Part shown: positions 1 through 64,000 of the stretch, one piece after another
How positions within the stretch are numbered: position 1 is the first letter of the stretch
How the letters are laid out: every line of letters begins with the position of its first letter
NCBI RefSeq assembly: GCF_002090175.1
Contig: NZ_BBRN01000006.1
Coordinates: 248,001 to 312,000, forward strand
DNA from: Demequina sp. NBRC 110057
GTDB lineage: Bacteria > Actinomycetota > Actinomycetes > Actinomycetales > Demequinaceae
Direction of reading: 5' to 3'
DNA length: 64,000 nucleotides
Translations under genes and position numbers: made by a program
Notes under the pieces: generated by a model
What the model was told of the DNA's origin: nothing
The model's database searches: none
What the model saw: only the letters and a program-made list of their open reading frames with translations

Positions 1-91
1 GAGTTCTCCCCATAGCGCCTCACAGCATGTCTCCCTAGGCTGATCGCCTTCGGAGGCTGTGCGCGGCCATCGAGGGTTCCAGCGCGCGCGT

Positions 92-120
92 TAGGATCGC
101 ATCTGCACGAATATGGGAGG
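92..120 (+). promoter_or_regulatory. candidate -10 box and ribosome binding site
   Basis: TAGGAT at 92-97 resembles an actinobacterial -10 element, and GGGAGG at 115-120 lies six bases before the ATG at 127. No convincing -35 box is seen. Together they would serve the five-gene operon that starts at 127. The first 90 bases of the window hold nothing else I can name. Confidence 0.4.
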
Positions 121-126
121 TCATGC

Positions 127-423
127 ATGTCGGGGGGCACGCTCAAGGTCGACACAGCCATGGTGAGAACGATGGCTACGTATTTGACGACGGTCCATGC
201 CGAGTTGGGGCGCGCGGACGCACGAAGCCACGCCGTCGCCGACGCCGTCGGCGACGCGCATCTGGCGGACACCTTGCGAAATTTCTCGGACGCGTGGGAC
301 AACCGCCGCGAAGAGATGGTGGGCCAGATCGGCACCTTTCGCGACGCAGCCAAGGCCGTTGCCGACGCGTTTGACCAGGCGGAGTCGGAACTCGCCGCCA
401 CCGCCGATCAGGCACGCTCATGA
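127..423 (+). CDS. small ESAT-6/WXG100-like helical protein
   Basis: This is a 98-residue protein without signal peptide or membrane segment. It is predicted to be two long helices joined near residue 60, where FSDAWDNR sits. That layout and length fit WXG100/ESAT-6-like partners of type VII secretion, although a strict Trp-Xaa-Gly is absent (Trp-Asp-Asn instead). The tail has FDQAE, close to the YxxxD/E export signal. The start at 127 is chosen over an out-of-frame ATG at 123 because this frame is the one overlapping the next gene and GGGAGG is six bases upstream. It is the first of five overlapping genes and faces, tail to tail, the EssC-like ATPase gene at 3419-8044. The family is inferred from size and helical pattern only; an unrelated helical protein is possible. 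Confidence 0.55.
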   Translation: MSGGTLKVDTAMVRTMATYLTTVHAELGRADARSHAVADAVGDAHLADTLRNFSDAWDNRREEMVGQIGTFRDAAKAVADAFDQAESELAATADQARS

Positions 424-1721
424 CCGACCTTCCTCACGTCGCGGGCGACGTCCCCACCATTGAGCGCGCAGCCGGCAACTATTCCGACGTTGCGGCGGCC
501 GTTCGCGACGCCGCGAGGGCCATGCGCTCCCTCAGTCACGGCACGCATGGATCACAGAGCGATGCCGTGACCGCCCTGGCGAGCCAAGCTGGCACCGTTG
601 CCGATCGTCTGGACCGGCTCGAGGATCGCTATCGCGCCGCAGGGTCCGCACTCACCACCTACGCCCGCGAGCTCGATTCTCTGCAGGTCTCCGCCGACGA
701 GTCCATCTCTCGCGCTGCGACGGCAGCCGAGGACCGCGACCGTGCGACCCGCCTCGCCGACTACTACCGCGCCGAGTATGACGGCGCGACCGACCCCGCC
801 GCCGCGACCGAAGCACTCAGCAATCAACGCTATTGGGAGGGACAGCGGGACGAGGCTGCTGCTGCCGTCTCCCATGCCGCCGCTGCCGTCGATGACGCTC
901 ACCGAGCCCAGGCGGCCGCCGCCCGTCGCGCCGCCGATGCCATCGACACCGCAGTCGACGCCGACGGCCTCAACGACTCGTGGTGGGACAACGTCAAGGG
1001 TTGGGTCTCCGACAATGCCGGGCTCTTGCGGGCACTCAAGGACGCGCTATCGATGGTCACCACAGTCCTGACCTTCGTGAGCATGGTGATCCCCGTCGTG
1101 GCCCCCTTCGCCTTGGCAAGTGCGGCGTTGACCGTCGGCCTCTCGGGGCTCCTCGCCGCGAGTGGTGAAATCTCGTGGCTCGAGTTCGGGCTCGACGCGC
1201 TCCTCCTGGTGACGGCAGGCGTGGGAGCCGTGGCCGGCAAAGTCGTGTCGACATCCGTCAGCGGGTTGAAGAGCGCGCGCGTCGCGCGCCTGGCGGCCCA
1301 GGGTGGGGCCAAGAGCCCCCTCCGCCAGGTGACAGGGTCGTTCAACAGGCTCTCGATACCCACGCGCACCATGAGCCAGAAGTTCACGGCTGCGATTCCC
1401 CTCAAGGGAATCGCGGCGAAGTATCGAGGCATCGGAAACGCCCACGCGTGGCGCATCTTCACCATGTCGAAGGTCGGCGCCAGCGCCGCCGACGATGCCT
1501 TCATCAAGCCCGGAATGGCATGGATTCGCGCGGCCCGTGCGACCGCAGTGACGCAGACGGTGTTCCGCGTGAGTGACACTATCGGGGGTCATGCCCGTAC
1601 CGTGGAGCAGGCGTTGACCCCCACGCCCCTCGACCCCGTCACCGCCGTCGCTCGCGGCATCGCGGACGGGCACGAGTACCTACATCGAGCAACGACGGCG
1701 ACCCTTGGAGGACAGCGATGA
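420..1721 (+). CDS. coiled-coil protein with hydrophobic centre, possible type VII-type substrate
   Basis: This is a 433-residue protein whose ATG overlaps the stop of the preceding gene (ATGA). Residues 1-180 are Ala-rich, charged and helical, with LDRLEDRYRAAGSAL as a typical stretch. Residues about 200-260 contain two or three hydrophobic segments (VTTVLTFVSMVIPVVAPFAL and a second around DALLLVTAGVGAVAG). The C-terminal 170 residues are mildly basic with no toxin motif I recognise. The layout of helical N-terminus plus hydrophobic middle resembles LXG or WXG-linked type VII substrates and actinobacterial putative T7SS-secreted proteins, but no C-terminal nuclease, ADP-ribosyltransferase or NADase motif is visible. 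It may be a structural or pore-forming partner of the small protein before it. The function is not established. Confidence 0.55.
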   Translation: MTDLPHVAGDVPTIERAAGNYSDVAAAVRDAARAMRSLSHGTHGSQSDAVTALASQAGTVADRLDRLEDRYRAAGSALTTYARELDSLQVSADESISRAATAAEDRDRATRLADYYRAEYDGATDPAAATEALSNQRYWEGQRDEAAAAVSHAAAAVDDAHRAQAAAARRAADAIDTAVDADGLNDSWWDNVKGWVSDNAGLLRALKDALSMVTTVLTFVSMVIPVVAPFALASAALTVGLSGLLAASGEISWLEFGLDALLLVTAGVGAVAGKVVSTSVSGLKSARVARLAAQGGAKSPLRQVTGSFNRLSIPTRTMSQKFTAAIPLKGIAAKYRGIGNAHAWRIFTMSKVGASAADDAFIKPGMAWIRAARATAVTQTVFRVSDTIGGHARTVEQALTPTPLDPVTAVARGIADGHEYLHRATTATLGGQR

Positions 1722-2233
1722 GACTCGGCCCACCGCAGCGATCCCGGCTGCACGAGCCAGAGGAACGCTCTTACCTCCTTCTCTTCGTCGCCCTCTGCTG
1801 GCTCGTCGTTCTCGGCCTTGGCCCCATCGCGGCGGTGTGGATTGCCTCCATGTTCACCGGCGTCTACGAAGGCGAGGAAGGCTTCCCCGCCTTCACCACC
1901 CTGAGCCCCTCGCTCGCGGTGCCAGCAATCCTTATTGCGATCGTCATCGTTCGCACCTTCCCCGCACCGCTGAAGCACCCTCACGGCATGACCCGCGGAG
2001 AGATCACCTTCGTCGCGTTCGTCGGGCTAGGCATAGCGACCACGTCGTTCGCCTTCGACACGAAGTACCTCGGCACTGCTGGGGCCACATTCATGGGTCT
2101 CGTCTTGGCCGCCTACGCACTCCTGACCGCAGTGTCACTCCTCCGGTCGGTCGCGGGCTGGCTCCGCCTGGTGCCCGAGTCGTGGCGCGTCGAGCGTGCA
2201 TCGCAGCGGAAGAGAGCAACCCGCAAGCCGTGA
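1718..2233 (+). CDS. four-helix integral membrane protein, unknown function
   Basis: This is a 171-residue protein whose ATG overlaps the previous stop. Hydrophobic segments lie at about residues 20-47, 66-82, 95-113 and 120-142, with a basic C-terminal tail (SQRKRATRKP). A loop with EGEEGFPAFTTL separates segments 1 and 2. No family is recognised. Its tight coupling to the ESAT-6-like and coiled-coil genes suggests a membrane partner or immunity-type protein for them, which is inference from position only. The DNA looks less GC-biased than the rest of the window. Confidence 0.6.
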   Translation: MRLGPPQRSRLHEPEERSYLLLFVALCWLVVLGLGPIAAVWIASMFTGVYEGEEGFPAFTTLSPSLAVPAILIAIVIVRTFPAPLKHPHGMTRGEITFVAFVGLGIATTSFAFDTKYLGTAGATFMGLVLAAYALLTAVSLLRSVAGWLRLVPESWRVERASQRKRATRKP

Positions 2234-2844
2234 AAGCACCGGTCGAGGGTGACCTCGGATACACCCTGATTCTCCCCGCGGGCTGGGTGATGCTGCCCAC
2301 GGGCGACGGCGCCGCGGCCGCGATCAAGAGCCTCGCCGCAACACTCAGTGCAGAGGCGCCCCGTGACGAGCGCCGGGCGCGAGCGGACAGGCTCACACGC
2401 GCACTGCAACCCCTCATCGACGACGCCAGAGCCGCCCACGCTCGCGACGTCGTCATCCCGATCTCCCAGCCATGGGTCGTCCCTGCGTCCGTCTCGATCA
2501 CGATCGCCACCACTCCGCTCGCTCCCGGCCTCGACGCGGCGGATCTCGATACGGATGCGACCCGACGCGGCCAGACATCCACCATGCTCACGCCCGCCGG
2601 CACGGCACTGCGAGAAGTGGTCTCCCCGTCCTCCGAACCGGACGGTAGCGTGCGGCGCGTGGTGACCTACACGTGGGTCCCGCGCGACGGCCTCGGGGTC
2701 ATCGCGACGCTCGTCATCGGCGCCACCGCCTTCGAAGGGGTACAGGACATCGTCTCCGCGCTCCAAGACTTGGGCGAGACCGTGATGGGCTCGATCGCAT
2801 GGACCACGGCAACCGCCAGGCCTGAAGGAAGGGATGCCTCATGA
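2230..2844 (+). CDS. hypothetical protein, likely soluble; GTG start overlapping upstream stop
   Basis: This is a 204-residue protein. The GTG at 2230 overlaps the TGA of the membrane-protein gene (GTGA), which is the junction style used throughout this operon; the longer upstream frame would overlap that gene completely and is not believed. The N-terminus reads GYTLILPAGWVMLP, then a charged helix (residues about 35-70), a beta-rich middle and a C-terminal helix with VQDIVSALQDLGETV. No signal peptide or membrane segment is seen. The beginning, beta-rich core and closing helix resemble the layout of the next gene, so the two could be diverged paralogues. Function unknown. Confidence 0.6.
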   Translation: MKAPVEGDLGYTLILPAGWVMLPTGDGAAAAIKSLAATLSAEAPRDERRARADRLTRALQPLIDDARAAHARDVVIPISQPWVVPASVSITIATTPLAPGLDAADLDTDATRRGQTSTMLTPAGTALREVVSPSSEPDGSVRRVVTYTWVPRDGLGVIATLVIGATAFEGVQDIVSALQDLGETVMGSIAWTTATARPEGRDAS

Positions 2845-3413
2845 GCGCTCCGGACGCCCCCGACATTCACATCGATGCCGACTTCGACGTGTGGCTTCCC
2901 ATTCCCACCGAGTGGCCATGGCAGGACTATCCCGACGTCCACACCTGGGCCGACACCGTGGCACGAGCCTTCGGCGATGCGTACGACTGGTCGGAGCAGA
3001 CGCGGCAGTGGTGCATCGATGCCGTCACGGCCCTGTCCGTTGACGCCCCCGATGACGAGACCCGGCTGGCCATCATCGACCCCGACGCCAACTGGGTCTT
3101 CTTCACGGCCGTCCTGTGGTCACCCACCGACGCGACGGCTTCTGTCGAGGAGCTTGCCGGCGCGGGCGATGACTCCTCCCTGCGCGGGGTTGAACTGGTG
3201 CCGTTCGTTTCGCCGACGCTCGGCGAGGGCATCCGTGGGACTCGCTACGTCGACGACGAGAGTTCGTCGCACGACGTCGTCGGCATGGTCCAGCACGCCT
3301 TCCGCGCCAAGGGCCTCGACATTGTCGTGATGTCCTCGGGCTACGACCTGCTCCTGCTTCAGGAACTGGTCCCCGCGCTCGACGACCTCGCGCGTTCGAT
3401 TTCCGTCGGATAG
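2841..3413 (+). CDS. hypothetical acidic protein, possible paralogue of the preceding gene
   Basis: This is a 190-residue acidic protein with an ATG overlapping the previous stop and a GGAAGGG ribosome site ten bases upstream. It opens with DFDVWLPIPTEWPWQD, comparable to the LPAGW opening of its neighbour. It continues with a helix, a strand-rich core (WVFFTAVLWSP), and ends in a helix LLLLQELVPALDDLARSI that parallels the last helix of the 2230-2844 product. Two similar soluble proteins at the end of a secretion-like operon recall chaperone or immunity pairs, but nothing in the sequence proves this. It ends five bases before the stop of the convergent EssC-like gene. Confidence 0.6.
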   Translation: MSAPDAPDIHIDADFDVWLPIPTEWPWQDYPDVHTWADTVARAFGDAYDWSEQTRQWCIDAVTALSVDAPDDETRLAIIDPDANWVFFTAVLWSPTDATASVEELAGAGDDSSLRGVELVPFVSPTLGEGIRGTRYVDDESSSHDVVGMVQHAFRAKGLDIVVMSSGYDLLLLQELVPALDDLARSISVG

Positions 3414-3418
3414 GTTCC

Positions 3419-6400
3419 CTACTCGCGACCCGGCGCGATCGCCCACGAGGGGACGCTCGGTACAGCGGGAAGCGCAGGGGTGGCGGGGGCGGCGGCCGAT
3501 GCCGTGGCCGGGTTGGCGGCGGGCTCCGCGCCCTCGGCCCGAGGCAAGACCGCTCCCGCGGGCGGCAGCCCAGCCGGGTCGTCGAGCGCGAGCGGCAGCG
3601 GAATCTGCACCCGCGCCACGCGTCCCGAGGCCGCCCACAACCCACGTCCCGGGCCGAACTCCGCGCGCGACACCCGCGGGAAGGCCGTCTTCAGGATCGC
3701 GTCCCCGTCGCCGGTCTCTGGCTGCAGCACCACGCCCCGGCGTGCGAGCTTCACCTCGGACTTGAGGGCACCGAACCCTGACAGGTCCACCACGTCGGAC
3801 TCGACGACCACCAGCAGGTCGCCAGTGCGCGCCCGCTTCAGCATGGTCGTGATGACCTTCTCGGTGGGCGTGTCGGCGAAGTCCGTGACGGCCTCGACGA
3901 AGAGCGCGAGGGGTCGCCCCGACTCGGAGGCGGCGTCGACGAGCGCGCTCAGGTCTCCGAGCGACTCCGCATCGGTACCCGCGAGGTCCCAGCCATCCCA
4001 GCCGGTCACCGCGTCGCGGCGCGCGCCGAGCGCGACCAACACAGCATCGGCCCTCCACTGTCGCACGGCCTGCGCGAGCGAGTACAGCGCCGTGGTCCGT
4101 CCCGACGAGGGGCCGCCGGCGACGATGAGCGCACCGGCGGGATCGAACGGGTGCGGCGCGAGCTCGACGTCGCTCAGCCCGAGCACCGGCTGGCCGTCCA
4201 CCTCGGACGGCATCTCCTCGCGGCGGTACTCGGCGGGGAGGGAACCCACCGGCTCGGCCGCTGGCCGGATGGCGGCCGGCATGCGCGCGGCGTCGCGCGC
4301 GAGCGCCTCGGAGAGCTCGCGCGCGTTGGTCAGCGCGTGCGGGACGGCCACCTGGCACTCGAGCCGGTTGACGATGCCGCGCCCGGCCGGGGACTCGGCA
4401 TCGAGGACGTCGCGCGGGGCGCCCAACGGCGAGTAGCCGTCCTGGTCCGCCAGGCGCATCACGACGCGCTTCTGCACTGTCGCCTGGAGCGAGTTGGAGA
4501 TCGAGGCCGCGCGGTCCGCCGTGAGGACCACGTGCACGCCGACGGCGCGGCCCTCCTGCATGACCGCCTGGAGTGCCGCATACGCCTCGCCGCGACCGGG
4601 CACCCCCTCGTACTCCGCCCGGAACGTGGGGAAGTTATCGAGCAGCATGACGATGCGCGGCTCCTGGGAGCGCGCCTCGAGCTGGCGGTACTCGCTCAGC
4701 GTGGACGCGTTCGCTGCTCCGAAGCGCACGGCCCGCTCCTCCACGGTGGCACGCAGCATGCGCATGAGGCGCATCACCCGCTCCGGATCGTCGCCCGAGA
4801 CCACGGAGCCGACGTGCGGGAGCACCTCGAGCATGCGCAGCGCGGAGCCGCCGGCATCGAGGCCGTAGACGTGTACCGCGCCTTCCGTGACGTGACCCGC
4901 GGCCGTCGCGAGGGTGCGCAGCACCGTCGTCTTTCCCGCGCCGGAGGCGCCGAAGACGATCATGTTCTGGTCGGCCTCAGGCTCGAAGGAGAGCGGCTGC
5001 TGCTGCTGGCGCTGCGGCACGTCGACGACGCCGAAGGGCAGGCGCGCGTCCGATCCCCCGACGATGTCCTCGAGCGCGATCGCGGTGGGAAGCTCGTCGA
5101 GCCACGGTCGCCGCGGCGCCGCGAGCCTCGCTGACCTTGCCCCCGCCACGAAGGTGGAGACGAGGCGCTGCTGATCGGTGGGTCCCACCGCCTGGTCGGT
5201 CCCCGCGGCCGCGCGCGGGCGCTCCCAGGGCGTGAGGCCGCCGAAGCCAAACGACGAGATCTCCGGGTGCAGTTCCCGGTCCTGCGTCGCGGTGCGCCCG
5301 CCGGCGAAGGCCGACTGGAAGCGGGTGAGGCGGCCCGGGCCGGACTTGAGTGCGGCCCGGCCTGGAATCTCCGGGGAGAACTGGGCGGCCTGGACGTCGC
5401 CGATGACGTCGCGGGAGTCGGCCTCGTCGGCCATCCGCAGGGCAACCCTGAGGTTGGTGTTGGCGCGCAGGTTGTCCTTGATGACGCCCGCGGGCCGCTG
5501 GGTCGCCATGATGAGGTGGATGCCGAGCGAGCGTCCACGCTGGGCGATGTCCACGACGCCGTCGACGAAGTCGGGCACCTCGGTCGCGAGCGCCGCAAAC
5601 TCGTCGATGACCAGGATGAGCGCGGGTGGGCACTCGGGGTCGCCCCGCTTCTCCAGCGCGATGATGTCCTTGGCCCGCTTGCGATTGAGCAGTTCCTCGC
5701 GGAAGTGCAGCTCCGCGCGCAGCGACACGAGCGCGCGGCGCACCAGGTGCGGCGAGAGGTCGGTCACGAGGCCCACGCAGTGCGGCAGCTGGGTGCAGTC
5801 GGCGAAGGCCGATCCGCCCTTGTAGTCCACGAAGAGGAACGTGACGCGCTGCGGGCTGTACTCGGCGGCCATGCCCAGCACCCAGGCCTGCAGGAACTCG
5901 GACTTGCCGGAGCCCGTGGTGCCGCCCACGAGCGCGTGGGGGCCCTCGGTGCGCAGGTCGATGTGAAGCGCGCCGGCGGCCGCCTGGCCCACGAGCGCGC
6001 GCAGCCTCGGCTGGTACCCGTGGGGCGCGACCTCGGCGCCGCCGGCGGAAACCAGCGACCCGTTCTGGCGCCAGCGATCCAGGACCGCATCCGCCTCGAG
6101 CGCCAGGTCCGCGCCCACGAGGTCGAGCATCGGCACGGTGCGCGGGATGTCGGATGCGTCCGCTGCCGCCGCGCCGGCATCGGCCGTCCGCGCCAGGGCG
6201 AGGGCGAATCGCGAGAGGTGCGCGGCGCTGAAGCCCTCGACCACCATCGGGGCGACCGTCGCGCCCACCCTCACAAAGTGAGCGGCCGCCATGGCCGCGT
6301 CGTCGAACTCGACGAAGGTGCGGCACGCGGCGGGCAGTGCCGCGCGCGTGCGCGACAGCCACACCGGGTGGATGCCGCGGCCAGCGGCGCGCTCCATCAG

Positions 6401-8044
6401 CTGGATGAGGCGGGCGCGCTCGAGCGGCGCGTCGTCAGCGATGAGCACGAGCACGGCGGGCTGGGGAGCGCGCGAACCCGAGGCGTCGGTGCCGCGCTCG
6501 CCGATTCCCGCACCCACGCGCAGCGCGGCGTCCTCCGCGGCGATGGCGCCGAGCGGCACCGGGGCGTCCTTGCCGCCCGAGCGCACCGCCGCGAGCTCCT
6601 CGAGCCGCGAGACCACGTCGATCGCACCCTGGGGCGAGGCCCCGAGCGGGACGCCGAGCAGGGACTGCGCCGCCTCGGCGTGCGGGAGCCACTTCAGCGC
6701 GGCAAGATCGTCCGCCCAGCCCGCGCCCATGATGCCGGTGATCACCAGCTCGCTCGGGGCATGGAGGCCCGCGAGCTGGGCGACGAGGCCGCGCGCGTAG
6801 GCAGCGGTCACGCCCCTGCCGCCCACGATTCCGAGCGCGCCCGCCTGCGCGAGATCCTCGACGATCGGGACGTCGGGGATCTCGCGGTAGCCGTCCACGA
6901 GCGCGTCGAAGCGCTCCTCGTACTCGGGAAGGGCGCGGTCGCGGCCCTCGGGCTCCTTCACCGTCACGCGCGACGGCGCGGTGCCGACGCCGAGCCGGGC
7001 GAACATGAAGCTCCAGTGCTCGGGACGGCGGGTCCACAGCAGGTCAGTTCCCGCGCTGGCGGAGGTGTTGATGTCCTCGAGCGAGGGCGCCTCGGCGTGA
7101 CGGGCCACGGCCTCCTCGTCCCTGGCAACCCTCAGGCGCTCACGCAGGCGGTCAAGCTGGCGCTCGAAGGTGGCGATGGCCTCCTTCAGCTGGCGCTTGC
7201 GGCGCGAGGCTCCGGTCATGAAGTTGCCCAGCATCATTGCCGGGCTCATGGCGACGAAGATGAGCGACAGCGGCGACCGGGTGACCGAGTACACGACGAG
7301 CCCGACGACGGCGGGCATCGCCACCATCAGCCACGGGAAGGGCTGCTTTTCCTGCGGCACGGGAAGCGCCGCACCCTCGAGTTCGCGCGTGGGAAAGCGC
7401 GCCTCGACACGCGGCGCGCGGGTGTGCACGCGGGTGAGCAGGCTGGGGCTGACGGGCTCGGCGTCCGGGGCGAGCCTGGCGACAAGAGTGGTGGCGCCTA
7501 GCGTCACGCTCGTGCCGTCGGTGATGTCGGCGCGCGGCACGAGCGCGTCGCCAAGCAACACGCCGTTGGCGGAGTTGAGGTCGACGATCTCGACCCTGTC
7601 GGCGGTCGCGTGGATACGGGCGTGGAGCTTGGAAACCATGTCGTCGTCGAGGACCACGTCACACGAGTCGGCACGGCCCACGGTGGACGTGCCCCGGTAC
7701 AGGGTCAGGTGAACTCCCTCGTCCGGGCCAGCGATCACCTGGAGGACGCCGACCGCCACACGCGGTGCATCCCCCTCGGGCACCACGCGCAGCAGCACGC
7801 CGTCGGCGAGGCCGAGGTCGTCGAGGGTGTCGCGCCCGTCGAAGGTCTCGACGGCGTGGCTGCCGTCCGTGGCGCGCACCTCGAGCGTGAGGCCCCCGTC
7901 GTAGGCGCGGCCGCCGTAGTCCCCGCGCGGGTCGTCGCCCACGATCGAGCGCGCCACGTCGTGGACGGTGGCGCCGGGGTCGGCGGAGATGTGAAGGTCC
8001 TCGAGGACGCCCGTGGGGCGCTCGAGGGTGGCACGCAGTCTCAT
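3419..8044 (-). CDS. EssC/EccC-like FtsK/SpoIIIE ATPase with ubiquitin-like and FHA domains
   Basis: This is a 1541-residue membrane ATPase of the type VII secretion motor class. Residues 1-92 look ubiquitin-like (YukD-like), ending LGLADGVLLRVV. Residues about 98-190 form an FHA domain with GRADSCDVVLDDDMVSKLHA and NSANG. Two membrane helices lie at about 237-256 and 258-277. The first ATPase module has Walker A GTTGSGKS (Lys714) and Walker B LILVIDEF (Asp814-Glu815). The second has GASGAGKTT (Lys1038) and MLLDNF. The third has a degenerate P-loop, GGPSSGRTT, around residue 1315. This matches EssC of Firmicutes more than the split EccCa/EccCb. Its likely role is to drive export of helical substrates or another envelope process. 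It is the last gene of the long minus-strand locus, overlapping the FHA-HTH gene by four bases. No EccB, EccD, EccE or MycP is seen in the window. Confidence 0.85.
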   Translation of the reverse strand: MRLRATLERPTGVLEDLHISADPGATVHDVARSIVGDDPRGDYGGRAYDGGLTLEVRATDGSHAVETFDGRDTLDDLGLADGVLLRVVPEGDAPRVAVGVLQVIAGPDEGVHLTLYRGTSTVGRADSCDVVLDDDMVSKLHARIHATADRVEIVDLNSANGVLLGDALVPRADITDGTSVTLGATTLVARLAPDAEPVSPSLLTRVHTRAPRVEARFPTRELEGAALPVPQEKQPFPWLMVAMPAVVGLVVYSVTRSPLSLIFVAMSPAMMLGNFMTGASRRKRQLKEAIATFERQLDRLRERLRVARDEEAVARHAEAPSLEDINTSASAGTDLLWTRRPEHWSFMFARLGVGTAPSRVTVKEPEGRDRALPEYEERFDALVDGYREIPDVPIVEDLAQAGALGIVGGRGVTAAYARGLVAQLAGLHAPSELVITGIMGAGWADDLAALKWLPHAEAAQSLLGVPLGASPQGAIDVVSRLEELAAVRSGGKDAPVPLGAIAAEDAALRVGAGIGERGTDASGSRAPQPAVLVLIADDAPLERARLIQLMERAAGRGIHPVWLSRTRAALPAACRTFVEFDDAAMAAAHFVRVGATVAPMVVEGFSAAHLSRFALALARTADAGAAAADASDIPRTVPMLDLVGADLALEADAVLDRWRQNGSLVSAGGAEVAPHGYQPRLRALVGQAAAGALHIDLRTEGPHALVGGTTGSGKSEFLQAWVLGMAAEYSPQRVTFLFVDYKGGSAFADCTQLPHCVGLVTDLSPHLVRRALVSLRAELHFREELLNRKRAKDIIALEKRGDPECPPALILVIDEFAALATEVPDFVDGVVDIAQRGRSLGIHLIMATQRPAGVIKDNLRANTNLRVALRMADEADSRDVIGDVQAAQFSPEIPGRAALKSGPGRLTRFQSAFAGGRTATQDRELHPEISSFGFGGLTPWERPRAAAGTDQAVGPTDQQRLVSTFVAGARSARLAAPRRPWLDELPTAIALEDIVGGSDARLPFGVVDVPQRQQQQPLSFEPEADQNMIVFGASGAGKTTVLRTLATAAGHVTEGAVHVYGLDAGGSALRMLEVLPHVGSVVSGDDPERVMRLMRMLRATVEERAVRFGAANASTLSEYRQLEARSQEPRIVMLLDNFPTFRAEYEGVPGRGEAYAALQAVMQEGRAVGVHVVLTADRAASISNSLQATVQKRVVMRLADQDGYSPLGAPRDVLDAESPAGRGIVNRLECQVAVPHALTNARELSEALARDAARMPAAIRPAAEPVGSLPAEYRREEMPSEVDGQPVLGLSDVELAPHPFDPAGALIVAGGPSSGRTTALYSLAQAVRQWRADAVLVALGARRDAVTGWDGWDLAGTDAESLGDLSALVDAASESGRPLALFVEAVTDFADTPTEKVITTMLKRARTGDLLVVVESDVVDLSGFGALKSEVKLARRGVVLQPETGDGDAILKTAFPRVSRAEFGPGRGLWAASGRVARVQIPLPLALDDPAGLPPAGAVLPRAEGAEPAANPATASAAAPATPALPAVPSVPSWAIAPGRE

Positions 8045-8775
8045 GGGAGCCTCCCTGGCTGGGTGTCGTCGGCGGGATCGTGAAGGCTGGAGGCATCGAG
8101 CGCGGCGAGGTCGTCGGCGCTCACCAGTCGGGATACGAGCGCGTACTCGACGAGCCTGGCCCGGCGGTTGCTCGCGAGCTGGCCGGGGCCGCCGCGAAGC
8201 CCCTCGACGCCCGCCCTATCGAGTTTCTCGCACACCGCATCGAGCTTGCGATTGAAGGTGGTGAGCGGCCACCCCAACCGAGCCGCGACATCGGCCGATG
8301 CGGGGATGGCCGCCAGGCCTCCCCCGGGTCGCAGGAGGGCCGGCTCGGCGAGCGCGGTGACCAGCAGCCGCTGGCTCTCGGTGAGGCGAAGCGGCTGGCG
8401 TGTCGCGTCGCCGCCCACGTGAGCGCGGGGTACCGAGGGAGTCATGAGCGCCCCCTCGCATTCGAGGCCGAGGTCGTAGGAGCGCGCGCCCGCCGTGAGG
8501 ACCAGCCGCAGGTGCGGCACCACCACGGGCATCGCCGCGCCGGGGCCCAGCTGCGCCTGGAAGTGTCCGTCGTCGGTGCCCACGGTGACGGCGATCGCGC
8601 TTCCCACGTTGCTCAGCCACCACAGGCCGTGCTCCGTGTGAAGCTGGAGAAGGCGACGGTGAAGATGCGGGTTGTCGTCGAGGACGAGGTCTCCCGTGCG
8701 GCCGATGCTGAACACGGTCCCTGCAGCGACGCGCACCGCCGCATCCCCCCACTGCACCGTGACGTCTCCCGGCAT
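8041..8775 (-). CDS. FHA domain protein with C-terminal helix-turn-helix-like region
   Basis: This is a 244-residue protein without membrane segments. The N-terminal half is FHA-like: VFSIGRTGDLVLDDN followed by HLHRRLLQLH and a glycine-serine turn (NVGSAIAVTVG). The domain is divergent, lacking a clear Ser-Xaa-Xaa-His. From about residue 130 comes a region starting LRLTESQRLLVTALAEPAL and containing ADVAARLGWPLTTFNRKLD, which reads as a helix-turn-helix. A phosphopeptide-reading DNA-binding protein is one reading; an adaptor between phosphorylated partners and the ATPase is another. It overlaps the ATPase gene downstream (ATGA) and lies two bases after the repeat-threonine protein gene, so it is probably translated with both. 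Confidence 0.65.
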   Translation of the reverse strand: MPGDVTVQWGDAAVRVAAGTVFSIGRTGDLVLDDNPHLHRRLLQLHTEHGLWWLSNVGSAIAVTVGTDDGHFQAQLGPGAAMPVVVPHLRLVLTAGARSYDLGLECEGALMTPSVPRAHVGGDATRQPLRLTESQRLLVTALAEPALLRPGGGLAAIPASADVAARLGWPLTTFNRKLDAVCEKLDRAGVEGLRGGPGQLASNRRARLVEYALVSRLVSADDLAALDASSLHDPADDTQPGRLP

Positions 8776-8777
8776 GG

Positions 8778-9410
8778 CTACGCGCCCGACTCCAACGCTG
8801 TGACGATCAGCACCACGAGCGCGGTGAGCGCCGCGGCCCCCACCGCCGCCACGACGACGCCCACGATGAGGCGGCGACGACGGCGCTGCGCGTGCCGCGC
8901 GGCGACCTCGGCCGGCGACAGGACGCGCGAGGCGGTGTCGCTGGAGGCGGCCGATGCCTCGGCCGGCCTGGGTGCGCGCACGATGGGCGTGGCGCGGGGA
9001 CCGTAGGTATCCCCCGCCTCGCCGAACGCTCCGGCCGACGTCACCTCGCCGGGCGGAAGCCCGGGGGGAAGGACGGCGCGACGCTTCGCACGGACCGGGG
9101 CGGCCGAGTGCCGCGTCGTCGTGTCGTCGCTCGTGTCCGGCACCTCAGGGGCATGGGCCGCCTGCGGCCGGCGGGAGGCGAGGCGGGTCGCCTCATCCTC
9201 GTGGGCGGCGGCATCGGCCTCGGGAAGCCTGCGGGAGGCGAGGCGGGTCGCCTCATCCTCGTGGGCGGCTGCATCGGCCTGCGGAGCCCTGCGGGAGGCG
9301 AGGCGGGTCGCGTCGTCCTCGGCGGCATCGGGCGTCTGGTCGATGGGGGTGCGCCGTGCGCTGAGTCGCGTCGCGTCGTCCTCCCCCGCTCCCCCCTGGG
9401 CGGCGCTCAT
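8778..9410 (-). CDS. tail-anchored protein with repeated (D/E)ATRLASRR phosphoacceptor-like motif
   Basis: This is a 210-residue protein. Residues 10-80 carry four near-identical motifs, ED(D/E)ATRL(A/S)(S/A)RR, with the threonine at residues 14, 34, 54 and 74, exactly 20 residues apart. A fifth decayed copy (DDTTTRH) lies near residue 97. A linker rich in Pro and Ala follows, then five arginines (HAQRRRRR) and one hydrophobic segment at about 183-205 that ends three residues before the C-terminus, so the repeats should face the cytosol. Threonines preceded by acidic residues are typical targets of PknB-type kinases and FHA ligands. The gene is flanked by FHA genes and a PP2C gene, so it may be a scaffold whose phosphorylation recruits FHA proteins. 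That is inference; no homologous family is recognised. Confidence 0.65.
   Translation of the reverse strand: MSAAQGGAGEDDATRLSARRTPIDQTPDAAEDDATRLASRRAPQADAAAHEDEATRLASRRLPEADAAAHEDEATRLASRRPQAAHAPEVPDTSDDTTTRHSAAPVRAKRRAVLPPGLPPGEVTSAGAFGEAGDTYGPRATPIVRAPRPAEASAASSDTASRVLSPAEVAARHAQRRRRRLIVGVVVAAVGAAALTALVVLIVTALESGA
9171..9390 (-). repeat. 60-bp tandem repeat inside the repeat-threonine gene
   Basis: Units begin at 9171, 9231, 9291 and (diverged) 9351. The first two are almost identical over 60 bases and the third over its first 20; all keep the GCGGGAGGCGAGGCGGGTCG opening or a decayed form of it. The period is a multiple of three, so copy-number change would add or remove 20-residue units without frameshift. 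GCATCGGCC, the motif frequent elsewhere in the window, occurs in units 1 and 2. Confidence 0.9.
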
Positions 9411-10231
9411 TCCTGCGGTTCCCTGCGTGCCGCGACGCCGGTCGTGTCATCCTCGCCGTCGAGGAGCGGCCACAGGGGCCAGGGCCCGGGGTCGGCGTCG
9501 AGCGGCGTCGTGGTGGCGGGCGCGTGGGCGACCACCACCGTGACGTTGTCCCCGGTGCCGTGTCGCAGGGCGGCCTCCACGAGCCGCTCGGCGGCCTCCT
9601 CGTCGGAGTCGGCGAGCCCCGCCACCGAGCCGATGAGCTCGTCAGGGACCGCCCCCGTGAGTCCGTCGCTCGCCACAATAAGCCTGCTACCAGGGGCGAC
9701 GGGAACAAGCCAGGCGTCGAAGGCCGCGACGCCGTCGCCCAGGGCACGTGTGATGATGTTGCGGTCGGGGTGGTGCATCGCCTGCTCGGGGGTGATGCGC
9801 CCGGCGTCGACTAACTGCTGCACGTGCGAGTGGTCCACCGTGATCTGGTGCACGTGCGTGCCCTCGAGCTGGTAGGTCCTGGAGTCGCCCACGTTCACGA
9901 CCATCCACCAGGGCTCGCCCTCGTGCTCGACGGCGACGGCGCCGGTAAGAGTGGTGCCCGACTCCGCACCCGCGCGGCGCCCCACGTCCAGGACGGCTGC
10001 CTGGGCCGCCGCCATGGCATCCGCCACATCGGCCGGCGTGACGACGGTCCGGGAGGACAGCTCGCGGAAGGCCTCGATGGCGGCGGCGCTCGCCGCCGCT
10101 CCGCCCACGTGGCCGCCCATGCCGTCCGCGACGAGGTGGACGGCGCCCGCGGACAGGAAGCTGTCCTCGTTGCGTGCGCGGGGCCCGGTGTCGGTGGCGC
10201 CGGCACCCACGCTCCAGTGCGCGGCCGTCAT
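9407..10231 (-). CDS. PP2C-family Ser/Thr protein phosphatase
   Basis: This is a 274-residue soluble metal-dependent phosphatase. All signature blocks are present in order: RNEDSF, VADGMGGHVGG, GTTLTG, VNVGDSRTYQL, ASDGLTG and GDNVTVVV, including the aspartates that bind two metal ions. There is no membrane segment, unlike the second PP2C at 47584-48915. It overlaps the genes on both sides by four bases (ATGA junctions), placing it between an FHA membrane protein and the repeat-threonine protein. It most likely reverses phosphorylation by the kinase at 23431-24543, acting on the threonine repeats or the FHA proteins. It corresponds to PrpC of the Bifidobacterium PFNA cluster by position. Confidence 0.92.
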   Translation of the reverse strand: MTAAHWSVGAGATDTGPRARNEDSFLSAGAVHLVADGMGGHVGGAAASAAAIEAFRELSSRTVVTPADVADAMAAAQAAVLDVGRRAGAESGTTLTGAVAVEHEGEPWWMVVNVGDSRTYQLEGTHVHQITVDHSHVQQLVDAGRITPEQAMHHPDRNIITRALGDGVAAFDAWLVPVAPGSRLIVASDGLTGAVPDELIGSVAGLADSDEEAAERLVEAALRHGTGDNVTVVVAHAPATTTPLDADPGPWPLWPLLDGEDDTTGVAARREPQE

Positions 10232-12345
10232 GCGTCGTCTCCTCGGACGATGCGGACTTCAAGGTCGCCCAACAGCAGGGTGCCGGTGACCTCGACGGGC
10301 GCGGTCGCGGTCGCCTCGATCTCGGCGCCGTCCGCGGACCTCACGAAGGTGCCGTTGGTGGAGCCCATGTCCGCGACAAACCAGCGATCGCCTCGCGGCT
10401 CCAGGCGCGCGTGCACCTTCGACATGGTGCGGGTGGCGTCAGTGATGCCGACCCGGTCGGGCGCGCCGACGGCCGTCGCGCGGCCGATCACCACGGCGGT
10501 CTCGGGGAGGTCGTACAGGTCGCTTCCAACCGCGAGCCGCCACGCGACCCGACGGCGTGCGGCGATCACCGTGCGGTCGTCGGCGTCGTCGGATTCGGTC
10601 GCGTCCGCCGATGCGGTCGCGACGGCCGATGCCGGGGCCGCGGCGGGCGTAGGGGCCGCCACGGCGGGCGCCGGGCTGGGAGCCTCGGGCTCGGGCTCGG
10701 GCTCGGGAGCGGGAGCGGAGGCCTGTCCGGGAGCGGCGGCGGGCTCGGGTTCCGGGGCCGACGCGGCGGCCGGAGGCAGCGGCGCGACCGTCGGCTCGGC
10801 GGGGCTCGCGGCGGAGCCGGCCGACTGCTGCTGCGCCCGCTCGCGCGCCTCGACAAGCCAGTCGGGCTCCGCTTCCGCGTCCGCCGCAGAAGCCAGGTAC
10901 GGGGACACCGCTGGCTCTCCCGGAATGACGGTGGCGTCGCCGGGAGGCTCCTGCGCGTCGTCTGTTGCTGGCGCGTCCGCCGCGACGTGCTGTTCACGGC
11001 GGGTGAGGTAGGGCGAGAGCGCGATGGTGTCGAGCGGTGCCTCGTCGAGCGGCGCCTTCGGCTCGGGGCGTTCCGGCTCGGGCTCCGACGCGGGCGCGGG
11101 CTCCGGCGCGGGCGCGGGTTCGGCCTCCGGTTCCGGCTCCGGCTCCGGCTCCGGAACCACGGGAATCGCCGCAGTCGCGGCACCGAGCGACGGCGCGGAA
11201 AGGGTCGGCACGTCGTCGGCCGAGGGGGCCGAGAGCGGCCGCAGGTCGGCGGGGGGCGCGGCGGGTGACGGCGCGGCGAAGGGCGACACCCTCACCGGTG
11301 CAAGGTCGTCAGAGGCGCGCGCCGAGGGCTCGCTCGGCGTCACCGCGGCCCACGTGGGGCGAACGGGCACCACGGGAGCCGCATCGTGCGAGCCGGCCGC
11401 GTCGCCGTCGTCGGAGGTCGCCGACCAGCCGGGCGGCAGCGACACCACCGGACGCTCGGGCGCCTCGGGCTCGGACTCTGCGACGGCGGCGGATGCCTCG
11501 GGCATCGCGGCGGGTGCCGCCTCGGACTCGGACTCGGACTCTGCCGGTGCCGCGGGCGCCTGCGGGATCGTTCCCGTCGCCGGGGCGGGGGTGACGGCCG
11601 CCGGCGCCGGCGCCACGGCAGGCTCGTCGGCGACAGCGGCGGCGGGCACCGACTCCACGGGCTCCGGTGCAGCGGTCGGCGCGGAGGGAGGCGTCGGCGC
11701 CGGCACTGCCGACGCATCGGCCTGCCGTGTTGCGGGGGTGGCCCAGCCGTGGGAGTCGCCGGCCTGTGCCTCGGCCCCAAGAGCGAACGAGGACGAGGCG
11801 ACCGCGGTGGAGCGCACGGGGGCGTCGGCATCCGCACGGGCCGCGCGTGCGGCATCGTCCGTCCTGCCGCTCAGGCCGTATGGGCCCCAGCCGAGTATCG
11901 ACGCCCAGATGTGCGGGGAGATCGCGGCGACCCAGCTGAGGGCGGCGGGGGCGCGCAGGCGCAACTCGACGGTGCCTGACCCATAGATCCACAGCACCCA
12001 GCCGACGAGGGTGCCCAGCGCGTTGACGGCGACGCCCGCGACGAGCGCGAGCCGCGCCCACGCTGGGGCGGCGTCGCCCTGGTCCACGATGACGACGAGG
12101 CCCGCGAGCGCGGCGAGGGCGCCTGCGAGGGCGATGCCCCTCGCAAGCCCCACGGCCACACGCGACATGCGTGCGGCCTGGGCGGCGGCGATCCACCTGA
12201 GCACCGGCACGAAGGCCTGGCCGGAGGGCAGGCCCACCTTGCGCAGGACCGCGCCGAGCGCGAGGCCCATCCACACGAGGTCGATGATCACCCCGACCGC
12301 TAAGGGCGCGAAGAGCACCGCTCCCACTCCGTCGATCGCGTTCAT
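10228..12345 (-). CDS. membrane protein with long low-complexity linker and C-terminal FHA domain
   Basis: This is a 705-residue protein. The first 170 residues hold about four membrane helices with VGLPSGQAFVPVLRWIAAAQ between them, a layout similar to DUF5684-like membrane domains. Residues about 180-600 are a low-complexity Ala/Pro/Glu/Ser linker with many EPEPE runs. The last 100 residues are an FHA domain: AVVIGRATAV, then TRTMSKVHARLE and MGSTNGTF, all key residues intact. The FHA end should sit in the cytosol and reach tens of nanometres on its linker to bind a phosphothreonine. It overlaps the transglutaminase-like gene upstream and the PP2C gene downstream, each by four bases. Confidence 0.8.
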   Translation of the reverse strand: MNAIDGVGAVLFAPLAVGVIIDLVWMGLALGAVLRKVGLPSGQAFVPVLRWIAAAQAARMSRVAVGLARGIALAGALAALAGLVVIVDQGDAAPAWARLALVAGVAVNALGTLVGWVLWIYGSGTVELRLRAPAALSWVAAISPHIWASILGWGPYGLSGRTDDAARAARADADAPVRSTAVASSSFALGAEAQAGDSHGWATPATRQADASAVPAPTPPSAPTAAPEPVESVPAAAVADEPAVAPAPAAVTPAPATGTIPQAPAAPAESESESEAAPAAMPEASAAVAESEPEAPERPVVSLPPGWSATSDDGDAAGSHDAAPVVPVRPTWAAVTPSEPSARASDDLAPVRVSPFAAPSPAAPPADLRPLSAPSADDVPTLSAPSLGAATAAIPVVPEPEPEPEPEAEPAPAPEPAPASEPEPERPEPKAPLDEAPLDTIALSPYLTRREQHVAADAPATDDAQEPPGDATVIPGEPAVSPYLASAADAEAEPDWLVEARERAQQQSAGSAASPAEPTVAPLPPAAASAPEPEPAAAPGQASAPAPEPEPEPEAPSPAPAVAAPTPAAAPASAVATASADATESDDADDRTVIAARRRVAWRLAVGSDLYDLPETAVVIGRATAVGAPDRVGITDATRTMSKVHARLEPRGDRWFVADMGSTNGTFVRSADGAEIEATATAPVEVTGTLLLGDLEVRIVRGDDA

Positions 12346-14924
12346 CCGCGCGTGCCATCCTTCCTGCCACGGCGCGAGGCCGTGCGTGAGCGTCCGCCTC
12401 GCCTGGCGGTCGCCCCAGTGTGGTCGCTACGCCAGTGTGTGCGGGATCCCGCGGGCGGCGTGGCGGGCTCCTGACCCGTCGATGAGGTCCCGTGCCACAA
12501 CGAGCGTAGCGACAACCTCATCCTGAGCCGCCTCCACCACCCGCGGGTCGCGAGCCAGTGGTGACGGTCCTCCTCGACCAGGGCCCAGAACCTGTCCGCC
12601 TCGGCGGCGTCGGTCGGCAGATCGGAGAAGGTGGCGCGGTCGGTCATGGTGGCGAGGGCGGCCCCGTGAGGGCTCGCGTAGGCCGCCGCCACCTCCGCGC
12701 GTGTGGCGAGGGGCATCGCGTCGAGGCCCGCGTCCGCGGCGAGGTCGAGGTACTCGTCCCATCCGCCGTGAACGGCCTCGGCCGGAGCGCGGCCGCGGCG
12801 GCGACGTCGCCTCACGAGCTTCCACACCACGACGGCGACGAACGGACCCACGAGGATCAGCAGAGCGAGCAGGCTCAGACCGGCGATCCTCGCGGCGGGG
12901 ATCCACCACGCCTCGGTGGCCGGCTCCTCGATCTCGGGCGGCTCGGAATCGTCCGACGTGCCGCGCTGGGTGGCCGGCGGCACAATCGCCTCCGCGTCCT
13001 CGGGGTCGAGCGGCGACGCAAACTCGGGGTCGCGCTGCGCCGTGATGTCGGGGGACACGGGGTTCTCGTGCTGCGGGGTCACGTCCAACGCGACCCAGGT
13101 ACCGTCGGCCCCCTGGACCTCGGTCCACGCCGTCATGTTGCCGCCGCGGCACTCGCCGGCGTCACACACGGGCGCGACGTCGTCGTCCTCGGACACGAGA
13201 CGCGCGCCGATGACCACCCGCGAGGGATAGCCCAGCGTGGACGCGATGAGGGCGACCGCGGTGGCGAACTGCTCGTCGTCGCCCACCGCGGCGACGAGTT
13301 GCGCGTCGCTGGCCCCCTCGCCCACGTCGGCCGCGCGCTCATTCAGCTCCGTGAAGAGCCGGTCGATCCTGTCGTACGAGTGACCCGCAGCGGCCGAGAC
13401 GAAGGCGTAGCCATTCAGGTCCTGCTCCCAGCGGGCGCTGCCTTCCGCGTCCTCGAGCGCATGGCTCAGGTAGCCGCGAGCGCGCAACCGCTCGACGAGG
13501 GTAACGAGGCCGTCGCCGTCCCGCGACACCTCCTGCTGGGCGACCCAGTCGCGCAGCGAGTCGGGGATCAGCGAGGCGGGCACGGAGCCGGTGCCGGGAG
13601 GCGTGCCGAGGTCGGCGGCGGTGAGGTCGTCGCGGACGTACCCGGTGACCTCGTACGCGTCACCCGTGGCGACGCCCGACTCCAGTGCCATCACCCCGGC
13701 ATCGGCTTGGGGAAGGTAGTAGAAGCTGTCGACCAGCTGGGCTCGGCGTGCGCCGGCGAAGGTGACCTGACCCAGCTCGCCCACGAGCGGTACCGACACT
13801 CCGCCGCCCGAGGCGATCGTGACATCGGCCGTCACCTCGCTCGCTCCGTCGGGGGCGGGAAGCGACGAGGGCACCCGCTGGAACCGTGCGGGCTCCTCCC
13901 CCTCGGGGGCCGAGGCGCTGTACGTGTCGCCGTCGAAGTACGGCAGGGACGCGAGGCGGACCCTGTCGCTCGACCCCGACGTCACGCTCACCGTGAAGAG
14001 CACGTTGTCGTATGCCTCGTCGCCGAAGTATTCGCGGAACGACGCGAGCGGCGTCACCGTCGAGTCGACGGTGACCTGCGGCTCCACGGCCGTGCGCGCG
14101 ACCTCGCGCGGCGTCGCGGCGGCGATGGGCCCCGCCACCAGGATGGCGACGCAGACGGCGGCGAGCAGCATCGCGCCTCCGGCGGCTCCCTCGGCGAGCA
14201 GCCGATGCCCCGGCGCCCTCGCCAGGCGGGCGGCACCCGCGTCGCGGGTCACCGCGATGGCCCTGGCCCGCTGGTAGGCGGACCGCCACAGGAACCACGC
14301 GAGCACGACGAGGAAGAGGGCGAGGCCCACCACAAACTCGCGGCTGAGGAAGGTGCCGAGCGGCGCCCAGGCGAGCGCGTCGGCGCGCGTCGCGGGGCCG
14401 ATCACGATCGCGGCGGTCTCGAGGGCGCCGAGCGTGACCGCGGCAAGGCCCCAGCGCTCGCGCGAGCGCAGGGCCCACCACGCCGCGAGGAGGGTGCCGA
14501 CGAGCAGCAGCGCGAAGACCGGCACGATGGTCGCGCGGTACTCCCCGAGCGGTAGTGGGAGCGTGACGATGTCCTTCCACCCCAGCACGGGGCCGCGCAC
14601 CAGCTCGACCGCGGCGTCGAGGGCGGAGTCGACACCGCTCGTCGCGCCCGGCACCACAAGCGAGAGGCCGCCGACGACGTAGACGGCCGCCGCGAGCGCC
14701 GCCGCGCGGCCGCCTCCCCAGCCCAGCCTGTCGCACAGCACGGCGATCGCGGCCGCCGCGCCGATGGCGAGAGCCGCCGAGGCGACAAAGCGGCTTGACT
14801 CGTATACGGGGTACAGCGTCCACGCGACGACCGTCGCTCCTGCCGCCATGAAGAGCGCGTTGACGAGCGCAAAGGTGAGCGTGGTCGTGGGGCGCACCGA
14901 CGCGCGCCGAATCCGCGCCCTCAC
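12342..14924 (-). CDS. TgpA-like membrane protein with inactive transglutaminase domain
   Basis: This is an 860-residue protein. The start is set at the GTG at 14924, which overlaps the stop of the DUF58 gene (GTGA); a longer upstream reading would lie inside that gene. About six N-terminal helices are followed by an extracellular part, a transglutaminase-like core around residues 470-620, one helix near residue 700 (LSLLALLILVGPFVAVVVW) and a basic cytosolic tail. In active relatives the core reads GxCxQFA and HAWxE. Here it is GDDEQFA (Asp550 at the cysteine site) and MTAWTEV (Thr598 at the histidine site), while Asp614 of LDVTP remains. It should therefore bind or scaffold rather than cross-link. 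The DUF58-MoxR-transglutaminase trio is a common conserved set. Confidence 0.85.
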   Translation of the reverse strand: MRARIRRASVRPTTTLTFALVNALFMAAGATVVAWTLYPVYESSRFVASAALAIGAAAAIAVLCDRLGWGGGRAAALAAAVYVVGGLSLVVPGATSGVDSALDAAVELVRGPVLGWKDIVTLPLPLGEYRATIVPVFALLLVGTLLAAWWALRSRERWGLAAVTLGALETAAIVIGPATRADALAWAPLGTFLSREFVVGLALFLVVLAWFLWRSAYQRARAIAVTRDAGAARLARAPGHRLLAEGAAGGAMLLAAVCVAILVAGPIAAATPREVARTAVEPQVTVDSTVTPLASFREYFGDEAYDNVLFTVSVTSGSSDRVRLASLPYFDGDTYSASAPEGEEPARFQRVPSSLPAPDGASEVTADVTIASGGGVSVPLVGELGQVTFAGARRAQLVDSFYYLPQADAGVMALESGVATGDAYEVTGYVRDDLTAADLGTPPGTGSVPASLIPDSLRDWVAQQEVSRDGDGLVTLVERLRARGYLSHALEDAEGSARWEQDLNGYAFVSAAAGHSYDRIDRLFTELNERAADVGEGASDAQLVAAVGDDEQFATAVALIASTLGYPSRVVIGARLVSEDDDVAPVCDAGECRGGNMTAWTEVQGADGTWVALDVTPQHENPVSPDITAQRDPEFASPLDPEDAEAIVPPATQRGTSDDSEPPEIEEPATEAWWIPAARIAGLSLLALLILVGPFVAVVVWKLVRRRRRRGRAPAEAVHGGWDEYLDLAADAGLDAMPLATRAEVAAAYASPHGAALATMTDRATFSDLPTDAAEADRFWALVEEDRHHWLATRGWWRRLRMRLSLRSLWHGTSSTGQEPATPPAGSRTHWRSDHTGATARRGGRSRTASRRGRKDGTRG

Positions 14925-16312
14925 GTCGCACCCCTGGCCAGCAGCTGGCGAAGGTCGTCGAGGATGCCCAGGCTCAGCAGCCTGGTGCGGCCCACGGCGT
15001 GCACCCCCGGCTCGGAGCGCGGGTCGCACACCACGGCAGCGACGGCAACATCGGCGGGGAAGGCCAGCGCCGCCGACCCGATCTCCGCCAGCGCGGACTG
15101 CGAGCCCGTCACGAGGAAGGCAAGCGAGGTGTCGGAGGTGACCTCGACGAGCATGCGCGTCAGGGTGGGCATCACCACCACGGACGGGGACACCTCCACG
15201 CCCGCGAGGTCGTCGAGAAGGCGCCGCGGCGTCGTCACCGCGAGCTGCTCGAGCGAGCGCACGGTGGTGCGGGCGAACTCGGGCACCTCGCCCGAGACGA
15301 CCACCTGAACGTCGCGGCCGTCACGGATCGCGCGCACTCCCAGTGACCCTGCCGCCGACACCGCCATCTCGAACTCCGCCTCGTCGGCGTAGGAGCGCTC
15401 GTCGAGGTCCAACACGATGGACAGCGTGGACCGTCGCGTCTCCTCGAACTGGCGGACCATGAGGGTGCCGGTCTTCGCCGTCGACTTCCAGTGAATCTGG
15501 CGCTGCGCGTCACCGCGGGCGTACTCGCGCACCGCGTGGAAGGAGATGTCCTCGTTCGTGAGGTGACGCGTGGAGCGCCCCTCAAGGTCGCGCACGAAGC
15601 CCTGCGACGTGCTGGGGACAGCGATGGTCACCGGGTGGATGAACAGCGTCTGGACGTCGGCCCAGTGGAAGGTGCGCTGCAAGAGCCGCATCGGGTCCGA
15701 GCGCACCGTGGTGGCGGGGCCCACGTCGACGATGCCGCGACGGGCGGCGGGGATGACGATGGGCTCGGTGTGGTCCTGGCCGCGTCGCAGCAGCGGCACA
15801 TGAAAGTCGATCAGCCCCTCGCCCACGGGCACGTCCACGCGGCCCGGCAGCGCCACCCTGGCGTGCGGGTTGCGCACCACGATCTCCGCCGCCGCGTCCT
15901 GGCCGGCGACCACCGCATCGTGCAGCAGCCGGAAGTCCACCTCGTATGCCTCGCGCCCCACCAGGAAGGGCACGGCGATGACGAGCAGCACCAGGCCCAC
16001 GGCGGCGCCGATGAGCAGCTCGGCCCATCCCAGCGCGAGCCCCATGACGAGTCCCAGCACCGTCCAGACGATCACCGCCCACCCGGCCGGCGTCGTCACG
16101 GACCTCACCACGGACCATGCCGCCGCCGTGCGCCTCGACACGGCGCGCGAGGTGGCCAGGGCCCACAGCCCCAGGGCGACCCAGCGCCCGTGCCGCTCGT
16201 CGGCGACCTGGGTGTGGGTGCGCGTGGTGGCGCGCGTGTGACTCGTACGGGTGTGCTCCGTCCGAGTGCGGTGGGAGGTGTCGCCGCGGCGACGCCCGGT
16301 GGAGGTGGCCAT
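14921..16312 (-). CDS. DUF58 family protein
   Basis: This is a 463-residue protein. A Thr/Arg/His-rich N-terminus (about 35 residues) precedes two membrane helices around residues 76-115. The DUF58 hallmark follows in the second half: REYARGDAQRQIHWKSTAKT and then GTLMVRQFEE. A von Willebrand A-like fold is known for the family; LSIVLDLDERSY fits its metal-site strand. DUF58 proteins are partners of MoxR AAA ATPases, and here the MoxR gene ends four bases upstream of this gene's coding region. The downstream transglutaminase-like gene overlaps by four bases. The biochemical role of the family is not settled. Confidence 0.88.
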   Translation of the reverse strand: MATSTGRRRGDTSHRTRTEHTRTSHTRATTRTHTQVADERHGRWVALGLWALATSRAVSRRTAAAWSVVRSVTTPAGWAVIVWTVLGLVMGLALGWAELLIGAAVGLVLLVIAVPFLVGREAYEVDFRLLHDAVVAGQDAAAEIVVRNPHARVALPGRVDVPVGEGLIDFHVPLLRRGQDHTEPIVIPAARRGIVDVGPATTVRSDPMRLLQRTFHWADVQTLFIHPVTIAVPSTSQGFVRDLEGRSTRHLTNEDISFHAVREYARGDAQRQIHWKSTAKTGTLMVRQFEETRRSTLSIVLDLDERSYADEAEFEMAVSAAGSLGVRAIRDGRDVQVVVSGEVPEFARTTVRSLEQLAVTTPRRLLDDLAGVEVSPSVVVMPTLTRMLVEVTSDTSLAFLVTGSQSALAEIGSAALAFPADVAVAAVVCDPRSEPGVHAVGRTRLLSLGILDDLRQLLARGAT

Positions 16313-16315
16313 CGG

Positions 16316-17281
16316 CTAGCGCAGGTCCTGCTGGCTCGGCGGCGCGGTGTCGAGGAGGATCTGGCCGATGACGGCGGTCTGGGTCACACCGTCGAACTCC
16401 GCCTCGGGGTCGAGGATGAGGCGGTGGGCGAGGACGGGCTCCGCGAGCGTCTTCACGTCGTCCGGGGTGACGTAGGTGCGGCCGTGGGCGAGCGCCCAGG
16501 CGCGGCAGCCGCGTGCCAGGGCGAGCGCGCCGCGCACGGATACGCCGAGTCGCACCTGGGTGGCCGATCGCGTCGCGTCGACGATACGCGCGATGTAGTC
16601 GAGGATGAGCGGGCTCGTGTGCGCCTCGCGGGCGAGCCCGCTCATGGCCGCGACGGTCTGCAGCTCGGCGATCTGCGGCACCGTCACCTTGGCGGGGCGG
16701 CCCGCGTCGAGGATCTGCAGCGTGGCCCCGTGGTCGGGGTAGCCCAGCGAGGTGCGCATCATGAAGCGGTCGAGCTGCGCCTCGGGAAGCGGGTAGGTGC
16801 CCGCCTGCTCCACGGGGTTCTGGGTCGCCACCACCATGAAGGGCGAGCCGGCCTGGCGGGTGACGCCGTCGACCGTGACGGAGCCCTCCTCCATGACCTC
16901 CAGCAGAGAGGACTGCGTCTTGGGGCTGGCGCGGTTGATCTCGTCGGCGAGCACCACGTTCGCGAACACGGGGCCGGCGTGGAACTCGAAGCTTCCCTTG
17001 GACTGATCGAACACCGTGATGCCCGTAACGTCGCCCGGCAGGAGGTCGGGAGTGAACTGGATGCGGGTGTTGGTGCCCTTGATGGTCTGGGCCAGCGCGC
17101 GCGCCAGCGACGTCTTACCGGTGCCGGGGACGTCCTCGAGGAGCAGGTGACCCTGCGAGACCATCGCCGTGAAGGCCAGCTCGACCACGTGCCGCTTGCC
17201 CAGCACGGCGCGCTCGACGTTGTCGGTGAGCGCCGCGAAGGTGGCGGCGAACCATTCGGCCTGCTCGTCGGTCACGGTCAT
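16316..17281 (-). CDS. MoxR-family AAA+ ATPase
   Basis: This is a 321-residue cytosolic ATPase. The ATG at 17281 is chosen because GAAGGAG lies seven bases upstream; the longer open frame would run into the end of the surface-protein gene. Walker A is VPGTGKTS (Lys56), Walker B is VVLADEINRA (Asp113-Glu114), and sensor 1 is in VVATQNPVEQAGTYPLPEAQ. MoxR ATPases act as chaperones for metal insertion or assembly of VWA-domain partners, here probably the DUF58 protein encoded next. It corresponds to the AAA-ATP gene of the PFNA cluster of Bifidobacterium. Confidence 0.92.
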   Translation of the reverse strand: MTVTDEQAEWFAATFAALTDNVERAVLGKRHVVELAFTAMVSQGHLLLEDVPGTGKTSLARALAQTIKGTNTRIQFTPDLLPGDVTGITVFDQSKGSFEFHAGPVFANVVLADEINRASPKTQSSLLEVMEEGSVTVDGVTRQAGSPFMVVATQNPVEQAGTYPLPEAQLDRFMMRTSLGYPDHGATLQILDAGRPAKVTVPQIAELQTVAAMSGLAREAHTSPLILDYIARIVDATRSATQVRLGVSVRGALALARGCRAWALAHGRTYVTPDDVKTLAEPVLAHRLILDPEAEFDGVTQTAVIGQILLDTAPPSQQDLR

Positions 17282-17339
17282 GCTTGCTCCTTCGGTGGGG
17301 TGGCTGGTCGGGACGGCCGATGCGGCCGCGGGGTCGCGC

Positions 17340-20300
17340 TCACGGGTTCGGCTCGGTGGTGACGTCAGGTTCGGGCGTGGGGGTCGGCGTGGGGGTGGTC
17401 TCGGGCTCTTCAGGCTCCTCGACCAGGCCGCCGCACTGGACCTTGCCGGAACTCCAGGTCTGCATGGCCTGCAAGTTGCCGCTAAACGTGACGGTGACCC
17501 GAGCGCGCTGGATCTGCCAGTCCACGTCAGTGGGGTTTCCCCACCAGTCGAACCACTCGACGTTGGTGGTCGACCAGTCGCCGCCGAGCGCGCGCACCGT
17601 GAGGTCGACGCTGCGGTCCGACACGGTGCACCGCTGGACCTGGACCTCGGTCGCATAGGCGGGCGAGCCCGTTTCCGGCTGAACCGTGGCGCCGCTGTCG
17701 GAGCACACGCGCCCCACCTGGGGAAGGTCCACACAGTTGTAGGCGGTCAGCGTGAAGGGACGTCCCACCGGAAGGTCTCCGGAGTCGAGGTCACGCTCGG
17801 CGACAAGATCACCCCCGTCGATGCGGAAGAACACGGAGAAGCCGCGTGCGTTGTCGACGCTGGGCATGCGCTCGTATTGCGTGTCGCACTGGCTGCCAAG
17901 GCTGGAGGCGTCGCAGCTCGCGTCGACCCGATAGCCGCTGCGCACTGTTGGCGCGCCGGGGTCGACAAACGTGTAGACGTCCTCGACTGCCTGAGACGAG
18001 GTGCCGTAGGAGGTCCCGCCCCAGCGGCTCTCGGCGCACAGGGTGAAGTCCACCGCGGAGTTGGGATCGATACGCGCCTGGAGGCTCACCCTCCCGCCAG
18101 TGGCGGCAGTCGACGGTGAGCAGCGACCGTTGGACGACACCCCGACCCGCGTCTCTGACCCGGCGCCGGCCGAGGCGACATCGGCCGTAAACGTCACGGT
18201 CTGACCGTCGCTGCTGCCCGACCAATCGACGTTGCTGACGCGAGGCCCACCCACGCCATTAGCGGTGATCGTGACGCTCTCGCCCTGGGCGCTCGACTGG
18301 CCCACGGGCGGCAGCTCGTATCGGGTCGCCGGGGTGATCACCACCCGCGTGGGGTCGTTCGAGCCGAGCGCGAGGCCGGGAACGGACACCGACCCCCGGC
18401 CCGAGACGGACACCGTCTTGCTCTCGCCTCCATCGGCCACGACCGTCACCGAGGCGGTGGAGGAGTCGGTGATGGTCATCGACACGTCGGCCTTGCCGCC
18501 GGCGTCGCCCGCCTGCGACGGCACCCAGGTCACGTTGGTGGGCTTGGCTGGCGGGGCGTAGGACCACGCGGTGGTCGACACGGACGAGCGGGACGCACCG
18601 ACCTCGCTCACCGCCACCACCGCGTAGGTGCTCTTGGACCCGTTGGTCACGCCGGTGATCTGCGAGCAGACTCCCTTGGCGGTGCACGTCGCCACGTCCG
18701 CACCGTCACGGGTGACCCGGAATCCGGTGATCGCCGGGTAGGACTTGGCAGCGGCGCCGGGGGTGACCGCGAGGGTGACGGTGCCGTCGCCGTAGGCGGA
18801 CTGCGTGACGGAGGCGGGGGCGCCGGGATATCCCTGCAGGTCGATGCTGACGCGGCCAAGGCGGTCGCCGGAGGACAAGCGTCCCTGGGCGTCGCGCACC
18901 ACGAAGGTCGCGTCGCACGCGGCGCCCGCCGCGTCGGAGGACCACGAGGCACGCACCGTCGTGTCGGACGCCACCTGGAACGTCACTCCCGTGCACGTGC
19001 CGGCGGAGCTGACCGAGACCAGCTCAAGGGGGGTATCAGGAAGGGGGTTGACCTCACCCGAGGCGCCGATGACCGTGACCTCGCACGACGACCCCGCCGC
19101 CTGGGAGCACTGCTTCACGGCGGCGCCTCCCTTGGGAAGGGTCGCCGGCGCCGGGCCCACCTTCAGCGACAGGGTCACGGGGGCGGTGTCGGGGTCGGAC
19201 GTCAGCGCGACCGTCACCGTGTCGACGGCGCCGGGGAGGGACGCGTCCTGCGCGGTGACGGACAGGACGGTGCCCGCACGCTCAACGACGAACTGTTCGC
19301 CCTGGTAGGTCGCCTCGATCTGGACGGCGCGGCCGGCGGAGCCCTGCGGCCACGACACCATGCCCGCGAGGTCGAAGCTGGCCGTCTGACCCGGGGTGAC
19401 CTCGAGGGACGCGCCGGTGAGGATGGGCTGCGGGGCGGCAGGGATGATGACGATGGGCACCGGCAGCAGCGTCGTGTCCTCCTGGCCGGCGACGGTGACG
19501 GGCACCTCGCACGTGTCGGAGTACGGCTCGCCCTCGCCAGCCGAGTACCGCAGCACGGTGCCGGAGACGAGCGTGCACGCCCCCTCGGCCCGGGAGCCCG
19601 AAGTGGTGACGCCGTCGCCATCGATGGTGAACGCCGTTCCCGTCGGCAACGAGAGCAGCGACGCGAGATCGAACTCCACGCTGTCGCCCTCGTCGACCGT
19701 CGGCGGCTCAAAGTTCTCCTTGAGCGCCACCCGAATGTCCTCGTCGCCCGGCACCCGCAGGAAGCCGTACGAGACCACCTCGTCGCCAGCGAAGCTGGTC
19801 CCGCTCACCTCGAAGGGGATGAGCCGCGACTGCTCGGGAAGAGGACCCGCAATGGTCCAGCCGTCGACCGTCAGGTCGTCGGCCTCGCCCCACAGGGACA
19901 GGGTGAGGGCCCCGGCGTCGCCGCCGCCCCAGGCGACCATGTTGGTGAGTACATCGACGCCGGTAGTGAAGGTGTCGCGCGTGTCGGGCGTCAGGACCGT
20001 GTCCGCGACGATGGGAACGCTCGCGATGGGCTCTCGGACCGCTTTGAGGATGATGCGGCCGATGGCCGTCGAGCCCGACTCGTTGGCGACGGTGTAGGTA
20101 TAGGCGAGCGTGCCGGGCTCGGTGCCGACCTCGAGGGTGACGCGGCCCTCGTCCGACTCGACGATGTGGCCCGCGAGCGCGCGGTACTCGTCCGAGTCGG
20201 GGTCGGCGTCCGGCACCACCTGCTGCAGCGTGAGTTCCCCGCCGCCGAGGTCGAGGTCGTTCGCGGTGGGGGTGATGATGACCCGTCGGTCCTCGCCCAC

Positions 20301-23300
20301 CTGAGCCTGCACGTAATCCGTGTAGGTCACCGGGCGGGGGTCAAGCTGCGAGGCGAGCACGCCGATCGTGGCCGTCGCCACCGCCGTCGCTCCCCTCGCG
20401 TCCACCACCGAGTACGTGAAGGAGGCCTGACCGGAGTAGCCCGCGGCGGCCGTGTAGACGAGCGAGAGGCCGTCGGAGGAGACGCGTGCCGAGCCGGACT
20501 CCGGCTGGGTCTCGATGCGGTTCAGCGCCACGGCATCGCCGTCGGGGTCGATGCCGGTGCCGTCGAACGCCAGGCGTACCTCCTCGCCCGCGGCCACCCT
20601 CCCGGTCAGCACGGCCGGGGTGGGGGCGGCGTTCGTATCGGAGTCGAGGACAGTCACCACGACCTTCGCCGTGTCGGCCTGAGTGGGATAGCCCAGGATG
20701 TAGGCGCCATAGTCGATCGTGTACTCGCCCGGCTCGTCTGGCGCGAGGTAGCGCACCACATTGCCAGCCGGGAAGGCGAGGCCGCCACCCTCGGACAGCG
20801 ACACGGAGTCCGCGTCAAGGGCGATGACGTTGCCCGCGGGTCCGACGTCGTTGGTGAGCACAGCGATGTCCGCCTGGGTGCCCACGCGCACGGTCAGCGA
20901 GTCGTCGACCGCCAACGGGGTGGTGGGCACGTCGGTACCGAGCAGGATGACAGTGACTTCGCCGCGGACCGTTCCCTGCGGCCTGCCGGTGCCGTCCGAC
21001 ACCGTGTATCCCACCGTGCCCAGGGTCCCCGGCTGCCCGTCGCCAGTGTCGCCCGACAGGCGCAGCGCCGAGTGGCCCACCACATCGGCCGACAGCCTGG
21101 CCCCGGAGGACGGCGCGGTCTCGAGGTCGCTGAGCAGCAGCACCGACCCTGCTGGATTCGTGACGGCGGCGAGCACGTCGACCGTGACATCCTCGCTGGC
21201 GCGGACGAAGGCGGTCAGCGGCGTGGTCGTGAGGCTCCCCTCGTCGGTGGCGAGCACGTCGATGCGCGCCACTCCCCTGGCATCGGCCAGGCCATCGGAG
21301 ACGGTGAAGTCCACCAGGTAGCTGCCCGGCTCCTGGGCAACGAATGTGAAGCCGACCTCGCCCTGCGCCGTCTCCACGATCGCGTCGTCGTCGGGACCAA
21401 GCGATGCCTCGGTCACGGACAGCGGTCCGCGCGCCCCCGTGACGTGATCGGCCACGTCGACGGTGGTGGTGACGCCCTCGGTCACGGTCACGGCGATGTC
21501 CGCTGCCTTCAGGGCGGGCTCGCCCACGACGGAGACCTGCAGGTCGCGCGACGCAGACTCACCCCAGGCATCGGCCACGGTCACCTCGACGGGGATGGCT
21601 CCCGTGTCGGTCGAGGAGGCGTCCGTGTGCTGGAACACCAGCTGCCCCGCGGGGGCCGCGGCCACCGCCGCCAGGTTCGAGTTCGTGGTGGCGGACGCAA
21701 GGTAGATCGGGTCGCCCTCGGGGTCGACCCAGCCGGTGAGCACGTCCGTCGTGACGGTGCCGCCGGGGCTCACCTGCGGCGTCGGCCAGTCGAGCTGGCA
21801 GTTGTCCACGCCGCACCACACTGGCGGCGAATTCTCGTCCTCGTCCTTGACCGTGACGGTGACTGTCGCGGGATCCGACAGCAGGCCGTCGTCCGTGGTG
21901 CCGTCCGCGATGACGTACGTGAAGGTGGCGCTGCCCGTCGCGGAGTCGGCGACGTCGATGACGAGCGCCTGCGCGTCGTCAGCCACGGAGACCGTGCCGA
22001 AGTCGGGGTCGAGCCCCGTGAGCGAGTCGGCCACGATGGTGAGCACATCGGCGTTGGCGTCGTGGTCGTTCAGCAGCACGGGAAGCGCCACCTGGCGTCC
22101 GGCCCGCACGCCAAGGACGTCGTCTTCGGCCACCGGCGAGCGAGGGTCGGTCACCTCGGTGGCCACCTCGCGGTCGTCATCGGCCGCCTGCACGTCGTCA
22201 TCCGGGTCCCACTGCTGGGACGAGGACACCAGCGCGCCGGAGGGGACGCTCCACACCCAGCCGGATCGCGCCTCGTTCAGGATCATGCGGGAGCCGTTGC
22301 TGCGCAGCTCTGGCGAGCGACGGTCTCCCAGGGTGAGGCCGCCGTAGTCGAGGGTGGTCGCTGTCGCGCCGGTCACCCACATGGTTCCGGGACCCTCGCC
22401 GGCGGGAAGCCACGCCGCGGCCACGCCCGTGCCCGAGGGCTGCTCGACGGGCCGTGCCGGCTCCCCCAGCGACACGTCGGTCGAGCCCTGCACGCGCGCG
22501 GCGGTGCTGCCGTCGAGCGCGACGAGGATCGCGCCGAACTCGTCGGCGATCACGACCTCCGTGGAGGACGTCCCCGACTCCTGCAGCAGCGCACCCTCGA
22601 CGGCGGGCGTCGCGATGGCCTCGGCAAGGTCCTCCACCCACAGGCGCCCGCTGTCGACCTCGAGCAGCACCCAGCGCTCACCGATCCACGCGAGCTGCAG
22701 GTCCTCGCCGGTCGGGCCGTCGGGAAGCGCGGTGGTGGCGAGCACCTCGCCGGTGGCGGCATCGGCCGTCATCACCGAACGCCGGTCGGCCGAGTACGCG
22801 GCGACCCTGCCGTCGGCGGCCGCGGCCACGGCATCGGCCCTGAACTGTGGCCGCTCCTCGCCCTCGGCCACCTCCGCCTGCGCGAACGGGTCGAGCTCGC
22901 GCGGACTCACCGCGCTGCCGTCCGTCGCCAGGCCGGCGAAAACGGCCCCGGACTCGGTGAGGTAGGCGACGGTGTCCCCCGCATGCACGAGCGCCTCGGT
23001 CCCCACGGGCGTCGACTGCGTCGCCTCCGGGGTGGTGGGGTCGATATCGTGAGGCATCGCCGTGTCGATGGTGGTGACGGAACCGAGGTTGTCGGAGTAC
23101 ACCAGCAGGGTCGAGTCCACCTGCACCAGGTCGGACGGCGAGGACACTGTCTTCACCGTGTCCACCTCGGACACCGCCGTGTTGATCCTGCCGAACCGCT
23201 GACCGGTCGCTGTCTGGAGCGCCCACACCGACGCGTTGTCCGCCTCGACCTCGCGCTCGTCGAATCCGGGCGCGAGGAACGCGCCGCCGGCAACGATCAG

Positions 23301-23441
23301 GATGAGCGCGCCGAGCCCGATGCGGCGCACGCGGCGCCACCGGGCCGCGGTGGCGCGGCCCAGCCCGGCCTCAACCCCACCCGGGCTGCCGGCGCGTCCA
23401 GCGCCGTGACCCGGCTCGCCGCGCGCCACGCTAGGCGCCAC
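17340..23441 (-). CDS. giant membrane-anchored surface protein with cadherin-like and FN3 domains
   Basis: This is a 2033-residue protein taken from the GTG at 23441, which overlaps the kinase stop; a second GTG at 23429 is equally possible and no clear ribosome site decides. After a basic stretch, one membrane helix at about 41-58 anchors it, with the remainder outside. Residues about 70-430 look like beta-propeller blades. A series of cadherin-like repeats follows, marked by VLLNDHDANADVLTIV and VLTNDVGPAGN. Fibronectin III-like domains lie at about 1530-1850, followed by a Cys-containing region and a Pro/Thr-rich end (TPTPTPTPEPDV). No LPxTG signal is present. It fits the FN3 protein of the PFNA cluster, thought to contact surfaces or host molecules. 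The gene ends 58 bases before moxR. Confidence 0.85.
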   Translation of the reverse strand: MAPSVARGEPGHGAGRAGSPGGVEAGLGRATAARWRRVRRIGLGALILIVAGGAFLAPGFDEREVEADNASVWALQTATGQRFGRINTAVSEVDTVKTVSSPSDLVQVDSTLLVYSDNLGSVTTIDTAMPHDIDPTTPEATQSTPVGTEALVHAGDTVAYLTESGAVFAGLATDGSAVSPRELDPFAQAEVAEGEERPQFRADAVAAAADGRVAAYSADRRSVMTADAATGEVLATTALPDGPTGEDLQLAWIGERWVLLEVDSGRLWVEDLAEAIATPAVEGALLQESGTSSTEVVIADEFGAILVALDGSTAARVQGSTDVSLGEPARPVEQPSGTGVAAAWLPAGEGPGTMWVTGATATTLDYGGLTLGDRRSPELRSNGSRMILNEARSGWVWSVPSGALVSSSQQWDPDDDVQAADDDREVATEVTDPRSPVAEDDVLGVRAGRQVALPVLLNDHDANADVLTIVADSLTGLDPDFGTVSVADDAQALVIDVADSATGSATFTYVIADGTTDDGLLSDPATVTVTVKDEDENSPPVWCGVDNCQLDWPTPQVSPGGTVTTDVLTGWVDPEGDPIYLASATTNSNLAAVAAAPAGQLVFQHTDASSTDTGAIPVEVTVADAWGESASRDLQVSVVGEPALKAADIAVTVTEGVTTTVDVADHVTGARGPLSVTEASLGPDDDAIVETAQGEVGFTFVAQEPGSYLVDFTVSDGLADARGVARIDVLATDEGSLTTTPLTAFVRASEDVTVDVLAAVTNPAGSVLLLSDLETAPSSGARLSADVVGHSALRLSGDTGDGQPGTLGTVGYTVSDGTGRPQGTVRGEVTVILLGTDVPTTPLAVDDSLTVRVGTQADIAVLTNDVGPAGNVIALDADSVSLSEGGGLAFPAGNVVRYLAPDEPGEYTIDYGAYILGYPTQADTAKVVVTVLDSDTNAAPTPAVLTGRVAAGEEVRLAFDGTGIDPDGDAVALNRIETQPESGSARVSSDGLSLVYTAAAGYSGQASFTYSVVDARGATAVATATIGVLASQLDPRPVTYTDYVQAQVGEDRRVIITPTANDLDLGGGELTLQQVVPDADPDSDEYRALAGHIVESDEGRVTLEVGTEPGTLAYTYTVANESGSTAIGRIILKAVREPIASVPIVADTVLTPDTRDTFTTGVDVLTNMVAWGGGDAGALTLSLWGEADDLTVDGWTIAGPLPEQSRLIPFEVSGTSFAGDEVVSYGFLRVPGDEDIRVALKENFEPPTVDEGDSVEFDLASLLSLPTGTAFTIDGDGVTTSGSRAEGACTLVSGTVLRYSAGEGEPYSDTCEVPVTVAGQEDTTLLPVPIVIIPAAPQPILTGASLEVTPGQTASFDLAGMVSWPQGSAGRAVQIEATYQGEQFVVERAGTVLSVTAQDASLPGAVDTVTVALTSDPDTAPVTLSLKVGPAPATLPKGGAAVKQCSQAAGSSCEVTVIGASGEVNPLPDTPLELVSVSSAGTCTGVTFQVASDTTVRASWSSDAAGAACDATFVVRDAQGRLSSGDRLGRVSIDLQGYPGAPASVTQSAYGDGTVTLAVTPGAAAKSYPAITGFRVTRDGADVATCTAKGVCSQITGVTNGSKSTYAVVAVSEVGASRSSVSTTAWSYAPPAKPTNVTWVPSQAGDAGGKADVSMTITDSSTASVTVVADGGESKTVSVSGRGSVSVPGLALGSNDPTRVVITPATRYELPPVGQSSAQGESVTITANGVGGPRVSNVDWSGSSDGQTVTFTADVASAGAGSETRVGVSSNGRCSPSTAATGGRVSLQARIDPNSAVDFTLCAESRWGGTSYGTSSQAVEDVYTFVDPGAPTVRSGYRVDASCDASSLGSQCDTQYERMPSVDNARGFSVFFRIDGGDLVAERDLDSGDLPVGRPFTLTAYNCVDLPQVGRVCSDSGATVQPETGSPAYATEVQVQRCTVSDRSVDLTVRALGGDWSTTNVEWFDWWGNPTDVDWQIQRARVTVTFSGNLQAMQTWSSGKVQCGGLVEEPEEPETTPTPTPTPEPDVTTEPNP

Positions 23442-24543
23442 CCAGGAGGAAGAACGCGGTGGCGGCAGCGGCGATGACCGCGGCGCCGCCGATCAGCCCG
23501 CCCACGGCGATGCGCCGTCCCAGTTGTCCTGCACGGCGCTCGTGACGCGTCTTGGTTCCCGCCTGCGAGTGCGAGTCGGCGTCGCGGCGCATCCGCTGGG
23601 ACTGCACGGGGACCGTCGAGCGCACGTCGTGACGCGGCTCGTCGCCCGCGGGCTCGGGGCTCGCGTCGCGCCATTCGTCCGAGGGGACGTCAAGCGGGGT
23701 ACGCGCCAGGCCAAGCTCGGCCTGCACCTCCTGCAGCGCCTGGGCGAAGGACATCGCGCTCGGGTAGCGGTCCCCCGGAAGGCGGCGCATGCCGCCCTCG
23801 AGGGCGCGCTGAAGCGAATCGGGGACGTCCGCGCGGTCGATGCGCGAGTACTTGGCCCGCATGATGCGCTTGGCGAGCTCGGCATCGTCCCTGCGTGCGC
23901 CGGGGATATCGAAGGGGCTGTGCTGGGCCAGCAGCGTGTAGACGGTCGCCGCGAGCGCCCACACCTCCGTCGCCACCGTTCCCGACGTGCGGCGGTCGAC
24001 GATCTCGGGCGCCGACCACGGCGGGGACATCGCGATGACGTCCTCCTCGCCCTTGTCGAGCGCGGAGGCCACGCCGAAGTCCGACAGCACGGGGTGTCCG
24101 AACGACGTCACGAGGATGTTGGACGGCTTGATGTCGCGGTGGAGCAGCCCCGCGCGGTGCGAGGTCTCCACGGCGCACGCGATCCTCACGCCGATGCTGA
24201 GGACCTCCTCGACCGGCATCCGCTCCTGGCGATAGCGGTTGGTGAGGGACGCCGGGCAGTACTCCGAGACCAGGTAAGGCCGCCCGTCGGGCGCCACCCC
24301 TGCGTGATAGACCGTGAGGATGCTGGGGTGGGCGCTGAGCCTTGCCATGACGTCGGCCTCGGAGGCCAGCGCGCGTGCGGCCTGGGCGTCCTCGATGCGG
24401 CTGAGCAGCACCTTCACGGCGACGTGGCGTCGCGGCATGTCCTGCTGGAAGAGGAACACGTCGGCGAAGCCGCCCGAGCCGAGGGGACGCACGTACGTGT
24501 ATCCGGGCAGCACGGGAGGCTGAAGTGTCTGTCGCCGGGCCAC
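23431..24543 (-). CDS. PknB-like Ser/Thr protein kinase with C-terminal membrane anchor
   Basis: This is a 370-residue kinase. The GTG at 24543 is chosen because GGGGAGGGGGG lies just upstream; the longer reading has no ribosome site. The glycine loop is LGSGGFADVF, the ATP lysine Lys44 (VAVKVLL), the catalytic loop HRDIKPSN (Asp137) and the metal loop DFG at 155-157. The activation segment has MSPPWSAPE. A basic linker leads to one hydrophobic segment that ends at the C-terminus (AAATAFFLLGGA), so there is essentially no extracellular sensor; the giant protein encoded next may supply it. It is the first gene of the long minus-strand locus and matches Pkb2 of the PFNA cluster by position. Confidence 0.9.
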   Translation of the reverse strand: MARRQTLQPPVLPGYTYVRPLGSGGFADVFLFQQDMPRRHVAVKVLLSRIEDAQAARALASEADVMARLSAHPSILTVYHAGVAPDGRPYLVSEYCPASLTNRYRQERMPVEEVLSIGVRIACAVETSHRAGLLHRDIKPSNILVTSFGHPVLSDFGVASALDKGEEDVIAMSPPWSAPEIVDRRTSGTVATEVWALAATVYTLLAQHSPFDIPGARRDDAELAKRIMRAKYSRIDRADVPDSLQRALEGGMRRLPGDRYPSAMSFAQALQEVQAELGLARTPLDVPSDEWRDASPEPAGDEPRHDVRSTVPVQSQRMRRDADSHSQAGTKTRHERRAGQLGRRIAVGGLIGGAAVIAAAATAFFLLGGA

Positions 24544-24770
24544 GAACCCCCCTCCCCGCTCGCACTCGTGCCATCGAGTCGCGGCCAGGGGCCGCGGGAA
24601 CGGGGACACTCTAACCGAACCGGACCACGCTCCCGCAGCCGTGTGATCACCTCGACATCACGGACAAGGCGGACGGCCGATGCTGTGGCCGCCGCGGCAT
24701 CGGGCATACCTGGGGCGCGCCGCGCGTCTCACGTACAGTGCCGCTGACCGCCGACGACTGGGAGAACGCC
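24544..24770. promoter_or_regulatory. divergent intergenic region between kinase and corA
   Basis: The 227 bases separate two divergent genes. On the plus strand TACAGT at 24734-24739 is a possible -10 box for corA. On the minus strand a TTAGAGT-like element near 24610 could serve the kinase. GGCCGATGC occurs at 24675-24683. No inverted repeat or RNA structure stands out. Confidence 0.3.
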
Positions 24771-25844
24771 ATGCCCTCGCTCCACCGCCGCTCCTCCGCC
24801 CCCTCCGAGGGTGCCGCGGCGCCCGCGCCCACGATTCAGTACGTCACGGACGGCCATGCGGCACCGGCACCCGCCGGGTCGGGGGTGCGCGATGCCCTCG
24901 CCTTCGGCCACGACCAGGGACACATGGCGATGCTGCTCTTCGCCAACCCCAGCCGTCAGCAGGTAGCCGATCTGGCCGAGGTCTGGCAGCTGCACCCGCT
25001 GCTCGAGGAGGACCTCGTCAACGCGAGCCAGCGACCCAAGATCGAACGCTACGGCGACACGTTGTTCATCGTCGCGCGGTCCGCCCACTACGACGATGCC
25101 GCCGAGGAGGTGGACCTCGCCGAGTTCCACCTCCTGGTGCGGCCGGGAGCCATCGCCGTGCTGTGCCAGGACGGGAGGTGGGTGGACGGCACCCCGTCGG
25201 CGCGGTTCGCGCAGGAGCTCGAGACCGCGCCGAGCGAGCGCGACCGCGCCCTGCTGGACGACCGCGACCTGCTGCGCCTGGGCCCGGAGGCCGTGATGTA
25301 CCGGATCCTCGACACCATCGTCGACGGCTACCGGCCGGTGCTCGAGGGCATCGCGACCGACCTCGAGGAGATCGAGAAGCAGGTGTTCACGGGCGACCCC
25401 ACCGTCGCCGAGCGCATCTATCGCCTGAGCCGCGAGGTGATCGACGTCCAGCACGCGTGCACGCCGCTAACCGCCGTCATCGAGGCGCTCCGCGGCGGCT
25501 TCCGCAAGCACGGCATCGCCGACGAGCTGCAGGCCTACCTGCAGGACGTCTCCGACCACCTCGCCAGGGTGGACGCGCGTGCCGGCGAGCTGCGCGAGTC
25601 GCTCGCCCAGATCCTGTCCGTGAACGCGACCCTCGTGGGCCAGCGCCAGAACACCGCGATGCAGAAGATCTCCGGCTGGGCGGCCATCGCGCTCGCCCCC
25701 ACCATCGTCGCCGGGATCTACGGCATGAACTTCGACGACATGCCCGAGCTTCATTGGGCGTTCGGCTACCCGTTCGCGATCTGCCTCATGGTGGGGCTGT
25801 CGGTGGCGCTGTACGCGATCTTCAAGAAGTCCAAGTGGATGTAG
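24771..25844 (+). CDS. corA: CorA-family magnesium/cobalt transporter
   Basis: This is a 357-residue divalent cation channel of the inner membrane. The ATG at 24771 follows GGGAG at a good distance and is preferred over in-frame upstream starts. A long cytosolic N-terminal domain with helices (LSREVIDVQHACTPLTAVIE) precedes two C-terminal membrane helices. The signature YGMN closes the first helix (IVAGIYGMNFDDMPELHW), and the basic tail FKKSKWM ends the protein. These are the defining features of CorA, which works as a pentamer. The gene stands alone, divergent from the kinase locus and just ahead of a lipoprotein gene. Confidence 0.93.
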   Translation: MPSLHRRSSAPSEGAAAPAPTIQYVTDGHAAPAPAGSGVRDALAFGHDQGHMAMLLFANPSRQQVADLAEVWQLHPLLEEDLVNASQRPKIERYGDTLFIVARSAHYDDAAEEVDLAEFHLLVRPGAIAVLCQDGRWVDGTPSARFAQELETAPSERDRALLDDRDLLRLGPEAVMYRILDTIVDGYRPVLEGIATDLEEIEKQVFTGDPTVAERIYRLSREVIDVQHACTPLTAVIEALRGGFRKHGIADELQAYLQDVSDHLARVDARAGELRESLAQILSVNATLVGQRQNTAMQKISGWAAIALAPTIVAGIYGMNFDDMPELHWAFGYPFAICLMVGLSVALYAIFKKSKWM

Positions 25845-25896
25845 CGCTACGTTGAGCACGGGACCGTCGGGGGACGGCTCCTCTCGAGGGGGGCCG

Positions 25897-26444
25897 ATGC
25901 CGTCATCCGCTGCCGCACGGGCGCTCGGCGCCGCCGTGCTCGCCGTCGCTCTCGCGGGTTGTGCCGCCGACGAGGGACCGCTCACGATGGCAGACGACGA
26001 CGTCACGGTCTGCGCACCGCACGCCGACGGGGCGACCATGTACTTCGGCATGCCGGTGACGAATGCGGGCGCCGACGCCGCCACGGTCACCGATCTGTCG
26101 TGGTCCCAGGAGAACGTTGACTCCGTGGAGTTCCTCATCGACCTAGAGGCGGCCGACCTCGACCAGTTCATCGGGACCATGCGCTGGCCCACCGACGAGC
26201 CGCTCGGGTACGAGGAGGACCTCCTCGACCGCGCGGTGCGTGCCCAGGGGGCGGTCATCCCGGCGGGCTCGACCGTCGACCTGATCGTGGCGGTCTCGCC
26301 GTCGTCACACATGTGGAACGCGGAAGTCACCGACATCGCCCTCGCCTACGACGCGGACGCCTCGTACGTCGCGGACAGCGGCATGACGATGGTGGTCGCG
26401 ACCGAGATGGGCTGCGACGCCTCGATGGCTCCCGAGAGTCCGGC

Positions 26445-26448
<4 letters not shown>
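25897..26448 (+). CDS. putative lipoprotein, unknown function
   Basis: This is a 183-residue protein. The ATG at 25897, with GAGGGGGG just upstream, gives a clean lipoprotein signal: hydrophobic [13 protein letters not shown] with the lipidated cysteine at residue 22. The mature part is small, acidic and beta-rich ([19 protein letters not shown]), similar in pattern to immunoglobulin-like bacterial lipoproteins. No catalytic motif is seen. Its stop codon shares CTAG (26445-26448) with the stop of the convergent gcvP gene. Confidence 0.8.
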
Positions 26449-29303
<2,855 letters not shown>

Positions 29304-29394
29304 CGGGCCTGCTGACGACAGGGGTCACCACGGCGTGGGCGGCCGCGCGGCGGTGTGCCAGGATGAGGGCCACGACCAGGTGGGGAGGCGCGCG

Positions 29395-29667
29395 ATGGAG
29401 ACGTTACTCGGAGTGGTGCTGGGCATGATGACCGGCATCGGCGTCGCGAGCGTGCACCCCTTGCTGGACCCCGGCAAGCTCCTCGCCCTCGCTGTCGGCG
29501 CGCTGGGCGGCTGGATCGGCACCGCCTGGTGGGGGCCGATGCTCACTCCCCACCTCGCGGACCATTCCTTCGCCGGTGCCGCCGTCGGCGGAGCGCTGGG
29601 CGGGGCCGCACTCGCCTTGGTGGGAGGCATCGCCCTCGCCATCTGGCGTCGCAGCGCCCGCGACTGA
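29395..29667 (+). CDS. small glycine-rich membrane protein
   Basis: This is a 90-residue protein starting at an ATG nine bases after GGGGAGG. Three hydrophobic segments, rich in Gly and Ala, span most of it (LLGVVLGMMTGIGVASV, LLALAVGALGGWIGTAWW, GGALGGAALALVGGIALAIW), with a short basic tail. No family is recognised. It lies between gcvP (divergent) and the glycosyltransferase gene downstream, whose candidate promoter begins 18 bases after its stop. Confidence 0.6.
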   Translation: METLLGVVLGMMTGIGVASVHPLLDPGKLLALAVGALGGWIGTAWWGPMLTPHLADHSFAGAAVGGALGGAALALVGGIALAIWRRSARD

Positions 29668-29685
29668 TGCGCTCCTTACCGTCAC

Positions 29686-29691
29686 TAGGCT
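29686..29691 (+). promoter_or_regulatory. -10 box TAGGCT of a leaderless transcript
   Basis: TAGGCT is followed by seven bases and the GTG start at 29699, with no ribosome site between. This spacing is what leaderless actinobacterial transcripts show. The same arrangement recurs at four other genes in the window. Confidence 0.45.
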
Positions 29692-29698
29692 GAGCCGC

Positions 29699-30685
29699 GT
29701 GAAGCTCGTCGTCCAGGTGCCCTGCCTCAATGAGGAGGGCTCGCTCGCCACCGTCCTCGCCTCCATTCCGTCGCGCATCGAGGGCATCGACGAGATCGAG
29801 GTGATCGTCATCGACGACGGCTCCACCGACGCCACCGCAAGGATCGCGGCAGAGCACGGCGCCCACGTGGTCCGCCATACGCGCACCATGGGCCTCGCGC
29901 AGTCGTTCCGCGACGGCGTGGACCACGCCCTCACTCGCGGCGCGGACATCGTCGTCAACACCGACGGCGACAACCAGTATCCGCAGGAGCGCATCGGCGA
30001 CCTGGTGGCCCCCATCCTCGCCGGGCGGGCCGAGATCGTCATCGGCGACCGTCAGACCCACCAGATCGCGCACTTCTCCCCGTTCAAGAAGCGCATGCAG
30101 CGCTTCGGGTCCTGGGTCGTGAATAAGGCGGCCGGCACGCAGTTGCCCGATGCGGCCTCTGGCTTTCGGGCGTACTCCCGGTACGCGCTCTACCGCCTCA
30201 ACGTGCTGACCCGCTTCAGCTACACGATGGAGACCATCATTCAGGCGGGCGAGAAGCGCCTCGCCATCGTCTCCGTGCCGATCGACACCAACCCCAAGAC
30301 GCGCGAGTCGCGCCTGTTCGCGAACATGGGCGAGCACATGTGGCGCTCGGCCCAGGCCATCCTGCGATCCTCCGTGATGTACCGGCCGTGGCCCCTGTTC
30401 GCCACGCTCGCCGGCATCCTCGGCGTCGTCGGACTGATTCCCTTTGTGCGCTACGCGATCCTCATGGCGCTCGGCGACCATGGCAACCACCTGCAGTCGC
30501 TCATCCTGGGCACCACCCTGCTCGTGGCCGCGGCGCTGTCGATCGCGCTGGGGGTCATCTCCGACCTCCTCAAGTCCAACCGCATCCTGACGGAACAAGC
30601 CCTCGAGCGCGTCAAGATCCAGCAGTACGGCCCGGCGCCGTCCGCCGCCGACAGGGCCGCCACGCGCGCCGGCTCGACCGACTAA
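29699..30685 (+). CDS. family 2 glycosyltransferase (dolichyl-phosphate mannosyltransferase-like)
   Basis: This is a 328-residue protein starting at the GTG at 29699. The GT-A fold begins at once (LVVQVPCLNEEGSLATVL) with nucleotide-sugar aspartates in VIDDGSTDA and the metal motif NTDGDNQYP. Two membrane helices near the C-terminus (LFATLAGILGVVGLIPFV and LLVAAALSIALGVISDLL) resemble those of GtrB or polyprenyl-phosphate glycosyltransferases. It probably moves a sugar to polyprenyl phosphate at the inner membrane face for later cell-wall or glycan use. The acceptor cannot be read from sequence. No partner flippase gene is adjacent. Confidence 0.88.
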   Translation: MKLVVQVPCLNEEGSLATVLASIPSRIEGIDEIEVIVIDDGSTDATARIAAEHGAHVVRHTRTMGLAQSFRDGVDHALTRGADIVVNTDGDNQYPQERIGDLVAPILAGRAEIVIGDRQTHQIAHFSPFKKRMQRFGSWVVNKAAGTQLPDAASGFRAYSRYALYRLNVLTRFSYTMETIIQAGEKRLAIVSVPIDTNPKTRESRLFANMGEHMWRSAQAILRSSVMYRPWPLFATLAGILGVVGLIPFVRYAILMALGDHGNHLQSLILGTTLLVAAALSIALGVISDLLKSNRILTEQALERVKIQQYGPAPSAADRAATRAGSTD

Positions 30686-30829
30686 CCGCCAGGCGGGGCC
30701 TTCGAACGAGGCCGGGCCACGGCATCGGCCGTTGCCACGGGACCTGTGTCCCCGCGCGCGATGTGTCAGCGGCGTTAATTTTGAAGGGAACGGGCCCCGC
30801 CGGAGTCCCCCGAGCCGTAGGTTGAAGCC

Positions 30830-33286
30830 GTGACCGACACCACCCCCACCATCGCCGTCCGCGACCGTGACGCCGCCAGCTTTGCGCGTGAGTTCATGCA
30901 GCAGCTCACCTTCACGCAGGGCGTGTCCCTCGAGGGCGCCTCGCTGAACGACAAGTACCAGGCGCTCGCCCGCACCGTGCGCGCGTACCTCACCACCGAT
31001 TGGCTCTCGACGGTGGAGTCGCACCGCTCGGGAAACGTCAAGCACGTCGCCTACCTCTCGGCGGAGTTCCTGCTGGGGCGCCAGCTGGACAACAACCTGC
31101 TCGCCGCGGACCTCGGTGGGGTGGCGCGCGAGGCCATGGAGACGCTGGGCCTCGACATCGACGAGCTGCGCGAGATGGAGGTCGAGCCCGGCCTCGGCAA
31201 CGGTGGCCTGGGACGCCTCGCCGCATGCTTCATCGACTCGATGGCGACCGAGGACATCCCGTCCATCGGCTACGGCATCCGCTACGACTACGGCATTTTC
31301 AAGCAGACCTTCGTCGACGGCCACCAGGTCGAGGAGGCGGACAACTGGCTCCACCTGGGCTCGCCCTGGGAGATGCCGCACCCGGAGAACGCCGTCGAGG
31401 TCGGCTTCGGCGGCCACGTGTCCACCTGGACGGACGATGCCGGGCGCGAGCACCGCCGCTGGGAGCCCGAGTGGAACGTGGTGGGCGTTCCCTACACGTA
31501 CATGGTTCCCGGCTACCGCAACGGCCGCGTCAACACGCTGCGCCTGTGGAGCGCCAAGGCCACCCAGGCGTTCGACCTGAAGATCTTCAACTCCGGCGAC
31601 TTCGAGGACGCCGTGCGCGCCCAGACCCGCGCCGAGACCATCTCCCAGATCCTCTACCCCGAGGATTCCACGCCGCAGGGCAAGGAGCTGCGCCTGCAGC
31701 AGCAGTACTTCTTCGTCGCCTGCTCGCTGCGCGACTACCTGGACCGCGTGCTCCCCGCGGACGCCGACCTCGCGACGCTGCCGGACCGCATCACCTTCCA
31801 GCTCAACGACACCCACCCCGTCATCGCCGTGCCCGAACTCATGCGCATCCTCGTGGACGAGCGGGGCTTCGAGTGGGCCGGTGCCTGGGCCGTCACCCAG
31901 CAGGTGTTCGCCTACACGTGCCACACCCTGCTTCCCGAGGCGCTCGAGGTGTGGCCGGTCGAACTGCTGGGCCGCCTCCTCCCCCGCCACCTCGAGATCA
32001 TCTACCGGATCAACGAGGAGTTCCTCGCCCAGGTGCGCGAGACCTTCCCCCACGAGCCGCTGCGCGAGCGCCACATGTCGATCATCGCGGAGGAGCCCGT
32101 GCGCGCCGTGCGCATGGCCTTCCTCGCCACGGTTGCCGGGAAGAAGGTCAACGGCGTCGCGGCGCTGCACTCCGAGCTGCTCGCCGACAAGGTCCTGACG
32201 GACTTCGCCGACATGTGGCCCGAGAAGTTCACCAACGTCACCAACGGCGTCACGCCGCGGCGCTTTGTGCGCCTGGCGAACCCGTCGCTGTCGTCGCTCA
32301 TCACCGAGGCGCTGGGCGAGGGTTGGGTCGCGGACCTCGACCGCCTGCGCGGCCTCGAGCCGCTCGCGAACGACCCGTCGTTCCGTGCGCGCTTCCGCGA
32401 GATCAAGCGTGACAACCGTGCACGGTTCGCCTCCGTCCTCGCGGAGCGTGATGGGATCGAGATCTCCCCCGACGCGATGGTCGACGCCATGGTCAAGCGT
32501 CTTCACGAGTACAAGCGCCAGTCCCTCAAGCTGCTGCACATCGTGTCGCTGTACGAGCGCATCACCACCGGGCGCCTTGCGTTGGCCGATGTCACGCCGC
32601 GCACGTTCGTGTTCGGCGCCAAGGCGGCGCCCGGGTACGTGCGCGCCAAGGAGACCATCGCGCTGATCAATCACGTGGGCGCCACCATCAACGGCGATGC
32701 CTCCCTCGAGGGACGACTCAAGGTCGCCTTCCCGGCCAACTACAACGTGACCCTCGCGGAGAAGTTGATCCCCGCATCGGACCTGTCCGAGCAGATCTCG
32801 CTTGCCGGCAAGGAGGCGTCCGGCACCGGCAACATGAAGTTTGCGCTCAACGGCGCCCTCACCATCGGCACCGACGACGGCGCCAACGTCGAGATCCGCG
32901 AGCTGGTGGGCGACGACAACTTCTTCCTGTTCGGCATGGCCGAGCCGGAGGTCGCGGCGCTGTCCGCGGCGGGCTACTCCCCCGAGAAGTACTACGAGGA
33001 GGACGAGGACCTTCACCGGGCCCTCAACCTGCTCATGTCCGGCAAGCTCACGGGCGGCGAGCGCGGGTCGTTTGTTGCCTCCGTGTGCGCGTCGCTCATC
33101 GAGCGCGATCGCTTCATGGCGCTGGCGGACTTCCGGTCCTACGTGGACGCGCAGGACAGGGTCGAGGCCGCGTACCGCGACGAGGACGCGTGGACCCGCT
33201 CCGCGATCCTCAACGTGGCGCGCACGGGCTTCTTCAGCTCGGATCGTTCGATGCGCGACTACCTCGCCCGCATCTGGCGCTCCTGA
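30830..33286 (+). CDS. glgP: glycogen/maltodextrin phosphorylase
   Basis: This is an 818-residue PLP-dependent enzyme that releases glucose-1-phosphate from alpha-1,4-glucans. The family blocks are all present: EFLLGRQLDNNL near the start, EPGLGNGGLGRLAACF, KRLHEYKRQ, and the PLP site GTGNMKFALNG with Lys670. Length is that of the standard bacterial type. The GTG at 30830 follows TAGGTT (30818-30823) by six bases without a ribosome site, so the mRNA may be leaderless. The 144 bases upstream hold one GCATCGGCC (30722-30730) and a weak hairpin. No other glycogen genes lie nearby. Confidence 0.97.
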   Translation: MTDTTPTIAVRDRDAASFAREFMQQLTFTQGVSLEGASLNDKYQALARTVRAYLTTDWLSTVESHRSGNVKHVAYLSAEFLLGRQLDNNLLAADLGGVAREAMETLGLDIDELREMEVEPGLGNGGLGRLAACFIDSMATEDIPSIGYGIRYDYGIFKQTFVDGHQVEEADNWLHLGSPWEMPHPENAVEVGFGGHVSTWTDDAGREHRRWEPEWNVVGVPYTYMVPGYRNGRVNTLRLWSAKATQAFDLKIFNSGDFEDAVRAQTRAETISQILYPEDSTPQGKELRLQQQYFFVACSLRDYLDRVLPADADLATLPDRITFQLNDTHPVIAVPELMRILVDERGFEWAGAWAVTQQVFAYTCHTLLPEALEVWPVELLGRLLPRHLEIIYRINEEFLAQVRETFPHEPLRERHMSIIAEEPVRAVRMAFLATVAGKKVNGVAALHSELLADKVLTDFADMWPEKFTNVTNGVTPRRFVRLANPSLSSLITEALGEGWVADLDRLRGLEPLANDPSFRARFREIKRDNRARFASVLAERDGIEISPDAMVDAMVKRLHEYKRQSLKLLHIVSLYERITTGRLALADVTPRTFVFGAKAAPGYVRAKETIALINHVGATINGDASLEGRLKVAFPANYNVTLAEKLIPASDLSEQISLAGKEASGTGNMKFALNGALTIGTDDGANVEIRELVGDDNFFLFGMAEPEVAALSAAGYSPEKYYEEDEDLHRALNLLMSGKLTGGERGSFVASVCASLIERDRFMALADFRSYVDAQDRVEAAYRDEDAWTRSAILNVARTGFFSSDRSMRDYLARIWRS

Positions 33287-33318
33287 GCTCACCCCTCACC
33301 CTCCCCCTCCCCACCCGC

Positions 33319-33370
33319 ACTGGTTGATTTTGGTCAAATAGCGGCCCTTCATTGACCAAAATCAACCAGT
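33319..33370. repeat. 19-bp perfect AT-rich inverted repeat downstream of glgP
   Basis: The arms 33319-33337 and 33352-33370 are exact reverse complements (left arm starts ACTGGTTGATTTTGG), separated by 14 bases containing GGCCCTT. It is strikingly AT-rich for this DNA. It could terminate glgP, but no T-tract follows. A protein-binding or mobile palindromic element is as likely. Confidence 0.85.
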
Positions 33371-33380
33371 CGGGGGCAGG

Positions 33381-33415
33381 ACGGCCGATGCCGTGGCAAG
33401 GAATGCATCGGCCGT
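33381..33415. repeat. 11-bp inverted repeat built from two facing GGCCGATGC motifs
   Basis: ACGGCCGATGC (33381-33391) and GCATCGGCCGT (33405-33415) face each other across 13 bases, upstream of the DJ-1/PfpI gene and just after the 19-bp inverted repeat. It can form a hairpin. The same paired arrangement is found inside a coding region at 43075-43106. Confidence 0.75.
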
Positions 33416-33484
33416 CGCCTGCCGTTGACGTGGACCTGCGACGGCGCCGCCGTCGCTTGAGACACCCGACGGAAGGAGATCGCC

Positions 33485-34018
33485 ATGACCGCACTGGTTA
33501 TTACGACGAACTACGGAGTCGAGCAGGACGAGTTGCTGCGGCCGCTCGCCGCGCTGAAGGAGGCGGGAGTCCCCGTGACCGTCGCGGCGAGCAAGGCTGA
33601 GCCAGTCCAGACGCTGGTGGGCGATAAGGACCCGGGCGAGACGCTCCAGCCCAATCTCACCCTCGATGAGGTGGACCCCGAGGGCTACGACGTGCTCGTC
33701 ATCCCGGGCGGAACCATCAACGCCGACGCGCTGCGACTCGAAAAGTCAGCGGTCTCACTAGTTTCGGGTTTCGCCGCGGCAGGAAAGACGGTCGCCGCCA
33801 TCTGCCACGGTCCGTGGCTCCTCGCTGAGGCCGATGTGGCCCGCGGCAAGACCGCCACGTCCTACCCCTCGGTCGCCACCGACCTGCGCAACGCGGGAGC
33901 GACCTGGGTCGACGAGGAGCTGAAGACGTGCGGGGCCAACGGCTGGACGCTGCTGACGTCGCGCACCCCTGACGACCTGGACGCGTTCTCGACCGCGGTC
34001 GTCGAGGCGGCGCGCTGA
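33485..34018 (+). CDS. DJ-1/PfpI family protein
   Basis: This is a 177-residue protein with a strong ribosome site (GGAAGGAG) eight bases before the ATG. It has the flavodoxin-like alpha/beta fold of the DJ-1/PfpI superfamily. The nucleophile elbow is AAICHGPWLLAEA with Cys107 and His108, and VLVIPGGTINADALR is the conserved glycine loop. Members act as intracellular proteases, glyoxalases or protein deglycases under stress; sequence alone does not choose among these. It stands between two palindromic intergenic elements and converges on the S4-domain gene. Confidence 0.9.
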   Translation: MTALVITTNYGVEQDELLRPLAALKEAGVPVTVAASKAEPVQTLVGDKDPGETLQPNLTLDEVDPEGYDVLVIPGGTINADALRLEKSAVSLVSGFAAAGKTVAAICHGPWLLAEADVARGKTATSYPSVATDLRNAGATWVDEELKTCGANGWTLLTSRTPDDLDAFSTAVVEAAR

Positions 34019-34054
34019 TCTCGACCCGGCTACCGCGGTGGATCTTGACTCATA

Positions 34055-34087
34055 TTGGCCCTTAGGCGAGCCAAATGGATCCATTTG
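34055..34087. repeat. palindromic intergenic element between convergent genes
   Basis: CAAATGGATCCATTTG at 34072-34087 is a perfect 16-bp palindrome. Just before it TTGGC (34055-34059) and GCCAA (34070-34074) bracket ten bases. The core GGCCCTT is shared with the inverted repeat at 33319-33370. The site lies between the stops of the DJ-1 gene and the convergent S4 gene, so it may act as a two-way terminator, though it lacks T-tracts. Confidence 0.6.
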
Positions 34088-34091
34088 ACGG

Positions 34092-34463
34092 TTAGCGGCC
34101 GCGCAGGCGCTCGATCTGACGCCTGTCCTTCTTGGTCGGGCGGCCCGCGCCGCGATCGCGCACGCCGATCGCCGCGGGCTGCTCGGCGCGGGGTAGCGGC
34201 GGCGGGCTCTGGTCCTCGAAGGCCTCCGCTGCGATGGCGGCCCCCACGCGCTTCACGAGGATCCGGCGCACGACCGCGATCCGCTCGCGCTCGCCTCCCC
34301 TGACCACCACGCGGTCCCCCACGCGCACCGTGGTCGCGGGCTTGGCGCGCTCGCCGTTGACGCGGATGTGGCCGGCCTTGCACGCTGCGGTCGCCTGCGA
34401 TCGGGTCTTGGTGAGCCGCACGGCCCAGACCCACGCGTCGACCCTCGCACTGTCACGTTCCAC
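34092..34463 (-). CDS. S4 domain RNA-binding protein (Hsp15/RqcP-like)
   Basis: This is a 123-residue basic protein. The S4 fold begins directly: RVDAWVWAVRLTKTRSQATA, then CKAGHIRVNGERAKPATTVRVGD, the typical loop that grips structured RNA. A basic C-terminal extension ends RRQIERLRGR. Relatives include Hsp15 and RqcP, which bind 50S subunits carrying stalled nascent chains. A role in ribosome quality control is inferred from the family. It is a single gene convergent with the DJ-1 gene and divergent from the next. Confidence 0.9.
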   Translation of the reverse strand: MERDSARVDAWVWAVRLTKTRSQATAACKAGHIRVNGERAKPATTVRVGDRVVVRGGERERIAVVRRILVKRVGAAIAAEAFEDQSPPPLPRAEQPAAIGVRDRGAGRPTKKDRRQIERLRGR

Positions 34464-34518
34464 GCCACCAGGCTAGTTGCGCGGGCGCCAGGGCCCGCCC
34501 GGCCGTAGCCTGACCAGC

Positions 34519-35163
34519 ATGCAGACAGTACTTGAGGCCTTCGGCTGGGCGGGCTCGCTCCTGGTCGTCGCGTCCCTGATGCAGGCGCGCGTGCTGCGGT
34601 TCCGCTGGATGAACCTGTCCGGCGCGGTGATCGCGACCATCTACAACGCCGTCATCGGCGTGTGGCCATTCGCCTTCATGAACCTGGCGATCACCGTCAT
34701 CGACATCTACTGGCTGTGGCGCCTGTACCGCGAGCGCCACGATGCGGCCGTGTATCGCGTGCTCGCCGTTGACGCCGACAACGCGTTCTTGCGCCACGTG
34801 CTCGACGTCCACGGCGAGGACATCGCCACGCACGCGCCGGGCTTCGACGTCGAGGCCGATGCGGGCACGGCCGCCGGGGGCACCCGACACACCTTCCTGG
34901 TGGTGCGGGGCGACGAGGCCGTGGGCGTCGTCGCCGTCACCGACGAGGGGGCCGGCCGCGGCCGCGTCGACCTCGACTGGGTCAAGGAGCGCTTCCGCGA
35001 CTTCACGCCGGGGGAGTTCGTCTATCGCGAGTCGGGGGCGCTGGCCGATGCCGGCTTCAGCAGGCTCGAGGTGGTCCCGCGGGCGGGCGAGGACGGCGAC
35101 TACCTGCGACGGGTGGGCTTCACGATGGCGGGGGAGCGCTGGGCGCGCGCCGTCACCCCGTGA
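34519..35163 (+). CDS. YgjV-like membrane protein with C-terminal acetyltransferase-like domain
   Basis: This is a 214-residue protein. The ATG at 34519 follows TAGCCT (34506-34511) by seven bases, suggesting a leaderless mRNA. Residues 1-75 hold three membrane helices with the YgjV/CBU_0592 pattern (EAFGWAGSLLVVASLMQ, then WMNLSGAVIATIYNAVIGVW). The second half is soluble with a small alpha/beta pattern ending DYLRRVGFTMAGERWAR, reminiscent of the last strands of GNAT-like folds. The joining of a membrane sensor-like part with this tail is the notable point. Function unknown. Confidence 0.7.
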   Translation: MQTVLEAFGWAGSLLVVASLMQARVLRFRWMNLSGAVIATIYNAVIGVWPFAFMNLAITVIDIYWLWRLYRERHDAAVYRVLAVDADNAFLRHVLDVHGEDIATHAPGFDVEADAGTAAGGTRHTFLVVRGDEAVGVVAVTDEGAGRGRVDLDWVKERFRDFTPGEFVYRESGALADAGFSRLEVVPRAGEDGDYLRRVGFTMAGERWARAVTP

Positions 35164-35228
35164 CGCGCCGGCGCCGTCAAGCGTCGGCGCGGTCCCGCGG
35201 TCCCGTCTCACGGTGCGAGACTTGAGGC

Positions 35229-36308
35229 GTGACTGAGTCCTTCCACTTCGCCTCCGACAACTACGCGTCCGTCCACCCCGAGGTGTTCTCCGCGATGCAC
35301 GCGGCCGACGGCGGCCACGACTCGGCCTACGGCGCCGATGCCACCACCGCGGCCCTCGACGAGGCGATCGCCGCGACGTTCGGTGAGCACGCGCTGGGCT
35401 TCCCCGTCTTCAACGGCACGGGCGCGAACGTGGTCTCCCTCATGGCACTCAGCCCGCGCTGGGGCGGGGTCGTCGCCTCCGAGCACGCCCACATCCACAA
35501 CGACGAGAACGGCGCCCCGGAGCGCGTGGGCGGCCTCAAGATCCTCGAGCTTCCCGCCGCGGACGGCCGCATCGACGTCGCCACGCTCGACCGTTACGCG
35601 GGCGACCTCGGCGACGAGCACCGCGCGCAGCCGCTGGTGCTGTCGCTCACGCAGTCGACCGAGGTGGGCACCGTGTACAGCCCCGAGGACCTGCGCGTGC
35701 TCGTCGAGCGCGCGCACGAGCTCGGCATGCGCGTCCACGTGGATGGCGCCCGTCTCGCCAACGCGGCCGCGGCCCTGGGCGTGAGCCTCGCGGAGGCCAC
35801 CGGGGGAGCGGACGTGCTGTCCTTCGGCGGCACCAAGAACGGCGCGATGCTGGGGGAGGCGGTGGTGGTGCTCGCCCCCGACCTGCGCGAGTCGCTGGGC
35901 CACGACCTTCCGTACCTGCGCAAGCAGACCATGCAGTTGGGTTCCAAGATGCGGTACGTCTCCGCGCAGCTGAGCGCGCTGCTCACGTCCACCGACGCTC
36001 ACGGCGACCCGCTGTGGAAGCGCAACGCTGCCCACGCCAACGGCATGGCGACGTACCTTCGCGAGGAGCTCGAGACCCTCGCCGCCGGCACCGGTCTCGC
36101 GTTCACCCAGCCCACCGAGGCGAACGCCGTCTTCGTCGAGATGCCGCGCACCCTGGCGGCGCGCCTGCGAGAGACGTATCGCTTCTACGACTGGAAGCCG
36201 GGCTCGACCCCCGAGACCACCGAGGTCCGCCTCATGTGCTCGTGGGACACCCCCGTCGAGGCAGTCGACGGCCTGGTCGCCCTGATCGACGAGTCCACGG
36301 GCTCCTGA
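35229..36308 (+). CDS. ltaE: low-specificity L-threonine aldolase
   Basis: This is a 359-residue fold-type I PLP enzyme that splits L-threonine or L-allo-threonine to glycine and acetaldehyde. It opens with FASDNYASVHPEVFSAM, the family start. The PLP lysine is Lys203 in SFGGTKNGAML, and the cofactor-binding aspartate is in VHVDGARLANAA. Length and order fit LtaE; the close relative phenylserine aldolase cannot be excluded. The stop overlaps the ATG of the YchJ-like gene, so the two are co-translated. Together with gcvP it would feed glycine metabolism. Confidence 0.93.
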   Translation: MTESFHFASDNYASVHPEVFSAMHAADGGHDSAYGADATTAALDEAIAATFGEHALGFPVFNGTGANVVSLMALSPRWGGVVASEHAHIHNDENGAPERVGGLKILELPAADGRIDVATLDRYAGDLGDEHRAQPLVLSLTQSTEVGTVYSPEDLRVLVERAHELGMRVHVDGARLANAAAALGVSLAEATGGADVLSFGGTKNGAMLGEAVVVLAPDLRESLGHDLPYLRKQTMQLGSKMRYVSAQLSALLTSTDAHGDPLWKRNAAHANGMATYLREELETLAAGTGLAFTQPTEANAVFVEMPRTLAARLRETYRFYDWKPGSTPETTEVRLMCSWDTPVEAVDGLVALIDESTGS

Positions 36309-36703
36309 TGGCGGCCGCCTGCCCCTGCGGCTCGGGCGACGCGTTCGCGGCATGCTGCCGCCCCCTCCTGCGCGGGGAGCGGGACGCCGCCACGGCGGGG
36401 GAGTTGATGCGTTCGCGCTACACGGCGTTCGTGCGCCGCGACGAGGCCTACCTGCTGCACACATGGTCCGCCTCGACGCGGCCCGCCACGGTCGACACTG
36501 ACGGGGTCACCTGGCTGGGGCTCGACGTCCTTGCCACCACCGGCGGGCAGGCGGCCGATGCGGTGGGCACCGTCACGTTCGCCGCACACTTCCGCGCGGA
36601 GGACCCCGGTAGGCCCGACGCCTCGCAGACGCTCAGGGAACACAGCTCCTTCGCCCGCGAGGAGGGGCGCTGGGTCTACGTCGACGGTGTTCACGATTCC
36701 TAG
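36308..36703 (+). CDS. YchJ/UPF0225 family SEC-C motif protein
   Basis: This is a 131-residue protein whose ATG overlaps the TGA of the threonine aldolase gene. It opens with the zinc motif CPCGSGDAFAACCRPLL, followed by the family stretch LMRSRYTAFVRRDEAYLLHTW, and an NTF2-like remainder ending EEGRWVYVDG. This is the typical layout of YchJ proteins (UPF0225), which are widespread and uncharacterised. The SEC-C cysteines likely bind zinc. Confidence 0.9.
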   Translation: MAAACPCGSGDAFAACCRPLLRGERDAATAGELMRSRYTAFVRRDEAYLLHTWSASTRPATVDTDGVTWLGLDVLATTGGQAADAVGTVTFAAHFRAEDPGRPDASQTLREHSSFAREEGRWVYVDGVHDS

Positions 36704-36714
36704 GACCCTCTCGG

Positions 36715-36744
36715 TTCACTTTCCGTTCACCGATCCGTCACAAT
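36715..36744 (+). promoter_or_regulatory. promoter of the Pit transporter gene
   Basis: TTCACT (36715-36720) and CACAAT (36739-36744) are spaced 18 bases apart. CACAAT ends seven bases before the GTG at 36752, so transcription would begin at or next to the start codon. Confidence 0.5.
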
Positions 36745-36751
36745 GGTGGGC

Positions 36752-38077
36752 GTGACTGAGCCGCTTCTCCTGGCCGTCGTTGTCGCGACCGCTCTGGCCT
36801 TCGACTTCACCAATGGATTCCACGACACCGGTAATGCGATGGCTACCTCCATCGCCACCCGCGCCCTTAAGCCCAAGGCCGCGGTGATCCTGTCGGCGTC
36901 CCTCAACATGGTGGGCGCGTTCCTGTCGCTGACCGTGGCCGCCACGATCGCCACCGGAATCGTCGATTCCGGTGTGGTAACGCTGGCGGTGGTGCTTGCG
37001 GGCCTCGCGGGCGGCATCGTGTGGAACCTCATTACCTGGCTGTTCGGGTTGCCGTCATCGTCCTCGCACGCCCTCATCGGCGGCGTGGTCGGCGCGGTGC
37101 TCGCGGCCGCCGGCACCGAGGGGGTGCTCTGGTCCGGCCTCACCGCCAAGGTCCTCATCCCCGCGCTCGTTGCCCCCATCGTCGCCATCCTTGTCGGCAC
37201 CATCGCCACCTGGCTGGTCGCACGCATCACGCGTGACGTCGAGCAGGAGACCAACGACAAGATGTTCCGCTGGGGCCAGATCGGCTCCGCATCCCTCGTC
37301 TCCCTCGCGCACGGCACCAACGACGCCCAGAAGTCGATGGGCATCATCCTGCTCGCGCTCATCGCGGGCGGCGCCGTCCCCGCCGACTCCGGCGTCCCGT
37401 TCTGGGTCATCGTGTCCTGTGCGCTCGCCATGGCACTCGGCACCTACATGGGCGGATGGCGCGTCATCCGCACCCTCGGCAAGGGCCTTGTGGAGCTCGA
37501 GTCGCGCCAGGGCATGGCGGCCGAGACCTCGTCCGCCGCGGTCATCCTGCTGTCCAGCCACTTCGGCTACTCGCTGTCGACGACACACGTTGCCACCGGC
37601 TCGATCCTCGGCTCCGGCGTCGGCATGAAGGGCGCCTCGGTGCGCTGGTCGGTCGCGGGCCGCATGTTCGCGGCCTGGCTCATCACGGTGCCCTCGGCCG
37701 CGATCGTCGGCGCGGTGTTCTACTGGATCGACACGGCGATCGGCGGCGTGGCCGGCTCGTACACGGTGTTCGGCCTGCTGATCGTCATCGCTTTCGTCAT
37801 CTACCTGTGGTCGCGCCGCAAGCCCATCAACTCGAAGAACGTCAACGATAGCTGGGACCCCGCGCAGGACTCGGAGGCGTACATCGCCGAGTCAGTGTCC
37901 GTGCACCGTCCCGAGGTCATGAAGGTCAAGCGCAAGCGACTGCGCAAGGCTCAAAAGCGCCTGCGCAAGCAGCAACAGGCCGAGGAGGACCGCCTCGCGA
38001 GCGAGGCGCTAGCCGCCGAGGACCCGGCGCAGGTGAGCGTCCGTGACCTCAGCCGCGATCAGCAGGAGGAGCGCTGA
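36752..38077 (+). CDS. pit: inorganic phosphate transporter, PiT family
   Basis: This is a 441-residue inner-membrane phosphate:cation symporter. The GTG at 36752 is preferred over an ATG nine bases upstream because it matches the family length before the first signature FDFTNGFHDTGNAMA and follows the candidate -10 box. The second PiT signature is SLAHGTNDAQKSMG. About ten membrane helices are seen, with a central cytosolic loop, and a charged cytosolic tail (RKRLRKAQKRLRKQQ) ends the protein. It is translationally coupled to the small membrane protein that follows, a pairing common in actinobacteria. Confidence 0.94.
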   Translation: MTEPLLLAVVVATALAFDFTNGFHDTGNAMATSIATRALKPKAAVILSASLNMVGAFLSLTVAATIATGIVDSGVVTLAVVLAGLAGGIVWNLITWLFGLPSSSSHALIGGVVGAVLAAAGTEGVLWSGLTAKVLIPALVAPIVAILVGTIATWLVARITRDVEQETNDKMFRWGQIGSASLVSLAHGTNDAQKSMGIILLALIAGGAVPADSGVPFWVIVSCALAMALGTYMGGWRVIRTLGKGLVELESRQGMAAETSSAAVILLSSHFGYSLSTTHVATGSILGSGVGMKGASVRWSVAGRMFAAWLITVPSAAIVGAVFYWIDTAIGGVAGSYTVFGLLIVIAFVIYLWSRRKPINSKNVNDSWDPAQDSEAYIAESVSVHRPEVMKVKRKRLRKAQKRLRKQQQAEEDRLASEALAAEDPAQVSVRDLSRDQQEER

Positions 38078-38313
38078 TGAACCAGTTCGTCGAGTGGGAT
38101 GCACTCGCCAACATCCTGATCTTCGGCATCCTCGTGGGTGCCGGCCTCCCCACCCTCTTCGCCTTCGGCGTGCGCCTGCTCGCCGGCCCCGGTGCGGCCG
38201 ATGCCCAGGGCCATGTCTCGCGCGGGCGCACCGTGGGCGCCTTCGTGTGCTTCGGACTCGTCGTCCTCGCCATTGCGGGCGCGGTCGCCTACATCGCGGC
38301 GGGCGGGCACTGA
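38077..38313 (+). CDS. small membrane protein paired with Pit
   Basis: This is a 78-residue protein with two membrane helices (ANILIFGILVGAGLPTLFAFG and VGAFVCFGLVVLAIAGAVAYI). The ATG shares its A with the Pit stop codon, and AGGAGG lies just upstream. Similar short two-helix proteins follow Pit genes in many actinobacteria, so it may be an accessory subunit. Direct evidence of function is lacking. Confidence 0.8.
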   Translation: MNQFVEWDALANILIFGILVGAGLPTLFAFGVRLLAGPGAADAQGHVSRGRTVGAFVCFGLVVLAIAGAVAYIAAGGH

Positions 38314-38337
38314 GTTTCGCCGCCTCCAAGCGGCAAA

Positions 38338-38378
38338 GGTTCGACCCCGCAGCCACCACCGGTCTGCGGGGTCGAACC
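38338..38378 (+). terminator. strong hairpin after the pit operon
   Basis: GGTTCGACCCCGCAG (38338-38352) pairs perfectly with CTGCGGGGTCGAACC (38364-38378) across 11 bases. It lies 25 bases after the stop of the small membrane protein. There is no long T-run, as is usual for high-GC terminators. Confidence 0.75.
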
Positions 38379-38406
38379 GTATCTCAAGGAGGGGGCCGGT
38401 GAGCCA

Positions 38407-38435
38407 CCCCCGGGGGAATCCACAAGACCCGGGGG
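38407..38435 (-). terminator. GC hairpin after the sugar-binding protein gene
   Basis: CCCCCGGG (38407-38414) and CCCGGGGG (38428-38435) pair across 13 bases, just beyond the stop (38448) of the minus-strand binding-protein gene. Its short stem makes it less certain than the hairpin at 38338-38378. Confidence 0.5.
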
Positions 38436-38447
38436 CGACCCTCCGTC

Positions 38448-39815
38448 CTACTGTCCGATGGCCGCGTTCGCCTCGGACGTGAACTGAGCCGCGGCATCGG
38501 CCGCGCTCAGGGTGTCGAAGAGCACCTGCTCGTTGATACGACCGGTGATCTCCGGCACATCTGCGGCACCGTTCGGCGGCGCCGGCGGGCCGTCGACGAT
38601 CTCGTCAGCGACGTCGGCGAGGAACTCCGCCGCCTGCTGCTCGAGCGGGTCGAGCTGCGCCGATACCGACTCGCGGACCTCGGTGTTGGCGTTGAGGCCA
38701 CGATCCGACAGGATGAGCGCTCCCGCCTCGGGGTCGTTGATGAGGAAGTCAACGAACTTCGCCGACTCCTCCGGGTGTTCCGTCGTCGCGGAGACGGAGT
38801 AGAACATGGCCGGCTTGTAATAGAGACCGGTGCGGTCGAACTCGCTCTCACCCGGGGGACGCAGCAGCACCAGGTCGCGGCCGGCGGCCGACGAGATGGC
38901 GCTCAGCTGGTTGGTCCACCAGAAGCCCATGGCGCCGGAGTTGGTGCCCAGGAGGGACTGCTCGGGCCCACCCTCGGCGATCTCGACCGAACGCGAGCCG
39001 TCGGGCATAGCCCCCGACTCACGCAGGTCGACCAGGTCCTGCCACCACGACTCAAGGGTCGCGTCGCTGTAGCCGAGCGTGCCGTCCTCCGCGTAGAGGG
39101 ACTCCCCGTGCTGACGCGCGTAGATGTTGAAGCCTGCCTCATTGCCGCCGTAGTCCTGGACGCCGTACATGCCGTCACCCAGGGCATCGGAGATCTCCTG
39201 GCTGATCTGCTTGAAGTCGTCCCAGGTCCAGGTCTCGTCATCGGGCATCTCGACGCCCGCATCCTCGAACATCTGGGGGTCCGCGACGATGGTGTAGGCG
39301 TTGATGCCCGTGGCGACGCCGGCGAGCTTGCCGTCGATGGTGCCGGAGGTCAGCACACTCTCGTCGACCATCGAGGTGTCGAGGCCAAGCTCGGCGAGGT
39401 CTGCGACCACCCCACGGTTGGCGTAGTCGGTGAGGTAGCGCTCCTCCTGCGTCATGACGTCGGGGGTGTCGCCACCGGCCACCGTGGTGGCGAGCTTGTC
39501 CCAGTAGCCGCCCCAATCGGTGTAGTCGGGCACCACGGTGATGCCGGGGTTCTTCTCCTCGAAGAGGTCGATGACCTCCTGGGTGAGGGTGTGACGGTCG
39601 TCAGAGCCCCACCACGAGAAGCGGATCTCGACGTTGCCCGTGTCGCCGTTGTCGGCCGCCGCCGAGGAGGACCCTTCGGAGGTGGGCTCGTCGTCTGCCG
39701 GCGCCGCCCCGCTGTCGCCGTTGCACGCGGCAAGCGCGAGCACTCCTGCGCCGAGCACCGCGCTCGTGCGCCACGCGAGGCCAGCACGGCCCGCAAACCT
39801 GATGGAACTGGTCAT
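38448..39815 (-). CDS. sugar ABC transporter substrate-binding lipoprotein
   Basis: This is a 455-residue extracellular binding protein (MalE/family 1 type). The signal has a lipobox LALAAC with Cys31 as the lipid site, followed by a Ser/Glu/Ala-rich linker. The mature part opens VEIRFSWWGSDDRHTLTQEV, a typical start of carbohydrate-binding components, and contains MGFWWTNQLSA and NDPEAGALIL. The ATG follows GAAGGAG. Two permease genes lie upstream in the same strand; no ATPase gene is present, so a shared MsiK-like ATPase elsewhere is expected. The sugar is not readable. Confidence 0.92.
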   Translation of the reverse strand: MTSSIRFAGRAGLAWRTSAVLGAGVLALAACNGDSGAAPADDEPTSEGSSSAAADNGDTGNVEIRFSWWGSDDRHTLTQEVIDLFEEKNPGITVVPDYTDWGGYWDKLATTVAGGDTPDVMTQEERYLTDYANRGVVADLAELGLDTSMVDESVLTSGTIDGKLAGVATGINAYTIVADPQMFEDAGVEMPDDETWTWDDFKQISQEISDALGDGMYGVQDYGGNEAGFNIYARQHGESLYAEDGTLGYSDATLESWWQDLVDLRESGAMPDGSRSVEIAEGGPEQSLLGTNSGAMGFWWTNQLSAISSAAGRDLVLLRPPGESEFDRTGLYYKPAMFYSVSATTEHPEESAKFVDFLINDPEAGALILSDRGLNANTEVRESVSAQLDPLEQQAAEFLADVADEIVDGPPAPPNGAADVPEITGRINEQVLFDTLSAADAAAQFTSEANAAIGQ

Positions 39816-39885
39816 CGTTCTTTCTCCTTCGCTTCGAACGTCGTTGTTCTGAGGTCGGGCAGCCCCGGCCGGTGGGAGTCCTGTG

Positions 39886-40812
39886 CTACTTGATTCCCGT
39901 CGTGGCGATGCCCTTGACGAGGTACTTCTGGCCGAACAGGAAGACCAGGAAGATGGGGATGAGCGACACGATCGACATCGCGAACAGGGAGCCCCACGAG
40001 CTCTCCGAGGTGGCGTCGATGAAGGTGCGCAGCGCGACCGGCACGGTGTACATGTCGGGCCGGGTGAGGAAGATGAGCTGGCTAAAGAAGTCGTTCCACG
40101 TCCAGATGAACGTGAAGATCGCGGTCGTCGCGAGGGCCGGCAGCGACAGCGGCAGCATGATCCTGAAGTAGATGCGGAAGTGGCCGCAGCCGTCCAGCCG
40201 CGCCGCCTCGTCCAGCTCGCGGGGGATGCCGCGGAAGAACTGCACCATCAGGAAGATGAAGAACGCGTCGGTCGCGAGCAGCTTGGGGACGATCAGCGGC
40301 AGGAACGTGTTGATCCAGTTCAGCTCGGAGAACAGGATGTACTGCGGGACGATGATGACGTGGATCGGCAGCATGATCGACATCAGCATGATCGCGAACC
40401 ACAGGTTGCGGCCTCTGAACTCGAGCCGCGCGAACGCGTAGGCGGCCATCGAGCAAGACACCAGGTTTCCCACCAGCGACCCGAACACGATGATCGACGA
40501 GTTGATGAGGTAGTGGCTGAAGGGATGCAGCAGCGCGTTCCAGCCGTCCGAGTAGTTGGACCACGTGAACTCGGTGGGAATGAGGCCCGTGTCGCGGAAG
40601 ATCAGCGCGTCGGGCTTGAACGAGCTGGCCACCATCCACAGCAGCGGATAGAGCATCACGAGGCCAAAGGCGATCAGCGCGACGTGCTTCAGGATCGACC
40701 GCGTCCGCGACCGCCAGTACGAGGGCTTCGCCTCGGGCTCCGGATACCGCTCGGAGAGCTCCACGACGGTGGGGGTGGGGGAGGGCGCGTGGTCGCGCAC
40801 GGTGTCAGTCAT
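39886..40812 (-). CDS. sugar ABC transporter permease (MalG type)
   Basis: This is a 308-residue inner-membrane subunit. A 40-residue cytosolic N-terminus leads to six membrane helices starting HVALIAFGLVMLYPLLW. The EAA loop that docks on the ATPase is ELDEAARLDGCGHFRIYFRI, followed by MLPLSLPAL. The C-terminus KGIATTGIK is the usual end of MalG-like permeases. It overlaps the other permease gene by eight bases and lies 70 bases ahead of the binding-protein gene, giving an operon of permease, permease and binding protein. Confidence 0.94.
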   Translation of the reverse strand: MTDTVRDHAPSPTPTVVELSERYPEPEAKPSYWRSRTRSILKHVALIAFGLVMLYPLLWMVASSFKPDALIFRDTGLIPTEFTWSNYSDGWNALLHPFSHYLINSSIIVFGSLVGNLVSCSMAAYAFARLEFRGRNLWFAIMLMSIMLPIHVIIVPQYILFSELNWINTFLPLIVPKLLATDAFFIFLMVQFFRGIPRELDEAARLDGCGHFRIYFRIMLPLSLPALATTAIFTFIWTWNDFFSQLIFLTRPDMYTVPVALRTFIDATSESSWGSLFAMSIVSLIPIFLVFLFGQKYLVKGIATTGIK

Positions 40813-41743
40813 TGTAGAAGACCCAATACTTCGAGACGAGGAAGTTGACGGCCGTCATGCCCGCCACGATCGCGAGCAGCAGCCAGGCCATGGCGGAGGC
40901 GTAACCCATGTCGAGCGACGCGAAGCCCTTTTGATAGAGGTAGAGCGTGTAAAACATCGTCGAGTCGGCGGGCCCGCCAGTGCCGCCGCTGACCACGTAG
41001 GCCTGCGTGAAGGTCTGGAACGCGTTGATGAGCTGCAGCACCAGGTTGAAGAAGATAATGGGCGTCAGCAGCGGGATGGTGACCGAGCGGAACTGGCGCC
41101 ACTTGCTGGCGCCGTCGATCGAGGCCGCCTCGTAATACATCTGCGGGATCTGACGCAGGCCGGCGAGGAAGATGATCATCGGGGCGCCAAACGTCCAGAT
41201 GTTGAGGATCATCAGCGTGCCGAGCGCGTAGTCGGGGTGCGACACCCAGCCCTGGCCCTCGACGCCGAACCAGGCGAGCACGGCGTTCACGAGGCCGTCG
41301 GCTCCGAACACCTGGCGCCACAGCAGCGCGATCGCGACCGAGCCGCCCAGGAGCGACGGCAGGTAGTACACGGAGCGGTAGATCGCGAGGCCCCTCAGCC
41401 CCCGGTCCAGCACGAGCGCCAGGGCGAGCGCCGCGGCAAGCTGCAGCGGCACCGAGATCAGCACGTACATGAACGTCACCTTGAGCGCGTTGATGAGGCG
41501 CGGGTCCTCGAACATGCGGGTGTAGTTCTCGAGGCCGATCCAGTTCGGTGCCTCCAGCAGGCTGTAGTCCGTAAAGGACAGGTAGGCCGAAGCCACCATG
41601 GGGCCGGCGGTGATGAGCACGAGCCCGATGAACCACGGCCCCAGGAAGAAGATGGCGGCCTTGCCGTCGCCCTTGTGCAGGGCCGAGGGCTTGCGCTTGC
41701 CGCCCTTCTTGCGGACCTGGCTTAGTTCGGAGACGACGGACAC
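40805..41743 (-). CDS. sugar ABC transporter permease (MalF type)
   Basis: This is a 312-residue inner-membrane subunit beginning at the GTG at 41743, with GGAGGTG seven bases upstream. A basic N-terminus (RKKGGKRKPS) is followed by the first helix FFLGPWFIGLVLITAGPMVA. The EAA loop is YYEAASIDGASKWRQFRSV. Six helices in total are seen. It is the first gene of the minus-strand transporter operon and faces the LacI-type regulator gene across a 254-bp region with two operator-like sites. Confidence 0.94.
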   Translation of the reverse strand: MSVVSELSQVRKKGGKRKPSALHKGDGKAAIFFLGPWFIGLVLITAGPMVASAYLSFTDYSLLEAPNWIGLENYTRMFEDPRLINALKVTFMYVLISVPLQLAAALALALVLDRGLRGLAIYRSVYYLPSLLGGSVAIALLWRQVFGADGLVNAVLAWFGVEGQGWVSHPDYALGTLMILNIWTFGAPMIIFLAGLRQIPQMYYEAASIDGASKWRQFRSVTIPLLTPIIFFNLVLQLINAFQTFTQAYVVSGGTGGPADSTMFYTLYLYQKGFASLDMGYASAMAWLLLAIVAGMTAVNFLVSKYWVFYND

Positions 41744-41854
41744 GCGTCACCTCCAGCTGCTGAGACGCCCCCCTGGCGTCGGCTCTGGTGCATCACCATG
41801 GAACCCTCCGGATCATCGTTGATCTCGCCGGACTCACTACGACTCACGTCATCG

Positions 41855-41904
41855 TGAAACCGCTTTCCGATTGCGAACCTACCACATGAGAAACCGGTTG
41901 CACA
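41855..41904. promoter_or_regulatory. two LacI-family operator-like sites in the divergent region
   Basis: TGAAACCGCTTTCC (41855-41868) and GAGAAACCGGTTGCAC (41888-41903) both carry the AAACCG...TT core with central CG that LacI-family regulators bind. On the plus strand, TTGCAC (41898-41903) and TAGTGA (41921-41926) are 17 bases apart and could be the regulator promoter; the second operator overlaps its -35 box. This suggests autoregulation and repression of the transporter by the product of the gene at 41998. Confidence 0.65.
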
Positions 41905-41997
41905 TGGTGTACGGTCACGATAGTGAAACGAAGGCTCCCGCCGCGGGGGACGCTCAACGAGGAGCGTGCCGACAGCCGGGAGGACGATGGAGGGGCG

Positions 41998-43998
41998 ATG
42001 CCCAAGGTCACCAGCCGGCCCGCGGCCGCGACGATTGCCGACGTCGCGGAGGCCGCCGGCGTGTCGCGCGCCACCGTGTCGCGCGTGATGAATGGCCGTG
42101 CCAGCGTCCGCGAGGACATCTCGGCGCGGGTCAAGGCCGTCGCGGAGGAACTCCACTACCGCCCGTCCAACGTGGCGCGCTCGCTGTCGCTGGGACGCAC
42201 GGAGACCGTCGCGCTCGTGGTGCCCGACCTCACCAACCCGATGTTCCAGCACGTCCTCAGCGGCATCACCGACTCCGCGGCGGCCCACGGCTACCGCGTG
42301 CTTGTCGCCGATACCGCGGAGAAGCCGGCTGACGAGGCACAGATCGCGCTTGAGGCCCGTCTGCGCTGCGACGCCCTCGTGATGGTGTCGCCTCGCATGC
42401 CCGAGGACGCACTCGCGTCGCTCGTGGCCCAGGCGAGCCCGATGGTGCTCGTCAACCGCGAGAGCCCCGACCCCACCGTGCCGAGCGTGACCGTCAATTA
42501 CCGGGCGGGAACGTCCGCCGTCCTCACGCACCTCGTTGAGCTCGGCCACCACCGCATCGCGTACCTCTCCGGACCGCCCGCCAGCTACTCGGACGCGCGT
42601 CGCCGCGAGGGCCTGGCCGATGTGCTCGAGGCCCACACCGGCCTCGACCTGGTGTGCGTGCCGGCGGGCGCGACCGTCGCCGCCGGCTACGGCGCCCTCG
42701 ACGCCGTCCTCGCCGCCCGCGTCACGGCCGTGGTGGCGTTCAACGACCTTGTCGCGTTCGGCCTGCTCGCCGCGCTCAACCAGGCGGGGGTCGCCGTGCC
42801 CAAGGACATCTCCGTCACCGGCTTCGACGACATCGAACTCGCCCAATACTCGACCCCTTCCCTCACCACCGCCGCCGTGCCCCAGCACGAGCTCGGCAGG
42901 CACGCATGGCAGGAGCTTCACGCAGTGATCGAGAACCAGTCCGGCCGCACCTCCCCCCACACCCGCTTCGAGCCACGGCTCGAGGTGCGTGCCAGCTCCG
43001 GCCCCGTGCCCCGCACCGTCGCCGAGGGCGGGCTCGCCCCCGCACCCGCCGTCACCGCCGCCCGCGAGGAGGGCACGGCCGATGCCGCCGCCCCGGCATC
43101 GGCCGTCGTCACCGAGGCGCCCACCGCCCCGCCCACCTGGCGCCGCGACGGCGACGCAGTGGTCCTCGAGTACGCGGGCGAACGCCTAGCGAGGTACGAG
43201 GACGGCTCGCGGCTGCCCGAGGTGCACGCCCCGCGCGCCTACCTCCACCCCGTGCACACGCTCGCGGGGACGGTCCTCACGGACGCCGCCCCCGTGGATC
43301 ACCGCCACCACTACGGCGTCTCGCTCGCGGTCCCCGACGTCAACGGCACCAGCCACTGGGGAGGGCGCACCTATGTGCGCGACGTGGGCCCCACGCTGCT
43401 GAAGAACCACGGCCGCCAGGCGTCGACCGGCCTGCTGGTCGGCGACGCCGACCCGCACGTGCTCCACGACGCAGTGCGCTGGTTCGACCACCACGACGCC
43501 CCCCAGCTCGAGGAGTCGCGGCGCCTCGCCGCGCACGTGCTGCCGGGCGCAGACTCGTGGGCCCTCGCGTGGCGCAGCGTCCTGCGTGCCGACCACGGCC
43601 CCGCCACCATCGGCTCGCCCGCCACCAACGGGCGCGCGGGGGCCGGTTACGGGGGTTGGTTCTGGAGGCTGCCGCTGACGGCATCGGCCCTGGTCCTCAG
43701 CGCCGCGGGCGAGGGCGAGGAGGCGGCTCACGGGTCGCGGTCGCCGTGGCTCGCGTTCGTGCAGGAGCACGAGGGAGCCGCCACCACGTGGCTTGCCGTC
43801 CAGCACGGACAGCCGCGTCCCTGGTTTGTGCGCGCCGCCGAGTATCCGGGCGCGGGCCCGGCGCTCGCGTGGGACGCGCCGCTGGAGATTCCTGCTGGCG
43901 GGACCATCGAGATCGGCCTCACCACTGTGCTGCTGGACCGCGCCCTCGACGCGGGGGAGGCCGCGGCCGTCGCCGCCGAGACGGCGGACCTCCGATGA
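41998..43998 (+). CDS. LacI-family regulator fused to a PmoA/DUF6807-like domain
   Basis: This is a 666-residue protein. The ATG at 41998 follows GGAGGGG and starts right before the LacI helix-turn-helix (TIADVAEAAGVSRATVSRVM); upstream in-frame starts lack a ribosome site. A periplasmic-binding-like effector domain fills residues to about 330 (VTGFDDIELAQYSTPSLT near its end). After an Ala/Pro linker comes a second domain of about 280 residues with HRHHYGVSLAVPDVNGTSHW and GGWFWRLPL, a pattern of the PmoA/DUF6807 family often found beside Gfo/Idh dehydrogenases. The next gene is just such a dehydrogenase. The fusion could couple sensing with a sugar-derivative reaction. The fold of the second part is my reading and needs a profile search. 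Confidence 0.8.
   Translation: MPKVTSRPAAATIADVAEAAGVSRATVSRVMNGRASVREDISARVKAVAEELHYRPSNVARSLSLGRTETVALVVPDLTNPMFQHVLSGITDSAAAHGYRVLVADTAEKPADEAQIALEARLRCDALVMVSPRMPEDALASLVAQASPMVLVNRESPDPTVPSVTVNYRAGTSAVLTHLVELGHHRIAYLSGPPASYSDARRREGLADVLEAHTGLDLVCVPAGATVAAGYGALDAVLAARVTAVVAFNDLVAFGLLAALNQAGVAVPKDISVTGFDDIELAQYSTPSLTTAAVPQHELGRHAWQELHAVIENQSGRTSPHTRFEPRLEVRASSGPVPRTVAEGGLAPAPAVTAAREEGTADAAAPASAVVTEAPTAPPTWRRDGDAVVLEYAGERLARYEDGSRLPEVHAPRAYLHPVHTLAGTVLTDAAPVDHRHHYGVSLAVPDVNGTSHWGGRTYVRDVGPTLLKNHGRQASTGLLVGDADPHVLHDAVRWFDHHDAPQLEESRRLAAHVLPGADSWALAWRSVLRADHGPATIGSPATNGRAGAGYGGWFWRLPLTASALVLSAAGEGEEAAHGSRSPWLAFVQEHEGAATTWLAVQHGQPRPWFVRAAEYPGAGPALAWDAPLEIPAGGTIEIGLTTVLLDRALDAGEAAAVAAETADLR
43075..43106. 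repeat. 12-bp inverted repeat of facing GGCCGATGC motifs within the linker
   Basis: ACGGCCGATGCC (43075-43086) and GGCATCGGCCGT (43095-43106) face each other across eight bases in the codons of the Ala/Pro linker of the regulator fusion. It is the second such pair in the window, after 33381-33415. Confidence 0.7.
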
Positions 43999-45191
43999 CT
44001 GCCGATGCCCCCGTCGCCGTGGCGCTCGTGGGCATCCACGGTCACGGCGGCTCGCACCTGAGGCGGATCCGCGACCTGGAGGCGGCGGGCGGGGTGCGGC
44101 TGTGCGCTCTCGTGGACCCGCGTCCGCTCGAGGACGCCGGCGCCCCCGCGACGGGAGGCCCCGGCGGGCCGCGCCACGGCTCCGATGCCGCGGGGACGGG
44201 CGTCCCCTGGTTCCCGACCCTCGGCGACCTCCTCTCGGCCCCCGAGCCCGAGGTGCGCCCCGACATCGTGGTGCTGTCCACCCCCATCCCGACCCACCTG
44301 CCACTCGCGTCGACCGCGATGCGCGCCGGGGTCGACGTGCTGCTGGAAAAGCCGACGGCGGCGTCTCTCGCCGAGCACACCGCCCTCGTGGCCGTCGCCG
44401 AGGAGACAGGAAGGCGCTGCCAGGTGGGCTTCCAGACGTTCGGCTCGCACGCGCTCGAGGCGGTGGCCCGCATGATCGCCGCAGGGGACATCGGCGAGGT
44501 CACGGGGGTGGGCGCCGTGGGCACCTGGGTGCGCACGGCTGGCTACTGGGCGCGCGCACCGTGGGCGGGACGGCGCACCCTCGACGGCCGCGACGTGGTC
44601 GACGGAGTGGTAACGAATCCCCTGGCACATGCCGTCGCGACGGGCCTGAGGATCGCGGGTGCGACGCGCAGCGCGGACGTCGCCGACGTCACCGTCGACC
44701 TCTACCGCGCCAACGCGATCGAGGCCGACGACACGTCCGCGGTGGCGGTCGTCACGGCCGAGGGCACGCGCTGCGGCTTCGGCCTGACCCTGTGCGCCCC
44801 CGAACGCACCCCCGCCACCATCACCGTGTACGGCTCCCGCGGCCGCATCGAACTCGCCTACGAGCACGACCGCGTCCGCCTCATCGCCGGCGGCGTCGAC
44901 GTCGAGAAGCAGTACGGGCGCGACGACCTCCTCGCCGACCTCATCGCGGCTCGCCACGACCCGGGCCGCGCACTGGCCTGCGACGTGCGCGACACCGGCG
45001 CCTTCATGCGCGTGATGGAGGCCGTTCGCACCGCCGACGACCCGCGACCCATCGCCGAGGCCCACCTGACCTGGGAGGGCGAGGGCGACGACCGCCGGCC
45101 CGTGGTCGACGACATTGCCGCCTGGTGCGGGCGCGTCTCGGCGCACCAGCGCACCTTCGCCGAGCTCGGGGCTCCCTGGACTCACGCGTGA
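43995..45191 (+). CDS. Gfo/Idh/MocA family oxidoreductase
   Basis: This is a 398-residue NAD(P)-dependent dehydrogenase acting on sugars or cyclitols. The Rossmann start is VAVALVGIHGHGGSHLRRI. The family motif with the catalytic-site lysine is VLLEKPTAAS, followed by RRCQVGFQTFGS. The C-terminal beta-sheet domain has VVDGVVTNPLAHAVATGL, where the histidine may serve catalysis. The ATG overlaps the regulator stop (ATGA), and the stop overlaps the transporter start (GTGA), so the three are one operon. Substrate unknown; the neighbours suggest an unusual sugar or inositol derivative. Confidence 0.9.
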   Translation: MTADAPVAVALVGIHGHGGSHLRRIRDLEAAGGVRLCALVDPRPLEDAGAPATGGPGGPRHGSDAAGTGVPWFPTLGDLLSAPEPEVRPDIVVLSTPIPTHLPLASTAMRAGVDVLLEKPTAASLAEHTALVAVAEETGRRCQVGFQTFGSHALEAVARMIAAGDIGEVTGVGAVGTWVRTAGYWARAPWAGRRTLDGRDVVDGVVTNPLAHAVATGLRIAGATRSADVADVTVDLYRANAIEADDTSAVAVVTAEGTRCGFGLTLCAPERTPATITVYGSRGRIELAYEHDRVRLIAGGVDVEKQYGRDDLLADLIAARHDPGRALACDVRDTGAFMRVMEAVRTADDPRPIAEAHLTWEGEGDDRRPVVDDIAAWCGRVSAHQRTFAELGAPWTHA

Positions 45192-46162
45192 GCGACGTCC
45201 TGCTCGCCATCGCCACGATGGCGGTGGTGGTGGCGGGCGGCTGGTTCATCCAGGCCCGCGGCATCCTCCCGGCAGGCAGCCGCGAGATGCTCGCGACCGT
45301 CTCCTTCTCCATTGCCGGACCCTGCCTGCTGCTCGCGACGGTCGCCAAGGCGGACATCGGAACTCTCGCCTCCGCGGGGGCCGCCGTCACCTGGGGCACC
45401 ACCCTCGCCCTGGCCGCCGTCCTCGCCATCGTCGCGCGCTGGGAACTGCGCCTGCCCGCCGGCCGCGCCACCATCACGACGCTGTCCGGCTCCTATATCA
45501 ATGCGGGAAACCTGGGACTGCCGCTCGCGGTGTACCTGTTCGGCGACGCGCTCGCCGTCGTCCCGACCATGCTTCTCCAGCTGCTTGTGATGGCGCCGAT
45601 CGCATTCGGCGTGCTCGGCCGCGCCGCCGACGCGAACCCCGTGGCCGCCGCCCGCGCCGTCCCCCAGGACGGCGACGCGCCGGTACGGCGCAGCGCCCTC
45701 GCATCGGCCGTCCTCAATCCCCTCACGCTCGCCACCCTCGCCGGGCTGGTGCTCGCGCTGCTGCCGTGGAGCGTGCCGGAGGCCGCCCTTGCGCCCTTCG
45801 ACCTGGTGGGCGCCGCGGCGCCACCCCTCGCGCTCATCACCCTCGGAATGTCGCTGTCCTCCGACGTGCGGATGGCTGATGCGCAGGCCGGCACCCGTAC
45901 GTCGCTCGCCGGGCCGATGCTCGTGACGGTCGCGGCGCGGGCCGTCCTTCACCCGCTGCTGACGTGGGGGGTCGGGCTGGCGGTGGGCCTGGACGACACG
46001 GCGCTTGCCGTGGTGGTGTCGATGGCCGCGCTTCCCACGGCGCAGAACGTGGTGGTCTACGCGAATCGCTACCGCTGCGCGGTCGACGTCGCCTCGCGGG
46101 CCTGCGTCCTGACGACCGCGCTGAGTGGTCCGGTGCTCATTGCGGTCGCCGCGCTCGTATGA
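45188..46162 (+). CDS. AEC (auxin efflux carrier) family transporter
   Basis: This is a 324-residue membrane protein with about ten helices, starting at a GTG that overlaps the oxidoreductase stop. Family features are the opening MAVVVAGGWFIQARGILP, a central SYINAGNLGLPLAVYLFG with the conserved asparagine-glycine-proline crossover, and MAALPTAQNVVVYANRY in the second half. AEC proteins export or import organic acids and related compounds. As the last gene of the module it may move the product or substrate of the dehydrogenase. It ends at a strong terminator. Confidence 0.88.
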   Translation: MSDVLLAIATMAVVVAGGWFIQARGILPAGSREMLATVSFSIAGPCLLLATVAKADIGTLASAGAAVTWGTTLALAAVLAIVARWELRLPAGRATITTLSGSYINAGNLGLPLAVYLFGDALAVVPTMLLQLLVMAPIAFGVLGRAADANPVAAARAVPQDGDAPVRRSALASAVLNPLTLATLAGLVLALLPWSVPEAALAPFDLVGAAAPPLALITLGMSLSSDVRMADAQAGTRTSLAGPMLVTVAARAVLHPLLTWGVGLAVGLDDTALAVVVSMAALPTAQNVVVYANRYRCAVDVASRACVLTTALSGPVLIAVAALV

Positions 46163-46179
46163 CACGCCCGGACAAAGCG

Positions 46180-46210
46180 AAAGGCCCCCGGGGATCCCGG
46201 GGGCCTTTCT
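46180..46210. terminator. bidirectional rho-independent terminator
   Basis: AAAGGCCCCCGGG (46180-46192) and CCCGGGGGCCTTT (46196-46208) pair perfectly around three bases. The plus strand continues TTTCTT; the minus strand continues with TTTCGCTTT. It lies between the convergent AEC transporter gene and tRNA-Leu and should end both transcripts. Confidence 0.92.
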
Positions 46211-46215
46211 TCACG

Positions 46216-46299
46216 TGCGCGAGGGGGGAGTTGAACCCCCACGCCCTTTCGGGCACACGGACCTGAACCGTGCGCGTCTGCCTATTCCGCCACTCGCGC
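46216..46299 (-). tRNA. tRNA-Leu (anticodon CAG)
   Basis: This is an 84-nt tRNA on the minus strand. The acceptor arms GCGCGAG and CTCGCGC pair fully, with discriminator A. The anticodon stem CACGG/CCGTG encloses TTCAGGT, giving CAG. A long variable arm (TGCCCGAAAGGGCG) marks it as class II, and the T arm is GGGGG-TTCAACT-CCCCC. CCA is not encoded. CTG is a favoured leucine codon in the surrounding genes. Confidence 0.97.
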
Positions 46300-46311
46300 G
46301 TGCCGGGCAAC

Positions 46312-46340
46312 TTTAGCACGACTCTGACGCACTATACGAT
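46312..46340 (+). promoter_or_regulatory. promoter of the fhaA-pknB operon
   Basis: TTTAGC (46312-46317) and TACGAT (46335-46340) are 17 bases apart, and TACGAT ends seven bases before the ATG at 46348 with no ribosome site between. The operon head is probably leaderless. The divergent tRNA-Leu promoter must overlap this stretch (TAAAGT on the minus strand at 46311-46316). Confidence 0.55.
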
Positions 46341-46347
46341 TCCCCAT

Positions 46348-47055
46348 ATGGGAGTCCTGGATCGCTTCGAAAAGCGCGTCGAGAACGCCGTGCAGGGAGC
46401 CTTCGCGCGGACCTTCAAGTCCGGCGTCAAGCCCGTCGAGATTGCCTCGGCTGTGCGGCGCGAATGCGATGCGCGTGCCGCCGCCGTCGACCGTAACCGC
46501 ACTGTCGCGCCCAATGAGTACGCGATCGCGCTGAGCGCGACCGATCACGAGGCCATCGCCCAGTGGGGCGACGAGGCCCTCGCGCACGAGATCGAGGAGG
46601 CGCTGCGCGACCACGCTCGCCACCAGCGCTACTCATTCGTGGGTGCGGTGAAGGTCGAGTTTGAGGAGGACGAGTCGCTTGCGACCGGCCGCCTCGCCGT
46701 GACGAGCCGCTCGACGCGCGGGCCCGTGGCGCCCGCCACCGAGCGCGACGACCGCTCGCGCTATCCGCTCATCGACATCGACGGTCAGCGTTACCACCTG
46801 ACGGGGGAGATGACGGTCATCGGCCGCGGCTCCGAGTCAGACATCGTGCTGGACGACACGGGTGTGTCCCGCCAGCACTGCCGGTTCGAGATCACGGAGC
46901 ACGGCACGATCCTCACGGATCTGGGCTCGACCAATGGCACGATGGTCGAGGACCAGCGCGTCAGCGAGGTCACGTTGCTCGACGGCAACGCGATCACCGT
47001 GGGCCGCACCACGATCATGTACTGGGACGCCGTCCCGGCCGAAGAGGACCGTTGA
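46348..47055 (+). CDS. fhaA: FhaA: DUF3662 and FHA domain protein
   Basis: This is a 235-residue cytosolic protein. The N-terminal DUF3662 domain opens with LDRFEKRVENAVQGAFARTF and is followed after a short linker by an FHA domain: MTVIGRGSESDIVLDD, GVSRQHCRFE, LGSTNGTMV, all binding residues present. In mycobacteria FhaA binds phosphorylated MviN/MurJ and regulates peptidoglycan precursor export; that role is by family. It is shorter than the mycobacterial protein because the linker is short. It heads the conserved fhaA-fhaB-pstP-rodA-pbpA-pknA-pknB operon. Confidence 0.94.
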   Translation: MGVLDRFEKRVENAVQGAFARTFKSGVKPVEIASAVRRECDARAAAVDRNRTVAPNEYAIALSATDHEAIAQWGDEALAHEIEEALRDHARHQRYSFVGAVKVEFEEDESLATGRLAVTSRSTRGPVAPATERDDRSRYPLIDIDGQRYHLTGEMTVIGRGSESDIVLDDTGVSRQHCRFEITEHGTILTDLGSTNGTMVEDQRVSEVTLLDGNAITVGRTTIMYWDAVPAEEDR

Positions 47056-47059
47056 TTCG

Positions 47060-47581
47060 ATGAGCGAAATCTCGATCACCCTCCTGCGCTTCGGGTTCCT
47101 CATCCTGTTGTGGGCCCTGGTGTTGGCGGCGATCGGAGTGCTGCGCGCCGACCTCTACGGCACCCGCGTCACCTCGAGGGGCCGTGGCCGCAACGCCCGG
47201 CCCAAGCCCGATGCCAGGGCCAATAAGGTCCCCGCCCCCTCGCGCTCGGGCACGGGAGTGCGCGCGGGAACGGTGTCGACCGGCAAGAGCGCGGCGGCGC
47301 ACCTCGCGGTGACCTCCGGCCCCCTCAAGGGCACTGTCATCCCGCTGGGCTCGGCCCCGATCCTCATCGGCCGCTCGCCCACCTGCACGCTCGTGATCGA
47401 CGACGATTACTGCTCGGCTAAGCACTGCCGCGTGTTCCCCGAGGGCGACCAGTGGCGCGTCGAGGACCTCGGCTCCACCAACGGCACCTACCTGGACAAC
47501 CAGCGCGTGGGTGACCCGATGCCGTTCAAGCGAGGCGACCACCTGCGCCTGGGCGCCACGACTCTCGAACTGAGGAGCTAA
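47060..47581 (+). CDS. fhaB: FhaB/FipA: membrane-anchored FHA protein
   Basis: This is a 173-residue protein. One membrane helix at the N-terminus (FGFLILLWALVLAAIGVLR) is followed by a basic linker and a C-terminal FHA domain: PILIGRSPTCTLVIDDDYC, SAKHCRVFPEG and LGSTNGTYLDNQRVG, with the phosphothreonine-binding residues intact. In mycobacteria the homologue FipA links FtsZ and FtsQ at division and is phosphorylated by PknA. The gene lies four bases after fhaA and two bases before pstP. Confidence 0.94.
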   Translation: MSEISITLLRFGFLILLWALVLAAIGVLRADLYGTRVTSRGRGRNARPKPDARANKVPAPSRSGTGVRAGTVSTGKSAAAHLAVTSGPLKGTVIPLGSAPILIGRSPTCTLVIDDDYCSAKHCRVFPEGDQWRVEDLGSTNGTYLDNQRVGDPMPFKRGDHLRLGATTLELRS

Positions 47582-47583
47582 CC

Positions 47584-48915
47584 GTGTTCCTCTCTCTCCA
47601 CTTTGCCGCGCGCTCCGACGTGGGCCTCGTCCGCGCCAACAACCAGGACTCCGCGTTCGCCGGCCCCCACCTGCTGGTGGTCGCGGACGGCATGGGAGGC
47701 GCCGCCGGCGGCGACATCGCCTCCTCGATCGCGGTGGGCCGCCTCGCGGCGCTCGACGGCGAGTCCCACGGCCCCGACGAGGCGCTCGACGAACTCAAGG
47801 GCGCGATCGCCGAGGCGCACGCCGAGATCGTCCAGCGCGCCGCCAACGATCCCGAGCTCTCGGGGCTCGGCACCACGGTGACCGCCCTGCTGCGCGCCGG
47901 CTCCACGCTGTCGATGGCACACATCGGCGACTCGCGCGCGTACCTGCTGCGCGACGGAGCCCTGGACCAGGTCACGACCGACCACAGCTTTGTCCAGCAC
48001 CTCGTGGACACGGGCCGCCTCAGCGCGGCCGATGCGGAGAATCACCCCAAGCGCTCGATGTTGCTGCGCGTCCTGGGCGATGTGGACGCCGACGTCCCCG
48101 TTGACATTTCTGTGCGCGAGACGCGCCCCGGCGACCGATGGATGCTGTGCTCCGACGGGCTGTCCGGAGTCGTCAGCCGCGACACCATCGCCCAGACGCT
48201 GTCCGATGTCGAGGACCCGGGTGACTGCGCGGACGCCCTGGTGGGCCTCGCGCTCTCGGCGGGCGCGCCGGACAACGTCACGTGCATCGTGGCCGACGTC
48301 GTAGACATCGACGCGCAACCCGATGGCGTGGGCCCGTCGTCGTCGACTCAAATCGTCGGCGCCGCGGCGACCGACCGTCACCGCCCCACCGCCGGCGGCA
48401 CCTCCGCCGCGGGCCGCGCGGCGCGCCTGCGCCAATCAGCCGCCCCCGTCGACGAGGACGACGAGCCGCAGCGCGGCTCGCGCACCTGGGCCAAGGTACG
48501 TCCGTGGGTGCTGCCCCTCATCGCGCTGCTGGTGGTCGCCGGTGGCGCCTGGGGCGCCTACGCCTGGACGCAGTCGCAGTACTACGTCGGTTCCGACGGC
48601 CTCAACGTGGCGATTTACCAGGGAATCCCCCAGGACTTGCCCATCGTCAACCTCGAGACGCTCGTCGAGGACACGGGTATCCCCGTCGCGACCCTCGAGC
48701 CGTACCAGCAGCAGCGCATCGAAGACACGATCCGCGCGGGAAGCCTCGACGAGGCTCGCGAGATCGTCGATTCGCTCGCCCTCGAGGCGACCGAAGAGCC
48801 CGAAACGGAGCCGTCACCGACCGCGTCGGCCACCCCGTCGGAGCCCGCCACGACGGCGACAGCGTCGCCATCGCCCTCCGCCGCATCGGCCGCCTCCACT
48901 GGAGAGGACGGCTAG
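47584..48915 (+). CDS. pstP: PstP: membrane PP2C Ser/Thr phosphatase
   Basis: This is a 443-residue protein starting at a GTG. The PP2C domain covers residues 1-240 with ANNQDSAF, VADGMGGAAGG, GTTVTAL, HIGDSRAYLL, CSDGLSGVV and PDNVTCIV, all metal-site aspartates present. A linker leads to a membrane helix near 310-328 (LPLIALLVVAGGAWGAYAW). An extracellular part ends in a Pro/Ser/Thr-rich tail. It dephosphorylates PknA, PknB and their substrates. Downstream rodA begins directly after its stop codon. Confidence 0.96.
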   Translation: MFLSLHFAARSDVGLVRANNQDSAFAGPHLLVVADGMGGAAGGDIASSIAVGRLAALDGESHGPDEALDELKGAIAEAHAEIVQRAANDPELSGLGTTVTALLRAGSTLSMAHIGDSRAYLLRDGALDQVTTDHSFVQHLVDTGRLSAADAENHPKRSMLLRVLGDVDADVPVDISVRETRPGDRWMLCSDGLSGVVSRDTIAQTLSDVEDPGDCADALVGLALSAGAPDNVTCIVADVVDIDAQPDGVGPSSSTQIVGAAATDRHRPTAGGTSAAGRAARLRQSAAPVDEDDEPQRGSRTWAKVRPWVLPLIALLVVAGGAWGAYAWTQSQYYVGSDGLNVAIYQGIPQDLPIVNLETLVEDTGIPVATLEPYQQQRIEDTIRAGSLDEAREIVDSLALEATEEPETEPSPTASATPSEPATTATASPSPSAASAASTGEDG

Positions 48916-50247
48916 GTGGCGACCGTCGCCGAGGTCACGGTTCGCGCTGGTCGGAGGGGCGAACTGGCCCTGCTGGGCGTCGCGTGGGTCGTCATCGTGC
49001 TCGCGATCGCGCTGGTCGACTACCACGCCGCCTTCCTCGACATCCCGACGATCGCCGCCTACGGCGCGGGGATCGCGGCACTCATGCTGGCCGCGCACGT
49101 CACGCTGCGCCGGGTGGCACCCAACGCCGATCCGGTACTGCTGCCGGCGGTGTTCGCGCTCAACGGCGTCGGAATCGCGGAGATTCGCCGCATCGACTAC
49201 GCCGAGGGCACCTCATTCGGCATCCAGCAGATGATCTGGGCCGTCCTCGGCGTCGCCGTGATGATCGGCGTTCTGCTGATCCTGCGCGACCACCGCAAGC
49301 TGCGGCGCTACACCTACACGGCCGGCATCGTGGGCCTCATCCTGTACCTGCTGCCGCTCGTGCCGGGCCTCGGAGTACAGATCAACGGAGCCCGCATCTG
49401 GATCTCCGTGGGCGGCAACTCGCTGCAGCCCGGCGAGTTCGCCAAGATCGCGCTGGTCATTTTCTTCGCGGGCTACCTCGTTACTAACCGCGACACCCTC
49501 GCCCTCGCGGGACCCAAGGTGCTCGGCATGCGTTTCCCGCGCGTGAGGGACATGGGACCACTCCTCATCGTGTGGGCCGCGGCGATGCTGATCATGGTCT
49601 ACGAGCGTGACCTCGGCGCCTCGCTGTTGTTCTTCTCGATCTTCCTCGGGATGCTCTACGTCGCGACTCAACGCTTCAGTTGGGTTGCCATCGGCATGAG
49701 CCTGTTCTTCGTCGGCGGTGCCTTCGCGGCCCTGACCGTCCCTCACGTCACCAGCCGCTTCGAGGCTTGGCTGCACGCCCTCGATGCCGACGTCTACTCA
49801 TCGGGCACGTCGGAGCAGCTGGTCCGCGGACTGTTCGGAATGGCCTCCGGCGGGCTCTTCGGCACGGGCCTCGGCCAGGGCCGCCCCGACCTCGTGCCCT
49901 ACGCCGAGTCGGACTTCATCATCGCGTCGCTGGGCGAGGAACTGGGCCTCACCGGCCTCATGGCAATCCTGACGCTCTACATCATCGTGGTGCAGCGTGC
50001 CTTCCGCATGTCGATCGGCGTGCGCGACGGCTTCGGCAAGCTCCTGTCCGCCGGGCTCGGTGTGACCATCGCCGTGCAGGTGTTTATCGTGGTCGGCGGC
50101 GTCACGCGCGTCATCCCGCTCACGGGACTCACCGCCCCCTTCCTCGCCTACGGAGGCTCCTCCCTGCTCGCCAACTGGCTCGTCATTGCCCTGCTGCTGC
50201 GCGTCTCTGATCAGGCGCGTCGACCGTCTGAGGCGGTGGCCGCATGA
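48916..50247 (+). CDS. rodA: SEDS-family peptidoglycan polymerase RodA/FtsW
   Basis: This is a 443-residue integral membrane protein with ten to twelve helices, starting at the GTG immediately after the pstP stop. Conserved SEDS stretches include GARIWISVGGNSLQPGEFAK, followed by YERDLGASLLFF, and PFLAYGGSSLLANW near the end. The Glu-Arg-Asp-Leu-Gly site carries the polymerase aspartate. SEDS proteins polymerise lipid II glycan strands with a class B PBP partner, here the pbpA product encoded next with a four-base overlap. Confidence 0.95.
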   Translation: MATVAEVTVRAGRRGELALLGVAWVVIVLAIALVDYHAAFLDIPTIAAYGAGIAALMLAAHVTLRRVAPNADPVLLPAVFALNGVGIAEIRRIDYAEGTSFGIQQMIWAVLGVAVMIGVLLILRDHRKLRRYTYTAGIVGLILYLLPLVPGLGVQINGARIWISVGGNSLQPGEFAKIALVIFFAGYLVTNRDTLALAGPKVLGMRFPRVRDMGPLLIVWAAAMLIMVYERDLGASLLFFSIFLGMLYVATQRFSWVAIGMSLFFVGGAFAALTVPHVTSRFEAWLHALDADVYSSGTSEQLVRGLFGMASGGLFGTGLGQGRPDLVPYAESDFIIASLGEELGLTGLMAILTLYIIVVQRAFRMSIGVRDGFGKLLSAGLGVTIAVQVFIVVGGVTRVIPLTGLTAPFLAYGGSSLLANWLVIALLLRVSDQARRPSEAVAA

Positions 50248-51713
50248 ACGAGCCCGCGCGTCGCGTCTCCGTGGTGGTCCTCATCCTCTTCCTCGCGCTC
50301 ATGGCTGCGGCGTCGTGGATCCAGGTGGTGAACGAGGAGACCCTGAGTCAGGACCCGCGCAACGTGCGCACGCTGTACCGCGAGTACGGCAACTTCCGCG
50401 GGCCCCTCGTCGTGGACGGCGAGTCCGTCGTGTGGTCCGCCCCGTCCGACGACTCCTTCAACTACCAGCGCACCTACTCCGACGGCGCCCTGTACGCCGC
50501 CGCCACCGGCTTCTACTCGATCGTCTATGGGCGCTCGGGGCTCGAGCAGACCGAGAACGAGCTGCTGGGTGGCTCGGCGGACGAGCTTTTCTGGACGCGC
50601 CTCGGGAACCTCTTCTCGGGCGAGCAGCAGCAGGGAGCGTCAGTGGAGCTGACCCTCAACGCCAGCCTCCAGCGGGTCGCGGCCGATGCCCTCGGCGACC
50701 AGGTGGGTGCCGTCGTGGCGCTCGATCCATCCACCGGCGCCATCCTCGCGATGGTGACAAGCCCCACCTACGACCCCGCCGACCTCGCCGGACACGACTC
50801 CACCGTCGTCAACGCGAACTACCAGTCACTCCTGGCCCAGGACAACGGCCCCCTCATTAACCGCGCGATCGCCGGAGACACCTACCCCCCCGGCTCCACC
50901 TTCAAGCTGATCGACGCCGCGGCAGCGCTCGAGGCCGGGTACACCCCTGAAACCGAGTTGTACTCGCCCGACGAGCTGGCGCTTCCCGACACCTCCACCA
51001 CCATCGGTAACTACGGCGGCGAGTCCTGCGGCGACGGCCAGTCCACCACGCTCGCCGACGCCCTGCGCACCAGCTGCAACACCGCCTTCGCGGACCTCGG
51101 CATGGACCTCCAGTGGTCGGTCATCGAGCGTAAGGCGGAGGAGTTCGGCTTTACCGACAAGATCGAGATTCCCCTGTCCGTCACGGCGTCCCGTCTGCCG
51201 GAGGACCCGGACGACGCGCAGACCGCCATGAGCGCCATCGGCCAGTACGACGTGCGCGCCACCCCGCTCCAGATGGCGATGGTGGCCGCGGCCATCGCCA
51301 ACGACGGCACCCTCATGTCGCCGTACCTTGTCGACACCGTGCGCGCGCCCGACCTCAAGGTCATCGACGTGACCGAACCCGAGGTCTACAAGGAGCCGAT
51401 GACGACCGAGGACGCCAACACGCTGACCGACATGATGGTGGACGTCGTCGACAACGGCACCGGCTCCGCCGCGCAGATCAGCGGCGTCGAGGTCGCCGGC
51501 AAGACCGGCACCGCGGAGACGGGCCAAAACACCCCGCCGCACGCATGGTTCGTGTCCTTCGCGCCTGCCGACGACCCTGCTGTCGCCGTCGCGGTCGTCG
51601 TGGAGAACGGCGGTTCCGTGGGCTCCGAGGCCACGGGCGGCAAGGTCGCGGCCCCCATCGCGAAGGCGATCATGCAGGAGGCCATCCGCCTCGACCAGGA
51701 GGGCGACCTATGA
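50244..51713 (+). CDS. pbpA: class B penicillin-binding protein PbpA
   Basis: This is a 489-residue transpeptidase. A single N-terminal helix (VSVVVLILFLALMAAASWI) anchors it. The catalytic motifs are PPGSTFKL (Ser218 and Lys221 of SxxK), RTSCNTAF (SxN) and AGKTGTAET (KTG). It cross-links new peptidoglycan together with RodA. The start overlaps the rodA stop, and its own stop overlaps the pknA start, so the complex is co-translated with its controlling kinases. Confidence 0.96.
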   Translation: MNEPARRVSVVVLILFLALMAAASWIQVVNEETLSQDPRNVRTLYREYGNFRGPLVVDGESVVWSAPSDDSFNYQRTYSDGALYAAATGFYSIVYGRSGLEQTENELLGGSADELFWTRLGNLFSGEQQQGASVELTLNASLQRVAADALGDQVGAVVALDPSTGAILAMVTSPTYDPADLAGHDSTVVNANYQSLLAQDNGPLINRAIAGDTYPPGSTFKLIDAAAALEAGYTPETELYSPDELALPDTSTTIGNYGGESCGDGQSTTLADALRTSCNTAFADLGMDLQWSVIERKAEEFGFTDKIEIPLSVTASRLPEDPDDAQTAMSAIGQYDVRATPLQMAMVAAAIANDGTLMSPYLVDTVRAPDLKVIDVTEPEVYKEPMTTEDANTLTDMMVDVVDNGTGSAAQISGVEVAGKTGTAETGQNTPPHAWFVSFAPADDPAVAVAVVVENGGSVGSEATGGKVAAPIAKAIMQEAIRLDQEGDL

Positions 51714-52681
51714 GCCTTCACGCGGGAACCACCCTGGGCGGACGCTATGTGCTGCGGTCGCTCCTCGCCGTCGGAGGTATGGGCGAGGTGTGGCGTGGCA
51801 CCGACACCGAGCTGGACCGCCCGGTGGCCGTCAAGGTGCTCAAGGAGCACGCCGCCGCCAACGAGACCTTCCTCAAGCGCTTTCGCAACGAGGCACGCAA
51901 CGCCGCGGGGCTACTGCACGACAACATCGCGCAGGTCTACGACTACGGCGACCACGACGACACGGCGTACCTGGTGATGGAGCTCGTCGAGGGGGAGTCG
52001 CTCGCGACCATCCTTGAGCGAGAGCGCACCCTTCCAGAGGCGCGGCTGACGCGCATCATGGTGGAGACCTGCCGTGGCCTCGCGGTGGCACACGCCGCCG
52101 GCGTCATGCACCGCGACATCAAGCCGGGCAACCTGCTGGTGCGCGAGGGCGACAGGGTGAAGATCACCGACTTCGGGGTGTCGAGGTCCATGGACCAGAC
52201 TACCCTCACGCAGACCGGCATGGTCATGGGCACCGCCCAGTACCTGGCGCCCGAGATGGCGCTCGGCAAGCCCGCGACCGCGCAGTCCGACCTCTACGCG
52301 CTGGGGATCATCGCCTACGAGGCGGTCAACGGGAAGCGCCCGTTTACGGCGCCCGCCGCCGTCGACATCGCGATCGCCCACGTCAACGAGGCAGTGCCAC
52401 CACTCCCTGACTCGGTCTCGCCCAGCCTCAAGGCCCTGATCATGGACCTGCTCGAGAAGAACCCCCGCAAGCGGCCGAAGGACGCGAAGGCACTCATCGA
52501 GCGCATCGGCCGCCTGGAGCTGGCCAACACGCCGGGTGCGTCACCGGCGGCCGCCACCCCGGCCACGGCCGACGCGGACGAGTCGACGCGCAGCCGCTCG
52601 GGGGCGACCCGGCGCACCATGCCGCCGTCGATCGCCCCGCGCTCGTACCGCCCCCGACCCGATTCCCCCAGGCGGAGGTAG
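51710..52681 (+). CDS. pknA: PknA: Ser/Thr protein kinase, short form without membrane helix
   Basis: This is a 323-residue kinase whose ATG overlaps the pbpA stop. The glycine loop is LAVGGMGEVW, the ATP lysine Lys42, the catalytic loop HRDIKPGN and the metal loop DFGVSRS, with TLTQTGMVMGTAQYLAPE in the activation segment. After the kinase domain there is a 55-residue Ser/Pro/Arg tail (ending PRPDSPRRR) and no hydrophobic segment, while mycobacterial PknA is about 430 residues with a membrane helix. It therefore looks cytosolic. It probably controls division and cell-wall enzymes with PknB. Confidence 0.94.
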   Translation: MSLHAGTTLGGRYVLRSLLAVGGMGEVWRGTDTELDRPVAVKVLKEHAAANETFLKRFRNEARNAAGLLHDNIAQVYDYGDHDDTAYLVMELVEGESLATILERERTLPEARLTRIMVETCRGLAVAHAAGVMHRDIKPGNLLVREGDRVKITDFGVSRSMDQTTLTQTGMVMGTAQYLAPEMALGKPATAQSDLYALGIIAYEAVNGKRPFTAPAAVDIAIAHVNEAVPPLPDSVSPSLKALIMDLLEKNPRKRPKDAKALIERIGRLELANTPGASPAAATPATADADESTRSRSGATRRTMPPSIAPRSYRPRPDSPRRR

Positions 52682-52759
52682 CGCCGTGAGCCCGCGTACC
52701 GACCGACCTGGAACAATGACCCACGACACGACGCACGACGTGGAAGACTGAAGGACACC

Positions 52760-54961
<2,202 letters not shown>

Positions 54962-55007
54962 TCCCCATGAATGCGGCGGCATCGAGCAGGAATAACCGTT
55001 CCTTGAC

Positions 55008-55022
55008 CGAGGTTTGACCTCG
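55008..55022 (+). promoter_or_regulatory. short inverted repeat just upstream of crtE
   Basis: CGAGGT (55008-55013) and ACCTCG (55017-55022) pair around TTG, ending four bases before the crtE ATG at 55027. TTGACC at 55003-55008 could be a -35 box. It could be an operator for the carotenoid operon or a weak pknB terminator. The 65-bp gap holds nothing else. Confidence 0.35.
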
Positions 55023-55026
55023 CATC

Positions 55027-56109
55027 ATGCCCGATGTCGCCGCCCCAAGGACGCTGCAGTCGTCCATCGACGCCCTGTTGCCTCGCGTCCACGACCACCT
55101 CGACGCCTATGTGGAACAGGCGCGTGACGCCATGCCAGTGGCCGCCCCGGATTACGCGCGGCTCTGGGACCACCTCGGCGCGCAGTTCGCCGGCGGCAAG
55201 GACCTGCGCCCGGCCCTCACCCTCGCCGGGTACCTCGGGCTCGGGGGCGACGATCCCGACGCCGTGATCCCCGTCGCCGCGGCCATGGAGATGCTTCACA
55301 CCGCGATGCTGGTGCACGACGACATCCTCGACCAGGACGAGGTGCGCCGCGGCCGGCCCAACATCGCCGGACTGAGGCGCGCCGAGCTCAGCGGGCTCGA
55401 CCTGCCGCCGGCCACCGTTGACTCGCAGGTGCGCGCGGCGGCGCTGTTGGGCGGCGACCTTGCCCTCTCGAGCGCCTACGACCTCATCGCCCGCTCCACG
55501 CTTCCCGCCCACCACAGGATCGCGTGCCTGGACCTGGTGACGAGGGCCATCCGCTCCACCATCGCTGGCGAGCTGCTCGACGTCTACGGCGACATCGACC
55601 CGATGGAGCAGGCAGACCCTCTTCTCGTGTCCGCGCTGAAGACCGCCTGGTACTCGTGTGTGGTGCCGCTGCTCGCTGGCGCCCGTCTGGCCGGCGGAGA
55701 CCCGACGATGCTGGCGCATCTCGAGCGCCTAGGCCTCGCCCTGGGTGTCTCGTTCCAGCTCATCGACGACGACCTCGGGGTGTTCGGCGACACCGCCGTC
55801 ACCGGCAAGTCCCGCCTGAGCGACCTCAGGGCGGGCAAGCGCACCGAGATGATGCGCCTGGCCTGGGAGAGGGCCGATGCCTCCCAGCGGGCCACGCTCG
55901 AGGCTCACCTGGGCGACCCCGACCTCGACGAGGATGGCGCCGCCGCGGTGCGCGAGGTGCTGATCGCGACCGGGGCGCGCGAGGCCGCCCTGCGCACGGC
56001 GCGCATGCGCACCCGGGAGGCGTCGCGCATCGCCGCTGAGCGCATCCCCGCACCCCTGAGTGGCCACCTGGTGGCGCTGATCGACGGCCTGCAGAGCAGG
56101 GCATCGTGA
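55027..56109 (+). CDS. crtE: geranylgeranyl diphosphate synthase
   Basis: This is a 360-residue polyprenyl synthase. The first aspartate-rich motif is HDDILDQDEVRRGRP (Asp98, Asp99, Asp102) and the second QLIDDDLGVFGD (Asp247-249, Asp255), the form seen in actinobacterial IdsA/CrtE. It condenses isopentenyl diphosphate with allylic diphosphates to C20 and starts carotenoid synthesis. It heads the operon crtE-B-I-Ye-Yf-Eb in which every junction is a four-base overlap. No isopentenyl diphosphate isomerase gene is included. Confidence 0.94.
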   Translation: MPDVAAPRTLQSSIDALLPRVHDHLDAYVEQARDAMPVAAPDYARLWDHLGAQFAGGKDLRPALTLAGYLGLGGDDPDAVIPVAAAMEMLHTAMLVHDDILDQDEVRRGRPNIAGLRRAELSGLDLPPATVDSQVRAAALLGGDLALSSAYDLIARSTLPAHHRIACLDLVTRAIRSTIAGELLDVYGDIDPMEQADPLLVSALKTAWYSCVVPLLAGARLAGGDPTMLAHLERLGLALGVSFQLIDDDLGVFGDTAVTGKSRLSDLRAGKRTEMMRLAWERADASQRATLEAHLGDPDLDEDGAAAVREVLIATGAREAALRTARMRTREASRIAAERIPAPLSGHLVALIDGLQSRAS

Positions 56110-56999
56110 GGGCGCGCGGGCCCGCGGGCCACCACGACGACGACACGTCCCTCGCGCTGTTCGACCGTGCCGCGGCTGCGGCCTCGGCGCAGGTCATCGC
56201 CCACTACTCGACGAGCTTCGGGCTGGGGGCGCGGCTGCTGCCGCGCGACATGCGCGGTCCCATCGCGAGCATCTACGCGATGGTGAGGGTCGCCGACGAG
56301 ATCGTCGACACCTACCGGGGAGAGGACGCCGGGGATGTCCTCGACCGCTTCGAGGCCGAGGTTCACCGCGCCATGTCGGGTCGGTTCTCGGCCGATGTCG
56401 TGGCCCACGCGTTCGGCGCGACGGCCACCGCCGTGGGCATCGGGCGCGAGCTGGTGGACCCGTTCTTTGCGTCCATGAGGATGGACCTCACGCTCTCGGA
56501 GCACGACGAAGCGTCGTTTGCCGCGTACGTGCACGGCTCCGCCGAGGTCATCGGCGAGATGTGCCTCGCCGTGTTCATGAACGCGGGCAAGGGCCCCGCG
56601 CCCGTCGACCCCGGCCTGCGCGCGGGGGCGCGACGGCTGGGCGCCGCGTATCAAAAGGTCAACTTCCTGCGCGACCTCGGGGCTGACGCCGCCACGCGTG
56701 GCCGCACCTACTTCCCCGGCATCGACCCCGACCGCCTGACCGATGCGCAGGTCGCGGCGCTGGTCAACGACTGCCGTGAGGACATCGCGGCCGCGCGGTC
56801 CACGCTTGACGGCCTGCCGCGGCGCGCGCGCACGTCGGTGGCCACCACCGCCGACATCTACGAGGACCTGCTCGACCGCATCGCGTCCACCCCGGCATCG
56901 GCCCTCGCCGGCACGCGCGTGCGGGTGCCGGGGCTGACCAAGGCACGGCACGCGCTGCGCAACCTTGCCGGGCGGACCGCGACCCCGGTGGCTCCGTGA
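56106..56999 (+). CDS. crtB: phytoene synthase
   Basis: This is a 297-residue squalene/phytoene synthase-family enzyme that joins two GGPP to phytoene. The GTG start overlaps the crtE stop. The first aspartate motif is VADEIVDTYRG and the second NFLRDLGAD, with YSTSFGLGARLLP near the N-terminus as in the family. Length is normal. It belongs to the carotenoid operon by overlap on both sides. Confidence 0.94.
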   Translation: MRARGPAGHHDDDTSLALFDRAAAAASAQVIAHYSTSFGLGARLLPRDMRGPIASIYAMVRVADEIVDTYRGEDAGDVLDRFEAEVHRAMSGRFSADVVAHAFGATATAVGIGRELVDPFFASMRMDLTLSEHDEASFAAYVHGSAEVIGEMCLAVFMNAGKGPAPVDPGLRAGARRLGAAYQKVNFLRDLGADAATRGRTYFPGIDPDRLTDAQVAALVNDCREDIAAARSTLDGLPRRARTSVATTADIYEDLLDRIASTPASALAGTRVRVPGLTKARHALRNLAGRTATPVAP

Positions 57000-58615
57000 G
57001 CGACCGCGTCGTCGTCATCGGCGGCGGCGTCGCCGGCCTCGCTACCTCGGCGCTCCTCGCGCGCGGCGGCGCCCGCGTGACCCTCCTTGAGCGTCACGAC
57101 ACCGTGGGCGGCCGTGCGGGGCGCCTCGAGGTCGACGGCTTCACCTTCGATACTGGTCCCTCCTGGTATCTCATGGAGGAGGCGTTCGCCCACTACTTCG
57201 CGCTGCTCGGGCGCGACGTCGACGCCGAGCTGGACCTCATCGACCTCGACCCGCGCTACCGCGTGTACTTCGAGGACGGACCGGGCGCCGCATCCAGGCT
57301 CGACGTCACCGCCGATCCTGCCGCCAACTGGGCGGCCTTCGAGGCGCTCAGCGCCGGCGACGGGGCGGCGATCCGCCTCTACGCGGAGGCCGCCGGTGAC
57401 CGCTATCGCCTGGCGCTCGAGAGGTTCCTCTACACCACCTTCGAGAGGCCCGACCGCTCGCTCGACGCCGCCACCGTGCGCCGCCTTCCCGAGCTCGCGG
57501 GCCTGCTCACACGCTCGCTCGGGTCGTCGATCTCTTCTCAGGTGCGCGACCCGCGGCTGCGCCAACTGCTGGGCTTCCACGCCGTCTTCCTGGGCTCCGC
57601 GCCCGACCGGCTGCCGAGCCTGTTCTCCCTCATGAGCCACCTCGACCTTGTCGAGGGGGTGCGGTACCCCCGCGGCGGGCTCTACGCGGTGGTCGACGCG
57701 CTGCGCAGTGCCGCCGAGGCCGAGGGGGTCGAGATCCGCACCGGTGCCCGCGTGGCCCGCATCGAGGTGGAACGCGGCAGGGCCACGGGAGTGGCACTCG
57801 AGACCGGAGAGGTGGTGCCGGCCGATGCCGTGGTGTCGGGAGCCGACATGCACCACACGGAGACCGCGCTCCTGGATCCGGAGCACCAGTCGCGGCCCGA
57901 GCGCTCGTGGCGACGCAAGCGCCCGGGCGTGAGCGCCCTTATGGTGCTCGCGGGCGTGGAGGGCAACCTTCCCGAGCTCGCGCACCATACCCTCGCCTTC
58001 ACCCGCGACTGGGACGCGAACTTCCGCGCCATCATGGACGACCTCACGGTCCCTCACCCCGCCTCGATCTACCTCTCACGCACCTCCGCCACGGACCCGA
58101 GCACCGCTCCCGCGGGGCACGAAAACCTGGCCATGCTGGTGCCGTTCCCCGCCGACCCGGCCCTCGGGGCCACCGCCGCCTCGCGCACGGCGCTCGACCA
58201 GCACATCGGCCGCTACCTCGACCAGGTGGGCCGCTGGGCCGGCATCGACCGCCTGCGCGAGCGCACCTCCGTCAAGAAGGTCCTGACCCCGCACCACTTC
58301 GCGACGCAGCTCGGCGCGTGGCGGGGCGGGGCGCTGGGGCTCGAGCACTCGCTCGCGCAATCGGCGATGTTCCGGCCGTCGAACGTCTCCGCGAAGGTCC
58401 CCAACCTGCTGTTCGCCGGCTCGTCCACCGCGCCCGGCATCGGCGTGCCCATTTGCCTCATCTCCGCCGAACTCGTCGCTAAGCGACTCCTGGGCGACAC
58501 CGGCGCGGCGCCGCTTCCCGCGCCGTTGCCGGACGGCTTCCTGGGGCGCTCTCGCAGGTCCGATGCGCTCGGCAGCCTCGCACGCTCCCTCGCCTCGGGT
58601 GGGGAGGCGCCGTGA
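56996..58615 (+). CDS. crtI: phytoene desaturase
   Basis: This is a 539-residue FAD enzyme that converts phytoene to lycopene. The dinucleotide-binding start is VVVIGGGVAGLATSALLA with the trailing ERHDTVGGRAG. The C-terminal family signature is LFAGSSTAPGIGVPICLISA. The GTG start overlaps the crtB stop and the stop overlaps the cyclase-like gene. It is slightly long owing to a Pro/Leu-rich tail. Confidence 0.95.
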   Translation: MSDRVVVIGGGVAGLATSALLARGGARVTLLERHDTVGGRAGRLEVDGFTFDTGPSWYLMEEAFAHYFALLGRDVDAELDLIDLDPRYRVYFEDGPGAASRLDVTADPAANWAAFEALSAGDGAAIRLYAEAAGDRYRLALERFLYTTFERPDRSLDAATVRRLPELAGLLTRSLGSSISSQVRDPRLRQLLGFHAVFLGSAPDRLPSLFSLMSHLDLVEGVRYPRGGLYAVVDALRSAAEAEGVEIRTGARVARIEVERGRATGVALETGEVVPADAVVSGADMHHTETALLDPEHQSRPERSWRRKRPGVSALMVLAGVEGNLPELAHHTLAFTRDWDANFRAIMDDLTVPHPASIYLSRTSATDPSTAPAGHENLAMLVPFPADPALGATAASRTALDQHIGRYLDQVGRWAGIDRLRERTSVKKVLTPHHFATQLGAWRGGALGLEHSLAQSAMFRPSNVSAKVPNLLFAGSSTAPGIGVPICLISAELVAKRLLGDTGAAPLPAPLPDGFLGRSRRSDALGSLARSLASGGEAP

Positions 58616-58929
58616 CGCAGTGGCTCTACCTGGCCGCTCTCCTGATCAGCATCGCCGGCCTCGCCACGCTCGACTGGCGCTACCGCGTGGCGCTGTTCGC
58701 AGAGCCCCGGCGCACACTCGCCACCGTGGGGATCGCCGTCGCGTTCTTCCTGCTGTGGGACCTGGTCGGCACCGGGCTGGGGATCTTCTTCATCGGCGAC
58801 GGGCCGTACCAGTCGGGAATCGTCATCGCGCCCGAGGTGCCGCTTGAGGAGGTCTTCTTCCTGATCCTCCTCACGTACCAGACGCTGCTGCTGTGGCGGG
58901 CTTTCGCCCGGCGACGGGAGGCGGCGTGA
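58612..58929 (+). CDS. crtYe: C50 carotenoid epsilon-cyclase subunit (CrtYe-type)
   Basis: This is a 105-residue membrane protein with three helices, of the heterodimeric lycopene-cyclase-domain family. It contains PLEEVFFLILLTYQTLLLW, the conserved acidic motif of these cyclases, and DLVGTGLGIFF. With the next gene product it should cyclise the ends of a C50 chain. The crtE-B-I-Ye-Yf-Eb order matches decaprenoxanthin and sarcinaxanthin operons; ring type (beta, gamma or epsilon) cannot be told from sequence by eye. Confidence 0.88.
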   Translation: MTQWLYLAALLISIAGLATLDWRYRVALFAEPRRTLATVGIAVAFFLLWDLVGTGLGIFFIGDGPYQSGIVIAPEVPLEEVFFLILLTYQTLLLWRAFARRREAA

Positions 58930-59237
58930 CCTACGTGCTCCTGTCCGTCGTCGTCCTCGCCGTCCTCGCGGTGGCCTGCCTGCCGGTGCTCAGGCGACTG
59001 CCGCATCGGCCCCTCGCGCTCACGGCGCTCGTGCTCCTCACCCTGACCGTCGTCTTCGACAACGTCATCGTCGGACTCGACATCGTCGCGTACGACCAGG
59101 ACCTCATCTCCGGGCTCAGGATGCCCATCGCCCCCGTCGAGGACCTCGCCTACGCGGTGGGCGCCGTCCTGCTGGTGCCCACCCTGTGGGAGTTGCTGGG
59201 GCCACGGCGGGGCACGCGTGCGGGGGAGGCCCAGTGA
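58926..59237 (+). CDS. crtYf: C50 carotenoid cyclase subunit (CrtYf-type)
   Basis: This is a 103-residue membrane protein starting at the GTG that overlaps the preceding stop. Three helices carry VVFDNVIVGLDIVAYD and PIAPVEDLAYAVGAVLLVP, the partner version of the cyclase motif with Pro-Val-Glu-Asp. It pairs with CrtYe. It overlaps crtEb by four bases. Confidence 0.88.
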   Translation: MTYVLLSVVVLAVLAVACLPVLRRLPHRPLALTALVLLTLTVVFDNVIVGLDIVAYDQDLISGLRMPIAPVEDLAYAVGAVLLVPTLWELLGPRRGTRAGEAQ

Positions 59238-60112
59238 TCGGCGCCCTCGTGCGCGCCTCGCGCCCCATCAGCTGGATCAACACCGCCTACCCCTTCGCCG
59301 CCGGCTACCTCATGGCCACCCACGAGGTCGACGCCGTATTGGTGGTCGGCACCCTGTTCTTCCTCGTGCCCTACAACCTGCTGATGTACGGCATCAACGA
59401 CGTCTTCGACTACGAGTCGGACCTCGCCAACCCCCGCAAGGGCGGCGTCGAGGGGGACGTGGTGCGGGATCGCGCGCAGGCCGGGCGCATCCACCGCGCC
59501 ATCCTCATCGCCTGCGCCGTCACGGTGATGCCGTTCATGGCGTGGCTCCTCGCGGCGGGCGACGGGTGGGCGGCGGTGACGCTGCTGCTCGTCGTCTTCG
59601 GCGTGGTCGCATACTCCGCTCCCGTCCTGCGCTTCAAGGAGCGGCCGTTCCTCGACTCGCTCACCTCGGCGCTGCACTTCGCGGGGCCGCTCTTGTATGC
59701 GCTGGTGCTGGCGGACGTCCCCCTCACCGCCGACGGCGTGTGGCCGGTGTGGACGGCCTTCGTGCTGTGGGGAATGGCCAGCCACGCCTTCGGGGCCGTC
59801 CAGGACGTGCGTGCCGACCGCGCGGGCGGCATCGGCTCCGTAGCGACGGTCATCGGCGCGCGTGCGACCGTGAGGGTCGCCGTCGGCCTCTACGTGGCGG
59901 CATCGGCCCTGCTCCTGGTGCTGTCGTGGCCCGGCATCCTCGCCGCGGCGCTGCCGCTCGCGTACGCGGCGTCCACCGCGCGCTTCTGGTCGATCACGGA
60001 TGCCACGTGCGAGGAGGCCAACCGGGGATGGCGCACCTTCCTGTGGCTCAACCAGCCGGTGGGGTTCCTCGTGACGGTGCTGCTGATCGTCGAGTGGAAC
60101 GGCTGGGCCTAG
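59234..60112 (+). CDS. crtEb: lycopene elongase/hydratase (CrtEb type), UbiA superfamily
   Basis: This is a 292-residue membrane prenyltransferase starting at a GTG. The first aspartate motif is NDVFDYESD (residues 55-63) and the second QDVRADRAGG. About eight helices are seen. CrtEb adds two C5 units to lycopene to give the C50 skeleton (flavuxanthin or similar), so the operon makes a C50 carotenoid. It ends on a CTAG (60109-60112) shared with the stop of the convergent HTH gene. Confidence 0.92.
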   Translation: MIGALVRASRPISWINTAYPFAAGYLMATHEVDAVLVVGTLFFLVPYNLLMYGINDVFDYESDLANPRKGGVEGDVVRDRAQAGRIHRAILIACAVTVMPFMAWLLAAGDGWAAVTLLLVVFGVVAYSAPVLRFKERPFLDSLTSALHFAGPLLYALVLADVPLTADGVWPVWTAFVLWGMASHAFGAVQDVRADRAGGIGSVATVIGARATVRVAVGLYVAASALLLVLSWPGILAAALPLAYAASTARFWSITDATCEEANRGWRTFLWLNQPVGFLVTVLLIVEWNGWA

Positions 60113-60327
60113 GCGCTGCGCCCCGGCCCGCGCCCGCGGTGCTTCTTGTGCACCGCCTGGCGGGTCACCCCAAGGTCCACGGCGATCTGCTCCCACGTGA
60201 GCCCGTCGTTGCGCGCGCGGCGCACCGCGGCCGCCTCGTCGCGCTCGATCTGGGCCCGCTGCCGCCGCACCTCCTGGAGGGCGGAGCGCACGCCATCGGG
60301 GTCCCGTGCATCGGCCATCGTCACCAT
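60109..60327 (-). CDS. small helix-turn-helix regulator
   Basis: This is a 72-residue protein. GAGAGGA ten bases upstream supports the ATG at 60327; an ATG at 60318 is an alternative. A charged helix (residues 12-40) leads into a helix-turn-helix, LTWEQIAVDLGVTRQAVHKK, and a basic end. It resembles small sigma-70 region 4-like or AsnC-type HTH proteins of actinobacteria. Two adjacent palindromes lie 19 bases upstream of its start, suggesting autoregulation. It is convergent with crtEb and may control the carotenoid operon, which is inference. Confidence 0.8.
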   Translation of the reverse strand: MVTMADARDPDGVRSALQEVRRQRAQIERDEAAAVRRARNDGLTWEQIAVDLGVTRQAVHKKHRGRGPGRSA

Positions 60328-60345
60328 CGCGTCCGTCCTCTCGCC

Positions 60346-60383
60346 GTGTCAACTCACGTTGACACTGTCAACCATAGTTGACA
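60346..60383 (-). promoter_or_regulatory. tandem palindromic operator upstream of the HTH gene
   Basis: GTGTCAAC-TCAC-GTTGACAC (60346-60365) and TGTCAAC-CATA-GTTGACA (60366-60383) are two back-to-back palindromes with the same half-site TGTCAAC and four-base spacers. Their centres are 19 bp apart, about two helical turns. They sit 19-56 bases before the HTH gene start. Confidence 0.85.
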
Positions 60384-60423
60384 CTGCCGGTGCCGGCTTA
60401 GGCTTTCGCCGAGGGCGGAGTGC

Positions 60424-61050
60424 CTAGCGGCGCACCAGGGGCGACAGGCCGGCGGAGCGGCCCTCGGCATCGGGCAGGCCGCAGACCTCGAGCCAGTTGG
60501 CGAGCAGGCGGTGGCCGCCCTCCGTGAGCACCGACTCCGGGTGAAACTGCACCCCATGCAAGGGCAGGTCGCGGTGCTTGAGGCCCATGATGATGCCGTT
60601 GTCGGTGCGCGCGGTGACTTCGAGCTCCCGGGGGACCGTGTCCTCCTCAACCGCGAGCGAGTGATACCTCGTGGCAGTGAAGGGGGAGGGCAGGCCCACG
60701 AGCACCGACTGCCCGCCGTGGGAGACCTGCGACGTCTTGCCGTGCATGAGCTCGGGGGCGTGACTCACGACGCCGCCGTAGACCTCGGCGAGGGCCTGGT
60801 GGCCCAGGCAGATGCCGAGCATGGGCGTGCCGGTGCGCGCACAGTCACGGATCACGTCATTGGAGGCGCCGGCCTCCGCGGGGGTGCCGGGGCCGGGGGA
60901 GACCAGGACCCCGTCGTACTCCTCGAGAGGGCCGGCATCCGCGACGGCGTCGTTGCGCACCACCACGGTCTCGGCACCCATCTGACGCAGGTAGCCCACG
61001 ATGGTGTAGACGAACGAGTCATAGTTGTCGATGACCAGAATGCGGGTCAT
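60424..61050 (-). CDS. trpG: anthranilate/aminodeoxychorismate synthase glutaminase subunit
   Basis: This is a 208-residue class I glutamine amidotransferase. The ATG at 61050 has GAGGAGG six bases upstream and matches the family start ILVIDNYDSFVYTI. The nucleophile is Cys81 in GICLGHQALAEVYGG, and His170 and Glu172 in VQFHPES complete the triad. It supplies ammonia to TrpE or PabB; the gene here commonly serves tryptophan and/or folate synthesis, and the partner is not in the window. It overlaps the small membrane-protein gene. Confidence 0.94.
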   Translation of the reverse strand: MTRILVIDNYDSFVYTIVGYLRQMGAETVVVRNDAVADAGPLEEYDGVLVSPGPGTPAEAGASNDVIRDCARTGTPMLGICLGHQALAEVYGGVVSHAPELMHGKTSQVSHGGQSVLVGLPSPFTATRYHSLAVEEDTVPRELEVTARTDNGIIMGLKHRDLPLHGVQFHPESVLTEGGHRLLANWLEVCGLPDAEGRSAGLSPLVRR

Positions 61051-61214
61051 GGTGCCTCCTCGATGGTGGGGTCCTGGATGGGGATCACTGTGGAGATCCA
61101 CGGGAACACCCATTCGAACAGGACCATCACGACGGCCGCGATCACCACGATCAGCAGCAAGATCTTGAGTGCGGTGGGCCCGGGGATGCGGCTCCAGAGC
61201 CAGGTCGAGATCAC
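61047..61214 (-). CDS. small single-helix membrane protein
   Basis: This is a 55-residue protein. The GTG at 61214 overlaps the sortase stop, and its own stop overlaps the trpG start, so the three genes are coupled. One helix (ALKILLLIVVIAAVVMVLFEW) is followed by an acidic end (DPTIEEAP). Short membrane proteins of this kind are often found between sortase and trpG in actinobacteria. No function is known to me. Confidence 0.75.
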   Translation of the reverse strand: MISTWLWSRIPGPTALKILLLIVVIAAVVMVLFEWVFPWISTVIPIQDPTIEEAP

Positions 61215-62002
61215 TGGGGCACCTCCAGGAGCTCCGCGGGGACACCGTGGCCGGTGGGAGCCCAGTAGTCGAGTTCGCCGTAGACCACCCACCGCTCGGC
61301 AGCGGAGTACTCGGGATGGCACGTGGTCAGCGTGATGAACCGGCCGGTCTCGCCGGCGGCCGGATCGTTCGGGGTGGGGGCGATGACCTCGATCGCCGAG
61401 GGGTCCACGATCTCCCAGTCGGTCACGTGATACACGGCCCAGATGTCCTCCGTCTGGACCACCAGGTAGTCGCCCTGCTCAAGCTCGTCGACGCGATTGA
61501 ACGGCTTTCCGTACGTCGTGCGGTGACCCGAGACGGCGAAGTTTCCGGTCTCACCCGGCAGTGCGGTGTCGGGGTAGTGGCCGATGCCGAGCGGGTCCAG
61601 CACGTCACGCCGCGTATCCCCCTCGGAGATGGGACGCACGTAGTCGTCTCCCCAGCGCGGCACCATCATGGTCGCGAAGGTCTCCGTGAATTCCGGATAG
61701 TCCATCGCCGGCGGGTCCTCGTCCGTGACCTTGAGGTCATCGGGGATGGTCTCGGTCGACGACGTGGCGACGTCACCCTCGACCACCTCGGGGTCGGCCC
61801 AGGCCAGCTCCTCGACGATCTCGCGCTGGGCGCGGTCACCCTGGACGTCGGTGTAGAAGAGCTCCCACACCACGTAGAGGCCGAGCAGCACGCCCGCCAG
61901 GATGAGAAGCTCACCGATGACGCCGAGGGCCGAGATGCCGGAGCGGGGCTTCGCGTGCGCGCGCGGGCGCTCGGCGTGTTCCGTCTCGGCAGGGGCGCTC
62001 AT
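61211..62002 (-). CDS. class E sortase
   Basis: This is a 263-residue membrane-anchored transpeptidase. The ATG at 62002 has GGAG nearby and gives a cytosolic N-terminus and one helix at about residues 25-46; a longer reading is not needed. The catalytic set is His160 (AVSGHRTTYG), Cys228 (ITLTTCHP) and Arg237 (SAAERWVVYGE). Class E enzymes join LAxTG-type proteins to peptidoglycan; no such substrate is encoded in the window. It is divergent from crgA. Confidence 0.92.
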   Translation of the reverse strand: MSAPAETEHAERPRAHAKPRSGISALGVIGELLILAGVLLGLYVVWELFYTDVQGDRAQREIVEELAWADPEVVEGDVATSSTETIPDDLKVTDEDPPAMDYPEFTETFATMMVPRWGDDYVRPISEGDTRRDVLDPLGIGHYPDTALPGETGNFAVSGHRTTYGKPFNRVDELEQGDYLVVQTEDIWAVYHVTDWEIVDPSAIEVIAPTPNDPAAGETGRFITLTTCHPEYSAAERWVVYGELDYWAPTGHGVPAELLEVPQ

Positions 62003-62127
62003 GGTGGCTCCAGCGTACGGGAACGGGCGCCATGCCTGAAGGCCCGCGTACGCGCGCGCGTGCCCTGGGTACGCTAGGGGCAGCACCGCTCGGCTGTGCC
62101 GGGCCCGAACGACAACGGAGAACAAGC

Positions 62128-62373
62128 GTGGCCGTCTCGAAGAAGCGCGACAAGAACGTTTATAAGGCCCCGAGGAACCTCGGCAAGGCCGAAACCGAGA
62201 ACCCCAAGTGGCTCGTCCCCACCGCGGTGACGCTGCTCGTGTTCGGTCCCGCCTGGATCGTCGTGTACTACATCACGCGCGCCAACTACCCGCTCCCCAT
62301 CGGCGACTGGAACCTCGTGGTGGGCTTCGCGTTCATGGCGGCGTCCATGGCGCTCTTCACTCGCTGGAAGTAG
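62128..62373 (+). CDS. crgA: CrgA cell division protein
   Basis: This is an 81-residue protein with two membrane helices (VPTAVTLLVFGPAWIVVYYI and NLVVGFAFMAASMALF) and the family end TRWK. The GTG at 62128 follows GGAG. A possible -10 box TACGCT is at 62070-62075. CrgA interacts with FtsZ, FtsQ, FtsI and Wag31 in mycobacteria and inhibits or coordinates septation. Its place next to sortase, trpG and the pknB operon is conserved. A hairpin follows six bases after its stop. Confidence 0.94.
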   Translation: MAVSKKRDKNVYKAPRNLGKAETENPKWLVPTAVTLLVFGPAWIVVYYITRANYPLPIGDWNLVVGFAFMAASMALFTRWK

Positions 62374-62378
62374 GAGTT

Positions 62379-62434
62379 ACACCCGTGTAGTTCTCCCCAG
62401 TTGGGGACAACGGTGGGGATAACTACACGGGTGT
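62379..62434. terminator. long inverted repeat just after crgA
   Basis: ACACCCGTGTAGTT (62379-62392) and AACTACACGGGTGT (62421-62434) are perfect 14-bp reverse complements across 28 bases. A second small hairpin TCCCCA/TGGGGA lies in the loop. Position fits a crgA terminator, but one DnaA-box-like sequence lies in the loop, so a protein-binding role is possible. Confidence 0.6.
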
Positions 62435-62570
62435 TATTCACATATCCCCAGTGTTATCCCCAGTTTTCCCCCGTTCCTCTCCACTGCGATGAGAGTTATC
62501 CACAACGTTGTGGGGCGAATGTGACACATGTGACTGGTGTGACAACTTTGAAGGCCATCGCTGGGGATAA
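62414..62570. other. cluster of DnaA-box-like sequences
   Basis: A consensus DnaA box TTATCCACA lies at 62496-62504 (+). Near matches are TTATTCACA at 62434-62442 (+), TTATCCCCA at 62454-62462 (+), and TTATCCCCA on the minus strand at 62414-62422 and 62562-62570. The palindrome CACAACGTTGTG (62501-62512) overlaps the best box. The stretch is AT-rich for this genome. No dnaA or dnaN is in the window, so this may be an accessory DnaA-binding locus. Confidence 0.6.
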
Positions 62571-62679
62571 CTTTGCGGCGCGGCTACTCCTCCCCAGGGT
62601 GTGAGGATCGCGCGACGCACCGTCTCAGCCTGTGGACAACCGTCCGGCGGGGCACCTGGACGGCCGCTACACCTGGCCT

Positions 62680-62774
62680 CACCGTGACAAAGTGACGGTC
62701 ATCCACGCGACTCGCCGCCGCATCGGCCGTATCGCTCGGCATGTCGCCGGCGCCAACCGTCGCTTTGTCACGCG
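62680..62774. repeat. intergenic repeat copy 1 with terminal inverted repeats
   Basis: Positions 62680-62767 are nearly identical to 62909-62995, differing by one indel and a few substitutions. Copy 1 has imperfect inverted ends: 62681-62699 (CCGTGACAAAGTGACGGT core) and 62756-62774 match in 16 of 19 positions as reverse complements. It contains GCATCGGCC at 62720-62728. No reading frame in it resembles a protein. Confidence 0.8.
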
Positions 62775-62908
62775 ACCACGCTCGCCCGCACTGGCACTCC
62801 GGCGCCAGTGCCGGTCCCCGCGCCCGGGAAGCTGACCACCGAACCATCGGGCAGCACGCTTCAGAGCCGGATACGCCGCGGGACGCGTCGCGCGCCCCAC
62901 GCGACCGG

Positions 62909-62995
62909 CACCGTGACAAAGTGACGGTCATCCACGCGACTCGCCGCCGCATCGGCCGGATCCCCGGCATGTCGCCGGCGCCAACCGTCGCTTTG
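62909..62995. repeat. intergenic repeat copy 2, right end broken
   Basis: This is the second copy of the 88-bp element, 229 bases after the first, with the same left end (62910-62928). The right arm stops matching after 62995. It contains GCATCGGCC at 62949-62957. Between the copies a weak GC hairpin (CACTGGC/GCCAGTG) is the only other structure seen. The whole 62374-63077 interval appears non-coding. Confidence 0.8.
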
Positions 62996-63077
62996 AAGCG
63001 GACAGAGATGGGAAGGCGGCGCTACAACGTCCGATGCGGCACCGCGACGGGCATGGAGGCGCGCCTGCGAGCAACGC

Positions 63078-63839
63078 TCAGCGAGCGGAGCGGGCGGCGG
63101 CCTCGCGGCGGTCGACGCCGCGGAACATGACGAGCATGGTCGCCGCGCCCACCACGGCGCCGCCAAGGTGCCCCTGCCATGAGATACCCGGCAGAAGTCC
63201 AAGGAACGGTGCCCCAATAAAGATGACCGCGATCACGAGTACCTGGGTATACGGCAGTCGCAGGCGCTTCAAGACGATGCCGTAGGCGGCAATGAGACCA
63301 AAAATGGCGCCCGAGGCACCGATCGCTGCCGAGCCAAGAAGGACGACGGAGAGGGAACCGCCCAACAGGGAGAGCCCATACAACGTGAGGAATCGGTAGC
63401 GACCGAGCGCGGGCTCAAGGACGCTTCCAAGTTGGAACAGGGCGAGCATATTGAAGCCGATGTGCCAGATGCTGCCGTGTGCGAAGCCCGACAGAATCCA
63501 GTCGGACCAGTCGCTCTGAGGCCATATCGCCCAGGCGTTCTCCCAGGCAACTCGTGAGCCGTAGATCGACGGGCCGACGATATAGGCGATCACGTTCAGC
63601 CCAATGATCGCGTAGGTCGCGAGCGGCGGGCCGGCCGTCATCGTGAACCCCAGGCGCGACCTCACCGGTCGCGCCTTGGACTTTGCCTCGTTGAGGCAGT
63701 CGACGCAGAGAACCCCCACGGGCGCGGGGCGCTGACACTCGGGACAGGCCGGCCGCTCGCACCGCTGACACCTCACATAGGAGATGCGATCGGGGTGACG
63801 AGGGCAGGTCGGCGCACCGGCGCCCGCGGGGGTGGTCAC
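63078..63839 (-). CDS. rhomboid-family intramembrane serine protease with N-terminal zinc-binding segment
   Basis: This is a 253-residue protein starting at a GTG. The N-terminus has CxxH (Cys12, His15) and paired cysteines (24/27, 32/35, 45/48), a B-box-like zinc module. Six helices follow. The active-site serine is Ser176 in IGASGAIFG and the histidine His224 in SWQGHLGGAV; Asn130 in HIGFNMLALF is the oxyanion residue. Substrates unknown. It lies two bases upstream of nothing but a 704-bp non-coding region and follows the cyclophilin gene by four bases, so the two are probably co-transcribed. Confidence 0.92.
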   Translation of the reverse strand: MTTPAGAGAPTCPRHPDRISYVRCQRCERPACPECQRPAPVGVLCVDCLNEAKSKARPVRSRLGFTMTAGPPLATYAIIGLNVIAYIVGPSIYGSRVAWENAWAIWPQSDWSDWILSGFAHGSIWHIGFNMLALFQLGSVLEPALGRYRFLTLYGLSLLGGSLSVVLLGSAAIGASGAIFGLIAAYGIVLKRLRLPYTQVLVIAVIFIGAPFLGLLPGISWQGHLGGAVVGAATMLVMFRGVDRREAAARSAR

Positions 63840-63843
63840 TCAG

Positions 63844-64000
63844 TTACTCGGAGATGGTCACCGAGGTGATCATCACGTCCTCGAGAGGACGGTCGCGGCC
63901 GTCCGTCGCGGTGGTGGCGATCTTGTCGACAACGGCCTTCGACTCGTCGTCGGCGACCTCGCCGAAGATGGTGTGGCCCTGGTTCAGGTGCGGCGTGGCG
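63844..64000 (-). CDS. ppiA: cyclophilin-type peptidyl-prolyl isomerase, 3' end only
   Basis: Only the last 51 codons are in the window; the 5' part lies beyond 64000. The visible residues include HLNQGHTIFGEV, then KAVVDKIA and the C-terminal strand MITSVTISE, the normal end of a bacterial cyclophilin. It would catalyse cis-trans proline isomerisation. Its position next to rhomboid and crgA matches ppiA in many actinobacteria. Confidence 0.9.
   Translation of the reverse strand, partial: ATPHLNQGHTIFGEVADDESKAVVDKIATTATDGRDRPLEDVMITSVTISE

Follow-up and report, generated by a model that had tools for sequence, protein, structure and literature searches.

A predicted tail-anchored protein of Demequina carries repeats of a threonine motif shared with the neighbouring FHA and PP2C proteins and is a candidate multivalent docking substrate

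Kinase, PP2C and FHA genes cluster in actinobacterial operons, and the ligands of the FHA domains are often unknown. In Demequina sp. NBRC 110057 a 210-residue protein, predicted to be held in the membrane by its C-terminus, carries four copies of a threonine motif that recurs in the linker of the operon's FHA protein and at the C-terminus of its PP2C phosphatase. We consider it probable, judging from sequence, that this protein, here called the array protein, is a membrane-tethered multivalent substrate that is written by the operon kinase, erased by PP2C and read by an FHA domain, and that it gathers the FHA protein at the membrane. A conserved, Thr-specific motif in array, FHA linker and PP2C tail provides a concrete test peptide and a sequence route to the partners of the system. 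The initial annotation of this DNA appears mostly right in what it observed and its main inference is supported by sequence comparison, and the system seems wider than it saw.

The operon and its neighbours

The window, that is, the whole stretch of DNA analysed, comprises 64,000 nucleotides of an assembly of 2.73 Mb, and a window position is the contig position minus 248000. The genes of interest lie on the minus strand in the order kinase, Big_9 Ig-like protein, MoxR-type ATPase, DUF58, transglutaminase-like protein (TGM), FHA, PP2C, array, FHA-like gene and FtsK/EssC-like FHA gene:

23431..24609, minus strand: Hanks-type Ser/Thr kinase with HRDIKPSN, DFG and a C-terminal hydrophobic segment (Pfam Pkinase, sequence)
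17340..23441, minus strand: large protein of Ig-like (Big_9) repeats, at the position of fn3 (Pfam Big_9, 5 stretches)
16316..17734, minus strand: MoxR-type AAA ATPase (Pfam AAA_3)
14921..16312, minus strand: DUF58 protein, the anchor for locating the operon elsewhere (Pfam)
12342..15029, minus strand: transglutaminase-like protein, TGM (Pfam Transglut_core)
10228..12345, minus strand: FHA protein, 705 aa (Pfam FHA at 618-669)
9407..10231, minus strand: PP2C phosphatase, 274 aa, tail EDDTTGVAARR, overlapping the array gene by 4 bases (Pfam PP2C)
8778..9410, minus strand: predicted tail-anchored array protein, 210 aa (ORF, motif search, AlphaFold2, homologues)
9169..9380, minus strand: DNA from the last to the first motif copy (pattern search and translation)
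8041..8775, minus strand: accessory gene with an FHA-like N-terminus and a conserved C-terminal domain (alignment of 9 sequences)
3419..8044, minus strand: accessory FtsK/EssC-like ATPase with an N-terminal FHA domain (Pfam FtsK_SpoIIIE, FHA)

The listing of open reading frames gives the array gene the extent, strand and length first assigned to it, and Pfam confirmed the FHA, PP2C and kinase genes that had been placed around it; the kinase frame, read from its first start codon, spans 23431-24609, where 23431-24543 had been given. From the TGM gene on, neighbours overlap by 4 bases, and the FHA-like gene instead starts just past the array stop codon. In all 12 Demequina loci compared, matches follow the order MoxR, DUF58, TGM, FHA, PP2C, array, although the reading frames of FHA and PP2C appear to be broken at one locus, L017. 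The two genes downstream are more sporadic, the EssC-like gene being found in 2/12 and the FHA-like gene in 3/12 of these stretches.

The cluster resembles the PFNA cluster of Bifidobacterium, outlined as pkb2, fn3, aaa-atp, duf58, tgm, prpC, a hypothetical seventh gene and fha (PMC8430577), in that genes for a kinase, a large repeat protein, an AAA ATPase, DUF58, transglutaminase, PP2C and FHA proteins run in one direction, with the kinase, ATPase, DUF58 and TGM genes also in the same order. It differs in the second gene, which here matches Big_9 and has no FN3 match in Pfam, and in that the FHA gene precedes PP2C, whereas the Bifidobacterium order is prpC, seventh gene, fha. If our reading of the array is true, it may explain the unknown gene of PFNA-type clusters.

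The product of 8041-8775 has no Pfam match. In an alignment of nine sequences its N-terminus keeps the GR of FHA domains, the Ser and Asn of the phosphothreonine (pThr) pocket are not seen, and the C-terminal domain is highly conserved (LTTFNRKLD..C.KLD); by our own reading the N-terminus would be a degenerate FHA-like domain. The product of 3419-8044 scores 515 bits against the NCBIfam EssC model (cut-off 778) and 324 against EccCa (cut-off 509), and so falls below the equivalog cut-offs for a type VII secretion EssC/EccC. EssC-like matches follow the array in several Microbacterium loci, and PFNA-type and type VII-like genes may therefore be linked. On the opposite strand, at 127-423 of the window, a 98-aa protein bears a weak resemblance to EspC, a family of type VII substrates (E 0.032, below the cut-off).

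The threonine motif and its conservation

A motif scan found four copies of [DE]D[DE]ATRL[AS]xRR in the array protein. The repeats that the initial annotation had described therefore exist, but their threonines are T14, T35, T55 and T75 and not 14, 34, 54 and 74, and the gaps are 21, 20 and 20 where an exact spacing of 20 residues had been claimed. A search of the genome with the DNA form of the motif places the copies of the array gene at C6:257169, 257229, 257289 and 257352-257380. Shuffled versions of the protein, less its last 40 residues, contain a mean of 0.01 copies against the four observed; chance or low complexity as the source of the repeats is ruled out by the shuffles together with the conservation described below.

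In an AlphaFold2 model built from 16 aligned sequences, residues 1-160 have low confidence (means of 10-residue blocks 41-69) and are probably disordered, and there is a single C-terminal helix at 166-209. The protein is thus predicted to be tail-anchored, with this lone transmembrane (TM) helix and none elsewhere, and hydropathy screens support a C-terminal anchor in the homologues. By the positive-inside rule an Arg-rich sequence marks the cytosolic side of a membrane helix; such a sequence precedes the helix here, which fits a cytosolic repeat region. Pfam searches of the array protein returned no family, and an NCBIfam match to SepX/GlpR (E 0.0076, 16 bits against a cut-off of 160) was rejected as compositional.

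Homologues of the array were drawn from named loci anchored on DUF58 (80 kept of 358) and from genomes of the family, where BLAST found an array in 13/47, our own included; loci carry L numbers. A screen by operon position and C-terminal hydrophobic segment gave 50 proteins, of which those of L069 and L120 were removed because PP2C had been picked in error there. The motif played no part in choosing the remaining 48, and yet 43 of them bear it, 32 in two or more copies. With the window's own protein and nine that were partly picked by motif (L018, L020, L022, L056, L060, L069, L079, L081 and L120) the set comprises 58 array proteins from Demequina and from Microbacteriaceae (Microbacterium, Cryobacterium, Homoserinimonas, Gryllotalpicola and others). 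The pattern [DE][DE].T.[VILM]..[RK] occurs 161 times in 52 array proteins, where shuffles give an expectation of 0.48, and 47 of the 52 have at least one copy.

When the central residue of the motif was left open, 183 of 197 sites in the 58 proteins had Thr and two had Ser, against a background composition of 8.8% Thr and 7.2% Ser; nine N-termini were trimmed by hand before this count. The bias is the same for the RR form of the motif (Thr 107/115, Ser 2) and for the 48 proteins that were not motif-picked (Thr 147/160, Ser 2). Among 248 [DE][DE]xT sites, 77% have L, I, V or M at position +2 and 87% have Arg at +5; all of these are raw counts that ignore shared ancestry. Kinases often accept Ser as well as Thr. 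Among the sequence arguments for an FHA reader, the near-exclusive use of Thr over Ser weighs most, FHA domains being credited with 'acute pThr specificity' (PMC11884936).

An order-wide search with a profile of the array alignment matched 23/396 genomes and 3/109 genera, figures that are under-sensitive because the search misses G005, where BLAST finds an array, and the genomes of L188, L190 and L191, where arrays were read directly. Among seven further stretches an array is present in L187 (which looks like the same genome as L075), L188, L190 and L191, and none was seen in L186, L189 or L192. The array of L188, at about 13740-14400, consists of five DEDERTVIVDRGD-like units of 13 residues, which come close to EATVVVDRR, the site in the FHA protein of that locus.

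A strong FHA module is present in 59 named loci; 44 of these have their array in the set and a looser look adds four (L050, L058, L062 and L064). Two more end within 400 bases of the FHA gene, three (L108, L112 and L118) have a tail-anchored ORF with a single motif-like copy, and in six (L063, L080, L105, L111, L115 and L122) no screen found an array. A different type of cluster is seen in six loci from Salinibacterium, Frigoribacterium, Leifsonia, a Cryobacterium and a Microbacteriaceae bin (L117, L123, L124, L126, L127 and L128), where likewise no array was found; L126 ends at the FHA gene. In four of these (L117, of zinc-ribbon type by Pfam, L123, L124 and L127) the FHA protein downstream of TGM nevertheless has an EETRIVQR-like site ahead of its FHA domain, and in L126 and L128 no motif-like site was found before the domain. 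Since four of six array-less FHA proteins keep such a site, the motif in cis does not need the array, and by this sequence comparison it may be older.

The motif beyond the array

The motif had been noticed in the array protein; it is indeed present there, but it is not private to it. The FHA protein 10228-12345 consists of hydrophobic N-terminal segments, a long Pro/Ala/Glu-rich linker, the sequence DDRTVIAARRR and a C-terminal FHA domain. All 54 FHA entries that could be scored, among them at least one genome in duplicate (L037 is identical to L063), have a relaxed motif no more than 60 residues ahead of the FHA pocket. Seven entries went unscored, the pocket pattern having failed or the protein being cut, and in five of these the motif is visible by eye. 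When 36 of the 47 available FHA modules are aligned, neither the linker Thr nor GR, SK.H and NG in the pocket vary; GR and SK.H had served to select the modules, so that only the Thr and NG count as independent observations. GR, SKVHA and STNG are present in the FHA domain of the window, and five FHA proteins outside this selection show GR, S..H and STNG by eye. At the C-terminus of PP2C the strict motif is found in 10/13 Demequina tails (eight by script, those of L017 and L022 by reading). The search of the genome with the DNA form of the motif gave 15 matches, six of them in the array, PP2C and FHA genes, where a reversed control gave five.

Fusions tie the repeats to both writer and eraser. 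In Microbacterium pullorum (L113) a kinase domain (Pfam 137 bits, HRDIKPGN) and a C-terminal TM segment flank the copies, one of them strict and several looser, within one protein. In Microbacterium thalli (L097) six copies and a TM segment follow a kinase-like domain in which HGR and GFD replace HRD and DFG, and in a Demequina (L035) PP2C is joined to four copies and a TM segment. Each of the three is one open frame.

The motif or parts of it were also seen in other proteins. In Microbacterium a second FHA protein upstream of the kinase (L079 774-1811, L097 549-1619 and L101 520-1719) has EDETILGSRR or a similar sequence right ahead of its FHA domain, and the kinases of L079, L097, L100 and other Microbacterium loci have DEGTVLAG or DEGTILAG, resembling half the motif, ahead of their C-terminal hydrophobic segment. 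Elsewhere in our own genome (C3:75187-76131; L029 5188-6135) a 315-aa protein with one hydrophobic segment has EDDTIILSRR in an acidic tail. From its sequence it is a possible further client; of 30 loci read, four keep the motif, its own among them, and these four belong to the eight closest; the ORFs picked in distant loci were often wrong.

The FHA module was modelled with AlphaFold2 at a mean pLDDT of 84, with blocks of 53-75 in the motif region, and the linker motif was not placed confidently in the module's own pocket. The best Foldseek matches were FhaA (Rv0020c), ArnA, CEP170, CT664, GarA and OdhI, whose TM-scores of about 0.5 to 0.7 are modest, the model having a loose tail, and a profile search gave 20 distinct PDB sequences, including OdhI, GarA and DgcB. 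These last three are described as binding their own Thr tails (PMC6733907), which makes self-binding the likely role of the linker motif, and competition or bridging that of the array as a ligand. The conserved Thr adjoining the FHA domain, a feature of the GarA/OdhI type, is present in 36/36 modules; the ETTS motif is absent from the linker, which reads DDRTVIAARRR in the window and has related forms elsewhere.

In raw counts repeats and linker also co-vary, although the two tests disagree. Both parts were available in 69 loci; for L032 and L098 the linker sequence was taken by eye. Where the linker has V at +3, the repeats tend to have V, I or L there (mean fraction 0.79; 20 genomes), and where it has A, S or T the repeats have small residues (0.09; 39 genomes); the raw counts are 47:13 motifs in the 20 V-class genomes and 10:164 in the 39 A/S-class genomes. 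Independent contrasts for the +3 class on a DUF58 tree, using 59 loci after removal of nine duplicates and L118, gave no correlation (r 0.09, P 0.51), and of five inferred linker changes the single-tip ones (L031, L072 and L095, the order of tips being read by us) are unmatched in the repeats. A permutation within three groups, a partial control for ancestry, covered 53 genomes, including three added later; ten linkers went unused because the set contained no array for them (L028, L031, L039, L041, L043, L050, L058, L108, L112 and L118). It found that repeats agree with their own linker at 1.42 of 4 residues and with other linkers at 1.09 (P 0.0002). The signal is found in Demequina (P 0.0004) and in the mixed rest (P 0.0002) and not in Cryobacterium (P 0.90). 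For position +3 alone it persists (P 0.0018 in Demequina, 0.0056 in the rest group), while +1 and +2 fail in Demequina (0.41 each) and +4 fails in the rest group (0.29). Because contrasts and permutation disagree, we count the co-variation as a hint only.

A more ambitious reading, which we offer tentatively and hold somewhat less probable than its opposite, is that one pThr code, D-D-x-T-(V/R)-(L/I/V)-x-x-R-R, is common to reader, eraser and multi-copy membrane scaffold. The kinase would assemble them into a reversible network whose valency is tuned from species to species by gain and loss of repeats, and the code would drift in step in reader and scaffold.

A candidate pThr scaffold and competing readings

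From the motif, its preference for Thr, the synteny, the fusions and the FHA pocket we infer a course of events in which the operon kinase, which ends in a hydrophobic segment, would phosphorylate the Thr of each D-D-x-T-(V/R)-(L/I/V)-x-x-R-R copy and so write several pThr residues on the array. The FHA domain of 10228-12345 would bind these residues, and with several copies per chain the FHA protein, perhaps together with the motif-tailed PP2C, would collect in a patch next to the kinase; dephosphorylation by PP2C would undo this. Since the same motif adjoins its own FHA domain, the FHA protein probably binds itself, in cis or between molecules. The array may then compete with this self-bound state, its copy number setting a threshold for recruitment, and a dedicated multi-site strand could set both that threshold and the local concentration. 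Proteins of the MoxR, DUF58, transglutaminase-like and Ig-like families point, from what is known of them, to the cell envelope. With these neighbours, the downstream process is probably envelope assembly or surface display.

The initial annotation held that acidic residues before the Thr suit PknB-like kinases. In M. tuberculosis the Thr sites lost on depletion of PknA are acidic at -1 and at -3 to -6, hydrophobic at +3 and basic at +4, and among the sites for PknB depletion no position is significant (PMC7164672). The acidic -3 of the array motif agrees with the PknA sites, but its hydrophobic and basic residues are at +2 and +5 where those sites have them at +3 and +4; the kinase argument holds only in part.

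Several known systems share parts of the proposed arrangement. In the disordered N-terminus of PknG autophosphorylated Thr sites recruit GarA through its FHA domain (PMC8546545); the likeness lies in a disordered multi-Thr stretch that recruits an FHA protein bearing its own phosphorylated Thr beside the domain, which here is predicted. In the PknG system, however, the sites are within the kinase and OdhI and GarA use ETTS, whereas here they are on a separate tail-anchored protein and read D-D-x-T-x-L-x-x-R-R. Human MDC1 has phosphorylated TQXF repeats that are read by the FHA domain of RNF8 (PMC11884936) and is likewise a scaffold with several copies of one Thr motif, phosphorylation being a prediction in our case. 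MDC1 is a eukaryotic DNA-damage protein with another kinase and another motif, and we claim no homology. The features of such a scaffold that are present here are a repeated Thr motif in a region of low model confidence, Thr as the acceptor and a partner FHA domain with pThr-binding residues. The M. tuberculosis ABC transporter Rv1747, with PknF and PstP, forms phospho-dependent condensates that the phosphatase reverses (reviewed in PMC9312465); it too is a membrane FHA protein with a disordered linker, but it has FHA domains and linker in one protein where the array is a separate one. In DgcB of Bdellovibrio an FHA domain goes with a Thr peptide from the same protein that has an acidic residue at -2 and a hydrophobic one at +2 (PMC6733907); DgcB differs in being a diguanylate cyclase with a single site and a peptide that is hydrophobic at -3, where the array motif is acidic. 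A literature search of titles and the beginnings of abstracts, with partial coverage, found no bacterial tail-anchored multi-Thr partner of an FHA protein and no report of the array motif. If true, the reading would place the array alongside MDC1-type repeat scaffolds as their equivalent in bacteria, and its valency would evolve as repeats are gained and lost.

Multi-site acidic Thr stretches, and the fusion of the repeats to a kinase (L113) and to PP2C (L035), would also suit a buffer, in which the repeats soak up kinase and phosphatase activity and make the response switch-like with no FHA reader at all. Such a buffer would require neither the near-absence of Ser (2/197) nor the likeness of the repeats to the FHA linker, and we regard it as unlikely.

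With an FHA reader preferred, there remains the choice of the FHA protein. Docking sites had been proposed for both 3419-8044 and 10228-12345. Conservation, the Thr bias, the motif beside the FHA domain and the fusions support docking as such, and 10228-12345 is the likelier reader because it stands beside the array in 12/12 Demequina loci where 3419-8044 was seen in 2/12. That the array instead docks the EssC-like protein, recruiting a type VII-like secretion ATPase, is quite unlikely on this count and because the motif sits in the FHA protein's own linker. It is favoured by the FHA domain of the EssC-like protein, by the matching gene that follows the array in several Microbacterium loci and by Bacillus YukB, whose N-terminal FHA region interacts with the pseudokinase YukC (PMC9600267).

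The strong acidic-then-basic pattern, with its Arg at +5 in 87% of the 248 sites, could also bind a partner or the membrane electrostatically and unphosphorylated, with the Thr incidental. This is very unlikely given that Thr fills 183/197 sites with the centre left open and is invariant in 36 FHA linkers.

Returning to docking of the operon FHA protein, the regular spacing of the copies adds little to the case. At the DNA level repeat units 3 and 4 are 90% identical and the remaining pairs 50-68%, which suggests that one copy is young and the others have diverged around a retained motif. A recent tandem duplication that added nothing to the function of one ancestral copy is compatible with the first figure, but is largely excluded by the motif being kept in the diverged pairs and by the retention of copies in Demequina and Microbacteriaceae. 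The even spacing is nonetheless partly an effect of duplication, units 3 and 4 being so alike. Among 32 array proteins with at least three copies, four are evenly spaced to within 1 residue, namely the window's own and those of L035 (20), L098 (17) and L104 (19), and the median of 130 gaps is 20, with quartiles of 16-25. A conserved 20-residue ruler was therefore rejected, only 4/32 arrays being even and their periods differing (17, 19 or 20). A scaffold had been proposed as the explanation of the regular spacing; with a spacing that is not conserved across relatives and is partly due to duplication, none is needed for it. Comparison among relatives, which had been suggested as a check, thus shows the motif to be conserved, but with uneven spacing and a very variable copy number: of the 58 array proteins five have no copy, 13 have one and 40 have at least two, with a maximum of nine. 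In the Cryobacterium array protein of L119 (16399-17118) a long Pro-Asp-Glu repeat run lies ahead of the Thr motifs.
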